Under the pieces are notes generated by a model. That model ran no database searches, was not told where the DNA came from, and was given only the letters and a program-made list of their open reading frames with translations. A stretch of DNA of 64,000 nucleotides from Porphyra umbilicalis (taxonomy: Eukaryota > Rhodophyta > Bangiophyceae > Bangiales > Bangiaceae), in contig KV919044.1 in NCBI GenBank assembly GCA_002049455.2, positions 39,770 to 103,769 on the forward strand, read 5' to 3'. How positions within the stretch are numbered: position 1 is the stretch's first letter; the number at the start of each line of letters is the position of its first letter. The position numbers and the translations under genes were made by a program. Positions 1 to 64,000 of this stretch are shown here, one piece after another.

Positions 1-9
1 GTGGACATG

Positions 10-560
10 CAGGATTGTGACACCAAGTGTCTTGCACTTGCGAAAACGAGCTGGAACTGCATCATTCTCGCCGGAAGCCACGGACTTTAGTAGCTTACAT
101 ATGGCACAATAGTTTTCATACAGGACGCTCACGCCACATCTGTATCACCAAAGAAGACAAAACACCACGAATATCTGGCCGGTATGCGCTGGTCATGATA
201 TCCAGATTCTGGCACAAGAATCGTCACGTAGGATGTTCAGGCATGGTCTATGTCACCAAACAAGAGAAATATGCAACAAGAAGTCTGTCCGGCAGGCCAC
301 CGAGACGGTAGCCAACATTTGGCACAATATTCGTCATGCAGGATGCTGAAGCCACGTCTTTGTCAGCAAAAGAGACAAAACAGCAGGAATGTCTGGCCGG
401 CAGGCGCTGGCTACGGTTCTCAGCATACGATAAAAGAATTTTCATACAGGATGCTCAAGCCACGTCTCTGTCAGCAAAAGAGAACAAACAGCGGGCATAT
501 CTGGCCGGCAGGCGCTGGCTATGATAGCCAACATCTGGCGCACTCATTGTCGTAGACGAT
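10..560. repeat. Degenerate ~109-bp tandem array, about five copies
   Basis: Five diverged head-to-tail units begin near 10, 121, 230, 339 and 447, a spacing of 108-111 bp. Each starts with a CAGGATGCTC-like box followed by GCCACGTCTCTGTCA. The last two contain CTGGCCGGCAGGCGCTGG. Short open frames run through the array on the plus strand, but they only reflect the repeat and are not called as genes. Copies near 339 and 447 are most alike, so the array has decayed unevenly. Confidence 0.75.
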
Positions 561-589
561 CCTCATGGACTGAGTGCAGCCCAGCCCTC

Positions 590-957
590 TCAGGTTATGG
601 CGGCTACCGTACTGGAGTGGGCCGACAAATGCCCTAGGACCATGCCCTTGGGGAGTCGCTTACTCGTATTCCCCGTATGGGTAACTTCCACCCACCACGT
701 CAGGTTGGCGGTGCAGTCCATGGTGCCAGTTGCCACATACACGCGATGGCGCTCATACACTTGATGGCGCTGGGCGATGACCCCATTCCCTGAGAATAAC
801 GTCTGTCTGGGACGCACCCCCGGGACCGCGGGGGTAGAACCACCTCCTGCGCTAGGCGCACCTTGGCGTCCACCTCACTAGCCGCGCCAGCCTTGCTGGG
901 GGGGCCCGCCCTGGCATACGACACCGTCTTACCCCGACGAAGGATAGGGAACTTACA
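590..957 (-). pseudogene. Ty3/gypsy polyprotein remnant, segment after the protease
   Basis: Read on the minus strand, two overlapping frames give residues typical of the linker between protease and reverse transcriptase in plant- and alga-type Ty3/gypsy elements: AKVRLAQEVVLPPRSRG in one frame, then VYVATGTMD, WWVEVTHTGN and RLPKGMVLGHL in the next. A frameshift near 810 separates them. The piece directly continues the protease remnant at 3571-5023. When the intervening 2.6-kb insertion and one copy of its target duplication are removed, the two halves join in the same frame. No reverse transcriptase, RNase H or integrase follows; the element stops near 590. Confidence 0.7.
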
Positions 958-1419
958 AGGGGTTGTCAGGATACGTATTTCCGGGCGAAATAGGATACGG
1001 ATAAACGCGGATGCTGTGTATCTGATTAAGGATAACTCCGATGAGTCAGATACGGATACGGATATCTGCCTCCGAAACCGGATTATTATGTAGAATATAA
1101 ACCTATCTGGATACAATTATCGTACCCGATTATATCCATACAAGTCCGCCAGACAGCAAAATTAGAGCCAGAGAAAGACACCATTCAGATACTTATCGAG
1201 TGTTCAATGGACGTCAAGTACGACGTGACATTCACATTTGATGTGTGCACCCCAAGAGGCGTGGTCCAGGCCGTTTCCCGCCATTTTTGTCAACGGTCGT
1301 CCGAAGGACCATTCTGAATCTCGTGTCACACTTTGCTCGTCAGAAATATCGACACAACGAACAGGAGTTGATCTCGTTCACCTTTCAGTTCGGGGGCGTT
1401 GCCCCGAACGCAGTGGTGT

Positions 1420-2356
1420 GATTATAATCATTCCTTGGCTCGCGTAAAATGCTAATAATCAACCCCTTGAATTAAAGTCGTATGGGGCAGTGTTTATTGA
1501 TTATAATCATGGGCCATGATTATAATCATTGGAAGCCTTTACGACAGAGCAAAAGTACGCATAAATATGACAGAAGTCCAATTAAGTCAACATTAGACGT
1601 GATAAGCCAACTTTCTAAACATTCTGTGGAAAGCTACGAGAGTGACTTCGGCAGGGTTGCAGGCTGTGTCCCTGTCGACAGAAGACAGTGCCGACACCGC
1701 CGCCGCTGAGCAGCAACTGATGGTGAGAAGCGATCGTGGAGCTGAAGCGACATGTTATGCTGGGTAGTGAGACTCAGGTCTGGCCTGAGTGGTTGCTCGT
1801 GACAACGCCGTGGCCTTGAAAAAGCGTCCTCTTGCGCTCCAGTCAGTTCACGGGCCATGAAAAACGCTTAGGGGGCCGACGTGAATCGACCACACCTGGC
1901 AACCTCGCTCAGATGTACTATGTACGATTCTATGTGGCAATTGTGTACTGATGCCATGGTAACCTTGGCTCTTTTTGCAGATGCCTGTTTTCATATGCAT
2001 GAGGTGCTCTTCGACGCTCTGTCGCATGGCTCTGACTCTTTCTTCACTCTTTCCTGCGCGTAGAAGCATCACACTGCCATGCTCCTTGCCAGTTCTGCCA
2101 TCTGTGGGAGCGTACCGTGTGAGTGCAGCAGGGCATGTCCTTCGCATTGTTGACCCGAACGACAGTCGTGGACTGGTCAAGCAGCCAGTGAAACGCTTGA
2201 ATCTGTCAGTTGGCAGGCAAACCAGCTGTCTCTATCTCCTAGCAGCCCCCCTCATGTATGCCCAGCTGTAAAGCCCCTTGCACGGCCATGTGACTATAAT
2301 CATCAGCCCCGTGATGTAAAATGATAATAATGATTATAATCATCATGATTATAATC
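1420..2356. repeat. Two clusters of the palindrome GATTATAATC
   Basis: The perfect palindrome GATTATAATC occurs at 1420-1429, 1499-1508, 1518-1527, 2332-2341 and 2347-2356, in AT-rich islands inside the GC-moderate interior of the nested element. Related partial copies sit near 1452 and 2293. The two clusters are about 800 bp apart and may mark the ends of a further nested insertion, but no clean target duplication was found. Confidence 0.5.
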
Positions 2357-2383
2357 AAATAAAAATCCACTGCCACCTCTACC

Positions 2384-3180
2384 GAACGGGAGTTTCTCCA
2401 GTTCTAGACGAGTTCGAGGTAGCCGAGGTCCCCGTCACGCGGGTCTAGAGTATCAACTTACAATTTCGCGTAGGAAGCGTGTCAAATCTACCTGTTCTGG
2501 ACCAGAAGTATCGATGGATATCCAAGGGCACTTCGAGCGCTGAGGTGCGACGTCTCCTTCGACCCTCGATCATCTGACGTTGCTGCGTGGCAGTTCCTAC
2601 CCGTCGAGCGACGGCGTGGGCATGAGAAGGGTGCATCAAGAGGCACACACTGCTGCTCACAGATGTATTGACTACAGATTGAACTGTTTTCGGGGATGCT
2701 CGTAGCCCTGAACCCTTCGGCAGCGAAGGTACGGATTTTGGTGTGGTGATGGGCTGTCGCGCCAGCTAAGACCAAGTCCGTGACCGACGCAATCGGATCG
2801 CACGAAGAAGATGAGTCGTACCTGTGGTCGCGACGACGGCGAGTCGGAGAAATAGCAGTGTCAACCGAGCTGTAATTGTACTGATCTAGAAGAAACTCCA
2901 AGCCCCAGATGATAAGATCCAGTTGTAGACCTCGCAGAAGCATGGCGATGATAATCCTACACGACCAAGCCATCCTATTGATCTGCATTAGCTGAGATCT
3001 TTAAAAATACCATCGGGATCGTCTCACGACTGCAAGCGTTACGGTCAGAGCCTGGCATCGGTTGTCCAGAACGGGAGTTTCTCCCGTTCTTCCTTCCGTT
3101 CGCGAACAGGAGGGAGAACGGGAGTCGCTCCCGTTCGGGCGGCCTCCGAACGGGTCCCCTGTTCGGCTCCCCGTTCTAGA
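2384..3180. repeat. GAACGGGAG hairpin cluster
   Basis: Two perfect stems lie close together. AGAACGGGAG (3068-3077) pairs with CTCCCGTTCT (3081-3090) around a TTT loop. GAACGGGAG (3116-3124) pairs with CTCCCGTTC (3128-3136) around TCG. A diverged copy of the first stem lies at 2384-2405, and GTTCTAGA recurs at 2401-2408 and 3173-3180. The arrangement looks like the ends of a small foldback element. Confidence 0.5.
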
Positions 3181-3570
3181 TGCAGTCTTTGTGATGCTGG
3201 TCGAGCAAGCGGGCCGAGTCGCGTGATTGAACGGTTTCTGCCGGGTCGGGCAGGACCGCCGCTTGCCGCTTTAACCTGTTTGCACATGAATCACCCGATT
3301 GTCGGAACGTGAAAAGAGAGGTCGATTGCTTTTATTGGAATTCTGCACGCGCGAGAAGTCTAATCATCTTGTATATCTCTGTATCCTGACTCTTATATCT
3401 GGGATACGGATCTGATATAATCTCGCAATTCTTGTCGGACGGGATAGATATATCCTCTCCTCTCTTTTTCATGAAGCATTTAAGATATGCGTCCTCGGCG
3501 CGTATCTGATGTGGATACGGATATAATGCATGGATATATTCCTCCGGGATGTATCCATGACAACCCCTGG

Positions 3571-5023
3571 ACCTTACATCAATTTAGTAACTGGATGTAC
3601 CCCTTGGGTCCGCACATGTTGGGGACATGGACGTCAGTGAAGTCGGTCCCTAGAGGTAGGGGGACCGATATGCCTCGCACTACTCCACACGTGACTGAGG
3701 TTGAGTAAGTGCCGACTCGCACCGTAAGAGTCACGGTGCCCGTGATGTAAAGGAGTCCCCCATTCACGTCAAATAACTGGGCGGTCGCCGCATCTAGGGG
3801 CGCCACCTTCATCTCCGGGGGGAGAAGCGCTTCCCGTACTAGGGAGACGCACGACCCTGTGTCGACAATGACGCGGAGGGCTAACTCACGCCCCGCGTCC
3901 AGCCAGACGAGAGCGGCCACCAAATAGTTGGACCCCGTCAGGATGGCCACCACATTCCGGCCGTCCACCCCCATCGAAAGGGGCGCGTCCCGAGGGCGGA
4001 TCCCCTTGGGTCGGGATTCGATGCGTACTGGCATCACATCCACGCCCCGGGTTGGGTCCACCGGTCGCCGCGGGGAGAGACCAACACCGGTGGTTATCCG
4101 TTTCCCTCCTCAGAATCAGAGGAGGTGGCGGGTCCGCACTCTGGCTCGGTCTGCGATTCCCCTTTCTCAAGCGGCGTCGACTCCTCGCCGCTTGAGCTGG
4201 ATTTCTCGTCGGGAATGGCGACGGCTACTTGCCGGCCCGTTCGCTGGGTATCGCGGGAGCCCGACGGCGTCCCAAGAGGGGACCAGCGACTGGCTTGTGC
4301 CAATCGGTGACGTAGGCGTACGTCCAAGTCAGGGCACACCTCGGCCCAATGACCCACCTTGCCACACTACCAGCAAGGGTACTCTCCCGCCCGGCGTTTG
4401 AGTCGGGAAGACTCATCCCTCGGTCGGGACCTGTGGCGTGAGTTGTCGCCGGCCCCGGGAGTCGAGCCGCCCGGGGCCCCGGGCCGGGCCACATCGTACC
4501 GGGCGCCGGGAGTCGGGGCGCCCACGGCCCCGACAGCCCAAACGGGGGCGTCCCGCGGTTGGTAACCCCGTGTCCCCCCGGTGACCTGGGAAAGTGCGTC
4601 CGCACGAGCTTGCCGCCGGATTTGGGCCTCCTTCGCGAGCACTTCTCGCTCCTTGGTCCGCTCTTTAAGTTGCTCAAGTCGTAGCCAGAGGCGTTCGTCG
4701 CCCTTAGTCGGGGCGACGCGAGCCAACTCCGCCATAGTCATGCCGGGGGTGTTTCGCTCGCACACAGTGGCGCGCGCCGCGCGGTGGACACCTTCCAAAA
4801 AGCGCCCCTTAAGAGCGCCCTCCCCGTTAATGAACCCGCACATGGGTGTTGAGGCAGCGGAGGCGCTCGGCGAACGACAACTCGTCTCCGTCGTCCCGTT
4901 GGACCACAAATTAAGGGTCTGGACGAGAGTAGGCAATGAGGCCTGTGAAGTGAACTTCCGCAGTCCACCAGGGACAATTGGCCCTTGCGTAAGTCGTAAG
5001 TCTTTGTACTTTCGTGGCGGCAC
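3571..5023 (-). pseudogene. Ty3/gypsy gag-protease remnant
   Basis: On the minus strand the gag frame (5023 to 4094) contains a CCHC zinc knuckle, C-W-stop-C-G-K-V-G-H-W-A-E-V-C near 4330-4370. Its second position is an in-frame TAG, so the knuckle is broken. After a frameshift, the frame 4061-3579 encodes a retroviral-type aspartic protease with the active-site VDTGS motif. Possible upstream gag sequence continues in other frames to about 5850. Stops, frameshifts and a nested transposon show it is dead. The order gag, protease, then the linker at 590-957 fits Ty3/gypsy rather than copia. No long terminal repeat was recognised. Confidence 0.75.
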
Positions 5024-5713
5024 TGCATGTTCTGGTTTGTAGATCTTTCAGCGGGGAATCTATTGGGGGTTGAGCTCCGAGGAAGGTGTGTGTGGGGAGC
5101 GGCGCCTTGAGTGTGAGGCTGTGGGCGCCCTCTGGAGGTGTGCGAGCTGCCCTGGGAGGCGTCGTGCGGGCCTTGTCGGCCGCGCCATTGGGGGTGCCTG
5201 GGAAGGCCCTGCGGCTGAGGTGGCCTGGGGGATATCAGGCACACCTGCGCAGGCCTGGGAACGCCGTGCCTAGTAAAACAACGCACCCACTCAACATAAT
5301 CGACTTCGCAGGTTATGGGCCCAATGTCGCTGGTGGTCATCGTCGTCTGCGGCTCTGTCGTTTGCGGGACGGCGCTCGTTGGGCTGCTATGTGTTCCTGC
5401 GTCGGGCAGGCGGGCATAGCCTCCCATGTCGTCAGTGTCGCGCCTCGGGGCGCGGTTGTCGTCGTCATGTCGGAGTACGGGCTCTACGGTGGCCCTCGCT
5501 TTGCGCAGCTGGACGACGATTACAAGGTCTGGTCCGTGTACTGCCGTGCACAGCTCATAAATGACAAGGTCTTGTGAGCGGTCGTGACCAGGGGCTCTCA
5601 AGCGACCGTGATTTTGTTGTGCCAATGGTAATTCGGATCTTTTTCTGAAGAGCGACTGCGTATATAGGATTGAGGCCCGCTTCAGTGCGTAGATTGAACT
5701 ATGGTGTGTGGGC

Positions 5714-6123
5714 GCGACTTTTTCCGGGAAATTTTGGCCGATGCGGTTTGGCGGAGCAACTTTTCTGCGGTTGGAACAGAGCGTGCTTTTGAGCGTATAT
5801 TTCTGACGAAGGGAGTCCGTCGCCCAGTCTTGCGCCGTTTCAGCGGCCATATTGAGACGTCGTGAGGCATGTTGCCATGTATTTCTTGATCAATAACTAC
5901 TTCTGAACACTCAACTGTCACAATAACACAGTATCTTGTTGGGACTTACTGTTGTAGTAAAGTCTGGAGCGTACATTAGATATAGTCGCGCCGCAGGTGC
6001 TGCGGCGCGTATTTTCCTATCCTGCCAAGCGAAGTAAAGTAGATCTGCTCCCCTCCAAAACAGGGAGCGAACGCGTATATACGCTCAAAAAACTACGCGC
6101 AACTACGCTCCCGAAAAAGTCGC
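5714..6123. repeat. Foldback/MITE-like element
   Basis: GCGACTTTTTC at 5714-5724 is inverted at 6113-6123. Further in, the 14-bp TTTTGAGCGTATAT at 5787-5800 is inverted at 6077-6090. The arms are unequally spaced (about 77 against 36 bp between boxes), so the element has suffered indels. It lies between the gypsy gag remnant and the copia gag remnant. No target duplication was identified. Confidence 0.45.
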
Positions 6124-6139
6124 TTGACAACGCCTGGTC

Positions 6140-8130
6140 GAGACGGACCGCCCCGCGTCCGGGAGTGATTCGAAGGGCAACTTGGTGGCGGACGAGTGGG
6201 ACATCATGAACGAGTAGGCGTTGGCGACCATCCAGATGTCGGTCAAGCCGGTTCATCTCCATTTGGTGACGGCGGTCAGTACGACCAAGGACGCGTGGGA
6301 CGCGCTCAAGGACATATCTGAATCGCGTCACAACGCACGGCTGCTGCAGATCATGCACGAGCTGAGCAACCTCAAGAAGGTTGGCGACGAGAACATCATC
6401 CAGTACACGTCGCGCGCCAAGGGCCCCCGCCAAGAACTCGCCATGCTGGGAAACCAGGTGGACGAGAACACACTCGTGCTGCAGATCCTGTCGGGTCTTC
6501 CAGCATAGTACGACATGATCAAGACCGTCCTGGAGAACATGGATGGGAAGCGCAACCTGGCCGACGTGAGCGCCAAGCTGCTCACGGTGAAGCAGCGGGC
6601 CAGCCGAGGGCGGTCGTCGTCATCGACTGGCGTCAAGTCGCAAGCGTTTGCGGCTTCGGATACCAAGAAGCCGTGCGACAAGAAGGCGGTCGTGTGCTAC
6701 TACTGCGACAAGAAGCGGCATATGAAGCGCGACTGCCTCAAGAGGAAGGCCGACGACGCCAGGGGCAACAAGAAGCCAAACGGCGGGCGTCGGGATGGTG
6801 GCGGGGGCGGTGGTGCGCCTCCCCGTGCCGCATTGGCCTACGCCGCGTCGGCAGGCCAGTCCGGGGAGCACAAGACTCGCGAGAGCTCCATTTGGATGTC
6901 GACCTGGGTGCTGGTCTTTGGCGCGACCAGCCTTATGGCTGCCGTGGACAAGGGCTTCACAGTCGAGACGTCGGGAATCGGGGCCAAGGTCACTGTGGCT
7001 GAAGGTCACAAGTTGCCCATTAAGGGGCACGGATACATCTCCATGGACGTGGGGGCGGGCAACACCAAGGTACGAATGGTTTTCGGTGAGGCCATGCTCG
7101 TGCCAGACCTGACGGACAGCCTGTTGTCTGTGCGTGCGGTCGACCGCCGCGGCGGAGCGGTGGTGTTTGTCGGAGACACCTGCTACATCCTGAGCGATGG
7201 AGAGGCGGTACTCTCAAAGCGGGGTGTTGAGCAACGCGTCTGTCATCGGTTCGGTCAACGAGTCCGAGAACTGTGTACTCAAGGTGACGCCGGTCAAGGC
7301 GTCGGCAAGCGCCGCCTCAACACGCATGGACGGCGAGGCGGAGCTGTGGGACCGCAGGTTCAACCACTTGGGTTTCGAGAACCTCAAGCGAATGGTCAGA
7401 ATGGTCGACGGGACTCCAGCTTCGGTGGTGGACGCCAAGCGCATTCTTGGCACGGTGTGCGTCCCGTGTGTTGACAGCAAGATGGCGCGTTCCCCGCACC
7501 ATCGCTCCACTACAACGAGCACAAGGTGCGAGACGGTTCACACCGACGTCGATGGGCCCTTGACGTAGTCGTTTGGTGGTTCAATATACTTCATGACGCT
7601 GATAGAGGACTCTACTGGCTTCATCACGGCGACGCCCATCAAGATGCAGGGGATGGTACCGGGCGTCATCAAGGCCCGCATTACGCAGCTTGAGATCCTC
7701 ACCGGGCTAAAAGTGAAGCGCGTGCGCCAAGATGGCGCAAAGGAGTACGTCAGGCACGACGTCAAGGCGTGGTATGACAACAAGGGCATCACGTCCGAGA
7801 AGACGGCGCCTTACTCGTCGCAGCAGAACTGCAAGGCGGAGCGTGCAAACCGCTAAACCATGGAGCGCGTTCGCGCGGCACTGTTGGACGCCGGTGCGGA
7901 AGAGAAGCTGTGGGCTGAGGCGCTCTCCTCGGTCATCCACGTGCTCAACAGGTCCCCAAAGGCCGGGCAAGATGTGACGCCGCTTGAGGCGCTCACGGGG
8001 CGACGCCCCGACGTGAAGGGATTTCGCGTCTGGGGGAGCCGGGCCTCGGCCCTCAGGCCCAAGCAGCAGCAGCGCAAGCTGAAGCCAAGGACCGATGTTG
8101 GCCGTTTTGTTGGCTACCGCATCAGCAATC
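6140..8130 (+). pseudogene. Ty1/copia gag-protease-integrase remnant
   Basis: A copia-type polyprotein can be followed across four frame pieces. Gag (about 6140-6508 and 6515-6700) includes the UBN2-like region. A CCHC zinc knuckle C-Y-Y-C-D-K-K-R-H-M-K-R-D-C lies at about 6697-6740. The protease motif normally read as DSGA is FGAT here (near 6925), so the catalytic aspartate is lost. A gag-pre-integrase HHCC region (HLGFENLK...CVPC) follows near 7365-7480. The integrase core runs 7530-7860, with its DDE-context residues in HTDVDG, RQDGAKEY and KAERANR. The C-terminal segment ends in VGRFVGY at about 8115. Premature stops occur at 6215, 6506, 7566 and 7854, and there is a frameshift near 7240. 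Reverse transcriptase and RNase H are absent. Confidence 0.85.
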
Positions 8131-10029
8131 TCTGTGCACCTCGAACCGCCGCATCCTCTGTGGCGTCCCGGAGCTTCTTTTTCTCAACGGCCCCTCGAAG
8201 TGTCTTTTTCTTGCCAGAGACGCACCTGGCGTGCGCCAGCTCCACTTTCGCCGCGGCCATCTGCCACCGTGATGGATTATGCCAAAGCGGCTCCCAGGGC
8301 GCCGCCCGCTGCGGACGGGATTTCCGCTTCAGTTCTCCCAGCCGGGGCACGGTGCCCTCACGCCGCGACTCTTAGAGTTCCTGGCCGTGGCAAAGAGTCT
8401 CTCACAGCTTGCCGCCGTGTTCGGCCGGGCTTTCTACTGGAGCGTTCTGCCGGGAGAAAATGCGGCCCGATGAGTGAGCGAAGGCGTACCAGAGGGGCTG
8501 CTACCGGTATACGTAGCCCATGCGACCACAAGCGCGGCAGGGGGTATTCTAGCGGAAGACCTCACCACAGAAGCTCTCTAGCAACAGTGCGTACCGCTGC
8601 GGCGTGTTCGCAGAGCGTACCTAAGATTCTCTCTGCACGTCGTCGTGCAGCGGTTGGAGCGCACGGATGCCCGGGCCGGATGCCCTTTTGCGGCGGCAGG
8701 CTACACCTCTCCGCGATGGCTGTTTGACGAGGATCTGGCGCAGTGGCCCGTGCTGGAGATGGTGCCAATGGCGGCCATTGCGCGCATCGTTCACGTCGTT
8801 CCCAACACGGACATGCTGTCGCGTCGCTTCGGGCTTGCTACGCCGAACGTGTGGAACGGGCAACAGCTCATCGACAATCGCGATGCCCTCTTCCTGCACA
8901 ACATCTTACACAAGTCGACAACGCCTGCGCAGCAGCGCAGGCAGAGCTGCCGTCTTGCAAACCAGAAGCATGATGCCAATGAGATGAGTTGTTAGTACGG
9001 GGGGGCACAAGAGGAACCCACGACTGCAACGGCAGCACCTGCAAGCCAAAACAAGGACATCAACAAGCAGCAGCTGCACCAGTGCCCCAACCGGACACAG
9101 AGCGTATCAGCGGCGGCGTCGACAGGCTGAGTGGTGCACAGAGTGGACGATTTCCCCCTAATCAAATATGGGGGGCTACATCTGCTGGAAAGATTCCTGA
9201 GGGGTGGCTGGCTCTGTTGTTCGAATCTGCTGACTCTCGTACGCGGCGGTCCTTCTGAGCGACGCGGTCAGACGCTGGCGTGCGCTTCAGTGGCGCTGTG
9301 GTCCTCACCGCTGCCGTGCGTGGCCGCCCACTGTTGCATCCAGCAGCTGAAGCACGTCGGCGCGTCGCTCCGCTATATGCCTCACCTAACCATCTTGCGC
9401 TCCTGCCGTGATGCCTGGGCAGCGGCTCGCACTCTGCCAACTCTGTGTGCTCGGAAGTCCTCTGGCCTTGGTGTCATCGCCGCATCCTGTCGCGACGCGG
9501 TTACACAGCGGACGTGTTGGTAGCCACAGCTGCCACTTCTCCGTTGCACGCGCGACGAGGTGACGGCACGTCATTAGCCACGCCCTTGAATTGGAGAGCT
9601 CATCTGACGAGGCGAGCACCTCACCTCCTCGCATCGTACGTATGCGCTCTTTACTGGTGGGATGCCCTCGAATGTACGTCGCGTCTCTGAAGCCGATTGC
9701 CCGGCCACGAGCTGGGCTGTCGTCACTCGCTCTCGCAGTACCGCGCTCCTGTAAACTAACCTCGCTCCTGTTGCTGTCGCTATGGTGTGGCTGTCACTTT
9801 AATTTGGGCTGAATGCTTATCAGTTGCGTGCTAGAGGTGGGGGGGGTACCCAGGCCGTGGCTTGGTGAAGGGCGGCGGGGCACAGCGAGTCCAGACGGGG
9901 CTGGAAGGCAAAGTGGCCACTCTGGTTGTAACGGGAGTGACGTGCCACAGGTTCATCATCCGACGTTGAGGGTGCAGATCGTAGCGGCGGCGGTCTAGAG
10001 TGCACCGGGTGACGTGCGTGAAGCAAGAA
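8131..10029. other. Intergenic, no intact gene; one short transposon-like remnant
   Basis: No frame here has convincing coding character except plus-strand 8645-8995. That frame encodes a stretch including IARIVHVVPNTDMLSRRFGL and WNGQQLIDNRDALFLHN. It resembles the C-terminal tail seen in several large DDE transposase genes, but I cannot assign it to a family. The remainder is GC-balanced sequence without repeats I could recognise. Confidence 0.3.
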
Positions 10030-12191
10030 ATGCTGCCGAGGAAGGCGCCGCCTCGCGGTGCGGAGGCCGCTGCGGCGACCGCGTCGGCCCCGGCGGGCGG
10101 CGTGTCCAAGCCATCCACGCGCAAGCCACCTCATAAGAAGAAGACGACCGCCAAGCCTGCCGCAAACTCGACTGCCGCTGCAGAGATATTGTTGCGTGGC
10201 GCTCGACCTGGCAGCACGTTTCACGCCCCCCCTCCACCGCCTATGCCACCGAGCGACAGCGAGCTGTTGGAAGAGGAGCCGCTTGAGGCGAATGACGGAT
10301 TGAAGCAGAACGCGGATGGCTGCTTGGGCGACGGGGTTGCGGGAGCTCATGTGGGAAGCGGTCGTGGTGGCACCAGGGATGGCGTGGGCGCGCCTGACGC
10401 AGCTGCTGTTGGAGGCGTCAGCGGCAACGGCAGCAGCGCCATCCATCGCGATTCCCGGGTTGGGTGCGCTGAGGCCACCCAAGACGGTGGGGCTGGCGCT
10501 CCTTCCCATTCAGCGGAAGGAAGGAGTACCAACGGGGGTATTGGAGGCGGACAAGGCCGGGGAGGCGATGGTGTCCAGAACGCGGACGGTGAAGTATCCC
10601 AAGGTAGCCGCTTAGAGGCTGCCGTGGCATCTGCCGACGGTGAGATTACTGGCAGTGGTTCCCTTGCTGACGTTGAGCCCCCCGTGCAAGCGCTGCTCCC
10701 GCTCGGAGTGCCACCCGCGGCTACCAACGAGATGCCGTCCTCGTTGTTTTGGGTTGACCACGCTAAGGCCGTAACAGAGCTGCTTTGGCACGCCAGGTAC
10801 GGCACGAGAACCCTGCAATCGATGGCAAGCACGGTCAACGGGTTGGTGTCGCGAAACGAGAGCATAGGCCGCGCGGCCGCGGCCGCCAAGGCATCTGCCG
10901 CCTCGACGCTCACGGAGGCGCGCACGATCGCGACCTCCCTGGCGGCGTGGAAGAAAGAGGTGACTGCCAACGCTCCCGGCGCTATCGACGGCGTGTCACG
11001 GGCGGTCGCAGAGTCCAAGGCGGTATATGAGGACGCCCTGTCAGAGGCGTACATCGCTGCCACCTCCACGGCTGATGTGTTTCCCGATGCACCAGCAACG
11101 ACGACGCTTCTCAACGCCGTCATCGTCAAGACGCAGAACATTTCGGCTGCTGAGGCAGAGACGAAGCTACACGGCAGTTTAAAACGGACGATGCGTGGTG
11201 CACAAGAGGCGGGCAAGCCCGTCACGTACGTCAAGCCGTTCAACGACAAGCGCTCTTGCTTCTACATGGACGTGGGCAAGGCTGGTATCGACGCATGGAA
11301 GAAGTGTGTCTGCTTCCCAGTCGACGACGCCAGCGTGCCGGAGCCGACAGTGGAGGCCGCGGTCAAGTTGTTCAACGAGGAGAAGAACTTTCGCTCGACG
11401 CTTGGCTGGGCTGGTATTGTCGCGGGCGTGACTGCCGCGTTTGACCACCTTGACGCCAAGAGCACCTTTTACGTGGAGCCACAGCAGACGGGCGACGTTG
11501 GCTATGTCCGGGCGCTCGGCGGTCACGTAGCTATGGTGTCAATGAACGTACGTCTCCGCGTTCCCTCGTTCGTTTTTTTTTGGGTGGCTGCGCGGCTTGT
11601 TTGTAGTTTCAGGTAGCGCACGTGCTTTGTTCACCGATCGATTGGTATTGATCCTCACGCCCCATCAATGTGGTGCTCTTGTGGCTTCGGAGTGTCGTAC
11701 ATTGCTCGTCCCTTCATGCCCTTCTCATACTCCTCGGTCAATGATGCACGTCTTTTTCTTGTACGTGCATGCTCCGCTCCCCACTGCAGGTGCGGCTCGA
11801 GCTCGTCAAGATTATTGAGCGGGTCAAACGGCCGAAGTTCAGCATTCAACATCACCGACCGCATTGGGTGCTTGAGGTGCAGCGGGTGCATTTCGCAAGG
11901 CCCAAGGACGAGGGCATCCACGGCGGCCTGCAGCTGATTGACGGCAACTTGGCCGCCAGGGGCAGTATCGACGGAATGATCCCTGTTGACCGACCTTGGT
12001 CCGTAATGTCGAACCCGTGCGATGCCCTCATGGGACCAGACGACGGAGGCGGCGGCGTGCGTGGTGATGCCATATGCGGCGGTTCGAGCGATCCTGGCGT
12101 TGTTGGCGGGGATATTGTTGCCCAAGCGGCCGCAGCAGGCGCTGCTGCAGCCGCGGCTGCCGCTGCTGCTGCGGCGTCGGGCGACAACTGA
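10030..12191 (+). CDS. Hypothetical protein, two exons
   Basis: I do not recognise this gene. Exon 1 runs from the first ATG (10030) to 11547. A GTACGT donor begins a 242-bp intron ending in CTGCAG at 11789. Exon 2 (11790-12191) continues in phase and ends TGA. The product is about 639 aa. The first ~240 residues are low complexity, rich in Gly, Ala, Pro and Ser. Residues ~245-500 look globular (SLFWVDHAKAVTELLWHARY; KPFNDKRSCFYMDVGKAG; NFRSTLGWAGIVAG). Exon 2 continues with VRLELVKIIERVKRPKFS and RPHWVLEVQRVHFARPKD, then ends in an Ala tract. Intactness over 2.1 kb and the clean in-phase splice argue for a real gene. It sits among decayed transposons, so it may itself be transposon-derived. 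The open frame extends slightly upstream of the ATG. Confidence 0.6.
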
Positions 12192-14600
12192 GTCTGTTGG
12201 CGAGTCGTCTGTGCGGACGTTGCAAAGATGGCCTGAGGACGTTTTGTAAACGTGGCTTTCAGAGAGGACCAGTACGATGCCAGAGGGTCACCTCGTTAGA
12301 TCTCGGCGCACGTCCTAAAGCTTGGTTGCATACTGCTTGCAGAGATATCAACAGACGGCTCTCGCACCTCGTTGGGAAGCGTGATGCGGCCGGACTTGCA
12401 GGGAAGGCACACAGCCAGCTTCGGAGATGATTCCGCAGACAGGTGCGCAGAGGACTATTCACGGTTCACCCGACTCACCTTCTGACTCAAGATGATTTAC
12501 TTAGTAGAATAGCCAGGAAACTCAGATGCCTGCTCAAGGATTGGAGCACATCGAAAACCCTTCCCAGATTCCGAGCCAGATCCGCAACACCGGACTCAGC
12601 GACTCCCACTTACATTGTCAGCTTCGGTAAATGCGAATGAGCAAGTCCATTTTTGCCGATCTTTCTTCACCAATTGCACTTCCCATTGAGCGCGGTAGCG
12701 CCGCCGCTATCCGTCTGTGGAGATGCCGCCGTCGCCGCCGCGCGTGCTTCCTCCCTTTCTGCTGGCAGTCGCCGCGCGTTGGGCGCGCCTTTCGAGTTCC
12801 TGCTCGGCGGCGACCGCAGTAGTGGGCGCGGCCGCCGTTCACCTTCTTGGTCGGCAGGTGGGGCCGGCGCCTGGCGCCGCAGCGGCGCCAGCGCCCACGG
12901 CCGCAGCCATGGCCGCCACTTCTGGCAGCAGCGACGCCAGCGATTCCGAGCGCTTGCGTCCGGCCACAAAAGCATCTTCGACGGCTGGCAATTTACGGAG
13001 GGGACGACCAGCGCCCGCATCCCCCCATCGGCGGCGACGGCCGCGGCAGACTCGCAATCCCATTTTTCTGAGAGTTTACCCTCCGATGCTATGCGTTGCT
13101 ATTCACTCTTTGCTTAACAGTAGTTGTGCAACAGTCGGACAGTGATTGTATGCGAGACCGGCCGTAGGTCGGGAAAACGATTTGCTAACCTGCATTAGAC
13201 TCGTATGAGAACATGGAACAGGCAGTGAAAGACGCCAAAATACATGTACAGGGACCGAGCGTTACAGCTCTTGCGGTAGAGATGCGGCACCTGTGACCAT
13301 CAAGCGGCAGCACATGTGGCCATCAAGCGGCGATCGCGCGAGCGCAGCACAACAAACTGCCTACGAATGTGCTTCAAAAACTTGTACGTCTTTCGAAGAG
13401 GACTACGGCTGGAGCCGATGGTCATCCAGCTGTCAGCCCGAGGTACCCCTACTCACTGTGCACACACGTTTCTTTTTACCGCCGTACTGAAATGCGCAGT
13501 AGGCGTTTTACAGGCGGATGGTACCGAAAGTAGAGTGTGGCGCTGTTCGAACGTCTCACTCTGGTCGCTCAGAGCAAACACTGCAACGTCGATCCCATCT
13601 TCCAATTGGGGAACCTAGAGGCGCAACGTGTGGCATGCTGAATGGAGAGCCCATTCTGGGGGCCATGTTTGGGGCCAGACGCGATGTAGTTGGGCATCGA
13701 GCTGTCTGAAACGAGCCACGAGACGGTCTGAATGGGGTCGTCATTGCTGGGTTATGTGTAGCCCCATTCTGGCAGTACAAATCCGAATGAGAGCGAAGGA
13801 GTGCTAAGGGATCTCGATCAGCGCTTAATGAAACGAAACCACCGAAAAGTTGTCCGGAAAGTGTGCCCAACAGTCGCGGTGAGATTGCCACGTCCTCGTC
13901 AAGCGCCAGATATGCCGCTGATAATCGTCGAAACCGATGACAACGTCGAAGAAAGAGGCATTCAGAGGGACGAACGGGCCGACACCTGGCACGGCCACGA
14001 CATAAATCGGGCACCTGATTGGAACTACGCCCCTGGGAAGAATCCGATCTCCTCCTGCGCAGTCCTGTCGATTGTAAACGGATTGGATCGTGTCACAGAA
14101 GCAGTGGTAAGCGCCTGAGCGGGGAAACTGGAGAGCGGGCGTCGCCACGGGTAAGATCCGCATCAGGCGGAAGGCTCGTCGCGAGATATCAACAGGTCAG
14201 ATGACGTTGCCGTTGACACTCTCGGGAGCTGTTTTGAAACCGCCCAGTTTGGAGGGAAGTGCAGTCATTGGCTGAACCAGTGAACCGAACCAATCTGTCG
14301 TCCTGGATGGCATCACTTTTCTCAAAAGCTGCACTTTCGGTGACTAGTCGACGCCACAAACTGTCGGTTTCGGTGCCACTTGCACAATGCTCGGTTAAAG
14401 CTGGGTCGCGTCATCGGATGAGATCGTGCGTGAGTGGGCCACTGGAGGGGTGCGAAGCGCTCTGCTCATTGAGTGGACACGGCGACGCCTCAGAACGGAT
14501 GGCCAGCCGGTCACGTGACCAACTGGTCATCCTTTTGACGTTGGAACGGCCGCCGCGCTAACGCCCTCGCTGGCTCTGGAGGCGAGACGGCATTCAGCGC
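12192..14600. other. Intergenic, no supported gene
   Basis: Many short frames overlap on both strands. None has domain-like composition, and none carries a recognisable motif. The minus-strand frame 13825-14163 (112 codons) is the least random looking but matches nothing I know. CCCATTCTGG/GGGGCCA-type words recur near 13650 and 13762. Confidence 0.5.
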
Positions 14601-14611
14601 CGCGACTCGTC

Positions 14612-14632
14612 AGGGGCCGCCACGCGGCCCCT
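14612..14632. repeat. Perfect GC-rich hairpin
   Basis: AGGGGCCGC (14612-14620) pairs with GCGGCCCCT (14624-14632) around CAC. It lies upstream of the proline-rich/Myb-like region. CCGACGTGTG repeats follow at about 14640 and 14699. Its role is unknown. Confidence 0.5.
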
Positions 14633-15631
14633 CAGCCGTCCGACGTGTGCCGCGCCCGGCGTCTCAGTCTGACGCGTGCCGCTCGACCCCCCAGACCTCC
14701 GACGTGTGTGGCGTGCGGGCGTCTGATTCCCGCCTTCAAACGGGTCTGCGTTGTCAGGCTGCCGTGGCGGGTCTCTCCGGCTCGTCCCACCCGCTCGTTC
14801 ATATTTTATCGAGCGGGCACGACGTCTCTGTGCACGGGCTGCACGTGGGACGACGAGACACATGGGCGCTGGTCGGTTCTCAACCGTGACCAGTTTTTGG
14901 GAGCCAGGTCTCCTGCGGGGCGGGCCAGGCTGACGCAGTCCCCCCACACTCGCTCACCCGCCGTCGGACGGCAGGTGGGACTGAGCGGGCGGCGGAGACG
15001 CGTCTCCTCTGTGTGCTCAATCGCGCCGGTGTGGTGGGACGTCTGTGCAGCGCGCGCGCGCCGCCTGCCATCCCGCCCACCCCTCCCCTCCACCCACCGC
15101 GCCCACCCCTCTCGCCCTCTGTTACCGCGCTCATGACGCGTGTGAAGGGCGCCAACGACACGCGACGACGCCGAGCACAGCGGCAGCGCAACGGTCGCGC
15201 TGCCACCCCGCCCTCTCCGCCTTGCATCTGCGCGGGGCCGTGTGACCACGGCACCACGGACGCCCCCCCCCCCCCCCCCCACCTGCTGAACGGTGCGCTC
15301 CACCCTGCCGCCCTTCCCGCCTCGGGTCCCCAAGCTTTGCTGGTCCCAGGGAGGACAGCTCCATGTACGCGCCTCCCCCCCCACCGCCCCACGCTTTCGG
15401 GCCCTCCCCTCCCCACAATCACTCCCGCCCCCCTCCTGCGGGCCGGGGTGTTAGCCGGCCGCTTAATCAAGGCGGCCGGCCTCCGGCACCACACCGGCTG
15501 CCCTGCCCTCCCCATCCCCGCCGCCTCGGACCTGACGCCGACCACGCCGATCCTGACGACCGACGTGTTCGTCGACGCGTCGACGACGACGGGCGTTATC
15601 ACCCTCAAGCCGGCGGCGACTATCCCCGTCG

Positions 15632-16423
15632 GTGGAGCCCGCCTCGTCGACCAGCGGGCCCGCCACGCGGGCTCCCTTGGCGCAGCCCCCCTCGACGCCC
15701 GGCGGGCCCCCCACAGCCCCCCCCCCCCCCCCGTGGCGGAGCCCGCAGCGAGGACCAACGGGCGCCCCACGGGGCCCTCGACGGTGCAGCCCTCCGCGAC
15801 GACCGCCGGGTCCCGGACACGGATCTCCTCGCTGGAGCCCCCCGCGACGACCGGCGGGCCCGTTTGAAGACCCAAGGTGCTGGCCGCCGGAGCCACCGGT
15901 CGACGATCACCGGCGTTCGTACGGCGTTTTGCCGCCGCCACCCTCGTCCTCGTCCACCCACGGGTACGCGAGCGCGGGCGAGCCGTGGCCAACCGGTGGG
16001 TACGACCCCACCGGTAGCTGGTCTGCCGCGTGGCGGCCACCGCCGTACCCGGTGTGCCACCGTCCGGCGCTCTGGGGCGGCGAGTCACGCGCCAAGCCAC
16101 ACGGCGGGCTCGCGTACCAGTGGGCGTTGACGACGGGGCAGCCGCAGAGCACGCCTTTGCCGTTGATGTTGTTGCCCGCGCCGCCGCAGCCCTTGCTGCA
16201 GCCGACGACGCAGGAGCCAGCGCGCCAACCTCTGTACGTGGTCGGGAGCCACCCAGCCCCGCAGCCGACGCCGCAGCCGACGCCGCAGGAGGCAGCTCGC
16301 CACCCTCTGTACGTGGTAGGCGGCCACCAAGCCCCGCCCCCCTCGACGTTTTTGCTTGTGCCTGATCCCCCCCAGCCTCCCCAGCAGGCCCCTCTTTATC
16401 TGACGTCGCCGTTCCAGCAGTGA
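15632..16423 (+). CDS. Possible upstream proline-rich exon or ORF of the Myb-like gene
   Basis: This frame encodes a Pro-, Gly- and Arg-rich product, with two tandem units containing PLYVVGSHPAPQPT and PLYVVGGHQAP just before a TGA at 16421-16423. The Myb/SANT frame starts immediately afterwards in another register. It may be the N-terminal part of the same gene joined by an intron or frameshift, or only low-complexity sequence. The 5' half overlaps a degenerate minisatellite with CGACGACCGGCGGGCCCG-like units at 15640-15870. Confidence 0.25.
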   Translation: MEPASSTSGPATRAPLAQPPSTPGGPPTAPPPPPWRSPQRGPTGAPRGPRRCSPPRRPPGPGHGSPRWSPPRRPAGPFEDPRCWPPEPPVDDHRRSYGVLPPPPSSSSTHGYASAGEPWPTGGYDPTGSWSAAWRPPPYPVCHRPALWGGESRAKPHGGLAYQWALTTGQPQSTPLPLMLLPAPPQPLLQPTTQEPARQPLYVVGSHPAPQPTPQPTPQEAARHPLYVVGGHQAPPPSTFLLVPDPPQPPQQAPLYLTSPFQQ

Positions 16424-16443
16424 ACTACAACCTCTCCAAGTCC

Positions 16444-17676
16444 ATGGGCTCCAGCCTGGGATGGACGAACGAGGACCGCGTGCCGCTGTGTAGGGCCTAC
16501 CTGGAGGTGAGCGAGGACCCTTTGAGCGCCACTGGTCGCTCCAAGGACCAGCTGTGGGCGGCTTTGCACGAGAAGTGGACGGACCTGATGACCAAGAAGG
16601 GGCCCCTGCGCGTCAAGCGCAACGTAAGAGCGTTGGAGAAGCAGTTCAAGAAGATCCGGAAGGGGGTAAGCTCGTTTACTTCTCACTACCTGGCCGTCAA
16701 AAATATGCAAACTACCGGGAACCTGACGGAAGAGGACATTATCAGCGGTGCGGTCACGCGGTACTGCTCGCTGAACATCTACGAGTCCATCCGCAGCGAC
16801 CGGGAGAAGGAACAGCGCAAGGGCAAGACGGCCAAACGCAAAGCCAAACTGGCGCATTGCAAGTGGGTGGGGTGCTGGCGCGTTTTGCGCACATCTGACA
16901 AGTTCAGCGGCGCGGCCATCACGGCGGACGACGAGAGTGTGGACCTGGGCGACTCTTCAGACGAGGACGGCGAGAACGGGAGCACGAGCAGCCCGAACTC
17001 GCGCAACAAGGGGTACCAGAGCCGCCCGGACGGCATCAAGGCCGCCAAGCTGATGCGGTCGGAGGACGCTGGAATGGAGAAGCAGGTCAAGGCGAGCACG
17101 GCGGCGGTGGACAAGTTTACCGTTGCGCAGCAAGAGCGCACTGCGCTTTGCTTTTTTTACTCTCCTTCGATGAGTCACACGCCCGAGGCGGCACAGTACT
17201 GGCAAGCTGATATGCTCAAGATGATGCAAGCTGCTGGCCTGGCGGCGCCCCCTGCACCGGCTCCCACGCCTGCGCCGCTGGCGCGCAGTGCTGCTAAGAA
17301 GATCCATGTTGTGGAAGTTGGCGACGGCGTCGCCGCCATGGAAGGCACGACTCTCGCGGCTGATGCGTCGTCGTCGGCGCCGCCGGCGGCCGGCTCTGCC
17401 GCCGGAGCTAACGCGCCGCCGGGGGAGGACCCACCGGCGGCGCGTGTGGCAGCAGATACTGTTGCTGCAACGGCTCTGGCGGCGGAGGCGAAGTCGCCGG
17501 CGGCGCCGCCGGCGCGCGGCAGCGGGGGGGGCGACAACCAGCGTGGCCGCAAGTCGCAAGCCGCGAAGCAGCGCGCCGCTTCTGCGGCTCTCAACAAGCA
17601 GCTGGATACAACCCGCGGCCTTGACCAAAGTAGCGAGTCTGACACGACGACCACCACCACCACGGACACTGAGTAG
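16444..17676 (+). CDS. Myb/SANT-like (NAM-associated type) protein of a PIF/Harbinger element
   Basis: The product is about 410 aa from the first ATG. Residues ~5-130 match the trihelix-type domain encoded by the second gene of PIF/Harbinger transposons: GWTNEDRVPLCRAYLEVSED, then WAALHEKWTDLM, LEKQFKKIRKGVSSF, TEEDIISGAVTRY and WVGCWRVLRTSDKF. In that family the Myb-like protein helps the transposase bind the element ends and enter the nucleus. The middle is acidic and serine-rich (ESVDLGDSSDEDGE). The C-terminal half is Ala/Pro-rich low complexity ending in a Thr tract. The frame is intact, in contrast to the decayed transposase at 22804-24376 on the opposite strand, which is the obvious partner. 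The open frame extends a few codons upstream without an ATG, so an upstream exon is possible. Confidence 0.7.
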   Translation: MGSSLGWTNEDRVPLCRAYLEVSEDPLSATGRSKDQLWAALHEKWTDLMTKKGPLRVKRNVRALEKQFKKIRKGVSSFTSHYLAVKNMQTTGNLTEEDIISGAVTRYCSLNIYESIRSDREKEQRKGKTAKRKAKLAHCKWVGCWRVLRTSDKFSGAAITADDESVDLGDSSDEDGENGSTSSPNSRNKGYQSRPDGIKAAKLMRSEDAGMEKQVKASTAAVDKFTVAQQERTALCFFYSPSMSHTPEAAQYWQADMLKMMQAAGLAAPPAPAPTPAPLARSAAKKIHVVEVGDGVAAMEGTTLAADASSSAPPAAGSAAGANAPPGEDPPAARVAADTVAATALAAEAKSPAAPPARGSGGGDNQRGRKSQAAKQRAASAALNKQLDTTRGLDQSSESDTTTTTTTDTE

Positions 17677-18034
17677 CGTAGCGACTGTGTATTGCCATGT
17701 GCTTTGTGACATGTAGCAGCAGCTCGGTGACAACGGAAGGTCTTTTTTTTATCCCTCTTCGGTTTTTTTTTTTTTCCTACACTTATGTCTTTCTCGGTGC
17801 ACATAGACGACGTTTGCCTGCCGCAAGCACCGTGCGACGGACCACACACAGTCGCGCGGCGTGCCGTCCTTGTGCCGCCGCCTTTCCACCAGCCCAACGC
17901 CTCGCGCGTCGCAGAGTCCGACGCCCACGCGTCCACGCCAACGGTCGCCACCTCCTGCTCCATAAGCCTCGCCTGGTCGAAAACGTGGCCAAGACCAAGC
18001 CGACGGCACCGCGAAACTCGCGGGCGCAGGAAGC

Positions 18035-18490
18035 GCGGCGTAAACGCGTGGGCGACGGCGGGCAGCGACAGTCGCGGGCGAGGGGACCGCGGCTATAACG
18101 CGGGGGCGACGGCGGGCGGCGACAGCCGCGAGCGCGCACACGGCGGCGCAAGCGCGGGGGCAACCGCGGGAACCAACAGCCGCGGGCGTGGGGACCGCAG
18201 CGCCAGCGCGGGGGCGACAGCACGCGGCGACAGCCGCGAGGGAGCAGACGCCAGCGCAAGCGCGGGGGTAACCGCGGGCACCAAAATCCACGGGCGAGGG
18301 GACCGCGGCGCCAGCGCGGAGGCAACCACGGGCAGCAACAGCCGCGGGCGAGGGGACCGCGGCGCCAGCGCGGGGGCGACAGCGGGCGGCGACAACCTCG
18401 AGCCAGCAGACGGCGGCGCAAGCGCGGGGGCAACCGCGGGCACCAACAGCCGCGGGCGAGGGGACCGCGGCGCCAGCCCGCGGGCGACGG
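18035..18490. repeat. 54-bp GC-rich minisatellite, about eight units
   Basis: A 54-bp unit is repeated head to tail with substitutions. It reads in one plus frame as variants of GDRGASAGATAGTNSRGR (18 residues). Because 54 is a multiple of three, all frames stay open on both strands. This explains long but meaningless frames over 17749-18910. Confidence 0.7.
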
Positions 18491-18775
18491 CGCCCGCCCC
18501 TGCGTGTCGGCAATGGCGGCCGCGGCGGCACGGCGGGGGGGTTGGCGGGGGGGGGGGGGGGGGGGGTCTTTGCCACCGCCGCTGCCGCATCGTGGCGCGG
18601 CGCCCGCCCCTGCGCGTCGGCAATTGCGGCCGCTGCGGCACGGCGGGGGGGTTGTCGGGGGGGGGGGGGGGGGGGGCCTCTGCCACCGCCGCTGCCGCAC
18701 CGTGGCGCGGCGCCCGCCCCTGCGCGTCGGCAATGGCGGCCGCGGCGGCACGGGCGGCGCGTCGCCAACGCTTTT
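18488..18775. repeat. Three ~110-bp units with 20-G runs
   Basis: Units begin near 18490, 18600 and 18710 with GCCCGCCCCTGCG and GTCGGCAAT boxes. The first two contain uninterrupted runs of 20 G at 18547-18566 and 18657-18676. The runs could form G-quadruplexes, and their assembled length is unreliable. Confidence 0.7.
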
Positions 18776-19367
18776 AACGGGGGGGCGCGGCGGCGGCAAG
18801 GGCGGCGGGTCCCTGCGGCCAGACTGCCGTTGGCGACCACGGCGGCGACGCACTCGCCGCCCCTGCAGGGGCGACCGTCGCGTCAACCGCTGTGGACGCG
18901 ACGGTCCCAACCGCCGCCGCCGTTGCCGTTGCCATGGATGTCACCGTCCGTGCCTGCAACGTCGACGGCGCGCGGTGGCGGCGACGGCGGCGTGGGCGGC
19001 GGCGGCGGCGGCTCAAGCGGCGGTGGCGCGCCCGTGGCCGCTCCACGGCGTCCCGTGCCGCAGTCCCCGCACCCCACACGGCCGCCGTCCGTCGGCCGCC
19101 GCCGCCACCGCCGCCGCCGCGGGGCTGCACGCGCTGGTGCCTGCCGCCGACGGCGCCGACGGCACGACGCGCCGGCGGTGGTTATCCCGCTGCCTCCTGT
19201 GGGTGGCGACGCGGGTGCGAGGGCCGCGGCTTCTCCGGATATTTCTTTTTTTTTTGCACCTACGTCCCACGTCTTACTTGGACTCCATCCCACACGAGCA
19301 CCACGTCTCTCAAAAAAGTAAATGAATGTAGTAAACTCAATGCAAACATGTTCCCAGAACGCAAAAG

Positions 19368-19781
19368 CTACGCCCGCTCGCCACGGATGCGGCGGGCAAG
19401 CTGAATGTCCTTGGTCATGACAGTCACACGCTTTCCGTGGATGGCGCACAGTTGAGCGTTCTGGAAGAGGCCCACCAGGTAGGCCTCGGACGCCTCCTGA
19501 AGCGCCAGTACAGCTGACGCCGAAAAGCGAGGAGAGTTGGTGTACTCCTGCGCAATCTCGCGCACCAGGCGCTGGAAGGGGAGCTTGCTGATAAGCAGCT
19601 CCCCCGACCGCTGGAATTTGAGGATGTCCCGCAGGGCGACCGTCCCAGGCCGGTAAAGGCGCTTGACTGCGGCCTTGCCACCGGCCTTGGACTCGGTCGC
19701 CCGCCTGGCGGCGGCTCTGGCCAGAGAAGCCGGGGCCTTGCCGCCAGTGGACCGCCGCGCCGTCTGCTTCGTCCGCGCCAT
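19368..19781 (-). CDS. Divergent histone H3 variant
   Basis: The product is 137 aa including Met, intronless, and starts [17 protein letters not shown]. The histone-fold half is well conserved: [43 protein letters not shown] and [14 protein letters not shown]. The tail is not: K4 and K14 are kept, K9 is Arg, R17-K18 are Ala-Ser and K23 is Ala. The K27 position has no lysine (AARRAT), and the K36 segment is remodelled with one extra residue. In the core K56 is Arg and K79 is Thr. Loop 1 has canonical length, unlike most CENP-A proteins, which argues against a centromeric H3. It would form nucleosomes but could not be marked at several standard silencing or elongation lysines. It lies between the Myb-like gene and the Harbinger transposase, with no other histone gene in the window. 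Intact frame and strong core conservation indicate selection. Confidence 0.9.
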
Positions 19782-20500
19782 GGCTGGCGGGGCGCAGGTG
19801 TGGTAGCCGCCACGGGTGGAGGAGGAGCGGGGGGGCAGGAGGAGGGGAGTTGAGGCGGGGTGAGGGGGAGTGCAGGTCCACGCCAGACAACAGTCAGCGC
19901 GGCCGGGCCAGGTCCCACCAACGGTAGAGGCTGGGGGCGCGGGGGGGAGGAAGGGGGGCAGGGTGCCAGGGGGGGCAGGTCAACCCCAGAACACAGCCGG
20001 CGAGGCGGGGACAGGCCGCACCGCCAGTGGAGGTTGGCGGGGCGGGGCTGGGGAAGGGGACGGGCAGAAGGGACGATGCTGCCGGATGACGCCGAGAGGA
20101 GATGGCTGGGATGGGCTCCTCTATATTCCTGGAGTGGGTCTGCCTGGGGTACCGTGGGTGACGGTCACGGCCACTGCCCGGCAGAGAACACCTGGGCAGC
20201 ACCAGAAAGCTCTCCGCGACTCAGGTTGGATGCATCAGTGGGGACATTCCATCGCCTTTGTATTGGGCTCAAAGAGTCACCCGAATCCGCCGTCTCTATG
20301 ACTGGGTTCAAGCGTGGACATGTACACTTCTTATCATCTTCGTGAGTTCGTGTTCAATAAAGTGCGGAATGTATTGCAAGAGAAAGGAATGCTTGTCCGA
20401 AGAACCGCGCCACCCGTACGCTGACGCCCTACTCAATGCGGGATCGTTCACCACAGATCGCCCCATCTGATCGCCCCCCCAGGGAGCGATCTTCGGATGA
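19782..20500. other. Upstream region of the H3 gene; weak TATA-like site
   Basis: GC-rich sequence with G runs precedes H3. On the minus strand GAATATAGAGG at about 20116-20126 is the only TATA-like word. It lies about 340 bp before the start codon, so a long leader would be needed. No classical histone 3' stem-loop was recognised downstream of 19368. Confidence 0.25.
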
Positions 20501-21140
20501 CAAACCGCCTCCCCCCAGCTCTGTGAGGGTCCCGCTGTCGCCGCCGTAGATCTCATTCGCAGCCATCCACTCGACGACTTCATACAAACTGCGCGACAGC
20601 AACCAGTGGGGTGTGCAGAAATGCTGTTAAACAACGACACGGTTCAGAGCTGTGCAGTGTCAGATGTATGCACGTGTTCTGGTTGGTGCTTCATAAGTGT
20701 ACGTCGGGGACCGCGTGATTTTCTGTCGTTCGCCCTCTGTGGGCATTGAAACAGCGCCGCGACAACCAATGGAACGGCTTAGACATGTTGATCGAAATTG
20801 ACGGAGGGCCAAGTCTTGCTATGTATGGTACATACCAGTGGTGTGGTTGGTTCTTGAAGTTGTGTAAGTAGTCACGTGAGCTGCTGGCGTCCGTCAACTG
20901 TCAGACATGAACTTTCGAGAGCCACGATAACCAATGGGGTTACTGACAGTTGTTAATCATCAAACATGTGGTTCAAAGCCTTGCATCGATAATAGATGCA
21001 AATGTTTTGATTGGTCGTTGTCGTCATATGAGGGATCGCATGACCTTCTACACGTTCGTGACTGGCGTATCTTCTTTGAGTGACGCCATGTCATTGGACT
21101 GTGTCATCGTCAGCTTCTCATGTGGCAATGAATTGTGTGT
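20500..21140. repeat. Degenerate ~165-bp tandem repeat, about four units
   Basis: Boxes GGTTGGT or GATTGGT at about 20682, 20844 and 21009 alternate with ACCAATGG or ACCAGTGG boxes at about 20600, 20766 and 20931. The spacing is 162-167 bp. Sequence between boxes is partly alignable. The paired CCAAT/ATTGG orientation suggests an ancient foldback unit that was amplified. Confidence 0.5.
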
Positions 21141-21369
21141 GCGGGATTTTTGTGGCGAGCGATAACGGCAGAAGCAAGTTTATTAATGCGGTCCATGGGC
21201 AGCGTGTCGAGCCACAAGATCTTGCGAAGCTCGCACGCGCAATCATCTTGCGGCCCTTCGCACGAAAGCCTCCCCACCGCAGGCCGCCCTTCCCACGCTG
21301 CTGCTACCCGCAATCCTGCCCCGCCCGCGCTCCCGAGCCGCCACCGCCAGCAATCTCTGAAGCCTGGTC

Positions 21370-21596
21370 GCCTGGAGCCGCTCCAACGCCGCGGCGGGGG
21401 CGCTGCATACCCTCACGCCGCCGCACGTGCGCTCGCCGCCAGCTGGACTTCGCAAGCGCAGTGGGCGGCGTCGCTGGCGGCCAACGGCGCCATGTGCGGC
21501 GAAGAAGACGGCAGCAGCTGCGGCGCCGGCTGCGCCGGCGGCTGCGACGGCGGCAGCAGCGACGGCGGCGGGGGCGGCGGCGGCGGCGGTGGCGGG

Positions 21597-21648
<52 letters not shown>

Positions 21649-22560
21649 GTGGCGGGGGCGGCGGCGGCGGCGGCGTTGGCCGTGGCGGTGGTGGCGGCGG
21701 TGGCGGCGGGGGCAGCGGCGGCGGCTGCGGCGGCCGTGGCGGTGGTGGCGGCGGTGTCGGCGGGGGCAGCGGCGGCGGCGGCGGCTGCGGCGGTGGCAGC
21801 GGGGTCAGCGGCGGCGGCGGCGGCGGCGGGGGCGACAGCGGCGGCCCGCTGCCGCTGCCTGCCACCTCCGTGCCAACCTTCTCGGTGGCTGCCGCGGTGC
21901 AGCCGTCGCCTACCCTCCCGCCGCCGCACCTGCACTCGCCGACAGCCTCGACGCCGCCCAAGCGCCGTGGGCGGAGTCGGTGGCGGTCAACGGCGGCGGA
22001 GAAAGCATCTGTGGCGGCGGCTGCACCGGCGGCGGCGAAGGCGGCAGCTGCGACGGCGGCGGGGGCGGCGGCGGCGGCGGTGGCGGTGGGGGCGTCGGCG
22101 GGGGCGGCGGCGGTGGCGGCGGCGGCGGCGGTGGCGGCGGGGGCAGCGGCGGCAGCGGCGGCGGCGGCGACGACAGCGGCGGCCCGCTGCCGCTCCCTGC
22201 CACCTCCGCGCCGACCCCCTCGGTGGCTGCCGCTGTGCAGCCGTCGCCTACCCTCCCGCCGCCACACCTGCACTCGCCGACAGCCTCGACGCCGCCCAAG
22301 CGCAGTGGGCGGCGTCGGTGGCGGTCAACGGCGGCGGAGGAAGCATCTGTGGCGGCGGCTGCACCGGCGGCTGCGAAGGCGGCAGCTGCGACGGCGGCGG
22401 GGGCGGCGGCGGAGGCGGTGGCGGTGGGGGCGGCGGCGGGGGCGGCGGCGGTGGCGGCGGCGGCGGTGGCGGCGGTGGCGGCTGCGGCGGCGACGGAGTC
22501 GGTGATCCGCCGTCGGACGCTGCGCGGCCACCGGCGCGGGAGCCGCGAGCGCCATCATGA
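21370..22560. repeat. GGC/GCC-rich array of three long units
   Basis: Three head-to-tail units begin near 21402, 21897 and 22240 and share a CGCTGCACTCGCC...AAGCGC.GTGGGCGG box, then expand into (GGC)n and GGCGGTGGC runs of different length. The last two units are about 345 bp apart; the first is longer through GGC expansion. All six frames stay open for hundreds of codons, giving Gly-, Ala-, Arg- or Pro-rich products. I therefore do not call a gene, although a Gly-rich wall-type protein on the plus strand cannot be excluded. Confidence 0.7.
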
Positions 22561-22724
22561 CCCCGGGTTGCCACCGTGTGGAAGCCGCGGCGGGCCGGCG
22601 CGGGCGGCCCTCACGACGGCGACGACCGCGGCCGAGGTAACCCGGGGGATCCCCCGCCGGACCCGTCGGCCAGTCACTCCGGGTTAGTGGCGCTGGGGGC
22701 CTCCCGCCGTGCAAACGATCGTAG

Positions 22725-22775
22725 CAAAGGTGTGTAGGAAAAAAAACCCTGCCCAGCGGGAAAAAAAAACCTTTG
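22725..22775. terminator. Possible 3'-end hairpin beside the Harbinger transposase
   Basis: CAAAGGT (22725-22731) pairs with ACCTTTG (22769-22775), enclosing two A-runs and a CCCTGCCCAGCGGG stem. It lies just beyond the transposase stop codon. A role in 3'-end formation is only inferred. Confidence 0.25.
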
Positions 22776-22803
22776 TGTCTACTCTACTACGCCCTACATC
22801 GCG

Positions 22804-24376
22804 TCACCCAATGTACGGGGCAAGCAATTCGCCTCGGTCGCGATAAATGTCCGCGGTCAGGTCACCTCGCAGGCGCTCGTTCTCCTGCACATTCTGCGTC
22901 TCAGCCCAAGCATCAAAAATGGCAGCCATGCCAGCGGCAGGCGGGTGGGCGACGGGATTAAGAGCAGGGGGCGCGTTGCCGACGGCGTCAATGATATCCA
23001 TTGCCGCAGCGACGCCGCCGACGCCACCGCCAGGTGCTGAAGCCCCGGCGGCAGCAATATCACCGCCGACGCCACCGGGACTGCCGCCGCCAGGTGCAAC
23101 TGCCCCGGCGGCAGCAGTGCCGCCAGCTGGTGTCCCACTGCTCTGTCCTTCCCCACCATCTGACCCGCCGCCAGCATCGCCACCTACGCCACAGTTAGTC
23201 CCACCATCACCCCCCACCGCACGTCGACGGCGACTCAAAAGGTTGCTACGTCGACTCTCCACACACATGTTATGCAGAATGCAAATGGCCTTGTAGGTCG
23301 TCACTAGCTGCGACACAGAGCGGTAGCGCCCAGGGTGGAGCGCAACGTGAAAGCGCTTCATCAATACGCCAAACAGCCGCTCCACGTCCTTTCGGATGGC
23401 CTCTTGGAGGCGGTTGAACGTCGTCTGCTCCTCGGTGGACGGCTTGGGGTGCGGCGACATCATAAAAGCGTAGCGCGGGTAAATCCCGTCGACAAGGTAG
23501 TAGGGTAGCGTGCGGGTGCGGCCATTGATAGTAAAGGGCGTGCCGCGAGGCGGCCACCTGCCGCCAGTGACGTCCAGGTACAGCGGCGACTGCTGCATGA
23601 CGTTGATGTCGTTCAGACTGCCGGGGGCCCCAACAAGCAGGTGCCACACCCACAGGTCCTCGTCACACACAGCTTCTACGACGATGCCCCGCTTTCCCTT
23701 GCGACTCTGGTACGCCCCCGCCATCTCCATCGGGCACTGGTGCCACTCCCAGTGGCAACAGTCGAGGGAGCCCATGCACCCTGGCATCCCGCGTTCCTTG
23801 TTGCGCTCCATAATGGTGTTGAGCTCGTCTTGGTTCGGTCGTCGCAGGTAGGTAGGTCCCCATCGCTTACAATAAAATCCATCAGCAACTTGGTCGACTT
23901 GGCGATCACCGTCCGGGACAGGCGCACGTACTCGTCCGCTCGGTCGGCCGCCTCGCCGTAGGCGATCACGCGAAAGGCAGCCACTACCTTCTGCAGTGGA
24001 TGCGCTTGCAGCTTGCCCGTCGCATTAATGCGTTGTTGGAAGAAAAGCTCGTCCTTAACAGCCAAATAGATACGCCGAAAGACGGCGCGGGGGACACGGA
24101 ACCGCGTCTCAAAGTCCCGTTCTTCGTAGATAGGGAGCACACCGCCAACACCGAAGTAGTCTCGCAAAATGTCGTGCACACCGGCCGCAAAGTCGCGGCG
24201 CTTGTTGCCACGGCGCCCCGCGGTGGAGCCACGATAGAGCCACCGTTGGCGCGCGCGCGTCGGCGCACCGCCATGAGCACATGGACGTGCGCCTGCACCA
24301 CAGCAGCAGCGTCCGCGCCGTCGTCCTCGGCCAGCAGGGCGGCGGTGGCCGAGACCTCCTCCTCCTGGACGTCCAT
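22804..24376 (-). pseudogene. PIF/Harbinger transposase, frameshifted
   Basis: The catalytic half (23811-22804) is an open frame with the DDE signature of the Harbinger superfamily. The first D is in GSLDCCHWEW, the second in YYLVDGIYP about 90 residues on, and the E in RKDVERLFGVL. The family's ICILHNMCVE follows, then a Gly/Ala-rich tail. The upstream helix-turn-helix half (about 24215-23850) continues in another frame (DFETRFRVPRAVFRRIYLAVKDELFF, AFRVIAYGEAADRADEYVRLS). A one-base shift near 23848-23860 and another near 24215-24245 break it. The first ATG in register is at 24376 (MDVQEEEVSATAALLAEDDG). The breaks are not at homopolymers, so true decay is likely. The Myb-like gene at 16444-17676 would be its partner. 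Terminal inverted repeats were not found. Confidence 0.85.
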
Positions 24377-26743
24377 ACGGAAAGCAGGGACGCACACCAC
24401 CGGACCCCGTGGGGGGCGGGGTGGGAATGGGGAAGAACAGCAGGGGCGCCTGGTGCGACGTGGAAATGGAGGAGGGGGGGAGGAGGGGGGACGAGCGGTG
24501 CGAGCAGCGCGCGTGCCCAGCGAGATCGAGGAGGGGGGGGGAGTGGGATGGAGCCCATCCGTGAGAGCAGAGCGCGCGGCCGGCGCGATGGAGGAGGGGC
24601 CGCGTCGGCCGTGCTCACGGGTGTGGTGGGTGGACAAAAATCGGCGGCGGCGGGATGGGGGTGACGACGGCGGTGGCAATCAGCGGGCGGCCCGTGCCGT
24701 CCTCTGAATGGCGTGTCCGGCCGACCACTGCGGACAGCCACCCCAGCCCACCCCCCCACTGCAGATGCACGCCGGGATGCCCCGCCACCACCCCCCCAGG
24801 CAGCGCTCGTGCGGGCGCCTCCGGCCACTAATGCACGGTGGCTAGGCGGCCACCCCCCTTCAAACGGTGCCGATCGCGGCCCCCGCCATCCAGGCGCGAC
24901 CGTTCAGGCTGCAGGACCCCCTCAGGCTCCTGTCAGGGCGCCCCAATAGCTGTAGCACAGCGACCGGCCCAATCTCGCCCCTCCACGCGGCGCTGTCGAC
25001 GGCCCGCGCCGCCCTCGTGAAACGACCTCCCTCCACGAGGGCTCCCAGAGAGGCCCTCCGCAGGCGCAGCTCACCTGGGTTGACAGCCCCTCCCCTCTCA
25101 GATTTCTCTGTGAGCGATGCGTGGGAGCCACGCAGGCGCAAAAAGATCCAACGCGCTTCCCTCTGTGCATGCCGTGACAAAAATATCTGGCGAGAGCCGT
25201 GAACCCGCTTTCGAGAGGAGTGGTCCAGATCGACAATTTCTAGTTTCTGAATGACTGTGAAAAACCGGGGCTGATCGTGGGCCCACACGTTGCTCGCTTA
25301 AGCGTGCTATCTTCTATACTATTTCGAATCGTTCGACCAATGAGAGAGCATAGAAGAATGGGGTCGGCTTCGGACCGACCCCATTTCCGGTCGGGAATGG
25401 GGTCGGTCCGGCACGGGCCCCATTTCTGAAAGCAACATATGCGTTGTACTTACGTCATTTGATTTGGGCAAAATGATGCCTAAATGGGGTCGGAGACGTT
25501 GATGCGGGAGCGTTCCGGCCCCATTTCCTTAATAATGAGACACGTTTGTGCCACGTTGGGCCACGTTTCGCAAATATGACTCGGGGCCGACGTTGCAGGG
25601 TTTGCTCTCAGTCGCAATTCAGAAAACAGCGCCCCTGCTGTGACATATATGAGCCGCCATCAGACGGCTAGACGGTCTTCTGAGAGCAGCTCACACGTAC
25701 AGGCCCGATTGTCTCGCGGGGCCTCACTCATGTATTCGCCGGTACAGTGGGAGGCACCCCCCCAACTTTACAACTTCAATCTCCATGGAGGATATCTGTA
25801 GCAGTGCGCAGGAACGCAATAGGGTGTCTGGTGTCGGCGTGTAGCTCTGTTTTGGAATGTTGACAATCGGATGGCTTTCCTTCTCGAGAGACCGGCACCA
25901 TGGCACGTACTGCACAAGAACCCCATACGAGCCACTAGGTTTCGAGCCCCAGTCACGGACTCAATGGATACCGTTCTATACGTGGTTGAGCGTACGGAGA
26001 TAGTGTTAGGATTTAATGAGCTTGTCGTACATGCCAAGCTGGCTGCAGCCATCTGAAGCACAGTCGGGATGCTTGTTTGGTGGCGGGCCTTCGACTTGTT
26101 TTCAGTCCATCCTGACTAAAATCAAGTCGAAGCAACCGGGAAAACGAAGTTCATTTACAATTACGTAAATCCCGTGCACGTGGCTGAGCCGGCTTTTGAG
26201 CCAGATCTTAAGCAACAGGTAACCGTGAATCAGCCTCAGCTGTCTTTGGTTCTGGATTCCCTTCGTACTTAAGATCGAGTTGAGCAGGATCTGACCCATC
26301 TGCGGGAGCTGCCCGAATGATAATTACGCGCCTGCTTACGATGCCGCGTCGATTGCGCCCGCTCCATGACGTCACCGCGAGCGCGCCACCGCCGACGTGG
26401 TCGCTGCCGCGCTGGTGCTCATGCACCTCTCCCCTCCCCGCCCCGCCGCCATTGCCGCCGGCCGCCCCCGCACGTGGCGCCCGCCGCGGCGGCCGGGTGG
26501 ACGGTCCAATGGGGCGGCACCGGCAGGCACCACCGTCACCTGCCACCCGGTCGCGCCGCCCGTCGTGTGCCGGCGCGGCCATGACGCTCGGCCGGCCCTG
26601 GTGGCGGCGGGGCCCCCCGCCGCCCTGCTGGCGGCGTTCATGCGGTTGCGTTGACGACGCTGTTGACAGTGGCGGTGGCCACGCCGGCAAGTTTCGCCTT
26701 GGCCTTGACGCGCGCGTGGCCGCTGTCGCCGCTGTCGCCGCTG

Positions 26744-26787
<44 letters not shown>

Positions 26788-26865
26788 GTCGCCAACCACG
26801 TCTGTGTGCCGCCAATTCCGTGTGTTGGCGCCGGTCGCCGGTAGCGCACCGGTCGGCCGGTGGTC
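24377..26865. other. Intergenic; GGGGTCGG foldback cluster at 25357-25530
   Basis: No supported gene. AATGGGGTCGG (25357-25367) pairs perfectly with CCGACCCCATT (25375-25385), and at least three more AATGGGGTC or GCCCCATTTC copies follow to about 25530. This forms a compact foldback. The flanking sequence to 26340 has lower GC and no coding signal. 26340-26865 is GC-rich with (GCC)n runs, possibly the promoter side of the PPPDE gene. Confidence 0.45.
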
Positions 26866-28135
26866 ATGACCCCGTCGGCTGACGCTGCCACCCGTGGGGC
26901 GGCCTCTCCCGTCTCTGCGGGCGGCGCCCTCGATGCCCGCGGCGCCTCTGCCACCTCGCCAACGAGCGGCGGCTCGCCCCTGTCGGCGCTCTTTGGGCGC
27001 TTCCGGCGGCGGCGTCCGTCAAAGTCCCCCCCCCGCCCCCAACAGTCGTTCCCCCCCACCAATGACCCTCCCCCCCCCCCCCCCGGGAGCTCACCCTCCA
27101 CGTCTATGACGTGGACGCGGCCGCGTCGCCCGGCAGCATCCCCGCCCTCAACGCCTACCTCTACCCCCTCGGCCTCGGCATCTACCACACGGGCGTTGCG
27201 CTCGGGGCCGTTGAATACTTTTTCGCCGGCGCCGACGCGCCCGGCTCGGGCGTGTGCGAGTGCGCGCCGCGGGGCGCCCCCGACGCCGTGTGGCGGACCG
27301 CCGTGCCGCTCGGCACCGTGCGCTTGTCCGCCACCGACGAGGACGATGTGGTCGACGCGGTGGCGGCCGACTTTCCCGCCCGCGGCTACGACTTGCTGCA
27401 CCGCAACTGTAACGTGTTTTCCGCGGCGCTCGTCGACGCGTTGAGGGGGGGGGGGGCGTGGGGGGGGTGCCTCCGTGGGTCAACCGCCTGGCGGGGCTGG
27501 GGGAGCTCGTGCGGTGTTTGCTGCCGGCAACCATGACGGCGCCGGTGGGGGGGGAGGTGGGGGGGGGGGGGGGGGGGGGCGACGAGGGGCCGACGGCGGC
27601 GGCGACGGCGACGGCGGCGGCGGCGGCCGCTGCGGCCGCCGCGGCCGCAGACGCCACGACGGCGGCGGCGGGGGCGAGTGGGGGGTCGGGGGGGGGCGCC
27701 GCGGTGGGCGGCGGGGGGCGGCGGTTGGCGATTGACGCGGTCGCGCACGTGTCGCCAGCCGCCGACGCTGTGGCCGTGGACGTGGACGACTTGGGCGGTG
27801 GCGCCGCGGACGGCGCCGCGGGGGAGGCGGCGGCGGCCGCGGGGGACCCGGCCCTGTGTCGGCGGTTGGACCTGGACGCGCCACCCGCCGCGCCGCCCGC
27901 CGCGTCACCCGCCACGCCGCTCGCCGCGGTCGCCGTGACGGTTGGGGTGTCGCCCGGCAGCGCCGTGCCACCGCCGTCGGGCGGGGTCCACCGGCCCGCC
28001 GCCGCCGCCGGTGGCAAAGCGCTCCGGCACGTGGCGCTGTCGCCGACCGACGTGCGCGGGGTGGGCGACGCGCTCGGCGGCGGCACCGACTCGGAGGAGG
28101 ACTGGGCGGCGGCGGCGGCGGTGGAGCGGGTGTGA
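26866..28135 (+). CDS. PPPDE/DeSI-type cysteine peptidase, frame broken twice at homopolymers
   Basis: The domain at about 27087-27530 matches the PPPDE fold of deSUMOylating/deubiquitinating isopeptidases. It begins ELTLHVYDVD, carries the catalytic His in GIYHTGVAL, the Cys in LLHRNCNVFS, and ends VPPWVNRLAGLGELV. These enzymes cleave SUMO or ubiquitin isopeptide bonds with a Cys-His dyad; both residues are present. An N-terminal ~65-residue Ser/Pro/Arg-rich extension begins at ATG 26866. A 15-C run (27070-27084) shifts the frame between extension and domain. G runs at 27445-27467 shift it again near the end of the domain. The C-terminal ~200 residues are Ala/Gly low complexity. Breaks only at homopolymers suggest miscounted run lengths rather than a dead gene. 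Confidence 0.7.
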
Positions 28136-28983
28136 GCGCTGCGGCGGGGCCGTGGGTCGGCCTGCGTCTTTGCCCTGCGGTACCTCGGCGTGCATCTGTG
28201 GGCGTGCGCCGTGGGTCCAACGGTCCAGCCGCTGCCGCGTCGTTGGCTTGGTGGGCGGGTGACGGCCCGCGCAACCGACGGCGCGGTGCAGGGGTAGTCG
28301 CGCCGCACTAGCGGCGCGTTGGCGCCCTCTCCGTGGTGGACTGCGTGTCCCGCTGTGCGCAGGCGTTGCGTGCCCTACGGGTACCGATGGTCCTTGGCTG
28401 TGATGAGGAGGCGGCTGCTGCAAAATAGTGTCGGGCGTTCCTCGTCATGGCTGCCCAATCGGTGGGAGAGGGTGGCGGCAACCATAACAGCTATCGTTGG
28501 CAAGCACGAGGTTCGTGCACGGTCATTTGGTCTCCTCATTGTATACGCCTCGTCCACTCTCGCGCACTCTCCCCCTTTCTGTTGCACCTGTCCCTCCCAC
28601 CCGATGTGGGGCAGGACCCCCCCGTATACCGCGCACTCGCGATGCCGCAGTCGTTCCCGCACGCCACGTCGCGCTGCTGACAAAGCTTGCATGGCTCCAT
28701 GTAGCACCGGCACGTCGGCCGGTCGTTGTCCACGCTGGTCAGGCAGTCGAGCCCCGCGCGTGTGTTGTCCGACAAGCCCAGGTGGCAGACCTCGTCACGA
28801 ATCGACGGAAGGACGTCGGCGTCTAGCCCGTCGGCACGTGAGGTGGGGTTAGCCTTTGTCTTGATCTCTTCTTTGGTGAGCGAGTGTGCAACCACCGTCA
28901 GTAACAACAACCATCCCCACTGAACCCCCAGTTCCGATATCCCGCTCCTCGCCCCTAAAACCAAAAGGAGTCCACCACACACC
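28136..28983. other. Intergenic; doubtful cysteine-rich minus-strand frame
   Basis: A minus-strand frame ending at 28536 encodes a hydrophobic stretch (WGWLLLLTVVAHS), then a cysteine-rich segment (TCRCYMEPCKLCQQRDVACGNDCG). It looks like a small secreted protein, but it has no upstream ATG in register and starts within two bases of the stop codon of the reductase gene. I therefore do not call it. A missing first exon would be required. Confidence 0.2.
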
Positions 28984-29910
28984 CTACTTGGCAGCCGCCG
29001 CCGCCCGCTTCTTCAACGCCCGCTTCCGAATCCCCGCGTGCAGGTTGGTAATGTACCGGATTTGCACGCCGAGCGGCGCCGCCCCGAGCGCCGCCCCCAT
29101 CAACGCGTGCACCCAGTACGGGTTGAGGCGGACCTCCCGCCCCCCCGCCCGCCGGAGGGCCCCCTCTGCAAACGCGTCGGCGGTGCACACCATCACGTTG
29201 CCGCGCGCGCGGACCTTGGACATGGCCGACTCGACCATAAACGGCACCAGCGAGTGGACGGCGACGCCCGCGGGCGCCACCTCCCCCGCAAGGCCGACCG
29301 CAAAGGCGTCGGCGTACGCCTTGGTGCCCCCATACGCCGCGAGCATACACGCCGGCACCGTCGCGCCGCCGCCCGAGGAGAGGCAATACACGACGCCGCG
29401 GCGGGCGGCGACCATGGCCGGCAGCAGCGCGCGCGTCACGGCCACCATTGACCGCACGTTGACGTCGAGCATGCGGGTGACCGTCTCGGCGGGGGTGTCC
29501 AAAAAGTCGGTCGGCTCCCCGACATTGACGCCGACATTGTTGACGAGCACGGTCGGGGAGAGGGCGGTGAGGGTGGCGGTCAGCTCTGCCCACGCGCCAG
29601 CGTCGGAGGAGGCAAAGTCAAACGGGATGACCCGCGCGTCGACGCCCGCCGCCCGCACGTCGGCAGCGACGGCCGCGAGTTTGTCCTCCCGCCGCGCGAG
29701 GAGCACCACGTGCAAGCCGCGGGCGGCGAGGCGCCGCGCAAAGGCCGCGCCAATGCCCGCAGAGGCGCCCGTGACGACCGCCCAGGTGCCGGCGTAGGGG
29801 GTCCAGCTCGCGGGGGGGGCCAGAAAGTAGTCGTAGAGGAAGAGCGCGGCGCGCGCGGCGGCGGCGGCGAGGACCACGGCGCCGACGGCGGCGAGCACCG
29901 AGATCGCCAT
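28984..29910 (-). CDS. Very-long-chain 3-ketoacyl-CoA reductase (KAR/HSD17B12-like)
   Basis: The product is 308 aa, the usual length of the family. It is a short-chain dehydrogenase of the ER fatty-acid elongase complex, reducing 3-ketoacyl-CoA to 3-hydroxyacyl-CoA with NADPH. A hydrophobic N-terminal anchor (residues ~3-30) is followed by the cofactor motif TGASAGIG (47-54), NNVG (124-127), the catalytic Ser in CLSSGGG (~178) and Tyr193-x3-Lys197 (YGGTK). The C-terminus is lysine-rich (RKRALKKRAAAAAK), compatible with ER retention but lacking a perfect KKXX. The start is the ATG at 29910; the frame runs further upstream but through Pro-rich low complexity. It is divergent to the HisA gene at 30346. 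Confidence 0.88.
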   Translation of the reverse strand: MAISVLAAVGAVVLAAAAARAALFLYDYFLAPPASWTPYAGTWAVVTGASAGIGAAFARRLAARGLHVVLLARREDKLAAVAADVRAAGVDARVIPFDFASSDAGAWAELTATLTALSPTVLVNNVGVNVGEPTDFLDTPAETVTRMLDVNVRSMVAVTRALLPAMVAARRGVVYCLSSGGGATVPACMLAAYGGTKAYADAFAVGLAGEVAPAGVAVHSLVPFMVESAMSKVRARGNVMVCTADAFAEGALRRAGGREVRLNPYWVHALMGAALGAAPLGVQIRYITNLHAGIRKRALKKRAAAAAK

Positions 29911-30345
29911 GGCGGTGGGGGGGGGGGGGGGGTTGTGGGGGAGAAGCGATGCGGAGAGAAAGGCCACGACCGCAGGGCAGAGTGGTTTTTGTAAAGAAGA
30001 AGGGGGGGGGGGGGTGAATGCAGAGCACAATGGCAGAGTCGGGGAATGGGCACGGCGACGGGCAGCGCCGGGCGCGGGGCGGGGCGGCGGGCCGTCGATC
30101 AACGTCCAGTTGTGTGCCGCGCGGCGATCACAGGGCGCCGCGGGCGCAATCCAGAGGGGGGGCGCGATCCAAAGAGGGGGCCCCCGCGTTGTTGATCCGC
30201 GTCTGGGCCGCCACCCGCCGGCGCAGCCGCGGCCGACGAGACCGCCGCCGGCGCCCCCGCCCGTGGCGCGCTACTGTACCGTCCCCGGCGCGCTCCCCCC
30301 CCCCCCCCCCATTGTTTTCCAACACCCCCCCCCGACCCGTCTGCC
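29911..30345. other. Divergent intergenic region between KAR-like and HisA-like genes
   Basis: This 435-bp spacer between two divergently transcribed genes contains G runs of about 12 near 29921 and 30003 and a C run near 30298. No TATA box was recognised on either strand. Confidence 0.4.
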
Positions 30346-31527
30346 ATGGCCACCGCGTTTTGTCTGCCTGGCGCGCCCCTACCCCACTCGGGCCTCGTGC
30401 CTCCCCCCCCCGCCCCCGCCGGCGGCGCGGCCGCGTCGCGGCGGCGACACCCGCCCGCCGCCCCAACGACGGCCCCGTGCCGGCGCTGCCGACACGCGCC
30501 ACGCATGGCCGCCGACGGCGCGCCGGGTCGTCGACGGCACACCCGCTTCCGGCCGTGCATCGACTTGCACGGCGGCCTCGTCAAACAAATTGTCGGGGGC
30601 ACCCTCTCCGACGCGCCCGCCGCGCCCACCACCGCCACCGCCGCCGCCGCCGCCGCCGCGTCTGGCGCGGGCGGCGGCACCGCCCCCCCCCCCCCCCATC
30701 CCCCCCCCCAGCCTCGAGACCAACTTTTCGACAACCACCCCCGCGGCGGCCTTTGCCGCCCGCTACGCGGCCGACGACCTCCCCGGCGGCCACGTGATTA
30801 TGCTCGGCCCCGGCAATGAGGAGGCCGCCCGCTCCGCCCTCGCCGCCTACCCCGGCGGCTTGCACGTCGGCGGCGGCATTGGGCCGACCAACGCGCGGGG
30901 GTGGCTCGACGCGGGCGCCTCGCACGTGATTGTGACGAGCTACGTCTTTCGGGGGGGGGCCGTCGACTGGGACCGCGTCGCGGAAATGCGGGACTGTGTC
31001 GGCAAGGCGCGCCTCGTCCTCGACGTGTCGTGTCGCAAGCGCGCCGTTGCGGCGGGCGCCGCCGGGCACGGCGCCGCCGCCGCCGCCGACGGCGGCGGTG
31101 GTGGTGGCGGCGACGGCAACGGCAACGGCGACGGCAACGGCGACGGCGCCGTCGAGTACGTCGTGTGCACCGACCGGTGGACGCGCACGAGCGACTTTGT
31201 GCTCGGCGCGGCGGCGGTGCGGCGGCTCGCGGCCAACTGTGATGAGCTGCTCGTGCATGCGGTCGACGAGGAGGGGCGCCGCGGGGGCATTGACGGGCGG
31301 CTGGTGACGCGCTTGGCCGCGTGGGCGTCTGGCGCGGCGGCGGGGGGGGGGGACCTCCCAGTCGTCTACGCGGGGGGGGCGCGCGCGCTCGGCGACTTGG
31401 CCACCGTCGACCGCCTCAGCGGGGGGGGGTCGACTTGACGATTGGGAGCGCGCTCGACCTCTTTGGGGGGGACCTCCCGTACGCCGACGCGGTCGCGTGG
31501 ATGCGGCGTATGGAGGGGGGGGGGTGA
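30346..31527 (+). CDS. HisA-type ProFAR isomerase (eukaryotic HISN3 class), frame broken at homopolymers
   Basis: This enzyme isomerises ProFAR to PRFAR in histidine biosynthesis. The plant-type order is visible: TRFRPCIDLHGGLVKQIVGG, then GGHVIMLGPGNEEAA, YPGGLHVGGGI, GASHVIVTSYVF, RLVLDVSCRKR, VVCTDRW, DELLVHAVDEEG, PVVYAGG and VDLTIGSALDLFGG. Residues before TRFRPC (about 65) are Ala/Arg/Pro-rich and could be a plastid transit peptide. A Gly/Asn/Asp-rich insertion (about 31045-31150) lies between SCRKR and VVCTDRW, where plant enzymes have a short loop. The frame shifts at C runs 30683-30697/30700-30709 and at the 9-G run 31421-31429. The rest is open and conserved, so the breaks are probably run-length errors. 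Confidence 0.85.
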
Positions 31528-31768
31528 CATGGTCGGGAGGGGGCGGGCGGAGAGACACGGACGCGGAGCTTGTTGATTGTTTACACCGTCGTGGGTGGAC
31601 ACGGCCGCCACGCGCTCACCTCTTTTGATCAACGTAGGTGGACACATCGCCACGTGCGCACCTCTTTCCATGCTCCCCATGGATTGCCGTGGCGGGCACT
31701 GCCGCCGTCGCCGTAACGCGCAGCGTCCCAGGGAGCCGCCACCCGCCCCGCCGGCCACCGCGGGTCGG

Positions 31769-34700
31769 TCACTCCAACAACAGCACGCCGCCGTCGGGCG
31801 TGCCAAACTCGGCCACGGCCGCCGCCGCCGCCGCGTCGGCCGCCCGCAGCCGCAGCGCCATGGCCTCGTCCGCGTCCACCGTTGGGCGGTCGGGGGCGGG
31901 CCCCCCCGCCCCAGACGGGGGGGGCCGCCCCCGCGCGGGCGTCGACGCTGCCGGCGCGAGCAGGCGCGGCGGCGGCAGCGGCGCGGGTGCACCCGCCACC
32001 GTTGGCGCGGGCGGGTGTGAGCCCCCTCCCGCGGGGAGCAGTGGCGGCCGACGCGCCGCCTGCCGGTGCCACTCCTCGAGCTGCAGCAGCGGGGCTTCCG
32101 GGAAGATGGCCGCAGCGTCCACGCCGCCAAACGTGTCCCGCCGGCCGTTGGTGTCGCCCCGGACCGCTGACGCGACGGCGCGAGGCACCGCCCGCGCGTG
32201 GTTGCTGGCGCCGCCGTCCAACTCAATGACCGCCTCGTCGGCGGGGCCGTCCACGTCGACAACGGAACCATCCCCCCAGTCAGAGTCGTCCGTGTCACCA
32301 GGGCGCGGGCGTTTGGGCGCTGCCCCCGCGGGGCCGCCCCCGGCACGGCGAGCGACCGCGTTGGCAAACCCCCGCTCGATGGTCATGTAGCCTTTGCGAG
32401 TGCGTTGCGGCACGGGGCGCGTGGCGGGCCCCGCGGTTGGCCACTCGGCCCCGCCGCCACCGCCGCCACCGCCACCACCGCCGCCACCGCAGCTGCCATT
32501 GTCATCGTCACCCGACGCCTCGCCGTCGTCCCAGTCGTCTTGCACCCCCCGGCACTCAAGGATACACTCGTCATTGTCGACGTGGGAGCGGACGTCCATC
32601 TTGCCCGCAGCGCCGTCCAGGGAGCGCCCGAGGACGCTCAGCTTGCGGCTGACAATGCTCCACATCTGATCGTCAATGGTGTTCTTGGCGAGCAGGTACC
32701 GCACGTCGACGCTGTTTTTTTGGCCAATACGATGCACACGGTCTTCCGCCTGGATGAGCGCCCCGGGGGTCCACCACAGCTCGGCAAAGACGACCGTGTG
32801 GGCGGCGGTCAGGGTCAAGCCCACCCCCGCGGCGGTGATGCCGAGCAGCGCCACTTGGCAGTGGTCGTCCGTCTGAAAGCGCTGCGTCAGTGCCTGGCGC
32901 TGCCCCTGGGGCGTGCCCCCGTCGATGCGGATGAGGGAGACCTTGAGCTTATCGCGACAGTGGGCCTCCAACTTGTCGAGCATCGCCTGGTGGTGGGCAA
33001 AGAGGAGGAACTTGAGGCCGGGGGACGCGTCCAGGAGCTCCTTGACGTACCCGCACACGCCCGCGATCTTTGCCTCGCAGGAAGCCACCTCTAGGCGCGC
33101 CGTGGCGGCCTTGACATCCTGCCCGAGCACCGCACAATCCTCGGGGGTTGCGGCGCCACGGTACGCCATCGTCGCCCGCATTTGGTTCGCCATTGCCTTC
33201 TCCACCACCTTCATAGCCGCCGGCGCTGTCTCGATAAATATTTTGGAGCGCTGCTTGGGGAGCAGCTGCGTCAGGACGTCCTTTTTCAACCGTCGGATGA
33301 GCACCGTGTCGCAGAGGAGGGTGTGGAGCTCCTCCAAATTGGATGACCCAGACGTGTCCCACCCGTAAGCGGCCCGGCGCGCCGCACAATACCGCTCCGT
33401 AAAGTTGGTCCAGGTGCCAAACAGCTTGGGCGCAAGCGCCGACAGCTGCGGGTAGAGGTCCGACGGGCGAGACATGGCCGGTGTGCCCGTCAAAAGCAGC
33501 ACTCGCTTCACGTTTGGTAGGAGCTGGCCGCACACGAACTTGGTGCGCTTGGCGGCGCGGTTCTTGAGATAGTGGCTCTCGTCGCAGACGACCACCCCTA
33601 CGTAGGTGAGCTGCCAGTCTGGGAGCTTGGGCGCCAGCTCATACGACACAATGGTGACTCGGGGCATGTCGCCGCCGCCCACGTCCGCGTCTGACCCCTT
33701 CATGATCACCCGCACGTCCGCGGCGTCCACCTCTGACCGGAGCCACTTGAACAGCTCGTCCCGCCAGTTGAGGCGGAGGGAGCTCGGACACACAATCAGC
33801 AGCGGCCAGTCGGCGCGATACACGTAAGCGGTGGCAAGCGCCTGCACCGTCTTGCCGAGTCCCATCTCATCCCCAATCAGCACCCGCCCCCGCCGGCCGA
33901 TCGCAAAGCCAATGCCCTCCCGCTGGAAGGCCATGAGGGTGGTCCTCATAAACTCGGGGAGCACTTGGTCCAGTTGGGTGCCGCTCAGGAACCCCTCCTC
34001 GCCCTCCCGCTTCTTTGCCTCGGCGCGGTTCCACTCGGCCAGGCTGGCGAGGAGCCACGCCGGCGGCTGCTCGACGCGCACGCCCCACCGCTGCGCCGTG
34101 GCGGAGAACGCCGAGAGCGCCCTCAGCGGGAGCTCCAGCCGCTGGCTGCCGAGCTGCTCCGCGGGGGACGCCCGCGCCCCAGAGAGGGCCGTGAACTGGG
34201 TGATCAAGTCTGCCGGCACCCCCGCGCCCAAAATGACGGACAGGGACTGCACAGACGCGAGTTGCGCAGTCAAGACATTCACAAACGGGCAAAACCGCTT
34301 GGCATTGGGGGCGCCAACCGCGTCATTCGCGGCCGACGGGTTGCCACTGGCCCCACCCCACCCACCACTGCCCGCGGTCGGGGGGGGCGCCCGCTTCGGA
34401 CCGGATAGGAATAAGGAGCGGTCTGCCGCCTGCGTGTCGGTTGCCCACGCAAAGAACTCGCACCGCGGGGCCGTGCCGTGCTGCGGGCGGCCACATGCGT
34501 AGAACTCCTTGCCGTGGTTGGGTCCCGCCTTCTGCACGATCCGGCACACGGCTCGCTCCAGACAATGGCACACGGGCGAGTCGGCGCCGGCCCCACTGCT
34601 CGCACCCGCACCTCCCGCAGTGGACGCAGGAGCACCCATGGCGATTGCGGCAGCATCGGCAGAAAAAGTAGCAGGGGCGCCAGAGGCAGGACGCATAGCC

Positions 34701-35128
34701 AGGTGCATCTGCCGCGGAGAGCGCGGCCGCGGCGGTTGCATGGCCATGCGGGGCACCGAAGGCCGCGGCCGTGGATGGGGCAGTGTCGTCTGGACGGCCG
34801 GCCGAGATGATGTCGATTGGTAGGAAGACTCGGGAGGCACCCCCGCGCCCGCCCACCGCCCACCGGCGCTGGCTGAGGCTGCACCACCAGAGCCAAAGGC
34901 CTGCATAGGGCGGGAGCCACCTCCACTTGATGGTCGACCCAAAGGAGTACCCAAAAGACGTGGGGCAGTACCGCCATAGTCACGGCCCAATGCAGCCGAC
35001 GGGCCGCGGTCAGGCCCGTTGGACGCAGCCGCCGCGTGACTGGAGGGGCGCGCCGCCTGCTGCTGGCTGATGGAAGTCCTGCATCGTTGCGCGACTGTCG
35101 TGCTCGCGCATTGCCAGGTCTTCTTCAT
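31769..35128 (-). CDS. SMARCAL1/ZRANB3-like SNF2 annealing helicase with GRF zinc finger
   Basis: The product is 1119 aa from the first in-frame ATG (35128). The open frame extends 27 codons upstream without an ATG, and CTCACAG just before it could be a splice acceptor. Low-complexity residues 1-185 precede a GRF-type zinc finger starting at C187 (CHC...FYACGRPQ...C.FFAW). The helicase core follows: Walker A GDEMGLGKT (419-427), DESH box (516-519), LLLTGTP, and C-terminal motifs LLGITAAGVGLTLTAAHTVVF and QAEDRVHRIGQ. The core matches annealing helicases that rewind RPA-coated DNA at stalled forks. A GRF finger, a single-strand DNA or 3'-end binding module, replaces the HARP or NZF modules seen in animals. 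The C-terminal ~280 residues are low complexity with acidic patches. No frameshift is present despite the length. Confidence 0.9.
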   Translation of the reverse strand: MKKTWQCASTTVAQRCRTSISQQQAARPSSHAAAASNGPDRGPSAALGRDYGGTAPRLLGTPLGRPSSGGGSRPMQAFGSGGAASASAGGRWAGAGVPPESSYQSTSSRPAVQTTLPHPRPRPSVPRMAMQPPRPRSPRQMHLAMRPASGAPATFSADAAAIAMGAPASTAGGAGASSGAGADSPVCHCLERAVCRIVQKAGPNHGKEFYACGRPQHGTAPRCEFFAWATDTQAADRSLFLSGPKRAPPPTAGSGGWGGASGNPSAANDAVGAPNAKRFCPFVNVLTAQLASVQSLSVILGAGVPADLITQFTALSGARASPAEQLGSQRLELPLRALSAFSATAQRWGVRVEQPPAWLLASLAEWNRAEAKKREGEEGFLSGTQLDQVLPEFMRTTLMAFQREGIGFAIGRRGRVLIGDEMGLGKTVQALATAYVYRADWPLLIVCPSSLRLNWRDELFKWLRSEVDAADVRVIMKGSDADVGGGDMPRVTIVSYELAPKLPDWQLTYVGVVVCDESHYLKNRAAKRTKFVCGQLLPNVKRVLLLTGTPAMSRPSDLYPQLSALAPKLFGTWTNFTERYCAARRAAYGWDTSGSSNLEELHTLLCDTVLIRRLKKDVLTQLLPKQRSKIFIETAPAAMKVVEKAMANQMRATMAYRGAATPEDCAVLGQDVKAATARLEVASCEAKIAGVCGYVKELLDASPGLKFLLFAHHQAMLDKLEAHCRDKLKVSLIRIDGGTPQGQRQALTQRFQTDDHCQVALLGITAAGVGLTLTAAHTVVFAELWWTPGALIQAEDRVHRIGQKNSVDVRYLLAKNTIDDQMWSIVSRKLSVLGRSLDGAAGKMDVRSHVDNDECILECRGVQDDWDDGEASGDDDNGSCGGGGGGGGGGGGGAEWPTAGPATRPVPQRTRKGYMTIERGFANAVARRAGGGPAGAAPKRPRPGDTDDSDWGDGSVVDVDGPADEAVIELDGGASNHARAVPRAVASAVRGDTNGRRDTFGGVDAAAIFPEAPLLQLEEWHRQAARRPPLLPAGGGSHPPAPTVAGAPAPLPPPRLLAPAASTPARGRPPPSGAGGPAPDRPTVDADEAMALRLRAADAAAAAAVAEFGTPDGGVLLLE

Positions 35129-35602
35129 ATTCTGTGAGACCCGAAAGAGGGAAACAACAGGGACGAGAGCGGGCACAGGCAGGGACCAAGAGAAACGAGG
35201 GGCACACAAAATATATCATGGACAAAAAGGACCGGACAAGTTAGAAACACCGAAAACAGTAAAGGAGTGTGAACAGCAGCATCGTGTACCCTGGCCAGGA
35301 ACGGTTGAACAAACTACCGACACAAGCACACGAGACAATGAGGAAGGGAGTGAGAGGAGAGGAAAGCAACAGCAGAGCTCGAGCGTACAAAGCCAATACC
35401 ACCAACGGGACCAGACGCACGCAACACGCAGGGACGGCCATGCTCACAAAGGCGCACACCCTCCATGCCCACTTAGGAGCAACAGGCAATCGGACGACGC
35501 AGATGCGCTCATGTCGACGTGAGCCCCAGTGGACAGTTTTGAAGTCGGTGACCCAAGAGGGCAGGATGGGGAAGCGGATGCACATATGTGCATATGCACA
35601 TC
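35129..35602. other. Intergenic upstream of the helicase
   Basis: On the minus strand a TATA-like GATATATTTTGTG lies at about 35205-35217, some 80 bp before the helicase ATG at 35128. It is a reasonable core promoter candidate if transcription starts close to the gene. Otherwise no gene or repeat was seen. Confidence 0.35.
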
Positions 35603-36051
35603 CACGCCTAGTTAAGGCCCAGTGTATCCGCTCTTACGGGTTTTTGAAGGCTTTGCTGCACATGGTTGGCTCCTACATCCAAATGCAACTTCTCATTGGG
35701 CGACTGCCTTCATGTCAGTTATTTTCTATCGTCTGTTGAAAGGAAGCGTACTTATTTCGCCAGATCGCGACGTGGCCAATCCCACCAGCGCTCAAGGACC
35801 AGCACGGGACGATGGCGAGCGAATCGCTTTCGGTCGTTGCGCGAATCTTGAATAGGTCGCGTTGGAGGTTGGCACAACGGAATCGAGCTCGCACCAACGA
35901 GTGCCTGGCGCTCCGGCGGCAAAAACGGCATAGCTCCGCCCCTACTGGACCATGTGAGCTCCTCTTGAGCTTCATACGCTGGGCTTCAACTCACGATGCT
36001 ATGCATGCGCACCACGTCGAAGAACAGTGGCACACAAAAAAGATAGTCGGA

Positions 36052-37255
36052 GAGCCCCTGGCGCCCGTTTCTCGGGCCATATGGGGTCGGCAAAGAGGGG
36101 GAACCTATGGAATACACTTTCTGAGGCCATATTCGTGCTCAGCGCACATGCTTTACCCGGAGTGGCATAGGGGGAGGTCCCAAAACACCGACGGTCGGTG
36201 ATAACGACCCCCCCCCCCCCCCTGGTGCGATTTTGGTAGGCCGCACTGGTGCAAGGCAGGTCATAACTCCTGCTGTGTTGGTCCGTTGGTGGGTTTCTGT
36301 AGCTCGATGCGTGCGTCTCGACGCCTCTATGCTGAGGATATCAGAACCGCTTGTGCATTATGTCGCACACGAAAGGTAGGCATGGTGCCCCGGGCGCCCG
36401 TTTATCGGGCCATATGGGGTCGGCAAAGAGGGGGAACCTATGGAATACACTTTCTGAGGCCATATTCGTGCTCAGCGCACATGTTTTACCCGGAGTGGCA
36501 TAGGGGGAGGTCCCAAAACACCGACGGTCGGTGATAACGACCCCCCCCCCCCCCCTGGTGCGATTTTGGTAGGCCGCACTGGTGCAAGGCAGGTCATAAC
36601 TCCTGCTGTGTTGGTCCGTTGGTGGGTTTCTGTAGCTCGATGCGTGCGTCTCGACGCCTCTATGCTGAGGATATCAGAACCGCTTGTGCATTATGTCGCA
36701 CACGAAAGGTAGGCATGGTGCCCCGGGCGCCCGTTTATCGGGCCATATGGGGTCGGCAAAGAGGGGGAACCTATGGAATACACTTTCTGAGGCCATATTC
36801 GTGCTCAGCGCACATGCTTTACCCGGAGTGGCATAGGGGGAGGTCCCAAAACACCGACGGTCGGTGATAACGACCCCCCCCCCCCCCCTGGTGCGATTTT
36901 GGTAGGCCGCACTGGTGCAAGGCAGGTCATAACTCCTGCTGTGTTGGTCCGTTGGTGGGTTTCTTTAGCTCGATGCGTGCGTCTCGACGCCTTTATGCTG
37001 AGGATATCAGAACCGCTTGTGCATTATGTCGCACACGAAAGGTAGGCATGGTGCCCCGGGCGCCCGTTTATCGGGCCATATGGGGTCGGCAAAGAGGGGG
37101 AACCTATGGAATACACTTTCTGAGGCCATATTCGTGCTCAGCGCACATGTTTTACCCGGAGTGGCATAGGGGGAGGTCCCAAAACACTGACAGTCGGTGA
37201 TAGCGACCCCCGCCCCGCTCAGGGCGCGATGTTCGTTGGCCGCACGATCAAACGA
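36052..37255. repeat. 333-bp tandem array, about 3.6 near-identical copies
   Basis: Copies spaced exactly 333 bp (landmark GGGCCATATGGGGTCGGCA near 36076, 36409, 36742, 37075) each contain a run of 15 C and, in the three full copies, an open frame of 82 codons starting MVGFCSSMRASRR or MVGFFSSMRASRR. Copies 1 and 3 have CATGCTTTAC while 2 and 4 have CATGTTTTAC, so the array may have grown as 666-bp dimers. High identity implies recent amplification. The last copy loses its C run at about 37205. Confidence 0.85.
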
Positions 37256-37431
37256 CGGGCCATGCCTCACACAGAGTTTGTCCATATGCCCGCTTGAGTA
37301 GCTCCTGGCATGGAGCTCCAGGGGCGTCTCGCAGGGTTCATACTGGCCGGCCAGTAGGATGCTGAACACACGTGATCATCGGGGTGCCCCTTTGGTCTCG
37401 TTTCTGTTCAGGAAGACGTCTCATCCTTTAA

Positions 37432-40257
37432 TCATACACTCTGCTGACTAACACGCTTGAGATAGGCTCCTACGGTCTTGGCAGCCTCCTCAGTAATGCC
37501 CACCGCCCACTTCAGCCGCTTCTTGGCCGCCTTCGCGCTCTCGGCGGCGCACTCCGGCAACGCCGGCTTGTTCTCTCGACGCCGTTTGTCGGTTGCCTTC
37601 GTGGCTTTGCGGGCCCCAGCCGCGGCCGACCTCCGCGTCGCCACGTAGCGTGCGAGGACATCCGCACCCGCCTCGCGCGCCAGAGCCATTGCCCTCATAA
37701 ATCCTGCTGCCCGCTCCAACTCCGTTGCGCCCGGATACTTGACAGCATTCTGCCCGTACCTACCATGCCATGCCTCCAGCCCCTGCTCCCCATAAAGACC
37801 AATGCTGCCCCACAGCTCCAGAAAGTCTGGAGCGTGGAACATCAAAATGTGGAGCTTTGGGGAAATGGAAAGCCAGCCAAAGCTCCCCTTCAGCAGGGTG
37901 ACCATGGCGGACGTATCCGCACGAAAAGCCACGACCTCCTCGGCAGGGATGATGGCGGCGCGGTTCAGGGTCTTGCGGACCCTGTTCCATAGCGACCAGG
38001 CCTTCTCGTAGGCAGCCAGGTGCTCTGGCGAGACCTTGCCCACGAGAGCGGCACACACCAGGGCGCTGTTGTCGCCGATGGTGTGGCAATCTCGTCCAAT
38101 AAACAGCCCGCCATGGAAGTCGGTAGGACGGACGCGTACTCTCTCATGAAGCAGCCCAACCAGCTCCAGCGCAAAGTCGGTGCCCGCTTGCCGTCCGGCG
38201 GCAGCGCCGTCAGTCGCGCTCCGGTACACCATCACCGTCTCCACAGCAAGTCGAAGGAATCGGTGGTTAATTTCTTGCGTTGTGTGCAGAGGAATTGGTA
38301 CAATTTGGCGGGGGTCAATCCCAAGCAGGGGACTCCGCGCCACCGAGCAATGATGATCCGGCGTGCCAGGCATGGCAATAGTCCGCGTCGCGTTGTCCAT
38401 CACCATGCGGTCCGCAAAGTGCGCGCCCTCTCGCAGGTTCCCGCTGCCACTTACATCTTGAAGCGTCCCGTGTGTGGCGTCCAGCAGCGCCTGCTTGACA
38501 CTCGGCGACCGGGTGCGCTTACACATCAGACAGGGTTGCGTGGCGGTCGCAACCTTGTGGCCAAGGAAACAGCACTGCGCGTCGTAGTCGCACCCGAACA
38601 TCAGCCGCACCGGACGTCGCGCACCATGCACCATGACGCCGTCACGCAGGAGGGCGTCAATTTGCGGCAGGTGCGTCTCCATCATGGCGGCCAGCGCTTC
38701 GTACTTGTCGTTGTCACACGGGCAAACTCCGACCAGGATGGTGTTCGAGGGGCTATTCGGGTGCGCCTGGTTAATAATTGAAGCCACAATTTTCACCGTC
38801 CCAGGATCTCCGCCCTTGTCCAGACCGACAACGATCTGCACGTCCGGTCCCGACGTGGCGGGCGAGCCAGGAAAGGCGACCGCTGCTGCGGCAACACCGG
38901 GTGCGGCGGTCGCCGCGTCGTTGAGCGCCGCCAAGGCATTGGTCGGCCTCTCCACGAACAGTCCGCCGTCGCACAGGGCCGACACGCGCTCCTGAATGGC
39001 CGCGGTAAGTGAGACAAGATGAGCCCCCGAGCCTGTCACGACAACCTTCTTGCCAGGCAGCGCGGACAGCTCGCGCCGCTTAGCACGCAGTATAGGCAGG
39101 CTGCAGAGGCCGCTGGCGGCCCCTCCGAGTGCCAATCTCCAGCGGTTGAACCCAACGTTGCTCATGGACAGAGCCGCCACAAGGCCCACCTGCTCGGTGA
39201 CAGAGAGTTGGACGGCACCGCGCGAGGGCCGCGTCCTGCAGCGCTTGGTCTTCGCCACCCCAACCTGCGCCCCCCCCCCTTGCAGCCGACGCGCCGCCTC
39301 GCGGCGCTTGTTTGTCTGGCTCGTTTTGACCTGGGCCTTCCTCCTCGACAGCTGTCGTTGGTAGACGCGCACGCTTCCATTCTTGTGTCGGAGGCGGATC
39401 TCGGGGCGGTCACCACGCCACAGAATTGCACTTGCAATGTCCTCAAGTGTCGACTTGTCCTGCTCCCGGTCGTAATTCCCGGCCCTGAGACCATCAAGGA
39501 ATTCCCGACAACTGGGAAGTGCCGGCAGCTTGGTCGCCGACGACGGTGGTGGTTGGGTGGGCTCACTACTGGGCTCGCCACCAGAGGCAAACAACAGCCG
39601 TCGACGCGCGTCGACTGGGAGCTCCTGCGGCTGTGCACCTTCCCCCACGTGTGTGGGGGAGACCGCGCGGCGGCGCTGCCCCAGCGACTCCGCTCTTGCG
39701 GCTGCCTGCCGCTCCCCGCCCAAGCGGTCGACCGTCCCCGAGGAGGCGCCGTCTGGAAAGCCCGTCGAAACGCCCATGCTAGCCGACTGGGTGCCGACCG
39801 ACAGTGCAGAGCCGAGCCAGCCGTCCTGAGGCATACAGGGGGAGGGGGGAGCTGGTGCTTGCCCGAGGTGGGGCAGCAGGCGCGGGGCGAGCGGAACGCC
39901 AGGGGTGGGTACGCCCGCGGTAGGGGAGCGGGGGGGCAGGGTAGTGGCCGACAGAGAGGGAGCCAGATCGCGACGTGCCGCCCTCTTGCGCCGAGCGCAG
40001 CACCTGTCGCAAAGACCGAGGGGGGTCCCTGTGCTGTGCAAACCCAATGCCGCCGCCCCACGCTTGCACGCGACGACTGGAAGGCGCGCAACGAGGTCTG
40101 GAGAGGAGCCACTAGGGCAGGTCTTGGCCCAGTCGCGCCAATCAGCCATTCCTGATGTAGGTTTCAGGAGAAGGCGCGCGCAGTCGACGCAAAGGTACGC
40201 CCATACCGTGCCTCCAAAGGACTGCACGACGTCTACTGTGGTTGCCCTGTTTCCCAT
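37432..40257 (-). CDS. Unclassified DDE-type transposase-like protein
   Basis: The product is 941 aa from ATG 40257, intact. Residues ~20-95 contain paired CxxC motifs (LCVDCARLLL; CDRCCARRKR), probably zinc-binding, followed by Pro/Ser low complexity. The second half has features expected of a cut-and-paste transposase core: VGLDKGGDPGTVKI (~478), FGCDYDAQCC (~553), a following PCLMCKR knuckle, KLHILMFHAPDFL, and YGEQGLEAWHGRYG (~823). These could supply D, D and E. The LDKGG-then-D-then-E order recalls a widespread but poorly named group in animals and fungi with distant resemblance to RAG/Transib/Chapaev-type proteins. I cannot assign a superfamily. It is the only gene between the inverted repeats at 35603 and 40737. 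Confidence 0.65.
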   Translation of the reverse strand: MGNRATTVDVVQSFGGTVWAYLCVDCARLLLKPTSGMADWRDWAKTCPSGSSPDLVARLPVVACKRGAAALGLHSTGTPLGLCDRCCARRKRAARRDLAPSLSATTLPPRSPTAGVPTPGVPLAPRLLPHLGQAPAPPSPCMPQDGWLGSALSVGTQSASMGVSTGFPDGASSGTVDRLGGERQAAARAESLGQRRRAVSPTHVGEGAQPQELPVDARRRLLFASGGEPSSEPTQPPPSSATKLPALPSCREFLDGLRAGNYDREQDKSTLEDIASAILWRGDRPEIRLRHKNGSVRVYQRQLSRRKAQVKTSQTNKRREAARRLQGGGAQVGVAKTKRCRTRPSRGAVQLSVTEQVGLVAALSMSNVGFNRWRLALGGAASGLCSLPILRAKRRELSALPGKKVVVTGSGAHLVSLTAAIQERVSALCDGGLFVERPTNALAALNDAATAAPGVAAAAVAFPGSPATSGPDVQIVVGLDKGGDPGTVKIVASIINQAHPNSPSNTILVGVCPCDNDKYEALAAMMETHLPQIDALLRDGVMVHGARRPVRLMFGCDYDAQCCFLGHKVATATQPCLMCKRTRSPSVKQALLDATHGTLQDVSGSGNLREGAHFADRMVMDNATRTIAMPGTPDHHCSVARSPLLGIDPRQIVPIPLHTTQEINHRFLRLAVETVMVYRSATDGAAAGRQAGTDFALELVGLLHERVRVRPTDFHGGLFIGRDCHTIGDNSALVCAALVGKVSPEHLAAYEKAWSLWNRVRKTLNRAAIIPAEEVVAFRADTSAMVTLLKGSFGWLSISPKLHILMFHAPDFLELWGSIGLYGEQGLEAWHGRYGQNAVKYPGATELERAAGFMRAMALAREAGADVLARYVATRRSAAAGARKATKATDKRRRENKPALPECAAESAKAAKKRLKWAVGITEEAAKTVGAYLKRVSQQSV

Positions 40258-41022
40258 TCACAATAACCAGAAAAAAGGGGGGGGGGGTACGTAGATAGTA
40301 CGCGGAAAATGTGAGTGTCTCTGTTGCAGTCTGCAGGACCCAGCCGCTCCCCCCCCCTCCCCCCGCTCCGCTGCGGGCTGCTCCTCACAAAACGGTCGCA
40401 CTTACATCCGGTCTCCATCGTCGTCCGCCATATTGCACCCCTCCACAGCAGGAAGACAACCAGTCGGCGATCGTATGGGCTCGGGGGCCTCTGGAACGCC
40501 TGCAGGCGACCGGCGTGGAAACGAGCGGGCAAAAAAACGCGGGCAACACGTGATCCGGCGGATCACGGCTCAATCCATTGCTCATCCTCTCCGGTCAGCC
40601 ACCCCTCTCACAGGGGCATTGAAGGCCTATAAAATTGGGACGCGTCCCAAATCGCCCTCGACCAGTGGTATTTTAGCACGTTGCAGCTCTGTCGTGTGTA
40701 ATGCTCAGACCCGTAAGAGTCACCTTAACTAGGCGTGTGCATGTACATGCAGACAGGAATCTCTCAAGTATCTCTCAAGCTCGATAACTCTTGTGTCACT
40801 AATTTTGTCATTTTAAGTTTTTCCTGTTTCAGGGGGTCCACGTTATTGCCTCAGTTTTGTCTCAGCTTGCACTCTGGCTGCTGTGCTGTCGCCTGGCCCA
40901 GGCGGTCAGTCTGATGCTGGATCCCTCGCCGCCTTCGGCGCCTCTCCTCACCACGACCCCGTCACATGCTTCGTCTCGCCCCTCACGCCGACTAACTGTT
41001 GCTTCTCTGGGCTTCTTTCGTC
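40258..41022. promoter_or_regulatory. Intergenic; TATA-like box upstream of Rpt3
   Basis: TATAAAA at 40628-40634 on the plus strand is followed by the perfect palindrome GGGACGCGTCCC (40637-40648). It is about 390 bp before the Rpt3 start and inside the right end of the candidate transposon. It may drive Rpt3 with a long leader, belong to the transposon, or be fortuitous. Confidence 0.25.
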
Positions 41023-42252
41023 ATGGCGACGGCTGTGCTACCGGCGGACGCTGGCATCAGCAGCATTTCCGCTGGCAGTGCGCTTGGTGGTGCCGATGCT
41101 GACGCGGATGTGTACACCGAGCTGAAGCTGCTGCAGCGGCAGCATGAGCTGCTGGAGATCCAGGAAGAGTATGTCAAGGATGAGATGAAGAGCTTGAAGC
41201 GGGAGCTCCTTCACGCCCAAGAGGAGGTGAAGCGGATCCAGTCGGTGCCGCTTGTTATTGGCCAGTTCCTTGAGATGGTCGACGCGACGACCGGTATTGT
41301 CGGCTCGACGACCGGCTCCAACTACTATGTGCGCATCCTTTCGACGCTCAACCGGGAGTTACTCAAGCCGTCCTCATCAGTGGCGTTGCATCGCCACTCC
41401 AACGCGCTTGTGGACATCCTGCCGCCGGAGGCGGACTCGACCATCTCCATGGTCGCCGAGGGCGACAAGCCCGACGTCTCCTACTCGGACATCGGCGGGC
41501 TAGACATCCAGAAGCAGGAGATCCGGGAGGCGGTGGAGCTGCCGCTGACACACGCGGGCCTGTATGCACAGATCGGCATTGACCCTCCGCGGGGTGTGCT
41601 GCTCTTCGGCGCACCCGGTACGGGCAAGACAATGCTCGCCAAGGCGGTGGCCAACCACACCACTGCTGCCTTCATTCGCGTGGTTGCCTCTGAGTTTGTG
41701 CAGAAATACCTCGGCGAGGGACCCCGCATGGTCCGCGACGTGTTTCGTCTTGCGCGGGAAAACTCGCCTGCCATCATCTTCATCGACGAGATTGACGCGA
41801 TCGCCACCAAGCGGTTCGACGCGCAAACGGGTGCCGACCGAGAGGTGCAGCGCATCCTCATGGAGCTGCTCAACCAGATGGACGGGTTCGACCAACACTC
41901 CAACGTTAAGGTCATCATGTGCACCAACCGGGCGGACACGCTCGACCCGGCGCTGCTGCGGCCGGGGCGGCTGGACCGCAAGATTGAGTTCCCTACGCCC
42001 GACCGGCGGCAGAAGCGGCTCATTTTTCAGGTGGTCACTGGCCGCATGAACCTGAGCGACGAAGTCGACCTGGAGGAGTATGTCAGCCGGCCGGACAAGA
42101 TCTCGGGCGCTGAGATTGCGGCCATCTGCCAAGAGGCGGGCATGCAGGCGGTGCGCGCCAACCGATACATGGTCCTGCCGCGGGACTTCGAGAAGGCTTA
42201 TAAGAGCAGTATCAAGAAGGATGACGACCAAGAGTTCACCTTCTACAAGTGA
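41023..42252 (+). CDS. RPT3: 26S proteasome regulatory ATPase Rpt3 (PSMC4)
   Basis: The product is 409 aa and intronless. ATG 41023 ([11 protein letters not shown]) is chosen over non-ATG upstream codons. An N-terminal coiled coil ([20 protein letters not shown]) and OB-type region lead to the AAA module. This has Walker A GAPGTGKT (196-203), Walker B IIFIDEID with D255-E256, the second region of homology ([21 protein letters not shown]), and a C-terminal helical domain. The C-terminus FTFYK has the Rpt3-type HbYX-like tail that docks into the 20S alpha ring. Length and order match Rpt3 (about 400-420 aa). Rpt3 is one of six ATPases that unfold substrates for the 20S core. Confidence 0.95.
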
Positions 42253-42665
42253 TACAGCTTGCGCTCTTCTCATCTTTTGTTGCCTGCTCGGGCTTCCTTC
42301 CATGAACAAAGCTTTTGCCCATCACGTATTCTTATCGCCAGGTGTCGGGTGTGGTTTGACTCGCCCATCTGCTGAATGCCTGGTGGCACCTCTTGAACTG
42401 CTCTGGAATTTGCATGCGCCTCCGTACAGGGACAACATACGAGCCAAGCGCCACCTGCAGCCGCCGCCGGCACCGTGTATGTAAGAAAAGACAGGTATTG
42501 TAGGTCTACAGGCTCAATCGGTTCTATGAGCAAGAGAAACGCAGCTCTCTCGGCGCCCACGCATCGGCGCCGCCTACACCAGCGAGACGACCCCACACAA
42601 GCTCCCACGATTGCCCGCCGCCGAAACTCGACGGGCACTCGCAGCTCCCACCTCCCACGAGCGCT
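42253..42665. other. Convergent intergenic spacer between Rpt3 and channel genes
   Basis: This 413-bp spacer between two convergent genes holds both 3' regions. No polyadenylation hexamer AATAAA was seen on either strand and no repeat was noted. Confidence 0.5.
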
Positions 42666-45386
42666 TCATATCTCGTTGAGGTGTTCCTTGAAGAACTGGC
42701 AAAACACCCGCTCGTGTGTCAGCGTTGTCCCGCGGTGGGAGACCTTGACGTGCCGCAGCCCATACCGCTGGCTCAGCTGCGTGACCGACGCCCCCCGGTC
42801 GCTTGCGTCATCTTCGCTCAGCCTTTCCTGCGTCGAGATGAGCACGTCAATGAGCAGCGCAAAAACCACGTTACCAATGATTAGCACGCTGCAAACGTAA
42901 AAGGTGACAAAGAAGATCAGCGACGTGGCGGTGCCGCTCGTCACCGTCGCCGCGTTGGCCAGCTCCGTCAGGTACCCAACGACCATGGCGGAGAAGAGCG
43001 CGAGGCATCCCGTAGCCACGTCGTTGAAGTTAAGCACCAGGAAGTTATTCTGGACAAACGCCTCGACGCTCGGGTTCACAGCCGGGTCGAGGGCCGGGTT
43101 GCCCTTCCACAAGAGGCCCCCAAATAGCTGCACGCCAAGAGAGGAGAATAGGAATATGCACAGAAAGAGGAGGGTAAGGAGTGGGAGGGATACTGCACCG
43201 GCGACGCATACGGTGCGGCCGAGCAGCCGGAAGTGGCTGATGTCAGCCATCAGCGTCAGCAGCCGAAGGAGCCGGAGGAGCATGAAAACGCGCACCGCTG
43301 CCGTTGACTGCTCCGACGGGGAGACGATCACGTACAGCGCCGACGTGAGCAGCAGCAGCGCGACGCCCAAGTCAAAGCGGTTGCCAAACTGCCGCCAGTA
43401 CACGCGCCACCCGACGGCCATGAGTTTGAGGACGACCTCGACAATGTAGATGAGCGAGAAGCCGAGCTCAATCAATGCGAAAGCGGCGACGGAAAACGCC
43501 GAGTCGTTGTGCGTCAAGTCGAGGTGCGTTTCGACCATGACGACCAACATGTTGACAATCATGATTACGTTGAGGACCGTGCAAAACGAGTTGTCGGCGC
43601 GCACCCAGTCCATCAGCGCCGCAAACGGGGGCGCCCGATACAGCCACGGCAGGCGGCGTTCGAGCATAGTCTCGCGCGTGAGGGACTCAAACTTGAGTTC
43701 AAGCGCGTCAAAGAGGTCCTCAAACTCTTCCAGGTCGAGGGTATTGTCCCCGTCATCGTCGAGGACTTTAAAGACGAGGTCCGATCGCGTCAGGTCGGTG
43801 GTCGTCAGCGTCTCGTTCTTCTGCATCTCTCGGAAGAGGGCGCGTAGGTGGCGGGGGCGGAGCTCATTGTCGGGCGCGGGGTCGGAAGGAGACGCGGATG
43901 GGCCGGCGCAACGCTGCCCACCTTTGCCCTCGGCAGTGCCGCTACCGCTGGCGCTCGCACCGCCGCCCCCCACTGGCGGAAAGGTTTGAGGGGAGTCACC
44001 AACGTGCACCCCACGCTCCACGTCGCCACCCGCGTCGCCATCGGCGCACGCCTGCTGCAGGGAGTCCGACGAGAGGAGCCCTGACGTGGCTGACGATAGC
44101 GTGCCCGACGCATTCGGTGACATTTCGGATGCGTCGGGTAACGGAGCCCCCGAAGTGAGAGCTGTCGCCCCAGACGTGGTTCCCCTTCCGCCATGCCCCT
44201 TGACGCTGTCGGTGCCGCCTGCTGCATTGTCCCCCGCCGGAAGCCGCCGAACATTGGCCCCCCGATTGCTTCGCAGCAGGTCGTAAGCAACCGACAGGCC
44301 ATCCGTGTGCACCCGAGCCTTTTTCGCCGTCCACCGCCGCAGGTGCTCCGTGTACACGTTGTAGACGGTGGCGGTGACGAGCCCCAAGAGGAAGACCACC
44401 CCCGTCACAATGACAAACACAAAGAAGAGCGCAGAAAAGCCGTTGGCGTCGTACACGTCGATCATTTGCAGCGGAAAGTCGGCCGTCGTCAACACCGCAA
44501 ACATTGTGTAGATGCCACGCATGAGGCTCCCATAGTACACCTGAATGTCAGAGCTGCCGGGCAGGTCGTGGAAGAGCAGCGCCGCCGTCCAGCCGGCAAT
44601 GAGCACAAAGAGGCACACCATGGAAAAGACCGACGCAAACGCCGGGAGGACCGACACTAGACCCGACGCCACGTCGTACAGCGACGCAAAGTAGACGAGG
44701 GTGAGCGCCACCCGCAGCGGCGCGGCGACCCGCCACCCCCAGTTGCCGCCAAAGACGGCAACGGCCCAGTCGACGGCCGCCAGCGTCAGCAACAACGTCT
44801 TGACTTGGAGGCGCTTGCGGCTCACCACTGGCTGCTGCACAAACACCATCCCAAACATCGCAACCGCCAGGAGGAGGCCGACGAGGAAGCCCTCAAGGCG
44901 CGCGCCGACCGCCCGCGACACCCACCCCTGGAGACCCGACATGGCGTACGCGGACAGCTCGTGCGGCGCGTTTGGGCAGCCGACGTGGGCGCACCAGGCG
45001 GGGGGCTCCAAAAAACTCAAGACCATGAGCGCGAGCACCAGCAGCTGCTGCCCGGGTTCCGAGTGGCGCAGCCGCAGGTAGGAGGTGCGGGCCGAGCGGG
45101 AGGAGCCAACGTCCGAGGCCGACTTGATGGGCTGACCGCGGAGGAGCTCCTCAATAACCCAGGCAGCTTGCTCCGCCGCGGTAAGGGCAGTGTCTTGGGG
45201 GTCACGCTGCGCCGCCTCTGCGGGGGAGATGCCACCTTCGTCGACGTTGCCGCCGCTGCCGCCGCCGCCGCCGCTGTCGATGGGGCTGCCCAACCCGTCG
45301 ACCGGCGAGGTCGGCAGGCTCCCATAGTCGCTCCCGCCTTTTGGCGTGCCACCCAGGAGCGTAGACGCCTCCTTCGTGGGTGTCAT
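42666..45386 (-). CDS. Two-pore cation channel (TPC1-like) with EF-hand
   Basis: The product is 906 aa, intronless, starting at ATG 45386. Two six-helix ion-channel repeats (about residues 110-360 and 600-850) are joined by a long linker. This is the two-pore channel architecture of plant vacuolar TPC1 and animal endolysosomal TPCs, which function as dimers. Repeat I has pore segment LTTADFPLQM and repeat II LNFNDVATGCLAL. The repeat II S4 carries spaced arginines (AAVRVFMLLRLLRLL). The linker contains an EF-hand with loop DDDGDNTLDLEE beginning at D543, as in plant TPC1, where cytosolic calcium activates the channel. Plant TPC1 has two EF-hands; only one canonical loop is obvious here. N-terminal and linker regions have Gly/Ser low complexity. 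Confidence 0.9.
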   Translation of the reverse strand: MTPTKEASTLLGGTPKGGSDYGSLPTSPVDGLGSPIDSGGGGGSGGNVDEGGISPAEAAQRDPQDTALTAAEQAAWVIEELLRGQPIKSASDVGSSRSARTSYLRLRHSEPGQQLLVLALMVLSFLEPPAWCAHVGCPNAPHELSAYAMSGLQGWVSRAVGARLEGFLVGLLLAVAMFGMVFVQQPVVSRKRLQVKTLLLTLAAVDWAVAVFGGNWGWRVAAPLRVALTLVYFASLYDVASGLVSVLPAFASVFSMVCLFVLIAGWTAALLFHDLPGSSDIQVYYGSLMRGIYTMFAVLTTADFPLQMIDVYDANGFSALFFVFVIVTGVVFLLGLVTATVYNVYTEHLRRWTAKKARVHTDGLSVAYDLLRSNRGANVRRLPAGDNAAGGTDSVKGHGGRGTTSGATALTSGAPLPDASEMSPNASGTLSSATSGLLSSDSLQQACADGDAGGDVERGVHVGDSPQTFPPVGGGGASASGSGTAEGKGGQRCAGPSASPSDPAPDNELRPRHLRALFREMQKNETLTTTDLTRSDLVFKVLDDDGDNTLDLEEFEDLFDALELKFESLTRETMLERRLPWLYRAPPFAALMDWVRADNSFCTVLNVIMIVNMLVVMVETHLDLTHNDSAFSVAAFALIELGFSLIYIVEVVLKLMAVGWRVYWRQFGNRFDLGVALLLLTSALYVIVSPSEQSTAAVRVFMLLRLLRLLTLMADISHFRLLGRTVCVAGAVSLPLLTLLFLCIFLFSSLGVQLFGGLLWKGNPALDPAVNPSVEAFVQNNFLVLNFNDVATGCLALFSAMVVGYLTELANAATVTSGTATSLIFFVTFYVCSVLIIGNVVFALLIDVLISTQERLSEDDASDRGASVTQLSQRYGLRHVKVSHRGTTLTHERVFCQFFKEHLNEI

Positions 45387-46404
45387 GATGTCGGCCAGCC
45401 GTGGTCGCCGTGATACGGTGCCGCTGTCATCCGCCAGCCGAAGCGAGCCAGCCGCGGCGGGAGAAAACGGCGAAGTGGTGGCCCGGCACCCCCCACATGC
45501 CCGGCGGGAAATTAGCGGTGTTGAAGTGGGTGATGGACTTGATCATGCCACACGGCTCTGCCTCGGTTGCATGTGTGCGAACAGAATGCATCGACATCCT
45601 ATCTCGGCACCGATACCGTCAGTATCCGGTCACATGCGCTTCAGATACTGCTGGTCAAGTCATGCGGAGGGAGATTCCCTCATGAAGGCCATATCTCCCC
45701 GGATTTCCAGTCGCTCTCGCAGCAAGAACACATTGCATTGGTCAGGCCCTACAGCCGTTCTCCCAAAAATTCCGCACTCCAACTGTTGCAACAAAGTTCC
45801 AATTCCAGGCACGTGCGTGCAATACCCTGGCCTTCACAGGGCGGTGGCGCGCTCGGCGACGCATTGACACCGGGCACGCCGGCCGGCTCTATGGCCGCGA
45901 GCGCGCACGGGAGCACGTACAGCCACGTTGCCGTGGTGGGGGGGGCGTCGGGCGGGGAAAGGGGTGCCGCCTCCGCCACCGCAGCGGTAGCGGCCCCCGC
46001 CGGCGTCGCGCGGCGCCCACGGGCGAGGCCGTCAATCCGCCGCGCAGCGCACCAGTGCGCACGGCGGGCAGGGCGGGCGACACGGCGCACGGGCGGGCGG
46101 GTGGGACTAATCGCCGCGCGACGAGGCGCCTGCAACAGCGCCGCTAGTAGATGGCGTCAGCAACCGCCGACGCGCCGCCGCAACAGAAGACGGCGCGCAG
46201 GCACGATCACCCGCGGGTCATCGTGGGCGCGTCAAGCCCCGGAAGTCGCTGCGCGCGGTCACCGCGCGCAACTCGGGGCGGTAGAGGGGGCACGGGGGCA
46301 GGCGCCGTCCGGGTCCAGTGACCCCTGTGGCAGGACAGTCCTTCTCAGCCACGTAACTCCATTCGTTCTTAGCGTCATCGCGACCCTTCCAACACTGACA
46401 CGCC
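45387..46404. other. Intergenic, no supported gene
   Basis: The 5' flank of the channel gene. A GC-rich patch at 45840-46300 with CGGGCGGG runs keeps frames open but has no domain-like sequence. Confidence 0.5.
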
Positions 46405-46412
46405 CTCAGATC
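46405..46412. repeat. Left copy of 8-bp target duplication CTCAGATC
   Basis: CTCAGATC lies directly outside the left terminus of the 17.5-kb element and is repeated exactly at 63950-63957, directly outside the right terminus. Confidence 0.85.
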
Positions 46413-46425
46413 AAGGGTTGTGCAT

Positions 46426-46680
46426 CACGCCCCTTTTTGGGTGGCGGGGTGGGCGATGCACGCCTAATCACGCCCTTCTACACAGCGTTTTGTCCCCGAT
46501 TCCTTAAAACTGAGAACTGCGAGATTCGAACACGCCCACCGATGGTTCGCAGAACAGTCGCACATTGATCATGCGATCAAATGATGCCCACTTTTTGTTG
46601 ATCCCGGAGACAGAGCCCGCACACTGGGTTTTGTCGTCGATTCGTAAAAACTGATCGGGCCCGAATTTGAACAGCCAAGC
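46426..46680. repeat. Left subterminal repeats
   Basis: CACGCCC occurs at 46426, 46469 and 46531, with CACGCC at 46459. A block containing GTTTTGTC.CCGATTC.TTAAAACTGA is repeated about 141 bp apart (near 46487 and 46628), and both copies lead to an ATT(C/T)GAACA word. Such clusters are typical transposase-binding regions. Confidence 0.55.
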
Positions 46681-47261
46681 GGGAGGCCTCGAAGATTAAC
46701 CTGAAACGGGTGTGAGTTGATAATGTTGAGTCATTCTGGCTGTCTTTGAGGCCGTCTTCAGATGATCCTTAAGTTGCTTGTGGAACAGTATGGCAGAAAT
46801 AATCACGCAATAATACTGGGCTCCTGACAGAGTTGGATGGCGTTCATCTCCAGAATTGTTTGACAGACTGTCCTGCGGATCGTTGTTGATCACGTTTTTG
46901 GTTTGTCCGCCAGGCAATTCCTAGAACAGACCCTGTCTCCAGTCTGGGGACATCCGACAGATTTTCTGAGAAGGGAACACCAGGGCGGGCCCGCGGATGC
47001 TCTTTGCGCGTATGTTGATGAAGGTCCCCAGGTCAAGTGCGCTTCTGCATTCGGGGCATGGAACAGGTGCTCTAGCACGGGGGCCACAACTCTTTGGGCA
47101 CGGGGTCTACTCTAAGCGGGTACTACCTCTCTTTCCTGCAGCTCGCTGCGAGGTGCACGCGGCGCAGCGGGGACTGAAGTCACTTCGAACGCCTCGTCCC
47201 CCGCGGGACAGCAGAGGAGCAGCGGCACGTCACATCTGTAGCTCTGCACTGAGCTTCAGTC

Positions 47262-50200
47262 ATGACGAGCCGCAAACGTCGTAAGCGCGGGCCCCGAGCG
47301 GCCTCGTACTTCCGATTCGAGGAGGATGACATGCTCTCTGTTCCGCGTTCACTCCGCACAGAGGACGCTGCCTCGCACACTATTGGGCCTGCCCGCCAAA
47401 GTGGCGCCCAATCCTCGCGCACGTCACCGGCGGCTGGAATTCAGGCGCCAGAGGCTGTACAGAGCGGTCGGCGGGAATCGGTGGGGCATCCTGATGACAG
47501 CCCCGCTGCCGAACCTCTGTCAAACTCAGATGAGGGTGACGCGGTGAACATGGAGATGGTCTCTTCCAGCAGCTCAGACATTGACTGGTGCGGCCTGACC
47601 GACGAAGAAGACGTAGAAGGCATTTTCAAATCTAGTCGAGAGCTACATTGCTACGGCTATCTCTTTGGCAAGGGCCGCCTCACGGTGCGGCAGTACGACA
47701 GGATGCGCGAGGTGGAGAACACCCTGTGCGCGACAGAGCAGTGGCCATCGAGATGGCGCTTGGGAAAGATCCGCGCCGCCCTGTTGGAGCGAGCCGCTCC
47801 CGTGCGCTGGCAGCGAACATGCAGGACACTGCCTGTCGGGAAGGGAAAGACAATGCGAAAGCTGCCGGACGTTCGAGTCGGCTACGTCCCTTTTTCTGCT
47901 CACGTCGTCAGGGACTTTGCAGACCCTGTCACTGCAGCTCTGTTTCATGACGCCGGGGACTCAGCGCTCGGCTCCGCAGAAAGACCGGCAGAATTTTTTC
48001 AGACCCTGGCGGCTCGGGATCCGTCGCACTTCAACTTTCGTCGTGGTTTCCGCCTCAACGGCGACTTGTACAAAGTCGGGTGCACCATGAAGCTGTGTAT
48101 GTCGGCAGTCGAACACATGGAGGCGCATCTAGAGAGCACAGGTATTGCTGATGACGGAGACGTTACTCTGTCAGAAGCGATGTACGCCATACCGACGTCC
48201 CTTCGAGTGGGAGACTTCACTGCCTCCTTGTTGTTGTGCTCCACTTCTCGGTCACCGCCTTCAATAAAGGCCTGCTTTGCTGTGGATGGTTCTTGCACCA
48301 TACGCTTTACTCGGGATGGTGCAGTGTACATCCAGTGCGTGAGTCCTGAAGCCGACGCTGTGGCAGGCAGCTGGTTGAAACTCTGCTCGGCTACGCAAAT
48401 CACGCTGAGTTCGTCTTCGGTAGAAGTCGCTGAACAAATGCCGGCGAAGGACCCGCACGTCGTCTACGCTACATGGTTTGCGGACGAGTACGGAGTTTTA
48501 AAGCGTCGCAGAGGAGACATAGAGGGGCACTACGGGTCGTACACCTCCTTTTGTCTGAAGGACAGACAATATTCTGTTCGCCCTCTGTTTTACCTTCCAC
48601 CTGGGGCGGACGCTCGGCCACTCGTGTTGCGAATTGTGGAGGATCTCCTGATGCTTTCGACAACAGGAGTAGTTGTGCATGATGCCTTCTCCAAGCAGGA
48701 TGTAACCGTGCACGTGTATCCGTGCATCGGCATTTTTGACTTCCCCATGGCTGCAAAGTTTTCCAACACTATCGGAGCGCCCGGGGTGGAACACTGTACT
48801 AGTTGCGACATTGTCAGCCAGAAGACAAGCAGTGTGCGACAGGACCGCGCGATGAACAGCGCTCATGTATTTGATGTGCGGGACGTAAGGTACGCTCGCA
48901 TTCAAGAGCGTACAGAAGTGATTGAGTCAACCATCGACCGCTCCTTGGTGTCGTCCGATGCGGCCAAGAAGGTTGCTCTCCACGCGAACGGCATATCAAA
49001 AAATGTGGGCAATCACGTGAGACTGCTTGCTGGCGCTCGAGGTCCCGGGTCATTCGATGTTCACGAGCACGTTATATCAGCCCCATCACATCTCCTCCTG
49101 TATGGACTTGCTCCCCGGCTTCTGGACTCGACGTTTACGTACCTCTCAGTCGCCCAGAGGGATCTGTTCCTGGAGCGTATGCGAGCAGCTGCGACGCACG
49201 TGCCCTCCAACACCGTCCTGTCCGCTTTTGAGCCGGAAAAGATGGGTGGCACAACGCTCTCAATGGCCGACTATGTCGTGCTCCTGAACATCGCGCCTAC
49301 TGTTTTGGATGGGATCATTTCCAGAGCTACGGCTGCGCCAGATATTCTTAGCACCTTAGTGGCGCTGTCATCTTTGAGGGGCTTTGTCAACACGCTGTTC
49401 TATAGGCCTACACGGGACGCCGATGGAGAGGAGGCAGTCCGCTCGAGGCCAAATGTATCTGAACTGCAGAGACTCGGACGTATCCTCATGAGCGACATTG
49501 GCACACTAGCGACTCACTCAGGCAAGTGGGACAGACCTGTCGTCCACCGATTACTTGAGCTGCTGTATCGCACGCTGCCCATCGTACAGCTGGGTCCTGC
49601 ACTGTGCGAGCTTCTGTTTGAGAAGTTCCATCAGCACTCCAAGCGAGAACTTCTTCTCAGCAATGACAAAGATCCAGCCGCGTTCTCCATGCTGCGGTGG
49701 AGAGAGGTTGACGTGCTCGCACGGTTCCTGAGAGATGCAACGGCCAATGGCGTTCCGGCCGAGTGGCTTAACAATCGAGACGGGTCACAGTTGAAGATGG
49801 TGCAGCATCACATGCAAGGGGCCCGTTCGGTGCCGCCGCATCCGGCAGACAGCGGATGGGTCGTCCGCAAGAAGTTGGATGCACAGACTTTAGGCTTCCA
49901 GTGCCCACCGACACTCGCGAAGTCCGGGGAAGTTGTGCAGTTTTGGCGGATGGCGCGCTCTGGTGGCCGTCTCAGGCTCAAACGGGGGAGCACGGTTGGT
50001 GTGCTCGAACGTTCCTCCCGTACGCGCGTTGTTGCCCGCAACGGGACAGTTAACGAGCCGAGCATTTTCATGGATCACTTTCTGGTGCGAGGCATTGCAA
50101 CCGTGGAAGGTGTCGTGAAGCTCGTCTGCCAACGGTGGGTGCGGCCTGCTGGCCAAGCAGCCAGCGGTACGGGTCAACCCAATGAAGTAGTGCCAGAGGA

Positions 50201-50321
50201 GCCCAATGAGCTTGTTATACTTGTTGCACAGCAAGTCAAGCAGGTCGCGCTGGTCCTGCCGAGCCAGTCGAAGATGTTTTTGTTTCACAAGAAGTCGGGC
50301 TTTCCGTTCAAGTGTGGGTAG
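47262..50321 (+). CDS. tnp2/Plavaka-like transposase, superfamily uncertain
   Basis: The product is 1019 aa from ATG 47262, a single intact frame. A basic N-terminus (MTSRKRRKRGPR) could be a nuclear signal and is followed by an acidic serine-rich stretch (SSSSSDIDWCGLTDEEDVE). The centre resembles the tnp2-type cores of CACTA-related elements: GHYGSYTSFCLKDRQYSVRPL, a valine/leucine-rich segment, VYPCIGIFDFPMAAKFSNTIG and a paired-cysteine ending, HCTSCD. Downstream DVHEHVISAPSHLLLYGLAPRLLDS could supply a second acidic residue. CACTA elements make 2-3-bp duplications, whereas the enclosing element shows 8 bp, so the assignment may be wrong or the gene may belong to a new group. It is convergent with the JmjC gene at 50508, 186 bp away. 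Confidence 0.6.
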   Translation: MTSRKRRKRGPRAASYFRFEEDDMLSVPRSLRTEDAASHTIGPARQSGAQSSRTSPAAGIQAPEAVQSGRRESVGHPDDSPAAEPLSNSDEGDAVNMEMVSSSSSDIDWCGLTDEEDVEGIFKSSRELHCYGYLFGKGRLTVRQYDRMREVENTLCATEQWPSRWRLGKIRAALLERAAPVRWQRTCRTLPVGKGKTMRKLPDVRVGYVPFSAHVVRDFADPVTAALFHDAGDSALGSAERPAEFFQTLAARDPSHFNFRRGFRLNGDLYKVGCTMKLCMSAVEHMEAHLESTGIADDGDVTLSEAMYAIPTSLRVGDFTASLLLCSTSRSPPSIKACFAVDGSCTIRFTRDGAVYIQCVSPEADAVAGSWLKLCSATQITLSSSSVEVAEQMPAKDPHVVYATWFADEYGVLKRRRGDIEGHYGSYTSFCLKDRQYSVRPLFYLPPGADARPLVLRIVEDLLMLSTTGVVVHDAFSKQDVTVHVYPCIGIFDFPMAAKFSNTIGAPGVEHCTSCDIVSQKTSSVRQDRAMNSAHVFDVRDVRYARIQERTEVIESTIDRSLVSSDAAKKVALHANGISKNVGNHVRLLAGARGPGSFDVHEHVISAPSHLLLYGLAPRLLDSTFTYLSVAQRDLFLERMRAAATHVPSNTVLSAFEPEKMGGTTLSMADYVVLLNIAPTVLDGIISRATAAPDILSTLVALSSLRGFVNTLFYRPTRDADGEEAVRSRPNVSELQRLGRILMSDIGTLATHSGKWDRPVVHRLLELLYRTLPIVQLGPALCELLFEKFHQHSKRELLLSNDKDPAAFSMLRWREVDVLARFLRDATANGVPAEWLNNRDGSQLKMVQHHMQGARSVPPHPADSGWVVRKKLDAQTLGFQCPPTLAKSGEVVQFWRMARSGGRLRLKRGSTVGVLERSSRTRVVARNGTVNEPSIFMDHFLVRGIATVEGVVKLVCQRWVRPAGQAASGTGQPNEVVPEEPNELVILVAQQVKQVALVLPSQSKMFLFHKKSGFPFKCG

Positions 50322-50507
50322 GCATGTCCATCAAGCAGGTCTTCCCTCTGAGAGGTCGTGAGGGAATAAAAGCATGGGGCATATACATCATAAAGAACAA
50401 CAGCAATGATAGTGAGCTGTGAAAGACCCGCAAATGCAGAAAGCTCTAACTAAGAGCAACAGAAAAAAGCAAAACTCAGAAAGAAATAAGAGTGCGACGT
50501 GCAAAAG

Positions 50508-53500
50508 TCAATGGAGGACAGTCTCCAGCAGGCGGCGCAAACTGGCGACCAGATCTCTCACCCGTGAGGTGGAGAGGCGCCACACCACCAGGGGCTTGTG
50601 CGAACCGTCCACAGGCCGGTCGGGCTTGCCCTCCTCCTGTATGACGTGCCAGCAGCGATACGTGCTTTCGGCGCAGCGCCAGCAGCACAGAGGCGCCTCG
50701 TCTGGAGCGCCTCCAAAGTACGATATGCACGTCGGGCAGACTACGACGGACAGCCAGTAGACAGCGTAGCACGTTGAACACGTGTACCCATCTCCAGAGA
50801 GGTCCACGCGCAGACCGTCATTGACATCGGCCTCCCGGACCGTGTCCGCCGCCAAGAAGGCCTTCACCTCCGGGCTGACGCTATCGACGGCCATCGCCTC
50901 GCAGCCTGCCCCTTGGCCGCTGACAAAGCGTTCGTTCTCGAGCAAGTACCGCTCCAGGTACGCGATAAGCACGTTGACATCGCGGACAAAAAGCGCAGGG
51001 TCGCAGGCTGCAATTGAGCTCGCATTACCAAACCACCACTTTCCATCAGCTAGCAGCTCGCTCGAGAGTACAAGGAGCTTCTCAAAAGGAAAGGGGACAT
51101 ACCGAAGCTCCAAATAAGCTTGCTCCATGTATTCAACAGCGCGCCCAAACCATGCCAAACACGTGTAATTGACGGCCGACGCTACGTTGGCGCCGAGGTT
51201 GAGGCCCATGTGTGGGGCACCTGCGGCTGTCAGGACATAGTCGCCGACTTCCTGACGCACCAGCGACATCTTCACGCCGTTGTCTAGCAAGACTTGGGGT
51301 GAACAGTACGCGCGCTTCGTTGCCAAGAAGTTGCGGATATTCCGCCCGACGACAGCGAGCACGAGTGGGTGCAGGCACCGGAGCAGCACGTCGAACATGT
51401 TGCAGACCTGGTCCGGAGGAGCTACCCACCAGAGTTTTGGGGCTCCTTCCTGGAGGAAGGACAAAGAAAGCAGGTTGCTGTCCTCCATGTGCAGAGGGAA
51501 CATTGACCCAAGTGTTCCCTTGTAGAGCATATTGGTCGTCATGCCCTCGTAGGTGGATAAGTAGCGAGACATTCCGACGCGATTGAGCGTTCTAGGACTG
51601 TCCAGGCGGTCTCTAGGGGACCGACACGTTCCAGTTGGCGCAGCGTCGGGATCCCCAGCGCTTCTACCGAGCCCATCACTCCTGGAAGGAACTATGTCGT
51701 TCTGATAAGGAATGCTGACCTTGACCAACGGCGCCACAGACAGCCTGACCCGGCTGCCGTTGCGCGCCGAAGATCGATCATCAGTGCGCACAGGAAACAC
51801 CGACGGGTCGTTTACGCTGAGCAGGAAGCGCTCTTCTCCAAAGTCAGGGAACTGCATCAGCAGCTCGGCAGCACTAGCCTTGCAGCTGGCTTCGTAGCTA
51901 GTCCTCGACACCTCTCGCTGGGCGCAATCGGGGAGAATGCCCGCAAAGGGATCCGCATCGTCATGGCATTGCTCATAAAAGCCGGATGCATCGGCGTGGC
52001 GTTGAATTTTGCTCACCACAGTTGGGATCATGGGGAAAGTTTGGTGTTGAACTTGCACCTTTGCAAGTTTTGGGACGGAGCTCAATTGCGGCCGGATTGA
52101 TGGACTTACACGAAACAAGACAGCTCCAAACTCTTCCACTTGCCGAGAGTGCTTACGAATTAAGTACGGAAGGCCGTCGGGTGGCACGTCGTCCACGTGA
52201 ATGATGGGAGCCGAGAGAGCCACGCATCGCTGTGTTGGCCCGTCCATGCGCGCCGTCGCGTCAGCGGCCGTCTTCGCGTCAGCGGCCACCTCCACGGCCG
52301 CAGCACCCGCCGCGGCTGACGCCGCTCTGGCACGCCGTCCGTGCCGTCCGCCGCGCATCTGCGCATGTACTATGCGGCGACCACCTCCATCTCCATTGCG
52401 ACCGCCGCCGCCTTCGAGGCCGACCCCTGGTCCCGCTTCCGCTCGTTCCCCACCCACGCTAGGAACGTTGCCACCTGCCCCGACACGCTCTTGCTGCGCG
52501 CTGCCCCCTCCATGGAGCGGCAACATGACACCGGCAGAATGCCTCTGTGCTTGTGACACACTGTGAGGTGGCCGAGCTGGTGCAGGAGCGCTTATACCAA
52601 TCCTGCCACCTCCCCTGCCCCCTCTTGCGGTGCCTCCACGACCGCGACGGACATCTCGTTCGTGCTGCGGAGCGTCCACAAGTAAATCCGTGCTGCTGTA
52701 GCTGTCCGGGCTCGCCTGACAGCGTCGGGGGTTGCTTCTAGCCGATGGCCGTCGACCGAGGTGAGCGCGGCGTGTCGGTGGCGTGTGCGTGCGTGCTGCA
52801 TACGATGATGAACCACGTCCACTCGGCCGGGGCGCGCCAGCAATTTTGTCATCTTTTTCTTGACGGTGCGCCGCCTGGTTGCTCAAGTTTCGTTCGGCAG
52901 CGACGTCCACAGCAGCTTGTAAGCGCCCCACCCGTGGGTCGAGTATCTTGGACGCGTCAGCCGCGCGAAACAAGGCTGCAACGTACTCTCCCCTGCTCAT
53001 AGAAGGCGTGCTTGACGGAACGACTGTCTCACCACCTGTGCGGGGCTGTCTGGCTCGTCCACGCGTCATGGCCACACGAGGAGAGCGACCCGCCACGGAG
53101 TGGCCCGCCAGCGGCCCACCGCTGTCGCTGTCAGAGACGGCATTGGCGTCAGCGGCGCGTTGCAGCCGCTCACGATACGAACGACCACTACCGCGGGAGG
53201 AGCTCCTCCGGCGCGCGCCAGCAGAGCCATGTCCGTTGCCGTCACGGCCCCGAATGCCAGACGCTTCGCCCGACTCAGCATTGTCGGCATTGTCTACGCG
53301 TCGTCCCCCATCGCCCACCGTACCTTCGTCCCAATCGTGCTCTCCCTGCCCATCGCTGTCGTCGTCGTCACCGCGGTTGTTGCTCGCCCCGTCGAGGGGG
53401 CTGCGGCACATCGCGCGGCCAGGCTCCGCAGCGGTGGCCCGGCGACGTGCACTCCGACCTCGTCCCTGACCGTTGTCGCCGTCAGGTAGGTGGTCCGCGA

Positions 53501-55949
53501 ACGAATCGTGCTCTCGGTTGCGTTGTCTGGACGGGCCGCTCCAACCGAGCAGCAAATACCCCTGCATTGTCGGGATGGACGATGCGGGCCCGTGGCGATG
53601 AGCAAGGAGAAGGCCGCACGTGTACTCCCGCATACCCCTTGCGGTCAACACACTATCCCATTCCTCCCTTCCTCCGTGCATGAGAGAGACCTTGTGCTCT
53701 TCTGCAGTGGATAGTAGAAAGAAGACATGCGCCAGCATCGTCGAGCCAGTCAAATGCAGATCCATTTCCCAAGCCCCATCACCGAGGGCAATGGGGGTGA
53801 GCAGCGTCCGAACAACGTGCCCCCGCGACTGCAAAGACGCCGTTGTCGTGGGCAGCCCGTGCGCGAGGCACGAAGCAACCGTAACAACGTCTTGCAGCCG
53901 CCGCACGGACTGGCTACGGAGACCCGCGCCCCGAGACGCCGGGTCAGCGACTATGCCGAGGAGAGCTGGCTGCGTTGCTCGCTGCTGCGTACCCGTGCGG
54001 CACCTCCTGGCTTCGAGCATGTGGCTGTTGAGAGCCTCGGGAAATCCAAGCATGACGAGCGCGCACCACTCGTTGCCCTCAAGGATGGGCACTACCAGTG
54101 TCCTCGTACGTAATCCACCGGCGGAAACTAGCGCCCTGGCAGCGTCCATTGTTCGACCGCTTGTGTCCACGTCATGCTGAGATAAAGACCGCGAGCAGGG
54201 GCGCCTGCAGCAAAAAACGTCCGACCAAAACGAGCTCAGAACTGCTGTGGCATACTTGGGCGAGGCCGGGTTTGATACCTTGCTCTGCAACCACAGCAGC
54301 AGCGCATCGACAAGCGGCTGCGTCCACCCGGCCAGCTCGGTCCCCGTTGATACCCCGACGAGGTCCTCTGCCACAAGAACCGATCGTCCGACAGCGCCCG
54401 GTGGAAAGCTAAATGGTGGGTCCAGGGGAAGAGTGAGACGACGAGGCGGCAGCAATGGTCCGGTACGTACGTTATGAGTGGCCTCAGGACGTCCGTCGTC
54501 GGCACTCACCGGGCGAGCAGCACTAACATCAATTCCAGTTCGAGCCGACGCGCCTGTGCCACTCTTGGATCGACTTGGAGGACCCGAACCGCGGCTTCCG
54601 ACAGACCCGCTGCCAGACCTCAACGAAACGGGCAGCTCTGCATCGTCATGTCCTTCCGCTAGCAACGTCCGCCGCTTTTTTTGGGACGTTTTGTTGGCAT
54701 TGTTCAGTGGGCGACCTCTTCTGCTTGAAGGCGAGCGCGTCGAAGGAGTCCTAGACTTGCTCCTGCGCCTCCGAGCAGACTCATAAGGCTCTGTGGCAGA
54801 CAACGTTGGAGCCTCCAACACTGCAGTGGAAGACGCCCAGTCCAGAGGTGGTTGCGTCCGAGGTGGGTGCCCCGACCTTCCGACACGCGCAGTCGTCCCC
54901 GGCTCCGCACGGCGAGCAGAACGAGGCTCAGGCATTGTGTTAAGTGCAGGCGCGGGTATCTCATCACAGGACGACACGTCGTTGGCATTCAGCGGAGCAG
55001 TACATGAAGGTCCCGCTCTCGGTCTGGTCCAGTCGTCTCTGCCAGCGCGCCCGTCCACGGTGCCGTGTACGCCACCCCGTCCATCACGATCACCGGTGTG
55101 CTGCTCCCAAGGTCCGGATATTCCATGCAGCTGCACGTCTCCAGGGCGCGAGGCGTGGGGCTCAACGTCGGGTGCATGCCACTGCCCTGGTGCTGCAACA
55201 TTCGAGCATGCTCCAGCGCGTGGATTTGCTGCATACACATGTGCGCCAGGTTGTGGCACGTACTGGGGAAATGCCCCTGGCAAAAGAGGTGGTGGATAGA
55301 TGCCAACTGGCACCGACGGAGGTCCAAACGAGGTGGCGGCAGGTCTCCCACTTACAGGGTGTCCATAGGAAGGTGGTCGAGCCCCGGGGAGCCCTGTCCC
55401 ATGAGCTCCCATCGTTCCATGCGCCGCAGGTATCTGATTGACGTGGTTCATGCGCAGCTGCGAGATGGAGACGAGCTGCCCATTGATGACCACGCAGTCA
55501 TGCTCCCCGCCAAAGACAGACGCCAGGCCACTCCCAGGCTGCGAAACGAGGGCAGGAGCAGGACTCACAGGAGCAAGACTTGCTCCACTGCCTTGTGGGT
55601 GCGGCTCAAGACGGCGCGCCAGATGCCGTGGATGAGAACCGACCTCGTTGGGCTGCAGCGGCACAGCAGGTACATGCGGCACATACGACGGCGCTGCAAA
55701 GCTCCCTGGGACAGCACCTGTTGCTTGTGGCATGGCCCCTTCGTATCGGTGAAGCGCGACCGGCACCTCGGAACTTCCATCCGGAAAACGTGCGGTTGGT
55801 CCAACCGTACCACTGCCACGACCACGCGATAGTGGCGCTCGAGGAGCTTGCATGGGTCGAGGAGCAGCGTCACCAGCACGCTCCGCCGCTGCCGCAAGCT
55901 GGCGTCGATGACGCCGTCCACGCGAAGAATTACTCGGCGCCTTCGCCAT
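50508..55949 (-). CDS. JmjC-domain protein with degenerate Ulp1-like region
   Basis: The product is 1813 aa from ATG 55949. Residues 1-530 are Pro/Gly/Ser/Arg-rich. Residues ~530-760 resemble a Ulp1/C48 protease fold (WTQPLVDALLLWLQ, TRTLVVPILEGNEWCALVML, LLGIVADPAS), but the His-Trp is Glu-Trp and no DCG motif is seen, so it is probably inactive. A long acidic/RG-rich linker follows. From ~1290 there is a JmjN-like piece (VDDVPPDGLPYLIRKHSRQVEEFGAVLF), then a KDM4-type JmjC core. Iron ligands H1487, E1489 (HMED) and H1580 (APHMGLNLGAN) are all present, as is the 2-oxoglutarate lysine K1505 (GAPKLWW). The position equivalent to KDM4A Asn198 is Ser. A cysteine-rich zinc module (C1724 onward, CSTC...CPTC...CCWRC...C) ends the protein. 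It should be an Fe(II)/2-oxoglutarate dioxygenase, probably a histone demethylase. Its location inside a transposon is the remarkable point. Confidence 0.8.
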   Translation of the reverse strand: MAKAPSNSSRGRRHRRQLAAAAERAGDAAPRPMQAPRAPLSRGRGSGTVGPTARFPDGSSEVPVALHRYEGAMPQATGAVPGSFAAPSYVPHVPAVPLQPNEVGSHPRHLARRLEPHPQGSGASLAPVSPAPALVSQPGSGLASVFGGEHDCVVINGQLVSISQLRMNHVNQIPAAHGTMGAHGTGLPGARPPSYGHPVSGRPAATSFGPPSVPVGIYPPPLLPGAFPQYVPQPGAHVYAANPRAGACSNVAAPGQWHAPDVEPHASRPGDVQLHGISGPWEQHTGDRDGRGGVHGTVDGRAGRDDWTRPRAGPSCTAPLNANDVSSCDEIPAPALNTMPEPRSARRAEPGTTARVGRSGHPPRTQPPLDWASSTAVLEAPTLSATEPYESARRRRSKSRTPSTRSPSSRRGRPLNNANKTSQKKRRTLLAEGHDDAELPVSLRSGSGSVGSRGSGPPSRSKSGTGASARTGIDVSAARPVSADDGRPEATHNVRTGPLLPPRRLTLPLDPPFSFPPGAVGRSVLVAEDLVGVSTGTELAGWTQPLVDALLLWLQSKVSNPASPKYATAVLSSFWSDVFCCRRPCSRSLSQHDVDTSGRTMDAARALVSAGGLRTRTLVVPILEGNEWCALVMLGFPEALNSHMLEARRCRTGTQQRATQPALLGIVADPASRGAGLRSQSVRRLQDVVTVASCLAHGLPTTTASLQSRGHVVRTLLTPIALGDGAWEMDLHLTGSTMLAHVFFLLSTAEEHKVSLMHGGREEWDSVLTARGMREYTCGLLLAHRHGPASSIPTMQGYLLLGWSGPSRQRNREHDSFADHLPDGDNGQGRGRSARRRATAAEPGRAMCRSPLDGASNNRGDDDDSDGQGEHDWDEGTVGDGGRRVDNADNAESGEASGIRGRDGNGHGSAGARRRSSSRGSGRSYRERLQRAADANAVSDSDSGGPLAGHSVAGRSPRVAMTRGRARQPRTGGETVVPSSTPSMSRGEYVAALFRAADASKILDPRVGRLQAAVDVAAERNLSNQAAHRQEKDDKIAGAPRPSGRGSSSYAARTHTPPTRRAHLGRRPSARSNPRRCQASPDSYSSTDLLVDAPQHERDVRRGRGGTARGGRGGGRIGISAPAPARPPHSVSQAQRHSAGVMLPLHGGGSAQQERVGAGGNVPSVGGERAEAGPGVGLEGGGGRNGDGGGRRIVHAQMRGGRHGRRARAASAAAGAAAVEVAADAKTAADATARMDGPTQRCVALSAPIIHVDDVPPDGLPYLIRKHSRQVEEFGAVLFRVSPSIRPQLSSVPKLAKVQVQHQTFPMIPTVVSKIQRHADASGFYEQCHDDADPFAGILPDCAQREVSRTSYEASCKASAAELLMQFPDFGEERFLLSVNDPSVFPVRTDDRSSARNGSRVRLSVAPLVKVSIPYQNDIVPSRSDGLGRSAGDPDAAPTGTCRSPRDRLDSPRTLNRVGMSRYLSTYEGMTTNMLYKGTLGSMFPLHMEDSNLLSLSFLQEGAPKLWWVAPPDQVCNMFDVLLRCLHPLVLAVVGRNIRNFLATKRAYCSPQVLLDNGVKMSLVRQEVGDYVLTAAGAPHMGLNLGANVASAVNYTCLAWFGRAVEYMEQAYLELRYVPFPFEKLLVLSSELLADGKWWFGNASSIAACDPALFVRDVNVLIAYLERYLLENERFVSGQGAGCEAMAVDSVSPEVKAFLAADTVREADVNDGLRVDLSGDGYTCSTCYAVYWLSVVVCPTCISYFGGAPDEAPLCCWRCAESTYRCWHVIQEEGKPDRPVDGSHKPLVVWRLSTSRVRDLVASLRRLLETVLH

Positions 55950-56059
55950 GACAGCCACAACAGATAGTCAGGAAAAGACCCGTTCCCACACAGACAAATG
56001 CTGACGGACGCTGACCCCCACGGCCACGTCAACCAGCACCACAACCGCCGCAGCGCGAA

Positions 56060-58690
56060 TGCGAAAACAGCTGCACGTATGTGGGCGCTCTTGGACGTCA
56101 ACCCGGGCGCCACAACGCCACAAGAAGGTATTTGTTCTTGGGCGTTGGGCTCCTCAAGCCGTCGAAAACACCTCACACCTCGCCACCAGCGCCACAACGC
56201 AAGTGCGCCAACAGTCGCACAAGCGCGGGCGAGCTTGGGCGCCAGCCCAGGCGCCACTAACGCCACAAGGAAGTATGTTTCCTTGGGCGCTGGGCTCCAC
56301 AGGGCGACCAAACCGCAACGTTCTCACCCCCACCTCGCCACAAGCGCCACAACGCAAAAACGACAACAGCCGCACGTGCGTGGGCAAGCCTGGGCGCCAG
56401 CCCGGGCGCCATGAACGCCACAAGGAAGTATGTTTCCTTGGGCGCTGGGCTCCACAGGGCGACCAAACCGCAACGTTCTCACCCCCACCTCGCCACAAGC
56501 GCAACAACGCAAAAACGACAACAGCCGCACGTGCGTGGGCAAGCCTGGGCGCCAGCCCGGGCGCCACGAACGCCACAAGGAGGTGTACCTCCTTGGGCGT
56601 TGGGCTCCACAAGCCGACCAAACCGCAACGTTCACACCCCCACCTCGCCACAAGCGCCACAACGCAAAAACGACAACAGCCGCACGTGCGTGGGCAAGCC
56701 TGGGCGCCAGCCCGGGCGCCACGAACGCCACAAGGAGGTGTACCTCCTTGGGCGTTGGGCTCCACAAGCCGACCAAACCGCAACGTTCTCACCCCCACCT
56801 CGCCACAAGCGCCACAACGCAAAAACGACAACAGCCGCACGTGCGTGGGCAAGCCTGGGCGCCAGCCCGGGCGCCGCAAACGCCACAAGGAGGTGTACCT
56901 CCTTGGGCGTTGGGCTCCACAAGCCGACCAAACCGCAACGTTCTCACCCCCACCTCGCCACAAGCGCCACAACGCAAAAACGACATCAGCCGCACGTGCG
57001 TGGGCAAGCCTGGGCGCCAGCCCGGGCGCCGCAAACGCCACAAGGAGGTGTACCTCCTTGGGCGTTGGGCTCCACAAGCCGACCAAACCGCAACGTTCAC
57101 ACCCCCACCTCGCCACAAGCGCCACAACGCAAAAACGACAACAGCCGCACGTGCGTGGGCAAGCCTGGGCGCCAGCCCGGGCGCCACGAACGCCACAAGG
57201 AGGTGTACCTCCTTGGGCGTTGGGCTCCACAAGCCGACCAAACCGCAACGTTCTCACCCCCACCTCGCCACAAGCGCCACAACGCAAAAACGACAACAGC
57301 CGCACGTGCGTGGGCAAGCCTGGGCGCCAGCCCGGGCGCCGCAAACGCCACAAGGAGGTGTACCTCCTTGGGCGTTGGGCTCCACAAGCCGACCAAACCG
57401 CAACGTTCTCACCCCCACCTCGCCACAAGCGCCACAACGCAAAAACGACATCAGCCGCACGTGCGTGGGCAAGCCTGGGCGCCAGCCCGGGCGCCGCAAA
57501 CGCCACAAGGAGGTGTACCTCCTTGGGCGTTGGGCTCCACAAGCCGACCAAACCGCAACGTTCTCACCCCCACCTCGCCACAAGCGCCACAACGCAAAAA
57601 TGACAACAGCCGCACGTGCGTGGGCAAGCCTGGGCGCCAGCCTGGGCGCCGCAAACGCCACAAGGAGGTGTACCTCCTTGGGCGTTGGGCTCCACAAGCC
57701 GACCAAACCGCAACGTTCTCACCCCCACCTCGCCACAAGCGCCACAACGCAAAAACGACAACAGCCGCACGTACGTGGGCAAGCCTGGGCGCCAGCCCGG
57801 GCGCCGCAAACGCCACAAGGAGGTGTACCTCCTTGGGCGTTGGGCTCCACAAGCCGACCAAACCGCAACGTTCTCACCCCCACCTCGCCACAAGCGCCAC
57901 AACGCAAAAACGACAACAGCCGCACGTGCGTGGGCAAGCCTGGGCGCCAGCCCGGGCGCCGCAAACGCCACAAGGAGGTGTACCCCCTTGGGCGTTGGGC
58001 TCCACAAGCCGACCAAACCGCAACGTTCTCACCCCCACCTCGCCACAAGCGCCTCGACGCGAAAACGACAACAGCCGCACGTGCGTGGGCAAGCCTGGGC
58101 GCCAGCCCGGGCGCCACGAACGCCACAAGGAGGTGTACCTCCTTGGGCGTTGGGCTCCACAAGCCGACCAAACCGCAACGTTCTCACCCCCACCTCGCCA
58201 CAAGCGCCACAACGCAAAAACGACAACAGCCGCACGTGCGTGGGCAAGCCTGGGCGCCAGCCCGGGCGCCACGAACGCCACAAGGAAGTATGTTTCCTTG
58301 GGCGCTGGGCTCCACAGGGCGACCAAACCGCAACGTTCTCACCCCCACCTCGCCACAAGCGGCTCGACGCGAAAACGACAACAGCCGCACGTGCGTGGGC
58401 AAGCCTGGGCGCCAGCCCGGGCGCCACGAACGCCACAAGGAGGTGTACCTCCTTGGGCGTTGGGCTCCACAAGCCGACCAAACCGCAACGTTCTCACCCC
58501 CACCTCGCCACAAGCGCCACAACGCAAAAACGACAACAGCCGCACGTGCGTGGGCAAGCCTGGGCGCCAGCCCGGGCGCCGCAAACGCCACAAGGAGGTG
58601 TACCTCCTTGGGCGTTGGGCTCCACAAGCCGACCAAACCGCAACGTTCTCACCCCCACCTCGCCACAAGCGCCTCAACGCGAGAACGACA
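56060..58690. repeat. 155-bp satellite array, 17 units with a conserved hairpin
   Basis: Sixteen hairpins are spaced exactly 155 bp from 56266 to 58591, and a diverged first unit lies at 56123. Because 155 is not a multiple of three, frames on both strands stay open while cycling through three registers; the long frames here are not genes. Each unit carries CTGGGCGCCAGCCCGGGCGCC, then a hairpin. Three versions of the stem occur: CAAGAA/TTCTTG (unit 1), CAAGGAA/TTCCTTG (units at 56266, 56421, 58281) and CAAGGAGGT/ACCTCCTTG (most others). The unit at 57971 has ACCCCCTTG, one weakened pair. The array lies between the JmjC gene and the two-exon gene within the 17.5-kb element. Confidence 0.95.
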
Positions 58691-59698
58691 GCATAGAAAA
58701 GCTCACAGTTGTCATCACCGGGTCGCCTCAAAGGGTTACCCTTTAGGCTAACCCGGGGTGCGCTCAGTATGCGCATGTTGGGAGCCACAGGGTGCGCGCG
58801 CCAGTACCCAGCGGGGGGGGCGCCAGGTGAAGCGCAGCAGCGTCTGCAGGCGGCGCTCGGCCTGCCACGCAGGTCGGTGTGTGAGGCCCGGTCGGTCTTG
58901 TGACACAGCAGGCGACCCGTCGCGACCCCTCGTCGATCGGCCGACGGAGATTGCGATCAGGCCGCCGACGGCAAGCAGCAATTTTGAGCGATGCACTTGG
59001 TCCTTACCTTACTGACAGTGGACAAATGCAAGTTCCAACTTCATATAAATACCAATTAATATCCAGTACTTCTGTTCAAAAAATGAAAACGTTCTTCAAA
59101 TTTCGGCACATCAGTTCTGAACACCCTTGATCATGTCTCCTCTACGACGTTGGATCCAACTTCGGAGACTGGTCAAACACTTTCACGAGCAGTTTTTGTG
59201 TCGCACCCAATCAGATGCGTGCGGAGAGGCCTGTCACTTCACATCGACTCCTTTTCTTCCGCCAGCGCTGTCGACGGGTTTTGATGTGCCAGCCACACTT
59301 AGGCTTGACACTACCCGGCGCCATGGAGGTACTGCCTGGCTGTGGAGCTGGTGGGTACGACGCGTCGTGGCACTGCAAAATAGTTCTTTGCCACTGGCAA
59401 GGCGAAAGAATTCGTCGCGCAGGTAGCGACCTGTGGTGTGCGTTGTGATCTCGCCGGATCTGTGGCCTCTCGCCCTCCCCAGGCATGTTCTCCGGCATGT
59501 TCGCCGGCCTGGTAGGTTTTCGCGGCGCTCAGCGTTCCACGGCCCGTACGATGCACTCCGTACTCGAGTTCTACGTGCCTGGCTCCGTGTTTTGCGACGT
59601 GCTCCGGACTACGTCCTCCGTGCTCCGTCTTTGTGCTTCATATTCCATGCTACGTGATCCGCACTCCTTGCTCCCTTACGCTCGTTGTACTGCGAAGC
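58691..59698. other. Intergenic; hairpin at the end of the satellite
   Basis: AAAGGGT (58730-58736) and ACCCTTT (58738-58744) form a stem with a one-base loop just after the last satellite unit. The rest of the interval has no supported gene. 59020-59110 is AT-rich. Confidence 0.45.
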
Positions 59699-60415
59699 AT
59701 GTCTGGCGGTAATGACTCGGAGGGTACCCCTTCGACTCCTCCATCAAGCCCTGGGAGTGTTCTTCGCGCTCAGCAGACCTTGTATGAGCAGCAAGTGTGG
59801 GCCACTCGTGGGGTAAGACTGCACCGAACCATCGAATGTCTTGCCGTCCGAGTTGTAACATTCAGGACATATGTACTCCCTACGCCAATGCATTCATGTA
59901 CCGACGACTAACGCGCGCTTTACTTTTCATCTGGTACCGACGGCTTCGACGCATGCATCACGGATGGCCCCTCCCCACAGGATGACGCATGCTTTCACTT
60001 CGCTCGCTATGGCCAAGTCATGGTCAAGAAGATACACAAGTCGGAGGTGCCCCCGGGGAGGCGCAGCACACAGGAGGACGCCGCCGATCACGACTGCCTG
60101 ACCTGGTTCAGCCCACCTGGACATCTTGAGGGTCCGCACAAGGATACAACGCGCTGTCTGCGGACCGTCATAGACGAGGCCGTCGACAAGACGACTACTG
60201 GCGTCTCGCAAGGGCCAAATGGCTCCGTCATCAACAAGATCAAGTTCAAGAAGGCTCTGAAGAAAGGTCTGCGCATGAAGTGCAACCGGCGCCGCAACTC
60301 TGCGCGAGTGCTCGGCTACCGGCTTCTCGGCGTCTACCTCGACACGGTCGTGCCTCAAGCCAGCGTGCAGGACATCGTTGTCGCCAACGGCCTGGTAGCC
60401 AACAATGACGCGTAG
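59699..60415 (+). CDS. Hypothetical two-exon gene, followed by an in-frame extension
   Basis: I do not recognise this gene. Exon 1 (59699-59813) encodes MSGGNDSEGTPSTPPSSPGS... and ends at a GTAAGA donor. A 167-bp intron ends CCCCACAG at 59980. Exon 2 (59981-60415) continues in phase to a TAG. The predicted product is about 182 aa. It is basic in the middle (KIKFKKALKKGLRMKCNRRRNSARVLGYRLLGVYLD). The same frame stays open after the TAG to a second stop at 60745 (LDLDATAAALLGEFLGIDPVDVRKSARAAG...), adding about 110 residues. The clean splice and basic composition suggest a real nucleic-acid-associated accessory gene of the 17.5-kb element; that role is inference. Confidence 0.5.
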
Positions 60416-60745
60416 GGGGCCCCTGCTCCTTTGCCTGGCATCACGACTGGTCACCGGCTCGTGTTGGACCACGACGGCACGCAGACTAAGCGCATGCTGG
60501 ACCTGGACGCTACGGCTGCTGCACTACTCGGCGAGTTTCTCGGTATCGACCCTGTCGACGTGAGGAAGTCGGCACGAGCAGCCGGAGCCGCGTGCGTCCA
60601 AGACTACCTCGGTCACGGCGAATTTCCTCGTTGCTTGCGCCCCGAGAGCGGCGAGGTGCGCAACGCTGTCGTGCAGAACTTGAATGACGAGCTCCAAGAC
60701 GCAGCGGCGCGTGACATCAACTTGTCGGAGGACGAGACGGACTAA
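60416..60745 (+). other. Open continuation of the two-exon gene beyond its TAG
   Basis: This frame continues exon 2 without a shift. It has protein-like composition (DLDATAAALLGEFLGIDPVDV, ARAAGAACVQDYLGHGEFPRC, NLNDELQDAAARDINLSEDE). Either the TAG at 60413-60415 is a nonsense mutation, a readthrough site, or a further intron removes it; no obvious GT-AG pair around the TAG was seen. Confidence 0.35.
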
Positions 60746-63700
60746 CTCTCTGCAGCACCGTCCGCCGTCGCAAGGGCCGTGCCGTGTACGCTTCGTGCGC
60801 ATTATTAATACTTTTCTGTGTTCTACGTATTTTTTATCGAAGAATTTTGTGTTTCATTGTATGGATAAAAGCACCGTTTCGTACCCGCTAGCGTCCTCCA
60901 GGAGTTCCTGCTGTCTCTTCGGCTGACCTCCCTCGACACCAACGAAGGAATTTTATGCACGTCTGTCATACGGATTATGGCACTGTTTACATCCGGGAGT
61001 GCCCCGCGTACTACCCGAGCGAGCGCCACGCAGATTGTCTCGAAGTCAGGATACAAAGTGTGCTGCAGAGCGGTGGGCAGCATTATCGTACTGCTCTTCT
61101 ATAGGCGTGTATTCTGGGCAGTCTGTCGGACTGTACGCAATGGGTGCTTACGAATGACCTCTATCGTAGCCGGCAGGATAGTCACGGCATTTTCCCAGTC
61201 GACTTCATGCAGGTGCATATTCTGGGCAGACTCTGCGACTGTACGGGATGACTGCTTCCGAATGACCCGTAACGTTGCCAACAGGATAGTTGTGGTGTTT
61301 TCCCAGTCGATTGCATGCCGGCTCGCGCACGAAAAAGACACACGGACGGCGTTCTGATCTGTACCAAATATGAGCGGCAGGGCGGTTGCGGGCAATAATT
61401 TCCCTGCGAATCTTACAAAATATGCAGGATATTATTTGACGTACTGTCCTAAACTCTTCAGCATAGCTGTTCAGCCGCAAGACTCTCAAACAGTCCCTCA
61501 ATAGACCCTGCAGACAATCGCCGGCTCTGTCCGTAGAACGATCCCGTGTCCGTATCCTGGGCAATCTGGGAAAGCCATTTACAGTATATATCTGGGACGT
61601 TCCAATCGTGGCTCAGATTACTATCGTTAAGAGAGGCGTCCAGACATGTATTTGTTCGCTTGCAGATGGTCTCTAGGTTTGTCAGGCCACCACAGTGCTT
61701 ATGTTTTATCAAATTATTCTGCAAACAGTCGTGAAGATACTGTGGATAACTGTTCGTTATAGATTGAACGTGTGTGATTCGGAGGACTATCCTCAGGATT
61801 AAAAAACAACGCACAGTGCAGTGGAGTTCAGAAGTGCTCGAAGACCATCTGCACCGATATTCAGTGGGAATTATCCTCACACCAGCACCTGCAGATTTGG
61901 CAATTGTCCGGCGAAGTTGCTGCCCCATGCTCATGAAGGATCATTCCGATTCGCTGGTTCTAATCGTTCGGCGTATCGTGCTCAGAACTGTCCTGAAGTG
62001 GGAGTAAGATCATCCTGAGGATCGTGCTCATGACTATCCTGGCGTCGGAGTACAATCATCCTGGGGATCGTCGTCATAGATTGAGTGAACGAGTGAGCAA
62101 GATTGATCTAGATTGCTGCCTCAAGGACTCGATCGTAGATGATAGCCTAGACTACTTCGAGTGACGTCGTGAGGAGGGTCTGCCGAAACCGATCAGAGAG
62201 CAAGACCTGCCCATGGGGCGTCGCTCCTGGGCCACAAAGCGTGTGCAGAGGGAGCCTCAATGTTACTTGGTAGTCGTGCGACCGACACGCTGTTTCCCCG
62301 TGCAGAGGGGATGGGAACTGGGTAAACATGCGTCGGCTCGCACATCGAGAATACCGTGAAGTCCCGGACGCACCCAGTCCCGATTTATCAATGATTGGGT
62401 CTCCTTCACGCGCAGTAAATTCGTTCTCAGCTCAGTGGCAATCTCGTCCCCATTCGTCCTAACACAGCACGTCCCGAACTCGCAATCCCCCTGTTCAATA
62501 CGGTTCAGAAGCACTCGCACCAGTGTCTCAAGCGCATGAGTGATGTGTCAGATTGCAAGTTGGGCATTGCTCTGAACGAAGAGAATGTCCACAGGTTTGT
62601 GTTCACACTGTTGACGAAATAGGCAGACATTTTGTTTGCGGAAGAGGCAGTCAGACAATCAGTTGAACAAGTCCTCACATTTTGTTCGAATGACAGTCCC
62701 CGAGATGATCTGTGGGTCAGGATGACACTGCTTCTGGAACGATCCCAGAGTCAGTCCCGAAGATGATCCGTTGAACGAGTCCAGAACTGTAGTGATGAAC
62801 TGCCGAATCACAGAGGTCACTCGAGAATCAGGCAATCTGAAATGTAGGATTTTCGCTGATCCACGGAACTTTTGTGCACATGATCCTCCGAATCATGCTG
62901 AGGCCATCTCACAGGAGCTTTGCATGGCTATCTCAAAACATTCTTTCGCGTCTACTCGTTATAGATTTACAAGCCGGCAAATTTAGAACTTTCCCGGCGA
63001 TGAAATACCGACCCGCAGTGTACACGCCCCCAACATTGGCACGCCCCTCTTCACGCCCCTAATGTAGCCCCATGTTTTGGCACTTACTTGATAAGCGATT
63101 CAAAGTACCCAATATTCTTGCAATTTGGATGGTTCAAAGGACCACAAAAATGCCAGAAAACATGAAGGAAACAGCTGCATGCGATACACTCTCTTGGCCT
63201 CTGCCACTTTGCGTCAAAGATGCTTTGCAGCATCAGGGGACGTCGGCTCGCCTAGCCTCCACCGGCCGCCCCACCGCCCGCTGTCCCACCCATCTCACCG
63301 CGCACATAGCCAGAGCAGATGGTCATCAAATCATTCTCGGTCGTGGCCGCGGGGGCGTCCTCGTCGCCGGGACGACCAAAGTCCGGTCCAGGGACGCCGG
63401 CGCCAACCATGGCGCATCGGGCGACCTCCTCGTTCAGGAGGCGCGTAGCTCGCCGCCGGCACCCCTCCATCACTGCCGTCGGCCTGGTCGTTGCCGGCGC
63501 GCGATGCGTTGCATTCAACATCCTCATTGGCGCCCGTGTCAAGGAGCCCCTCTGCGTCCTCCCTGGCTGATGACAGCAGGTGTCCGTTGCTGTGCCATTC
63601 CGCACAGATGGCGTCCGCGCATCATGGCGTCGAGCACCTTGTTTGTGGGCGCACGACGGAAAAATGGTTCCCACTCCTCATAGCGTCGAGCACCTTGTTT

Positions 63701-63929
63701 GTGGACGCTCGGCGGAGCAGGAAGACACCGCGCCCTGAAAAAGTAACGAAGGTGGCACGGAACCGAACAGTATTCGGTGGACTGGCGCCCCAAGAGCGCA
63801 CTTGAAATGATGTACTTTTTTTCATCAAGCACGCCCCAATCACGCCCCTAAAATTCTGGGCGTGCAGGGCGTGACACGCCCAAAACACGTGAATTTTGCA
63901 CGCCCCAGGCGTGCAATTTAGCACGCCCC
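60746..63929. other. Right arm of the 17.5-kb element; short tandem duplications, no supported gene
   Basis: A 108-bp direct duplication spans 61111-61326 (ATTCTGGGCA at 61111 and 61219). A 46-bp duplication spans 61978-62069 (GTGCTCA...CATCCTG.GGATC twice). CACGCCC words occur at 63023, 63040 and 63052. CGTCGAGCACCTTGTTTGTGG occurs near 63628 and again near 63685. Short frames on both strands lack domain character. The interval is GC-balanced and looks like non-coding or long-decayed sequence. Confidence 0.5.
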
Positions 63930-63949
63930 GGGCGTGTTGCACAACCCTA
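63830..63949. repeat. Right subterminal CACGCCC cluster and terminus
   Basis: CACGCCC or its complement GGGCGTG occurs many times in 120 bp (for example 63830, 63841, 63858), ending in the inverted terminus at 63930-63949. The mirror cluster at 46426-46537 marks the left end. Confidence 0.7.
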
Positions 63950-63957
63950 CTCAGATC
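63950..63957. repeat. Right copy of 8-bp target duplication CTCAGATC
   Basis: Exact match to 46405-46412, directly outside the right terminus of the 17.5-kb element. Confidence 0.85.
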
Positions 63958-64000
63958 CCTGAGGACACGAATGCAGACTGCCTCCTCTGAAACGGAGAGC

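Follow-up and report, generated by a model that had tools for sequence, protein, structure and literature searches.

Positions 46405-63957 of the window, the 64,000 nucleotides of Porphyra umbilicalis contig KV919044.1 that were analysed, consist of three DNA transposons nested one in another within an older interspersed repeat. The innermost transposon carries a JmjC dioxygenase gene alongside its transposase gene, a satellite and one more gene. From the outside inwards, the order is the repeat L0, followed by L1 (995 bp), L2 (1341 bp) and L3 (15,197 bp). L3, nested in L2 in L1, is probably a CMC/CACTA-like transposon that encodes a predicted histone demethylase of its own, which may have an anti-silencing function.

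Architecture of the nested insertion

The left side of L0 (45900-46412) holds the outermost insertion and ends with the first of two identical octamers, CTCAGATC, at 46405-46412 and 63950-63957. Beyond the second octamer L0 resumes, and its right side runs up to the contig end at window base 64000. The octamers are the 8-bp target duplications of L1. They abut inverted ends of 19 bp with one mismatch (46414-46432 and 63930-63948); when up to 3 mismatches are allowed, a shuffled window should contain 0.04 such matches. CTCAGATC on its own is expected 1.35 times per window by chance, and counts as a duplication only because it abuts the inverted ends. CACGCCC clusters are present at both ends (32 in the window versus 24 expected). 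An earlier, sequence-only reading had described the inverted ends, octamers and clusters correctly, and had taken the termini and the genes between them for one 17.5-kb transposon. It had also proposed looking for an empty site, which exists in the same genome: in seven fetched L0 paralogues CTCAGATC is uninterrupted, both flanks overlapping by these 8 bases. The L0 segment 46290-46412 has at least 39 other copies at 98-99% identity, 40 of the 1001 candidates having been scored.

The two pieces of L1 (46413-46480, ending with the TA used by L2, and 63023-63949) join to a 995-bp sequence whose alignment of 1000 columns with L010, an L1 copy on C142 with an uninterrupted junction, shows 98.4% identity. 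L1-type termini occur 216 and 215 times genome-wide, compared with 11 and 12 occurrences of a control pattern. Other copies with both termini turned out to be a family of mostly ~1 kb elements, separate from the gene-bearing element; of the 27 distinct terminus pairs that were examined, 22 have duplications of at least 8 bp. The one L1 frame of more than 200 codons (63063-63683) has no Pfam match, and L1 is an element without its own transposase. It duplicates 8 bp of target and has short inverted ends (TAGGGTTGTGCA), features that we take to be hAT-like and in which it resembles hAT or KDZ non-autonomous elements; unlike hAT or KDZ elements, it holds no transposase.

L2 is a non-autonomous element with CACAG/CACTG ends, inserted in L1 at TA. 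Its left piece (46481-46621, beginning with CACAGCG) and right piece (61821-63020, ending with CGCAGTG and followed by TA at 63021-63022) join to a sequence that is matched over 1340-1342 columns, at 97.6-98.7% identity, in 22 fetched, mutually overlapping loci. When copies were told apart by their flanks, 15 distinct full-length copies remained. All 15 have 2-bp duplications (TA in 10) and none has a 3-bp duplication. The ends of L2 are similar to those of L3, the observed score being reached in 0 of 1000 shuffles for the left ends and in 4 of 1000 for the right ends.

Uninterrupted counterparts of all three insertion sites are present in other genomic copies, and an assembly join therefore need not be invoked. 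The exact octamer duplication and the matching ends are what a single 17.5-kb element with 8-bp duplications would show, but the uninterrupted L1 copy, the uninterrupted 1341-bp L2 copies and the occurrence of L3 ends in unrelated flanks rule it out for all practical purposes. The sequence-only reading had itself named termini belonging to an unrelated element as the outcome that would speak against it, and this is the situation here, the termini being those of the 995-bp L1 that is uninterrupted in L010.

Anatomy and copies of L3

L3 (46622-61818, CACTGGG...CACAGTG) is inserted in L2 at CA, between CA at 46620-46621 and CA at 61819-61820. An uninterrupted transposase of 1019 amino acids is encoded on the plus strand (47262-50321), and the JmjC protein, convergently, on the minus strand (50508-55967; 1819 codons open, the first Met being codon 7). 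There follow a 155-bp satellite of 16 copies (56176-58690, with a degenerate first unit from 56039) and, on the plus strand, a third gene of two exons (59699-60745; exon 1, 59699-59812; GT-AG intron, 59813-59980; exon 2, 59981-60745). All four components had been anticipated from the sequence, including the tnp2-like character of the transposase. The coding signal of the third gene is modest; the window copy has an in-frame stop at 60413-60415, which is absent from three other copies.

Copies on C103, on C70 and on C24 (three there, sharing one flank) all have the left end of L3 at the identical base, and those on C63, C13, C427, C160 and C18 all have the right end at the identical base. The duplication made by L3 itself is read from the window copy, since no second single copy with both ends was found among the copies examined. 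In the degraded copies on C70 and C18, the transposase is likewise accompanied by JmjC, the satellite and the third-gene region, arranged and oriented as in the window. At the protein level, the C70 copy is 76-80% identical in pieces of the transposase and 70-81% in pieces of JmjC; the C18 copy is 81% identical over transposase residues 1-741 and 67-74% over part of JmjC, the catalytic half of which has been lost. Neither transposase nor JmjC was found in the 13 kb tested of the C427 copy (4001-17000). The C103 and C24 copies have the left end but no match to the L3 right region or satellite; on C103, a spot check of 180 bp at the position collinear with JmjC did not find this gene. C>T/G>A changes at CpG and elsewhere in three copies (0.067/0.058, 0.029/0.027 and 0.095/0.046) gave no consistent methylation signal.

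We also considered whether the 155-bp repeat is a general host satellite and rejected this, as it has matches at five places only, all with L3 sequence. Matches outside the window are confined to C70, C427, C18 and C63, each also with sequence of the L3 right region. Given its length and the frequent nesting at this locus, L3 could itself be a composite in which the JmjC and third genes are further insertions; the C70/C18 comparison leaves out 28001-29249 and 280001-282891. Given that both copies keep the gene order and orientation and that the satellite is found only beside other L3 sequence, we regard a composite L3 as very unlikely. The proposal that a JmjC gene resides in a transposon holds for L3, with the order repeated in C70 and C18, but the supposed 8-bp duplications of the element are not supported; those tested are 2 bp.

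Transposase and classification of L3

The L3 transposase matches the Pfam family Transposase_21 with 20.3 bits (E=3.3e-4), below the cut-off of 28.6, and its relatives P0001-P0005 score 18.6-28.3 bits, all likewise below the cut-off. A motif check identified the conserved residues D408, D493, C512-x2-C515 and E783/E787, and the C512-x2-C515 pair, located between the second D and the last E, is kept in 6/6 aligned proteins. An H(3-4)H motif between D493 and E783 is absent from the window transposase; P0001-P0004 have one where the window protein differs, and the partial P0005 has none. H601, H603 and H610 are conserved, but with a spacing other than H(3-4)H. The structure model (mean pLDDT 39) was too poor for comparison and there was no useful match to solved structures. 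Scans of viral contigs with the transposase and JmjC, and an NCBIfam search, gave no useful result.

The CMCT group, to which CACTA/EnSpm elements belong, is characterised in the partial text of PMC12730594 by 5'-CA...TG-3' ends (CAC...GTG in EnSpm), a target duplication of 2-5 bp, and a tnp2-type transposase with C(2)C and H(3-4)H between the second D and the last E. L3 has 5'-CAC...GTG-3' ends, and the duplications lie within this range (2 bp in 15/15 L2 copies; CA/CA for L3, in the window copy). The C(2)C after the second D of the tnp2-like transposase and abundant short relatives bearing similar ends are further features in common. L3 and L2 differ from the group in that the duplications are here 2 bp, of TA, CA, TG or AA, and L3 in that the tnp2 match is sub-threshold and H(3-4)H is missing from the window protein. 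The 8-bp duplication of hAT or of the KDZ elements Zisupton, Dileera and Kyakuja was not found for L3, which has CA/CA flanks; the 8 bp belong to L1.

The JmjC protein

The JmjC domain (E=1.7e-14) comprises residues 1481-1600 (51168-51527, minus strand) and includes H1493, E1495, K1511 and H1586. The HxE...H metal site (H1493, E1495, H1586) is intact. The closest solved structures are those of KDM4, followed by JMJ13, JMJ14 and KDM5. The KDM4/KDM5 lysine demethylases align over ~135-180 residues and share the HxE...H site and the lysine in a PK-W motif. They differ in that the domain here belongs to a transposon protein of 1819 codons, whose long N-terminal part lacks Pfam matches, and in that JmjN is not detected here by Pfam (the window protein, P0006 and P0009 are all without a match at E≤1). 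Residues 1253-1287 may be JmjN-like. The domain is KDM4/KDM5-like and a predicted histone demethylase. The proposed Ulp1-like part of the protein was not borne out, there being no Pfam match at E≤1 and a mean pLDDT of 29.7 in the structure model of residues 525-845. A TET/JBP dioxygenase domain is not present, the Pfam match of the dioxygenase ORF being JmjC only.

JmjC proteins have diverse substrates, and this one might act on a non-histone substrate or serve as a non-catalytic chromatin factor. For the latter there is a precedent in fission-yeast Epe1, which opposes silencing by a non-enzymatic function (partial text of PMC7192584). Set against this are the intact metal ligands and the fact that the closest solved relatives are the lysine demethylases KDM4 and KDM5, which make either alternative rather unlikely.

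Transposons pick up host genes, and the JmjC gene might be a passenger of this kind, without use to L3. Amino-acid changes are fewer in the window lineage than in the degraded copies for JmjC (56 vs 170 for C70; 24 vs 145 for C18) and transposase alike (3-4 vs 21-26 for C70; 7 vs 59-65 for C18, using P0001/P0002 as outgroups, the C18 count with P0002 being 7 vs 65). By these counts, JmjC has gained relatively more changes than the transposase in the window lineage, as may be expected of a passenger, and the C18 copy lacks the JmjC catalytic half. The dN/dS values against the degraded copies (0.59, 0.78, 0.95 and 1.17 for the four gene-copy pairs of transposase and JmjC) are not low, and are uninformative because these copies carry stops. 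Other evidence argues against a passenger. The 1819-codon frame has stayed open, and among the relatives of the protein (P0006, P0008, P0009 and P0010), the 37-40% identical P0009 keeps H1493, E1495 and H1586 as well as the C-terminal cysteines that are zinc ligands. Protein searches of limited sensitivity, in which host JmjC genes were not listed, returned no close named host-type relative, the best named match being a fungal jumonji protein (30% identity over 31% of the region). We consider a passenger unlikely, though deserving of some weight, and favour the JmjC protein being a standing part of L3.

Discussion

The locus arose by insertion of L1 into L0 with an 8-bp duplication, then of L2 into L1 at TA, and then of L3, a gene-bearing relative of L2, into L2 at CA. 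The L3 transposase most likely acts on the ends of L3 and of the 1341-bp family, generating 2-bp duplications, and would thereby have mobilised L2. For the JmjC protein, as a standing component of L3, the most likely role would be demethylation of histone H3 on L3 or its relatives. This would keep the transposase expressed, much as TET/JBP proteins are thought to help fungal transposons.

According to the partial text of PMC12730594, TET/JBP genes are found in the fungal DNA transposons Kyakuja, Dileera, Zisupton, EnSpm, Plavaka, ESTA and others. Descriptions of epigenetic erasers borne by transposons concern TET/JBP genes, which act on DNA. L3 similarly pairs a transposase with a gene whose product is a dioxygenase akin to epigenetic erasers, but the enzyme is of the JmjC (histone-demethylase) type, not TET/JBP. 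The sequence-only reading had suggested an analogue of TET/JBP-associated KDZ transposons; a dioxygenase does lie beside a transposase, but L3 is better compared with TET/JBP-bearing CACTA/EnSpm-type elements than with KDZ or hAT elements, because it has CAC...GTG ends and 2-bp duplications (as tested). Arabidopsis VANDAL elements encode VANC anti-silencing proteins, described as sequence-specific (partial texts of PMC5735166 and PMC10398659). Compared by description, the L3 protein is, like VANC, encoded by a transposon and would counter the silencing of its own family; the agent proposed for L3 is an enzyme. Among the literature matches listed (mostly open papers), titles and abstract openings describe no JmjC gene in a DNA transposon; one of these papers, on endogenised giant viruses (PMC11244446), mentions JmjC ten times.

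As the nest shows, a gene-bearing stretch that is flanked by an exact 8-bp duplication can be misread: every level here has uninterrupted counterparts of its own. As a tentative suggestion, L3 could be the founding example of transposons that encode a KDM4/KDM5-type histone lysine demethylase and with it remove silencing marks from their own copies and from the short relatives with shared ends, an independently evolved chromatin counterpart of the fungal TET/JBP-bearing transposons. The JmjC protein might help L3 escape from host silencing, and as L3 shares one genome with its degraded copies and short relatives, the case is a testable one. If JmjC is indeed a regular component of a CACTA-like transposon, the arms race between host and transposon would reach histone marks as well.

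The nest of elements

As the sequence-only reading had described, inverted ends are present, here placed at 46414-46432 and 63930-63948; their 19 bp differ at one position, and a shuffled window would be expected to contain 0.04 such matches. The two octamers CTCAGATC beside them are identical, and the CACGCCC clusters are likewise present. That reading took 46405..63957 for a single 17.5-kb transposon running from terminus to terminus, which does not hold: the outer ends are a property of a small element, L1, inside which two further elements, L2 and L3, are nested. Window bases 46413-46480 and 63023-63949 together make 995 bp that are 98.4% identical over 1000 columns to another locus of the same genome, L010, where the L1 junction CTTCTACACGCCCCCAACATTGGC is uninterrupted; most other copies have TG instead of TA at this junction. 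Allowing up to two mismatches, the L1 terminus has 216 forward and 215 reverse occurrences genome-wide, compared with 11 and 12 for a reversed control pattern, and the right end of L1 has at least 41 further matches. In the fetched loci a left end was paired with whichever right end lay closest; pairs sharing flanking octamers were dropped, as were pairs longer than 3 kb outside the window. Other copies sharing both outer termini do exist, and 22 of the 27 distinct pairs (the window's own included) have an exact duplication of at least 8 bp outside T-AGGG...CCCT-A, which five lack; 24 of the 27 are 0.6-1.0 kb long.

L1 lies in an interspersed repeat, L0, with at least 39 further copies of 46290-46412 at 98-99% identity. 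The empty site is found in seven fetched paralogues (L010, L022, L028, L033, L034, L057, L073), whose flanks overlap by exactly the 8 bases, with a right match of 16 bases only in L033 and an octamer mismatch in L073. The window's right flank past the octamer comprises only 43 bases because the window ends with the contig. L0 may be a frequent insertion target. L1-type elements are also present ~19 bp upstream of the same L0 site in locus L018, with an 8-bp duplication, and ~10 bp from it in L023 (G000:C14 341490-344637), with no detectable duplication.

Thirty-six of the 42 matches listed for 58900-63100 start exactly at window base 61818, and in at least 28 of these 36 places 46480-46621 lies directly before. 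When joined, 46481-46621 and 61821-63020 give the middle element, L2 (1341 bp), which matches 22 fetched loci, several of them overlapping, over 1340-1342 columns at 97.6-98.7% identity, gap-free in 20. All 15 copies distinct by their flanks have a 2-bp duplication (TA in 10, CA in 2, TG in 2, AA in 1) and none a 3-bp duplication, a count that excludes one copy matched over 1-1340. The window's L2 is inserted at TA within L1.

L2 is broken after CA at 46620-46621 by the inner element, L3 (46622-61818), an insert of 15,197 bp that starts CACTGGGTTTTGTC and ends GCACAGTG, followed by CA. The L3 left end recurs at the same base with other flanks on contigs C103, C70 and C24, and the right end on C63, C13, C427, C160 (CACTGTG) and C18, with TA or CA next; no second copy with both ends was found among the genome loci compared. 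Three left ends on C24, near 33.3, 54.2 and 76.9 kb, share one flanking sequence and therefore count as one insertion, a pattern that points to duplication after insertion. The left end on C103, near 191054, is 97% identical and begins CACTAGG; this element possibly represents another L3 subfamily. On both C103 and C24 only the left end was found, with no match for the satellite or the right region of L3. The left ends of L2 and L3 are alike (score reached in 0 of 1000 shuffles), as are the right ends (4 of 1000), which would most simply make L2 a non-autonomous relative that the L3 transposase could move.

The nest adjoins ordinary host-type genes at 40996-45542, encoding a proteasomal AAA ATPase and an ion channel (two Ion_trans stretches). 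A 941-codon frame at 37432-40257 (minus strand; DUF1280 match, E=7e-8), adjoined by a 333-bp tandem repeat at 36054-37245, looks like a further transposase-type protein. The window also contains a transposase of the Plant_tran/DDE_Tnp_4 kind at 22804-24024 (minus strand; E=1.5e-59) and a retroelement polyprotein piece at 6509-7474 (plus strand; Pol_BBD, E=2.6e-7).

Genes of the inner element

The predicted gene content was borne out in large part. The transposase frame (47262-50321, 1019 aa) is open. Five relatives, none of them named, are 41-51% identical (8000 best candidates scored from 5.8 billion proteins); P0001-P0003 align over nearly the full length, P0004 and P0005 over less. Asp408, Asp493 and Cys512-x2-Cys515 are invariant in all six aligned transposases, and Glu783 and Glu787 in all four rows reaching that far. 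The match to the Pfam tnp2 family is below the cut-off (20.3 vs 28.6 bits; relatives, 18.6-28.3), and the L3 transposase, in the six-row alignment, lacks the H(3-4)H motif that PMC12730594 lists for the CMCT group. Because of this combination of features, we call the protein CMC/CACTA-like and do not assign it to EnSpm.

Convergent to the transposase is an 1819-codon frame (50508-55967, minus strand) with a JmjC domain (E=1.7e-14) that aligns best to KDM4 enzymes, followed by JMJ13, JMJ14 and KDM5, and retains the HxE...H metal ligands and the PK-W lysine. Its relatives are unnamed: P0006 (92% identical over 1288 aa), P0008 (87%), P0009 (37-40%), which retains the metal ligands and the C-terminal cysteine module, and P0010 (81% over 23%), which is without the JmjC domain. 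The sole named match in the protein search is a fungal jumonji protein (30% over 31% of the region).

The 155-bp satellite is present in 16 copies, and its matches fall in five places, every one with L3 sequence (6/6 candidates scored). The third gene, the two-exon one, has a 38-codon exon 1, a 168-base GT-AG intron and a 254-codon exon 2; by eye, GT and AG are present in all four aligned copies. Between the four copies, dN/dS in its frame is 0.43-0.67 and each pair has 1-3 stop-bearing codons, compared with 0.62-1.13 and 0.88-2.41, and 7-12 stop-bearing codons, in the two alternative frames. One of the six pairs (C70-C427) lacks the lower dN/dS in the true frame, and on this evidence the gene is likely, not proven, to be coding. 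The window copy carries a stop at 60413-60415; C70 and C18 have stops of their own, and C427 has none.

On C70, transposase pieces (80% and 76% identical, separated by a ~2-kb insertion) and JmjC pieces (70-81%) are followed by the satellite and third-gene region (bases 28001-29249 left out). C18 has transposase residues 1-741 (81% identical); a deletion has taken the remainder and the JmjC catalytic half, and beyond it come the rest of JmjC, the satellite and the third-gene region (bases 280001-282891 left out). C427 contains the satellite and L3 right region, with neither transposase nor JmjC found in 4001-17000; C63 contains the satellite and right end, and on C468 the left part alone was matched. 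No JmjC sequence was found at the one 180-bp spot checked on C103.

With P0006 as outgroup, the JmjC protein shows 56 amino acid changes in the window vs 170 in C70 (1262 sites), and 24 vs 145 when compared with C18 (569 sites). Transposase counts, taken with P0002 as outgroup, are 7 vs 65 in C18 (714 sites) and 3 vs 21 in C70 (273 sites). As equal time has passed on both branches, the fewer changes argue that the window lineage was constrained for much of its time, silent changes being unpolarisable. Constraint is not visible in dN/dS against the stop-bearing C70 and C18 copies (0.59-1.17).

Proposed working of L3

Given the observed ends and duplications, the transposase would act on CAC...GTG ends, inserting with 2-bp duplications. 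In the titles and abstract openings retrieved with our search wording, no JmjC gene inside a DNA transposon is described. The JmjC domain, the integrity of its metal site and its repeated presence in L3 suggest that the protein most likely counters silencing of the element by removing histone methylation. In PMC12730594, TET/JBP genes are proposed to act likewise in fungal transposons; there the proposed target is DNA methylation, whereas for the L3 JmjC protein it is predicted to be histone methylation.
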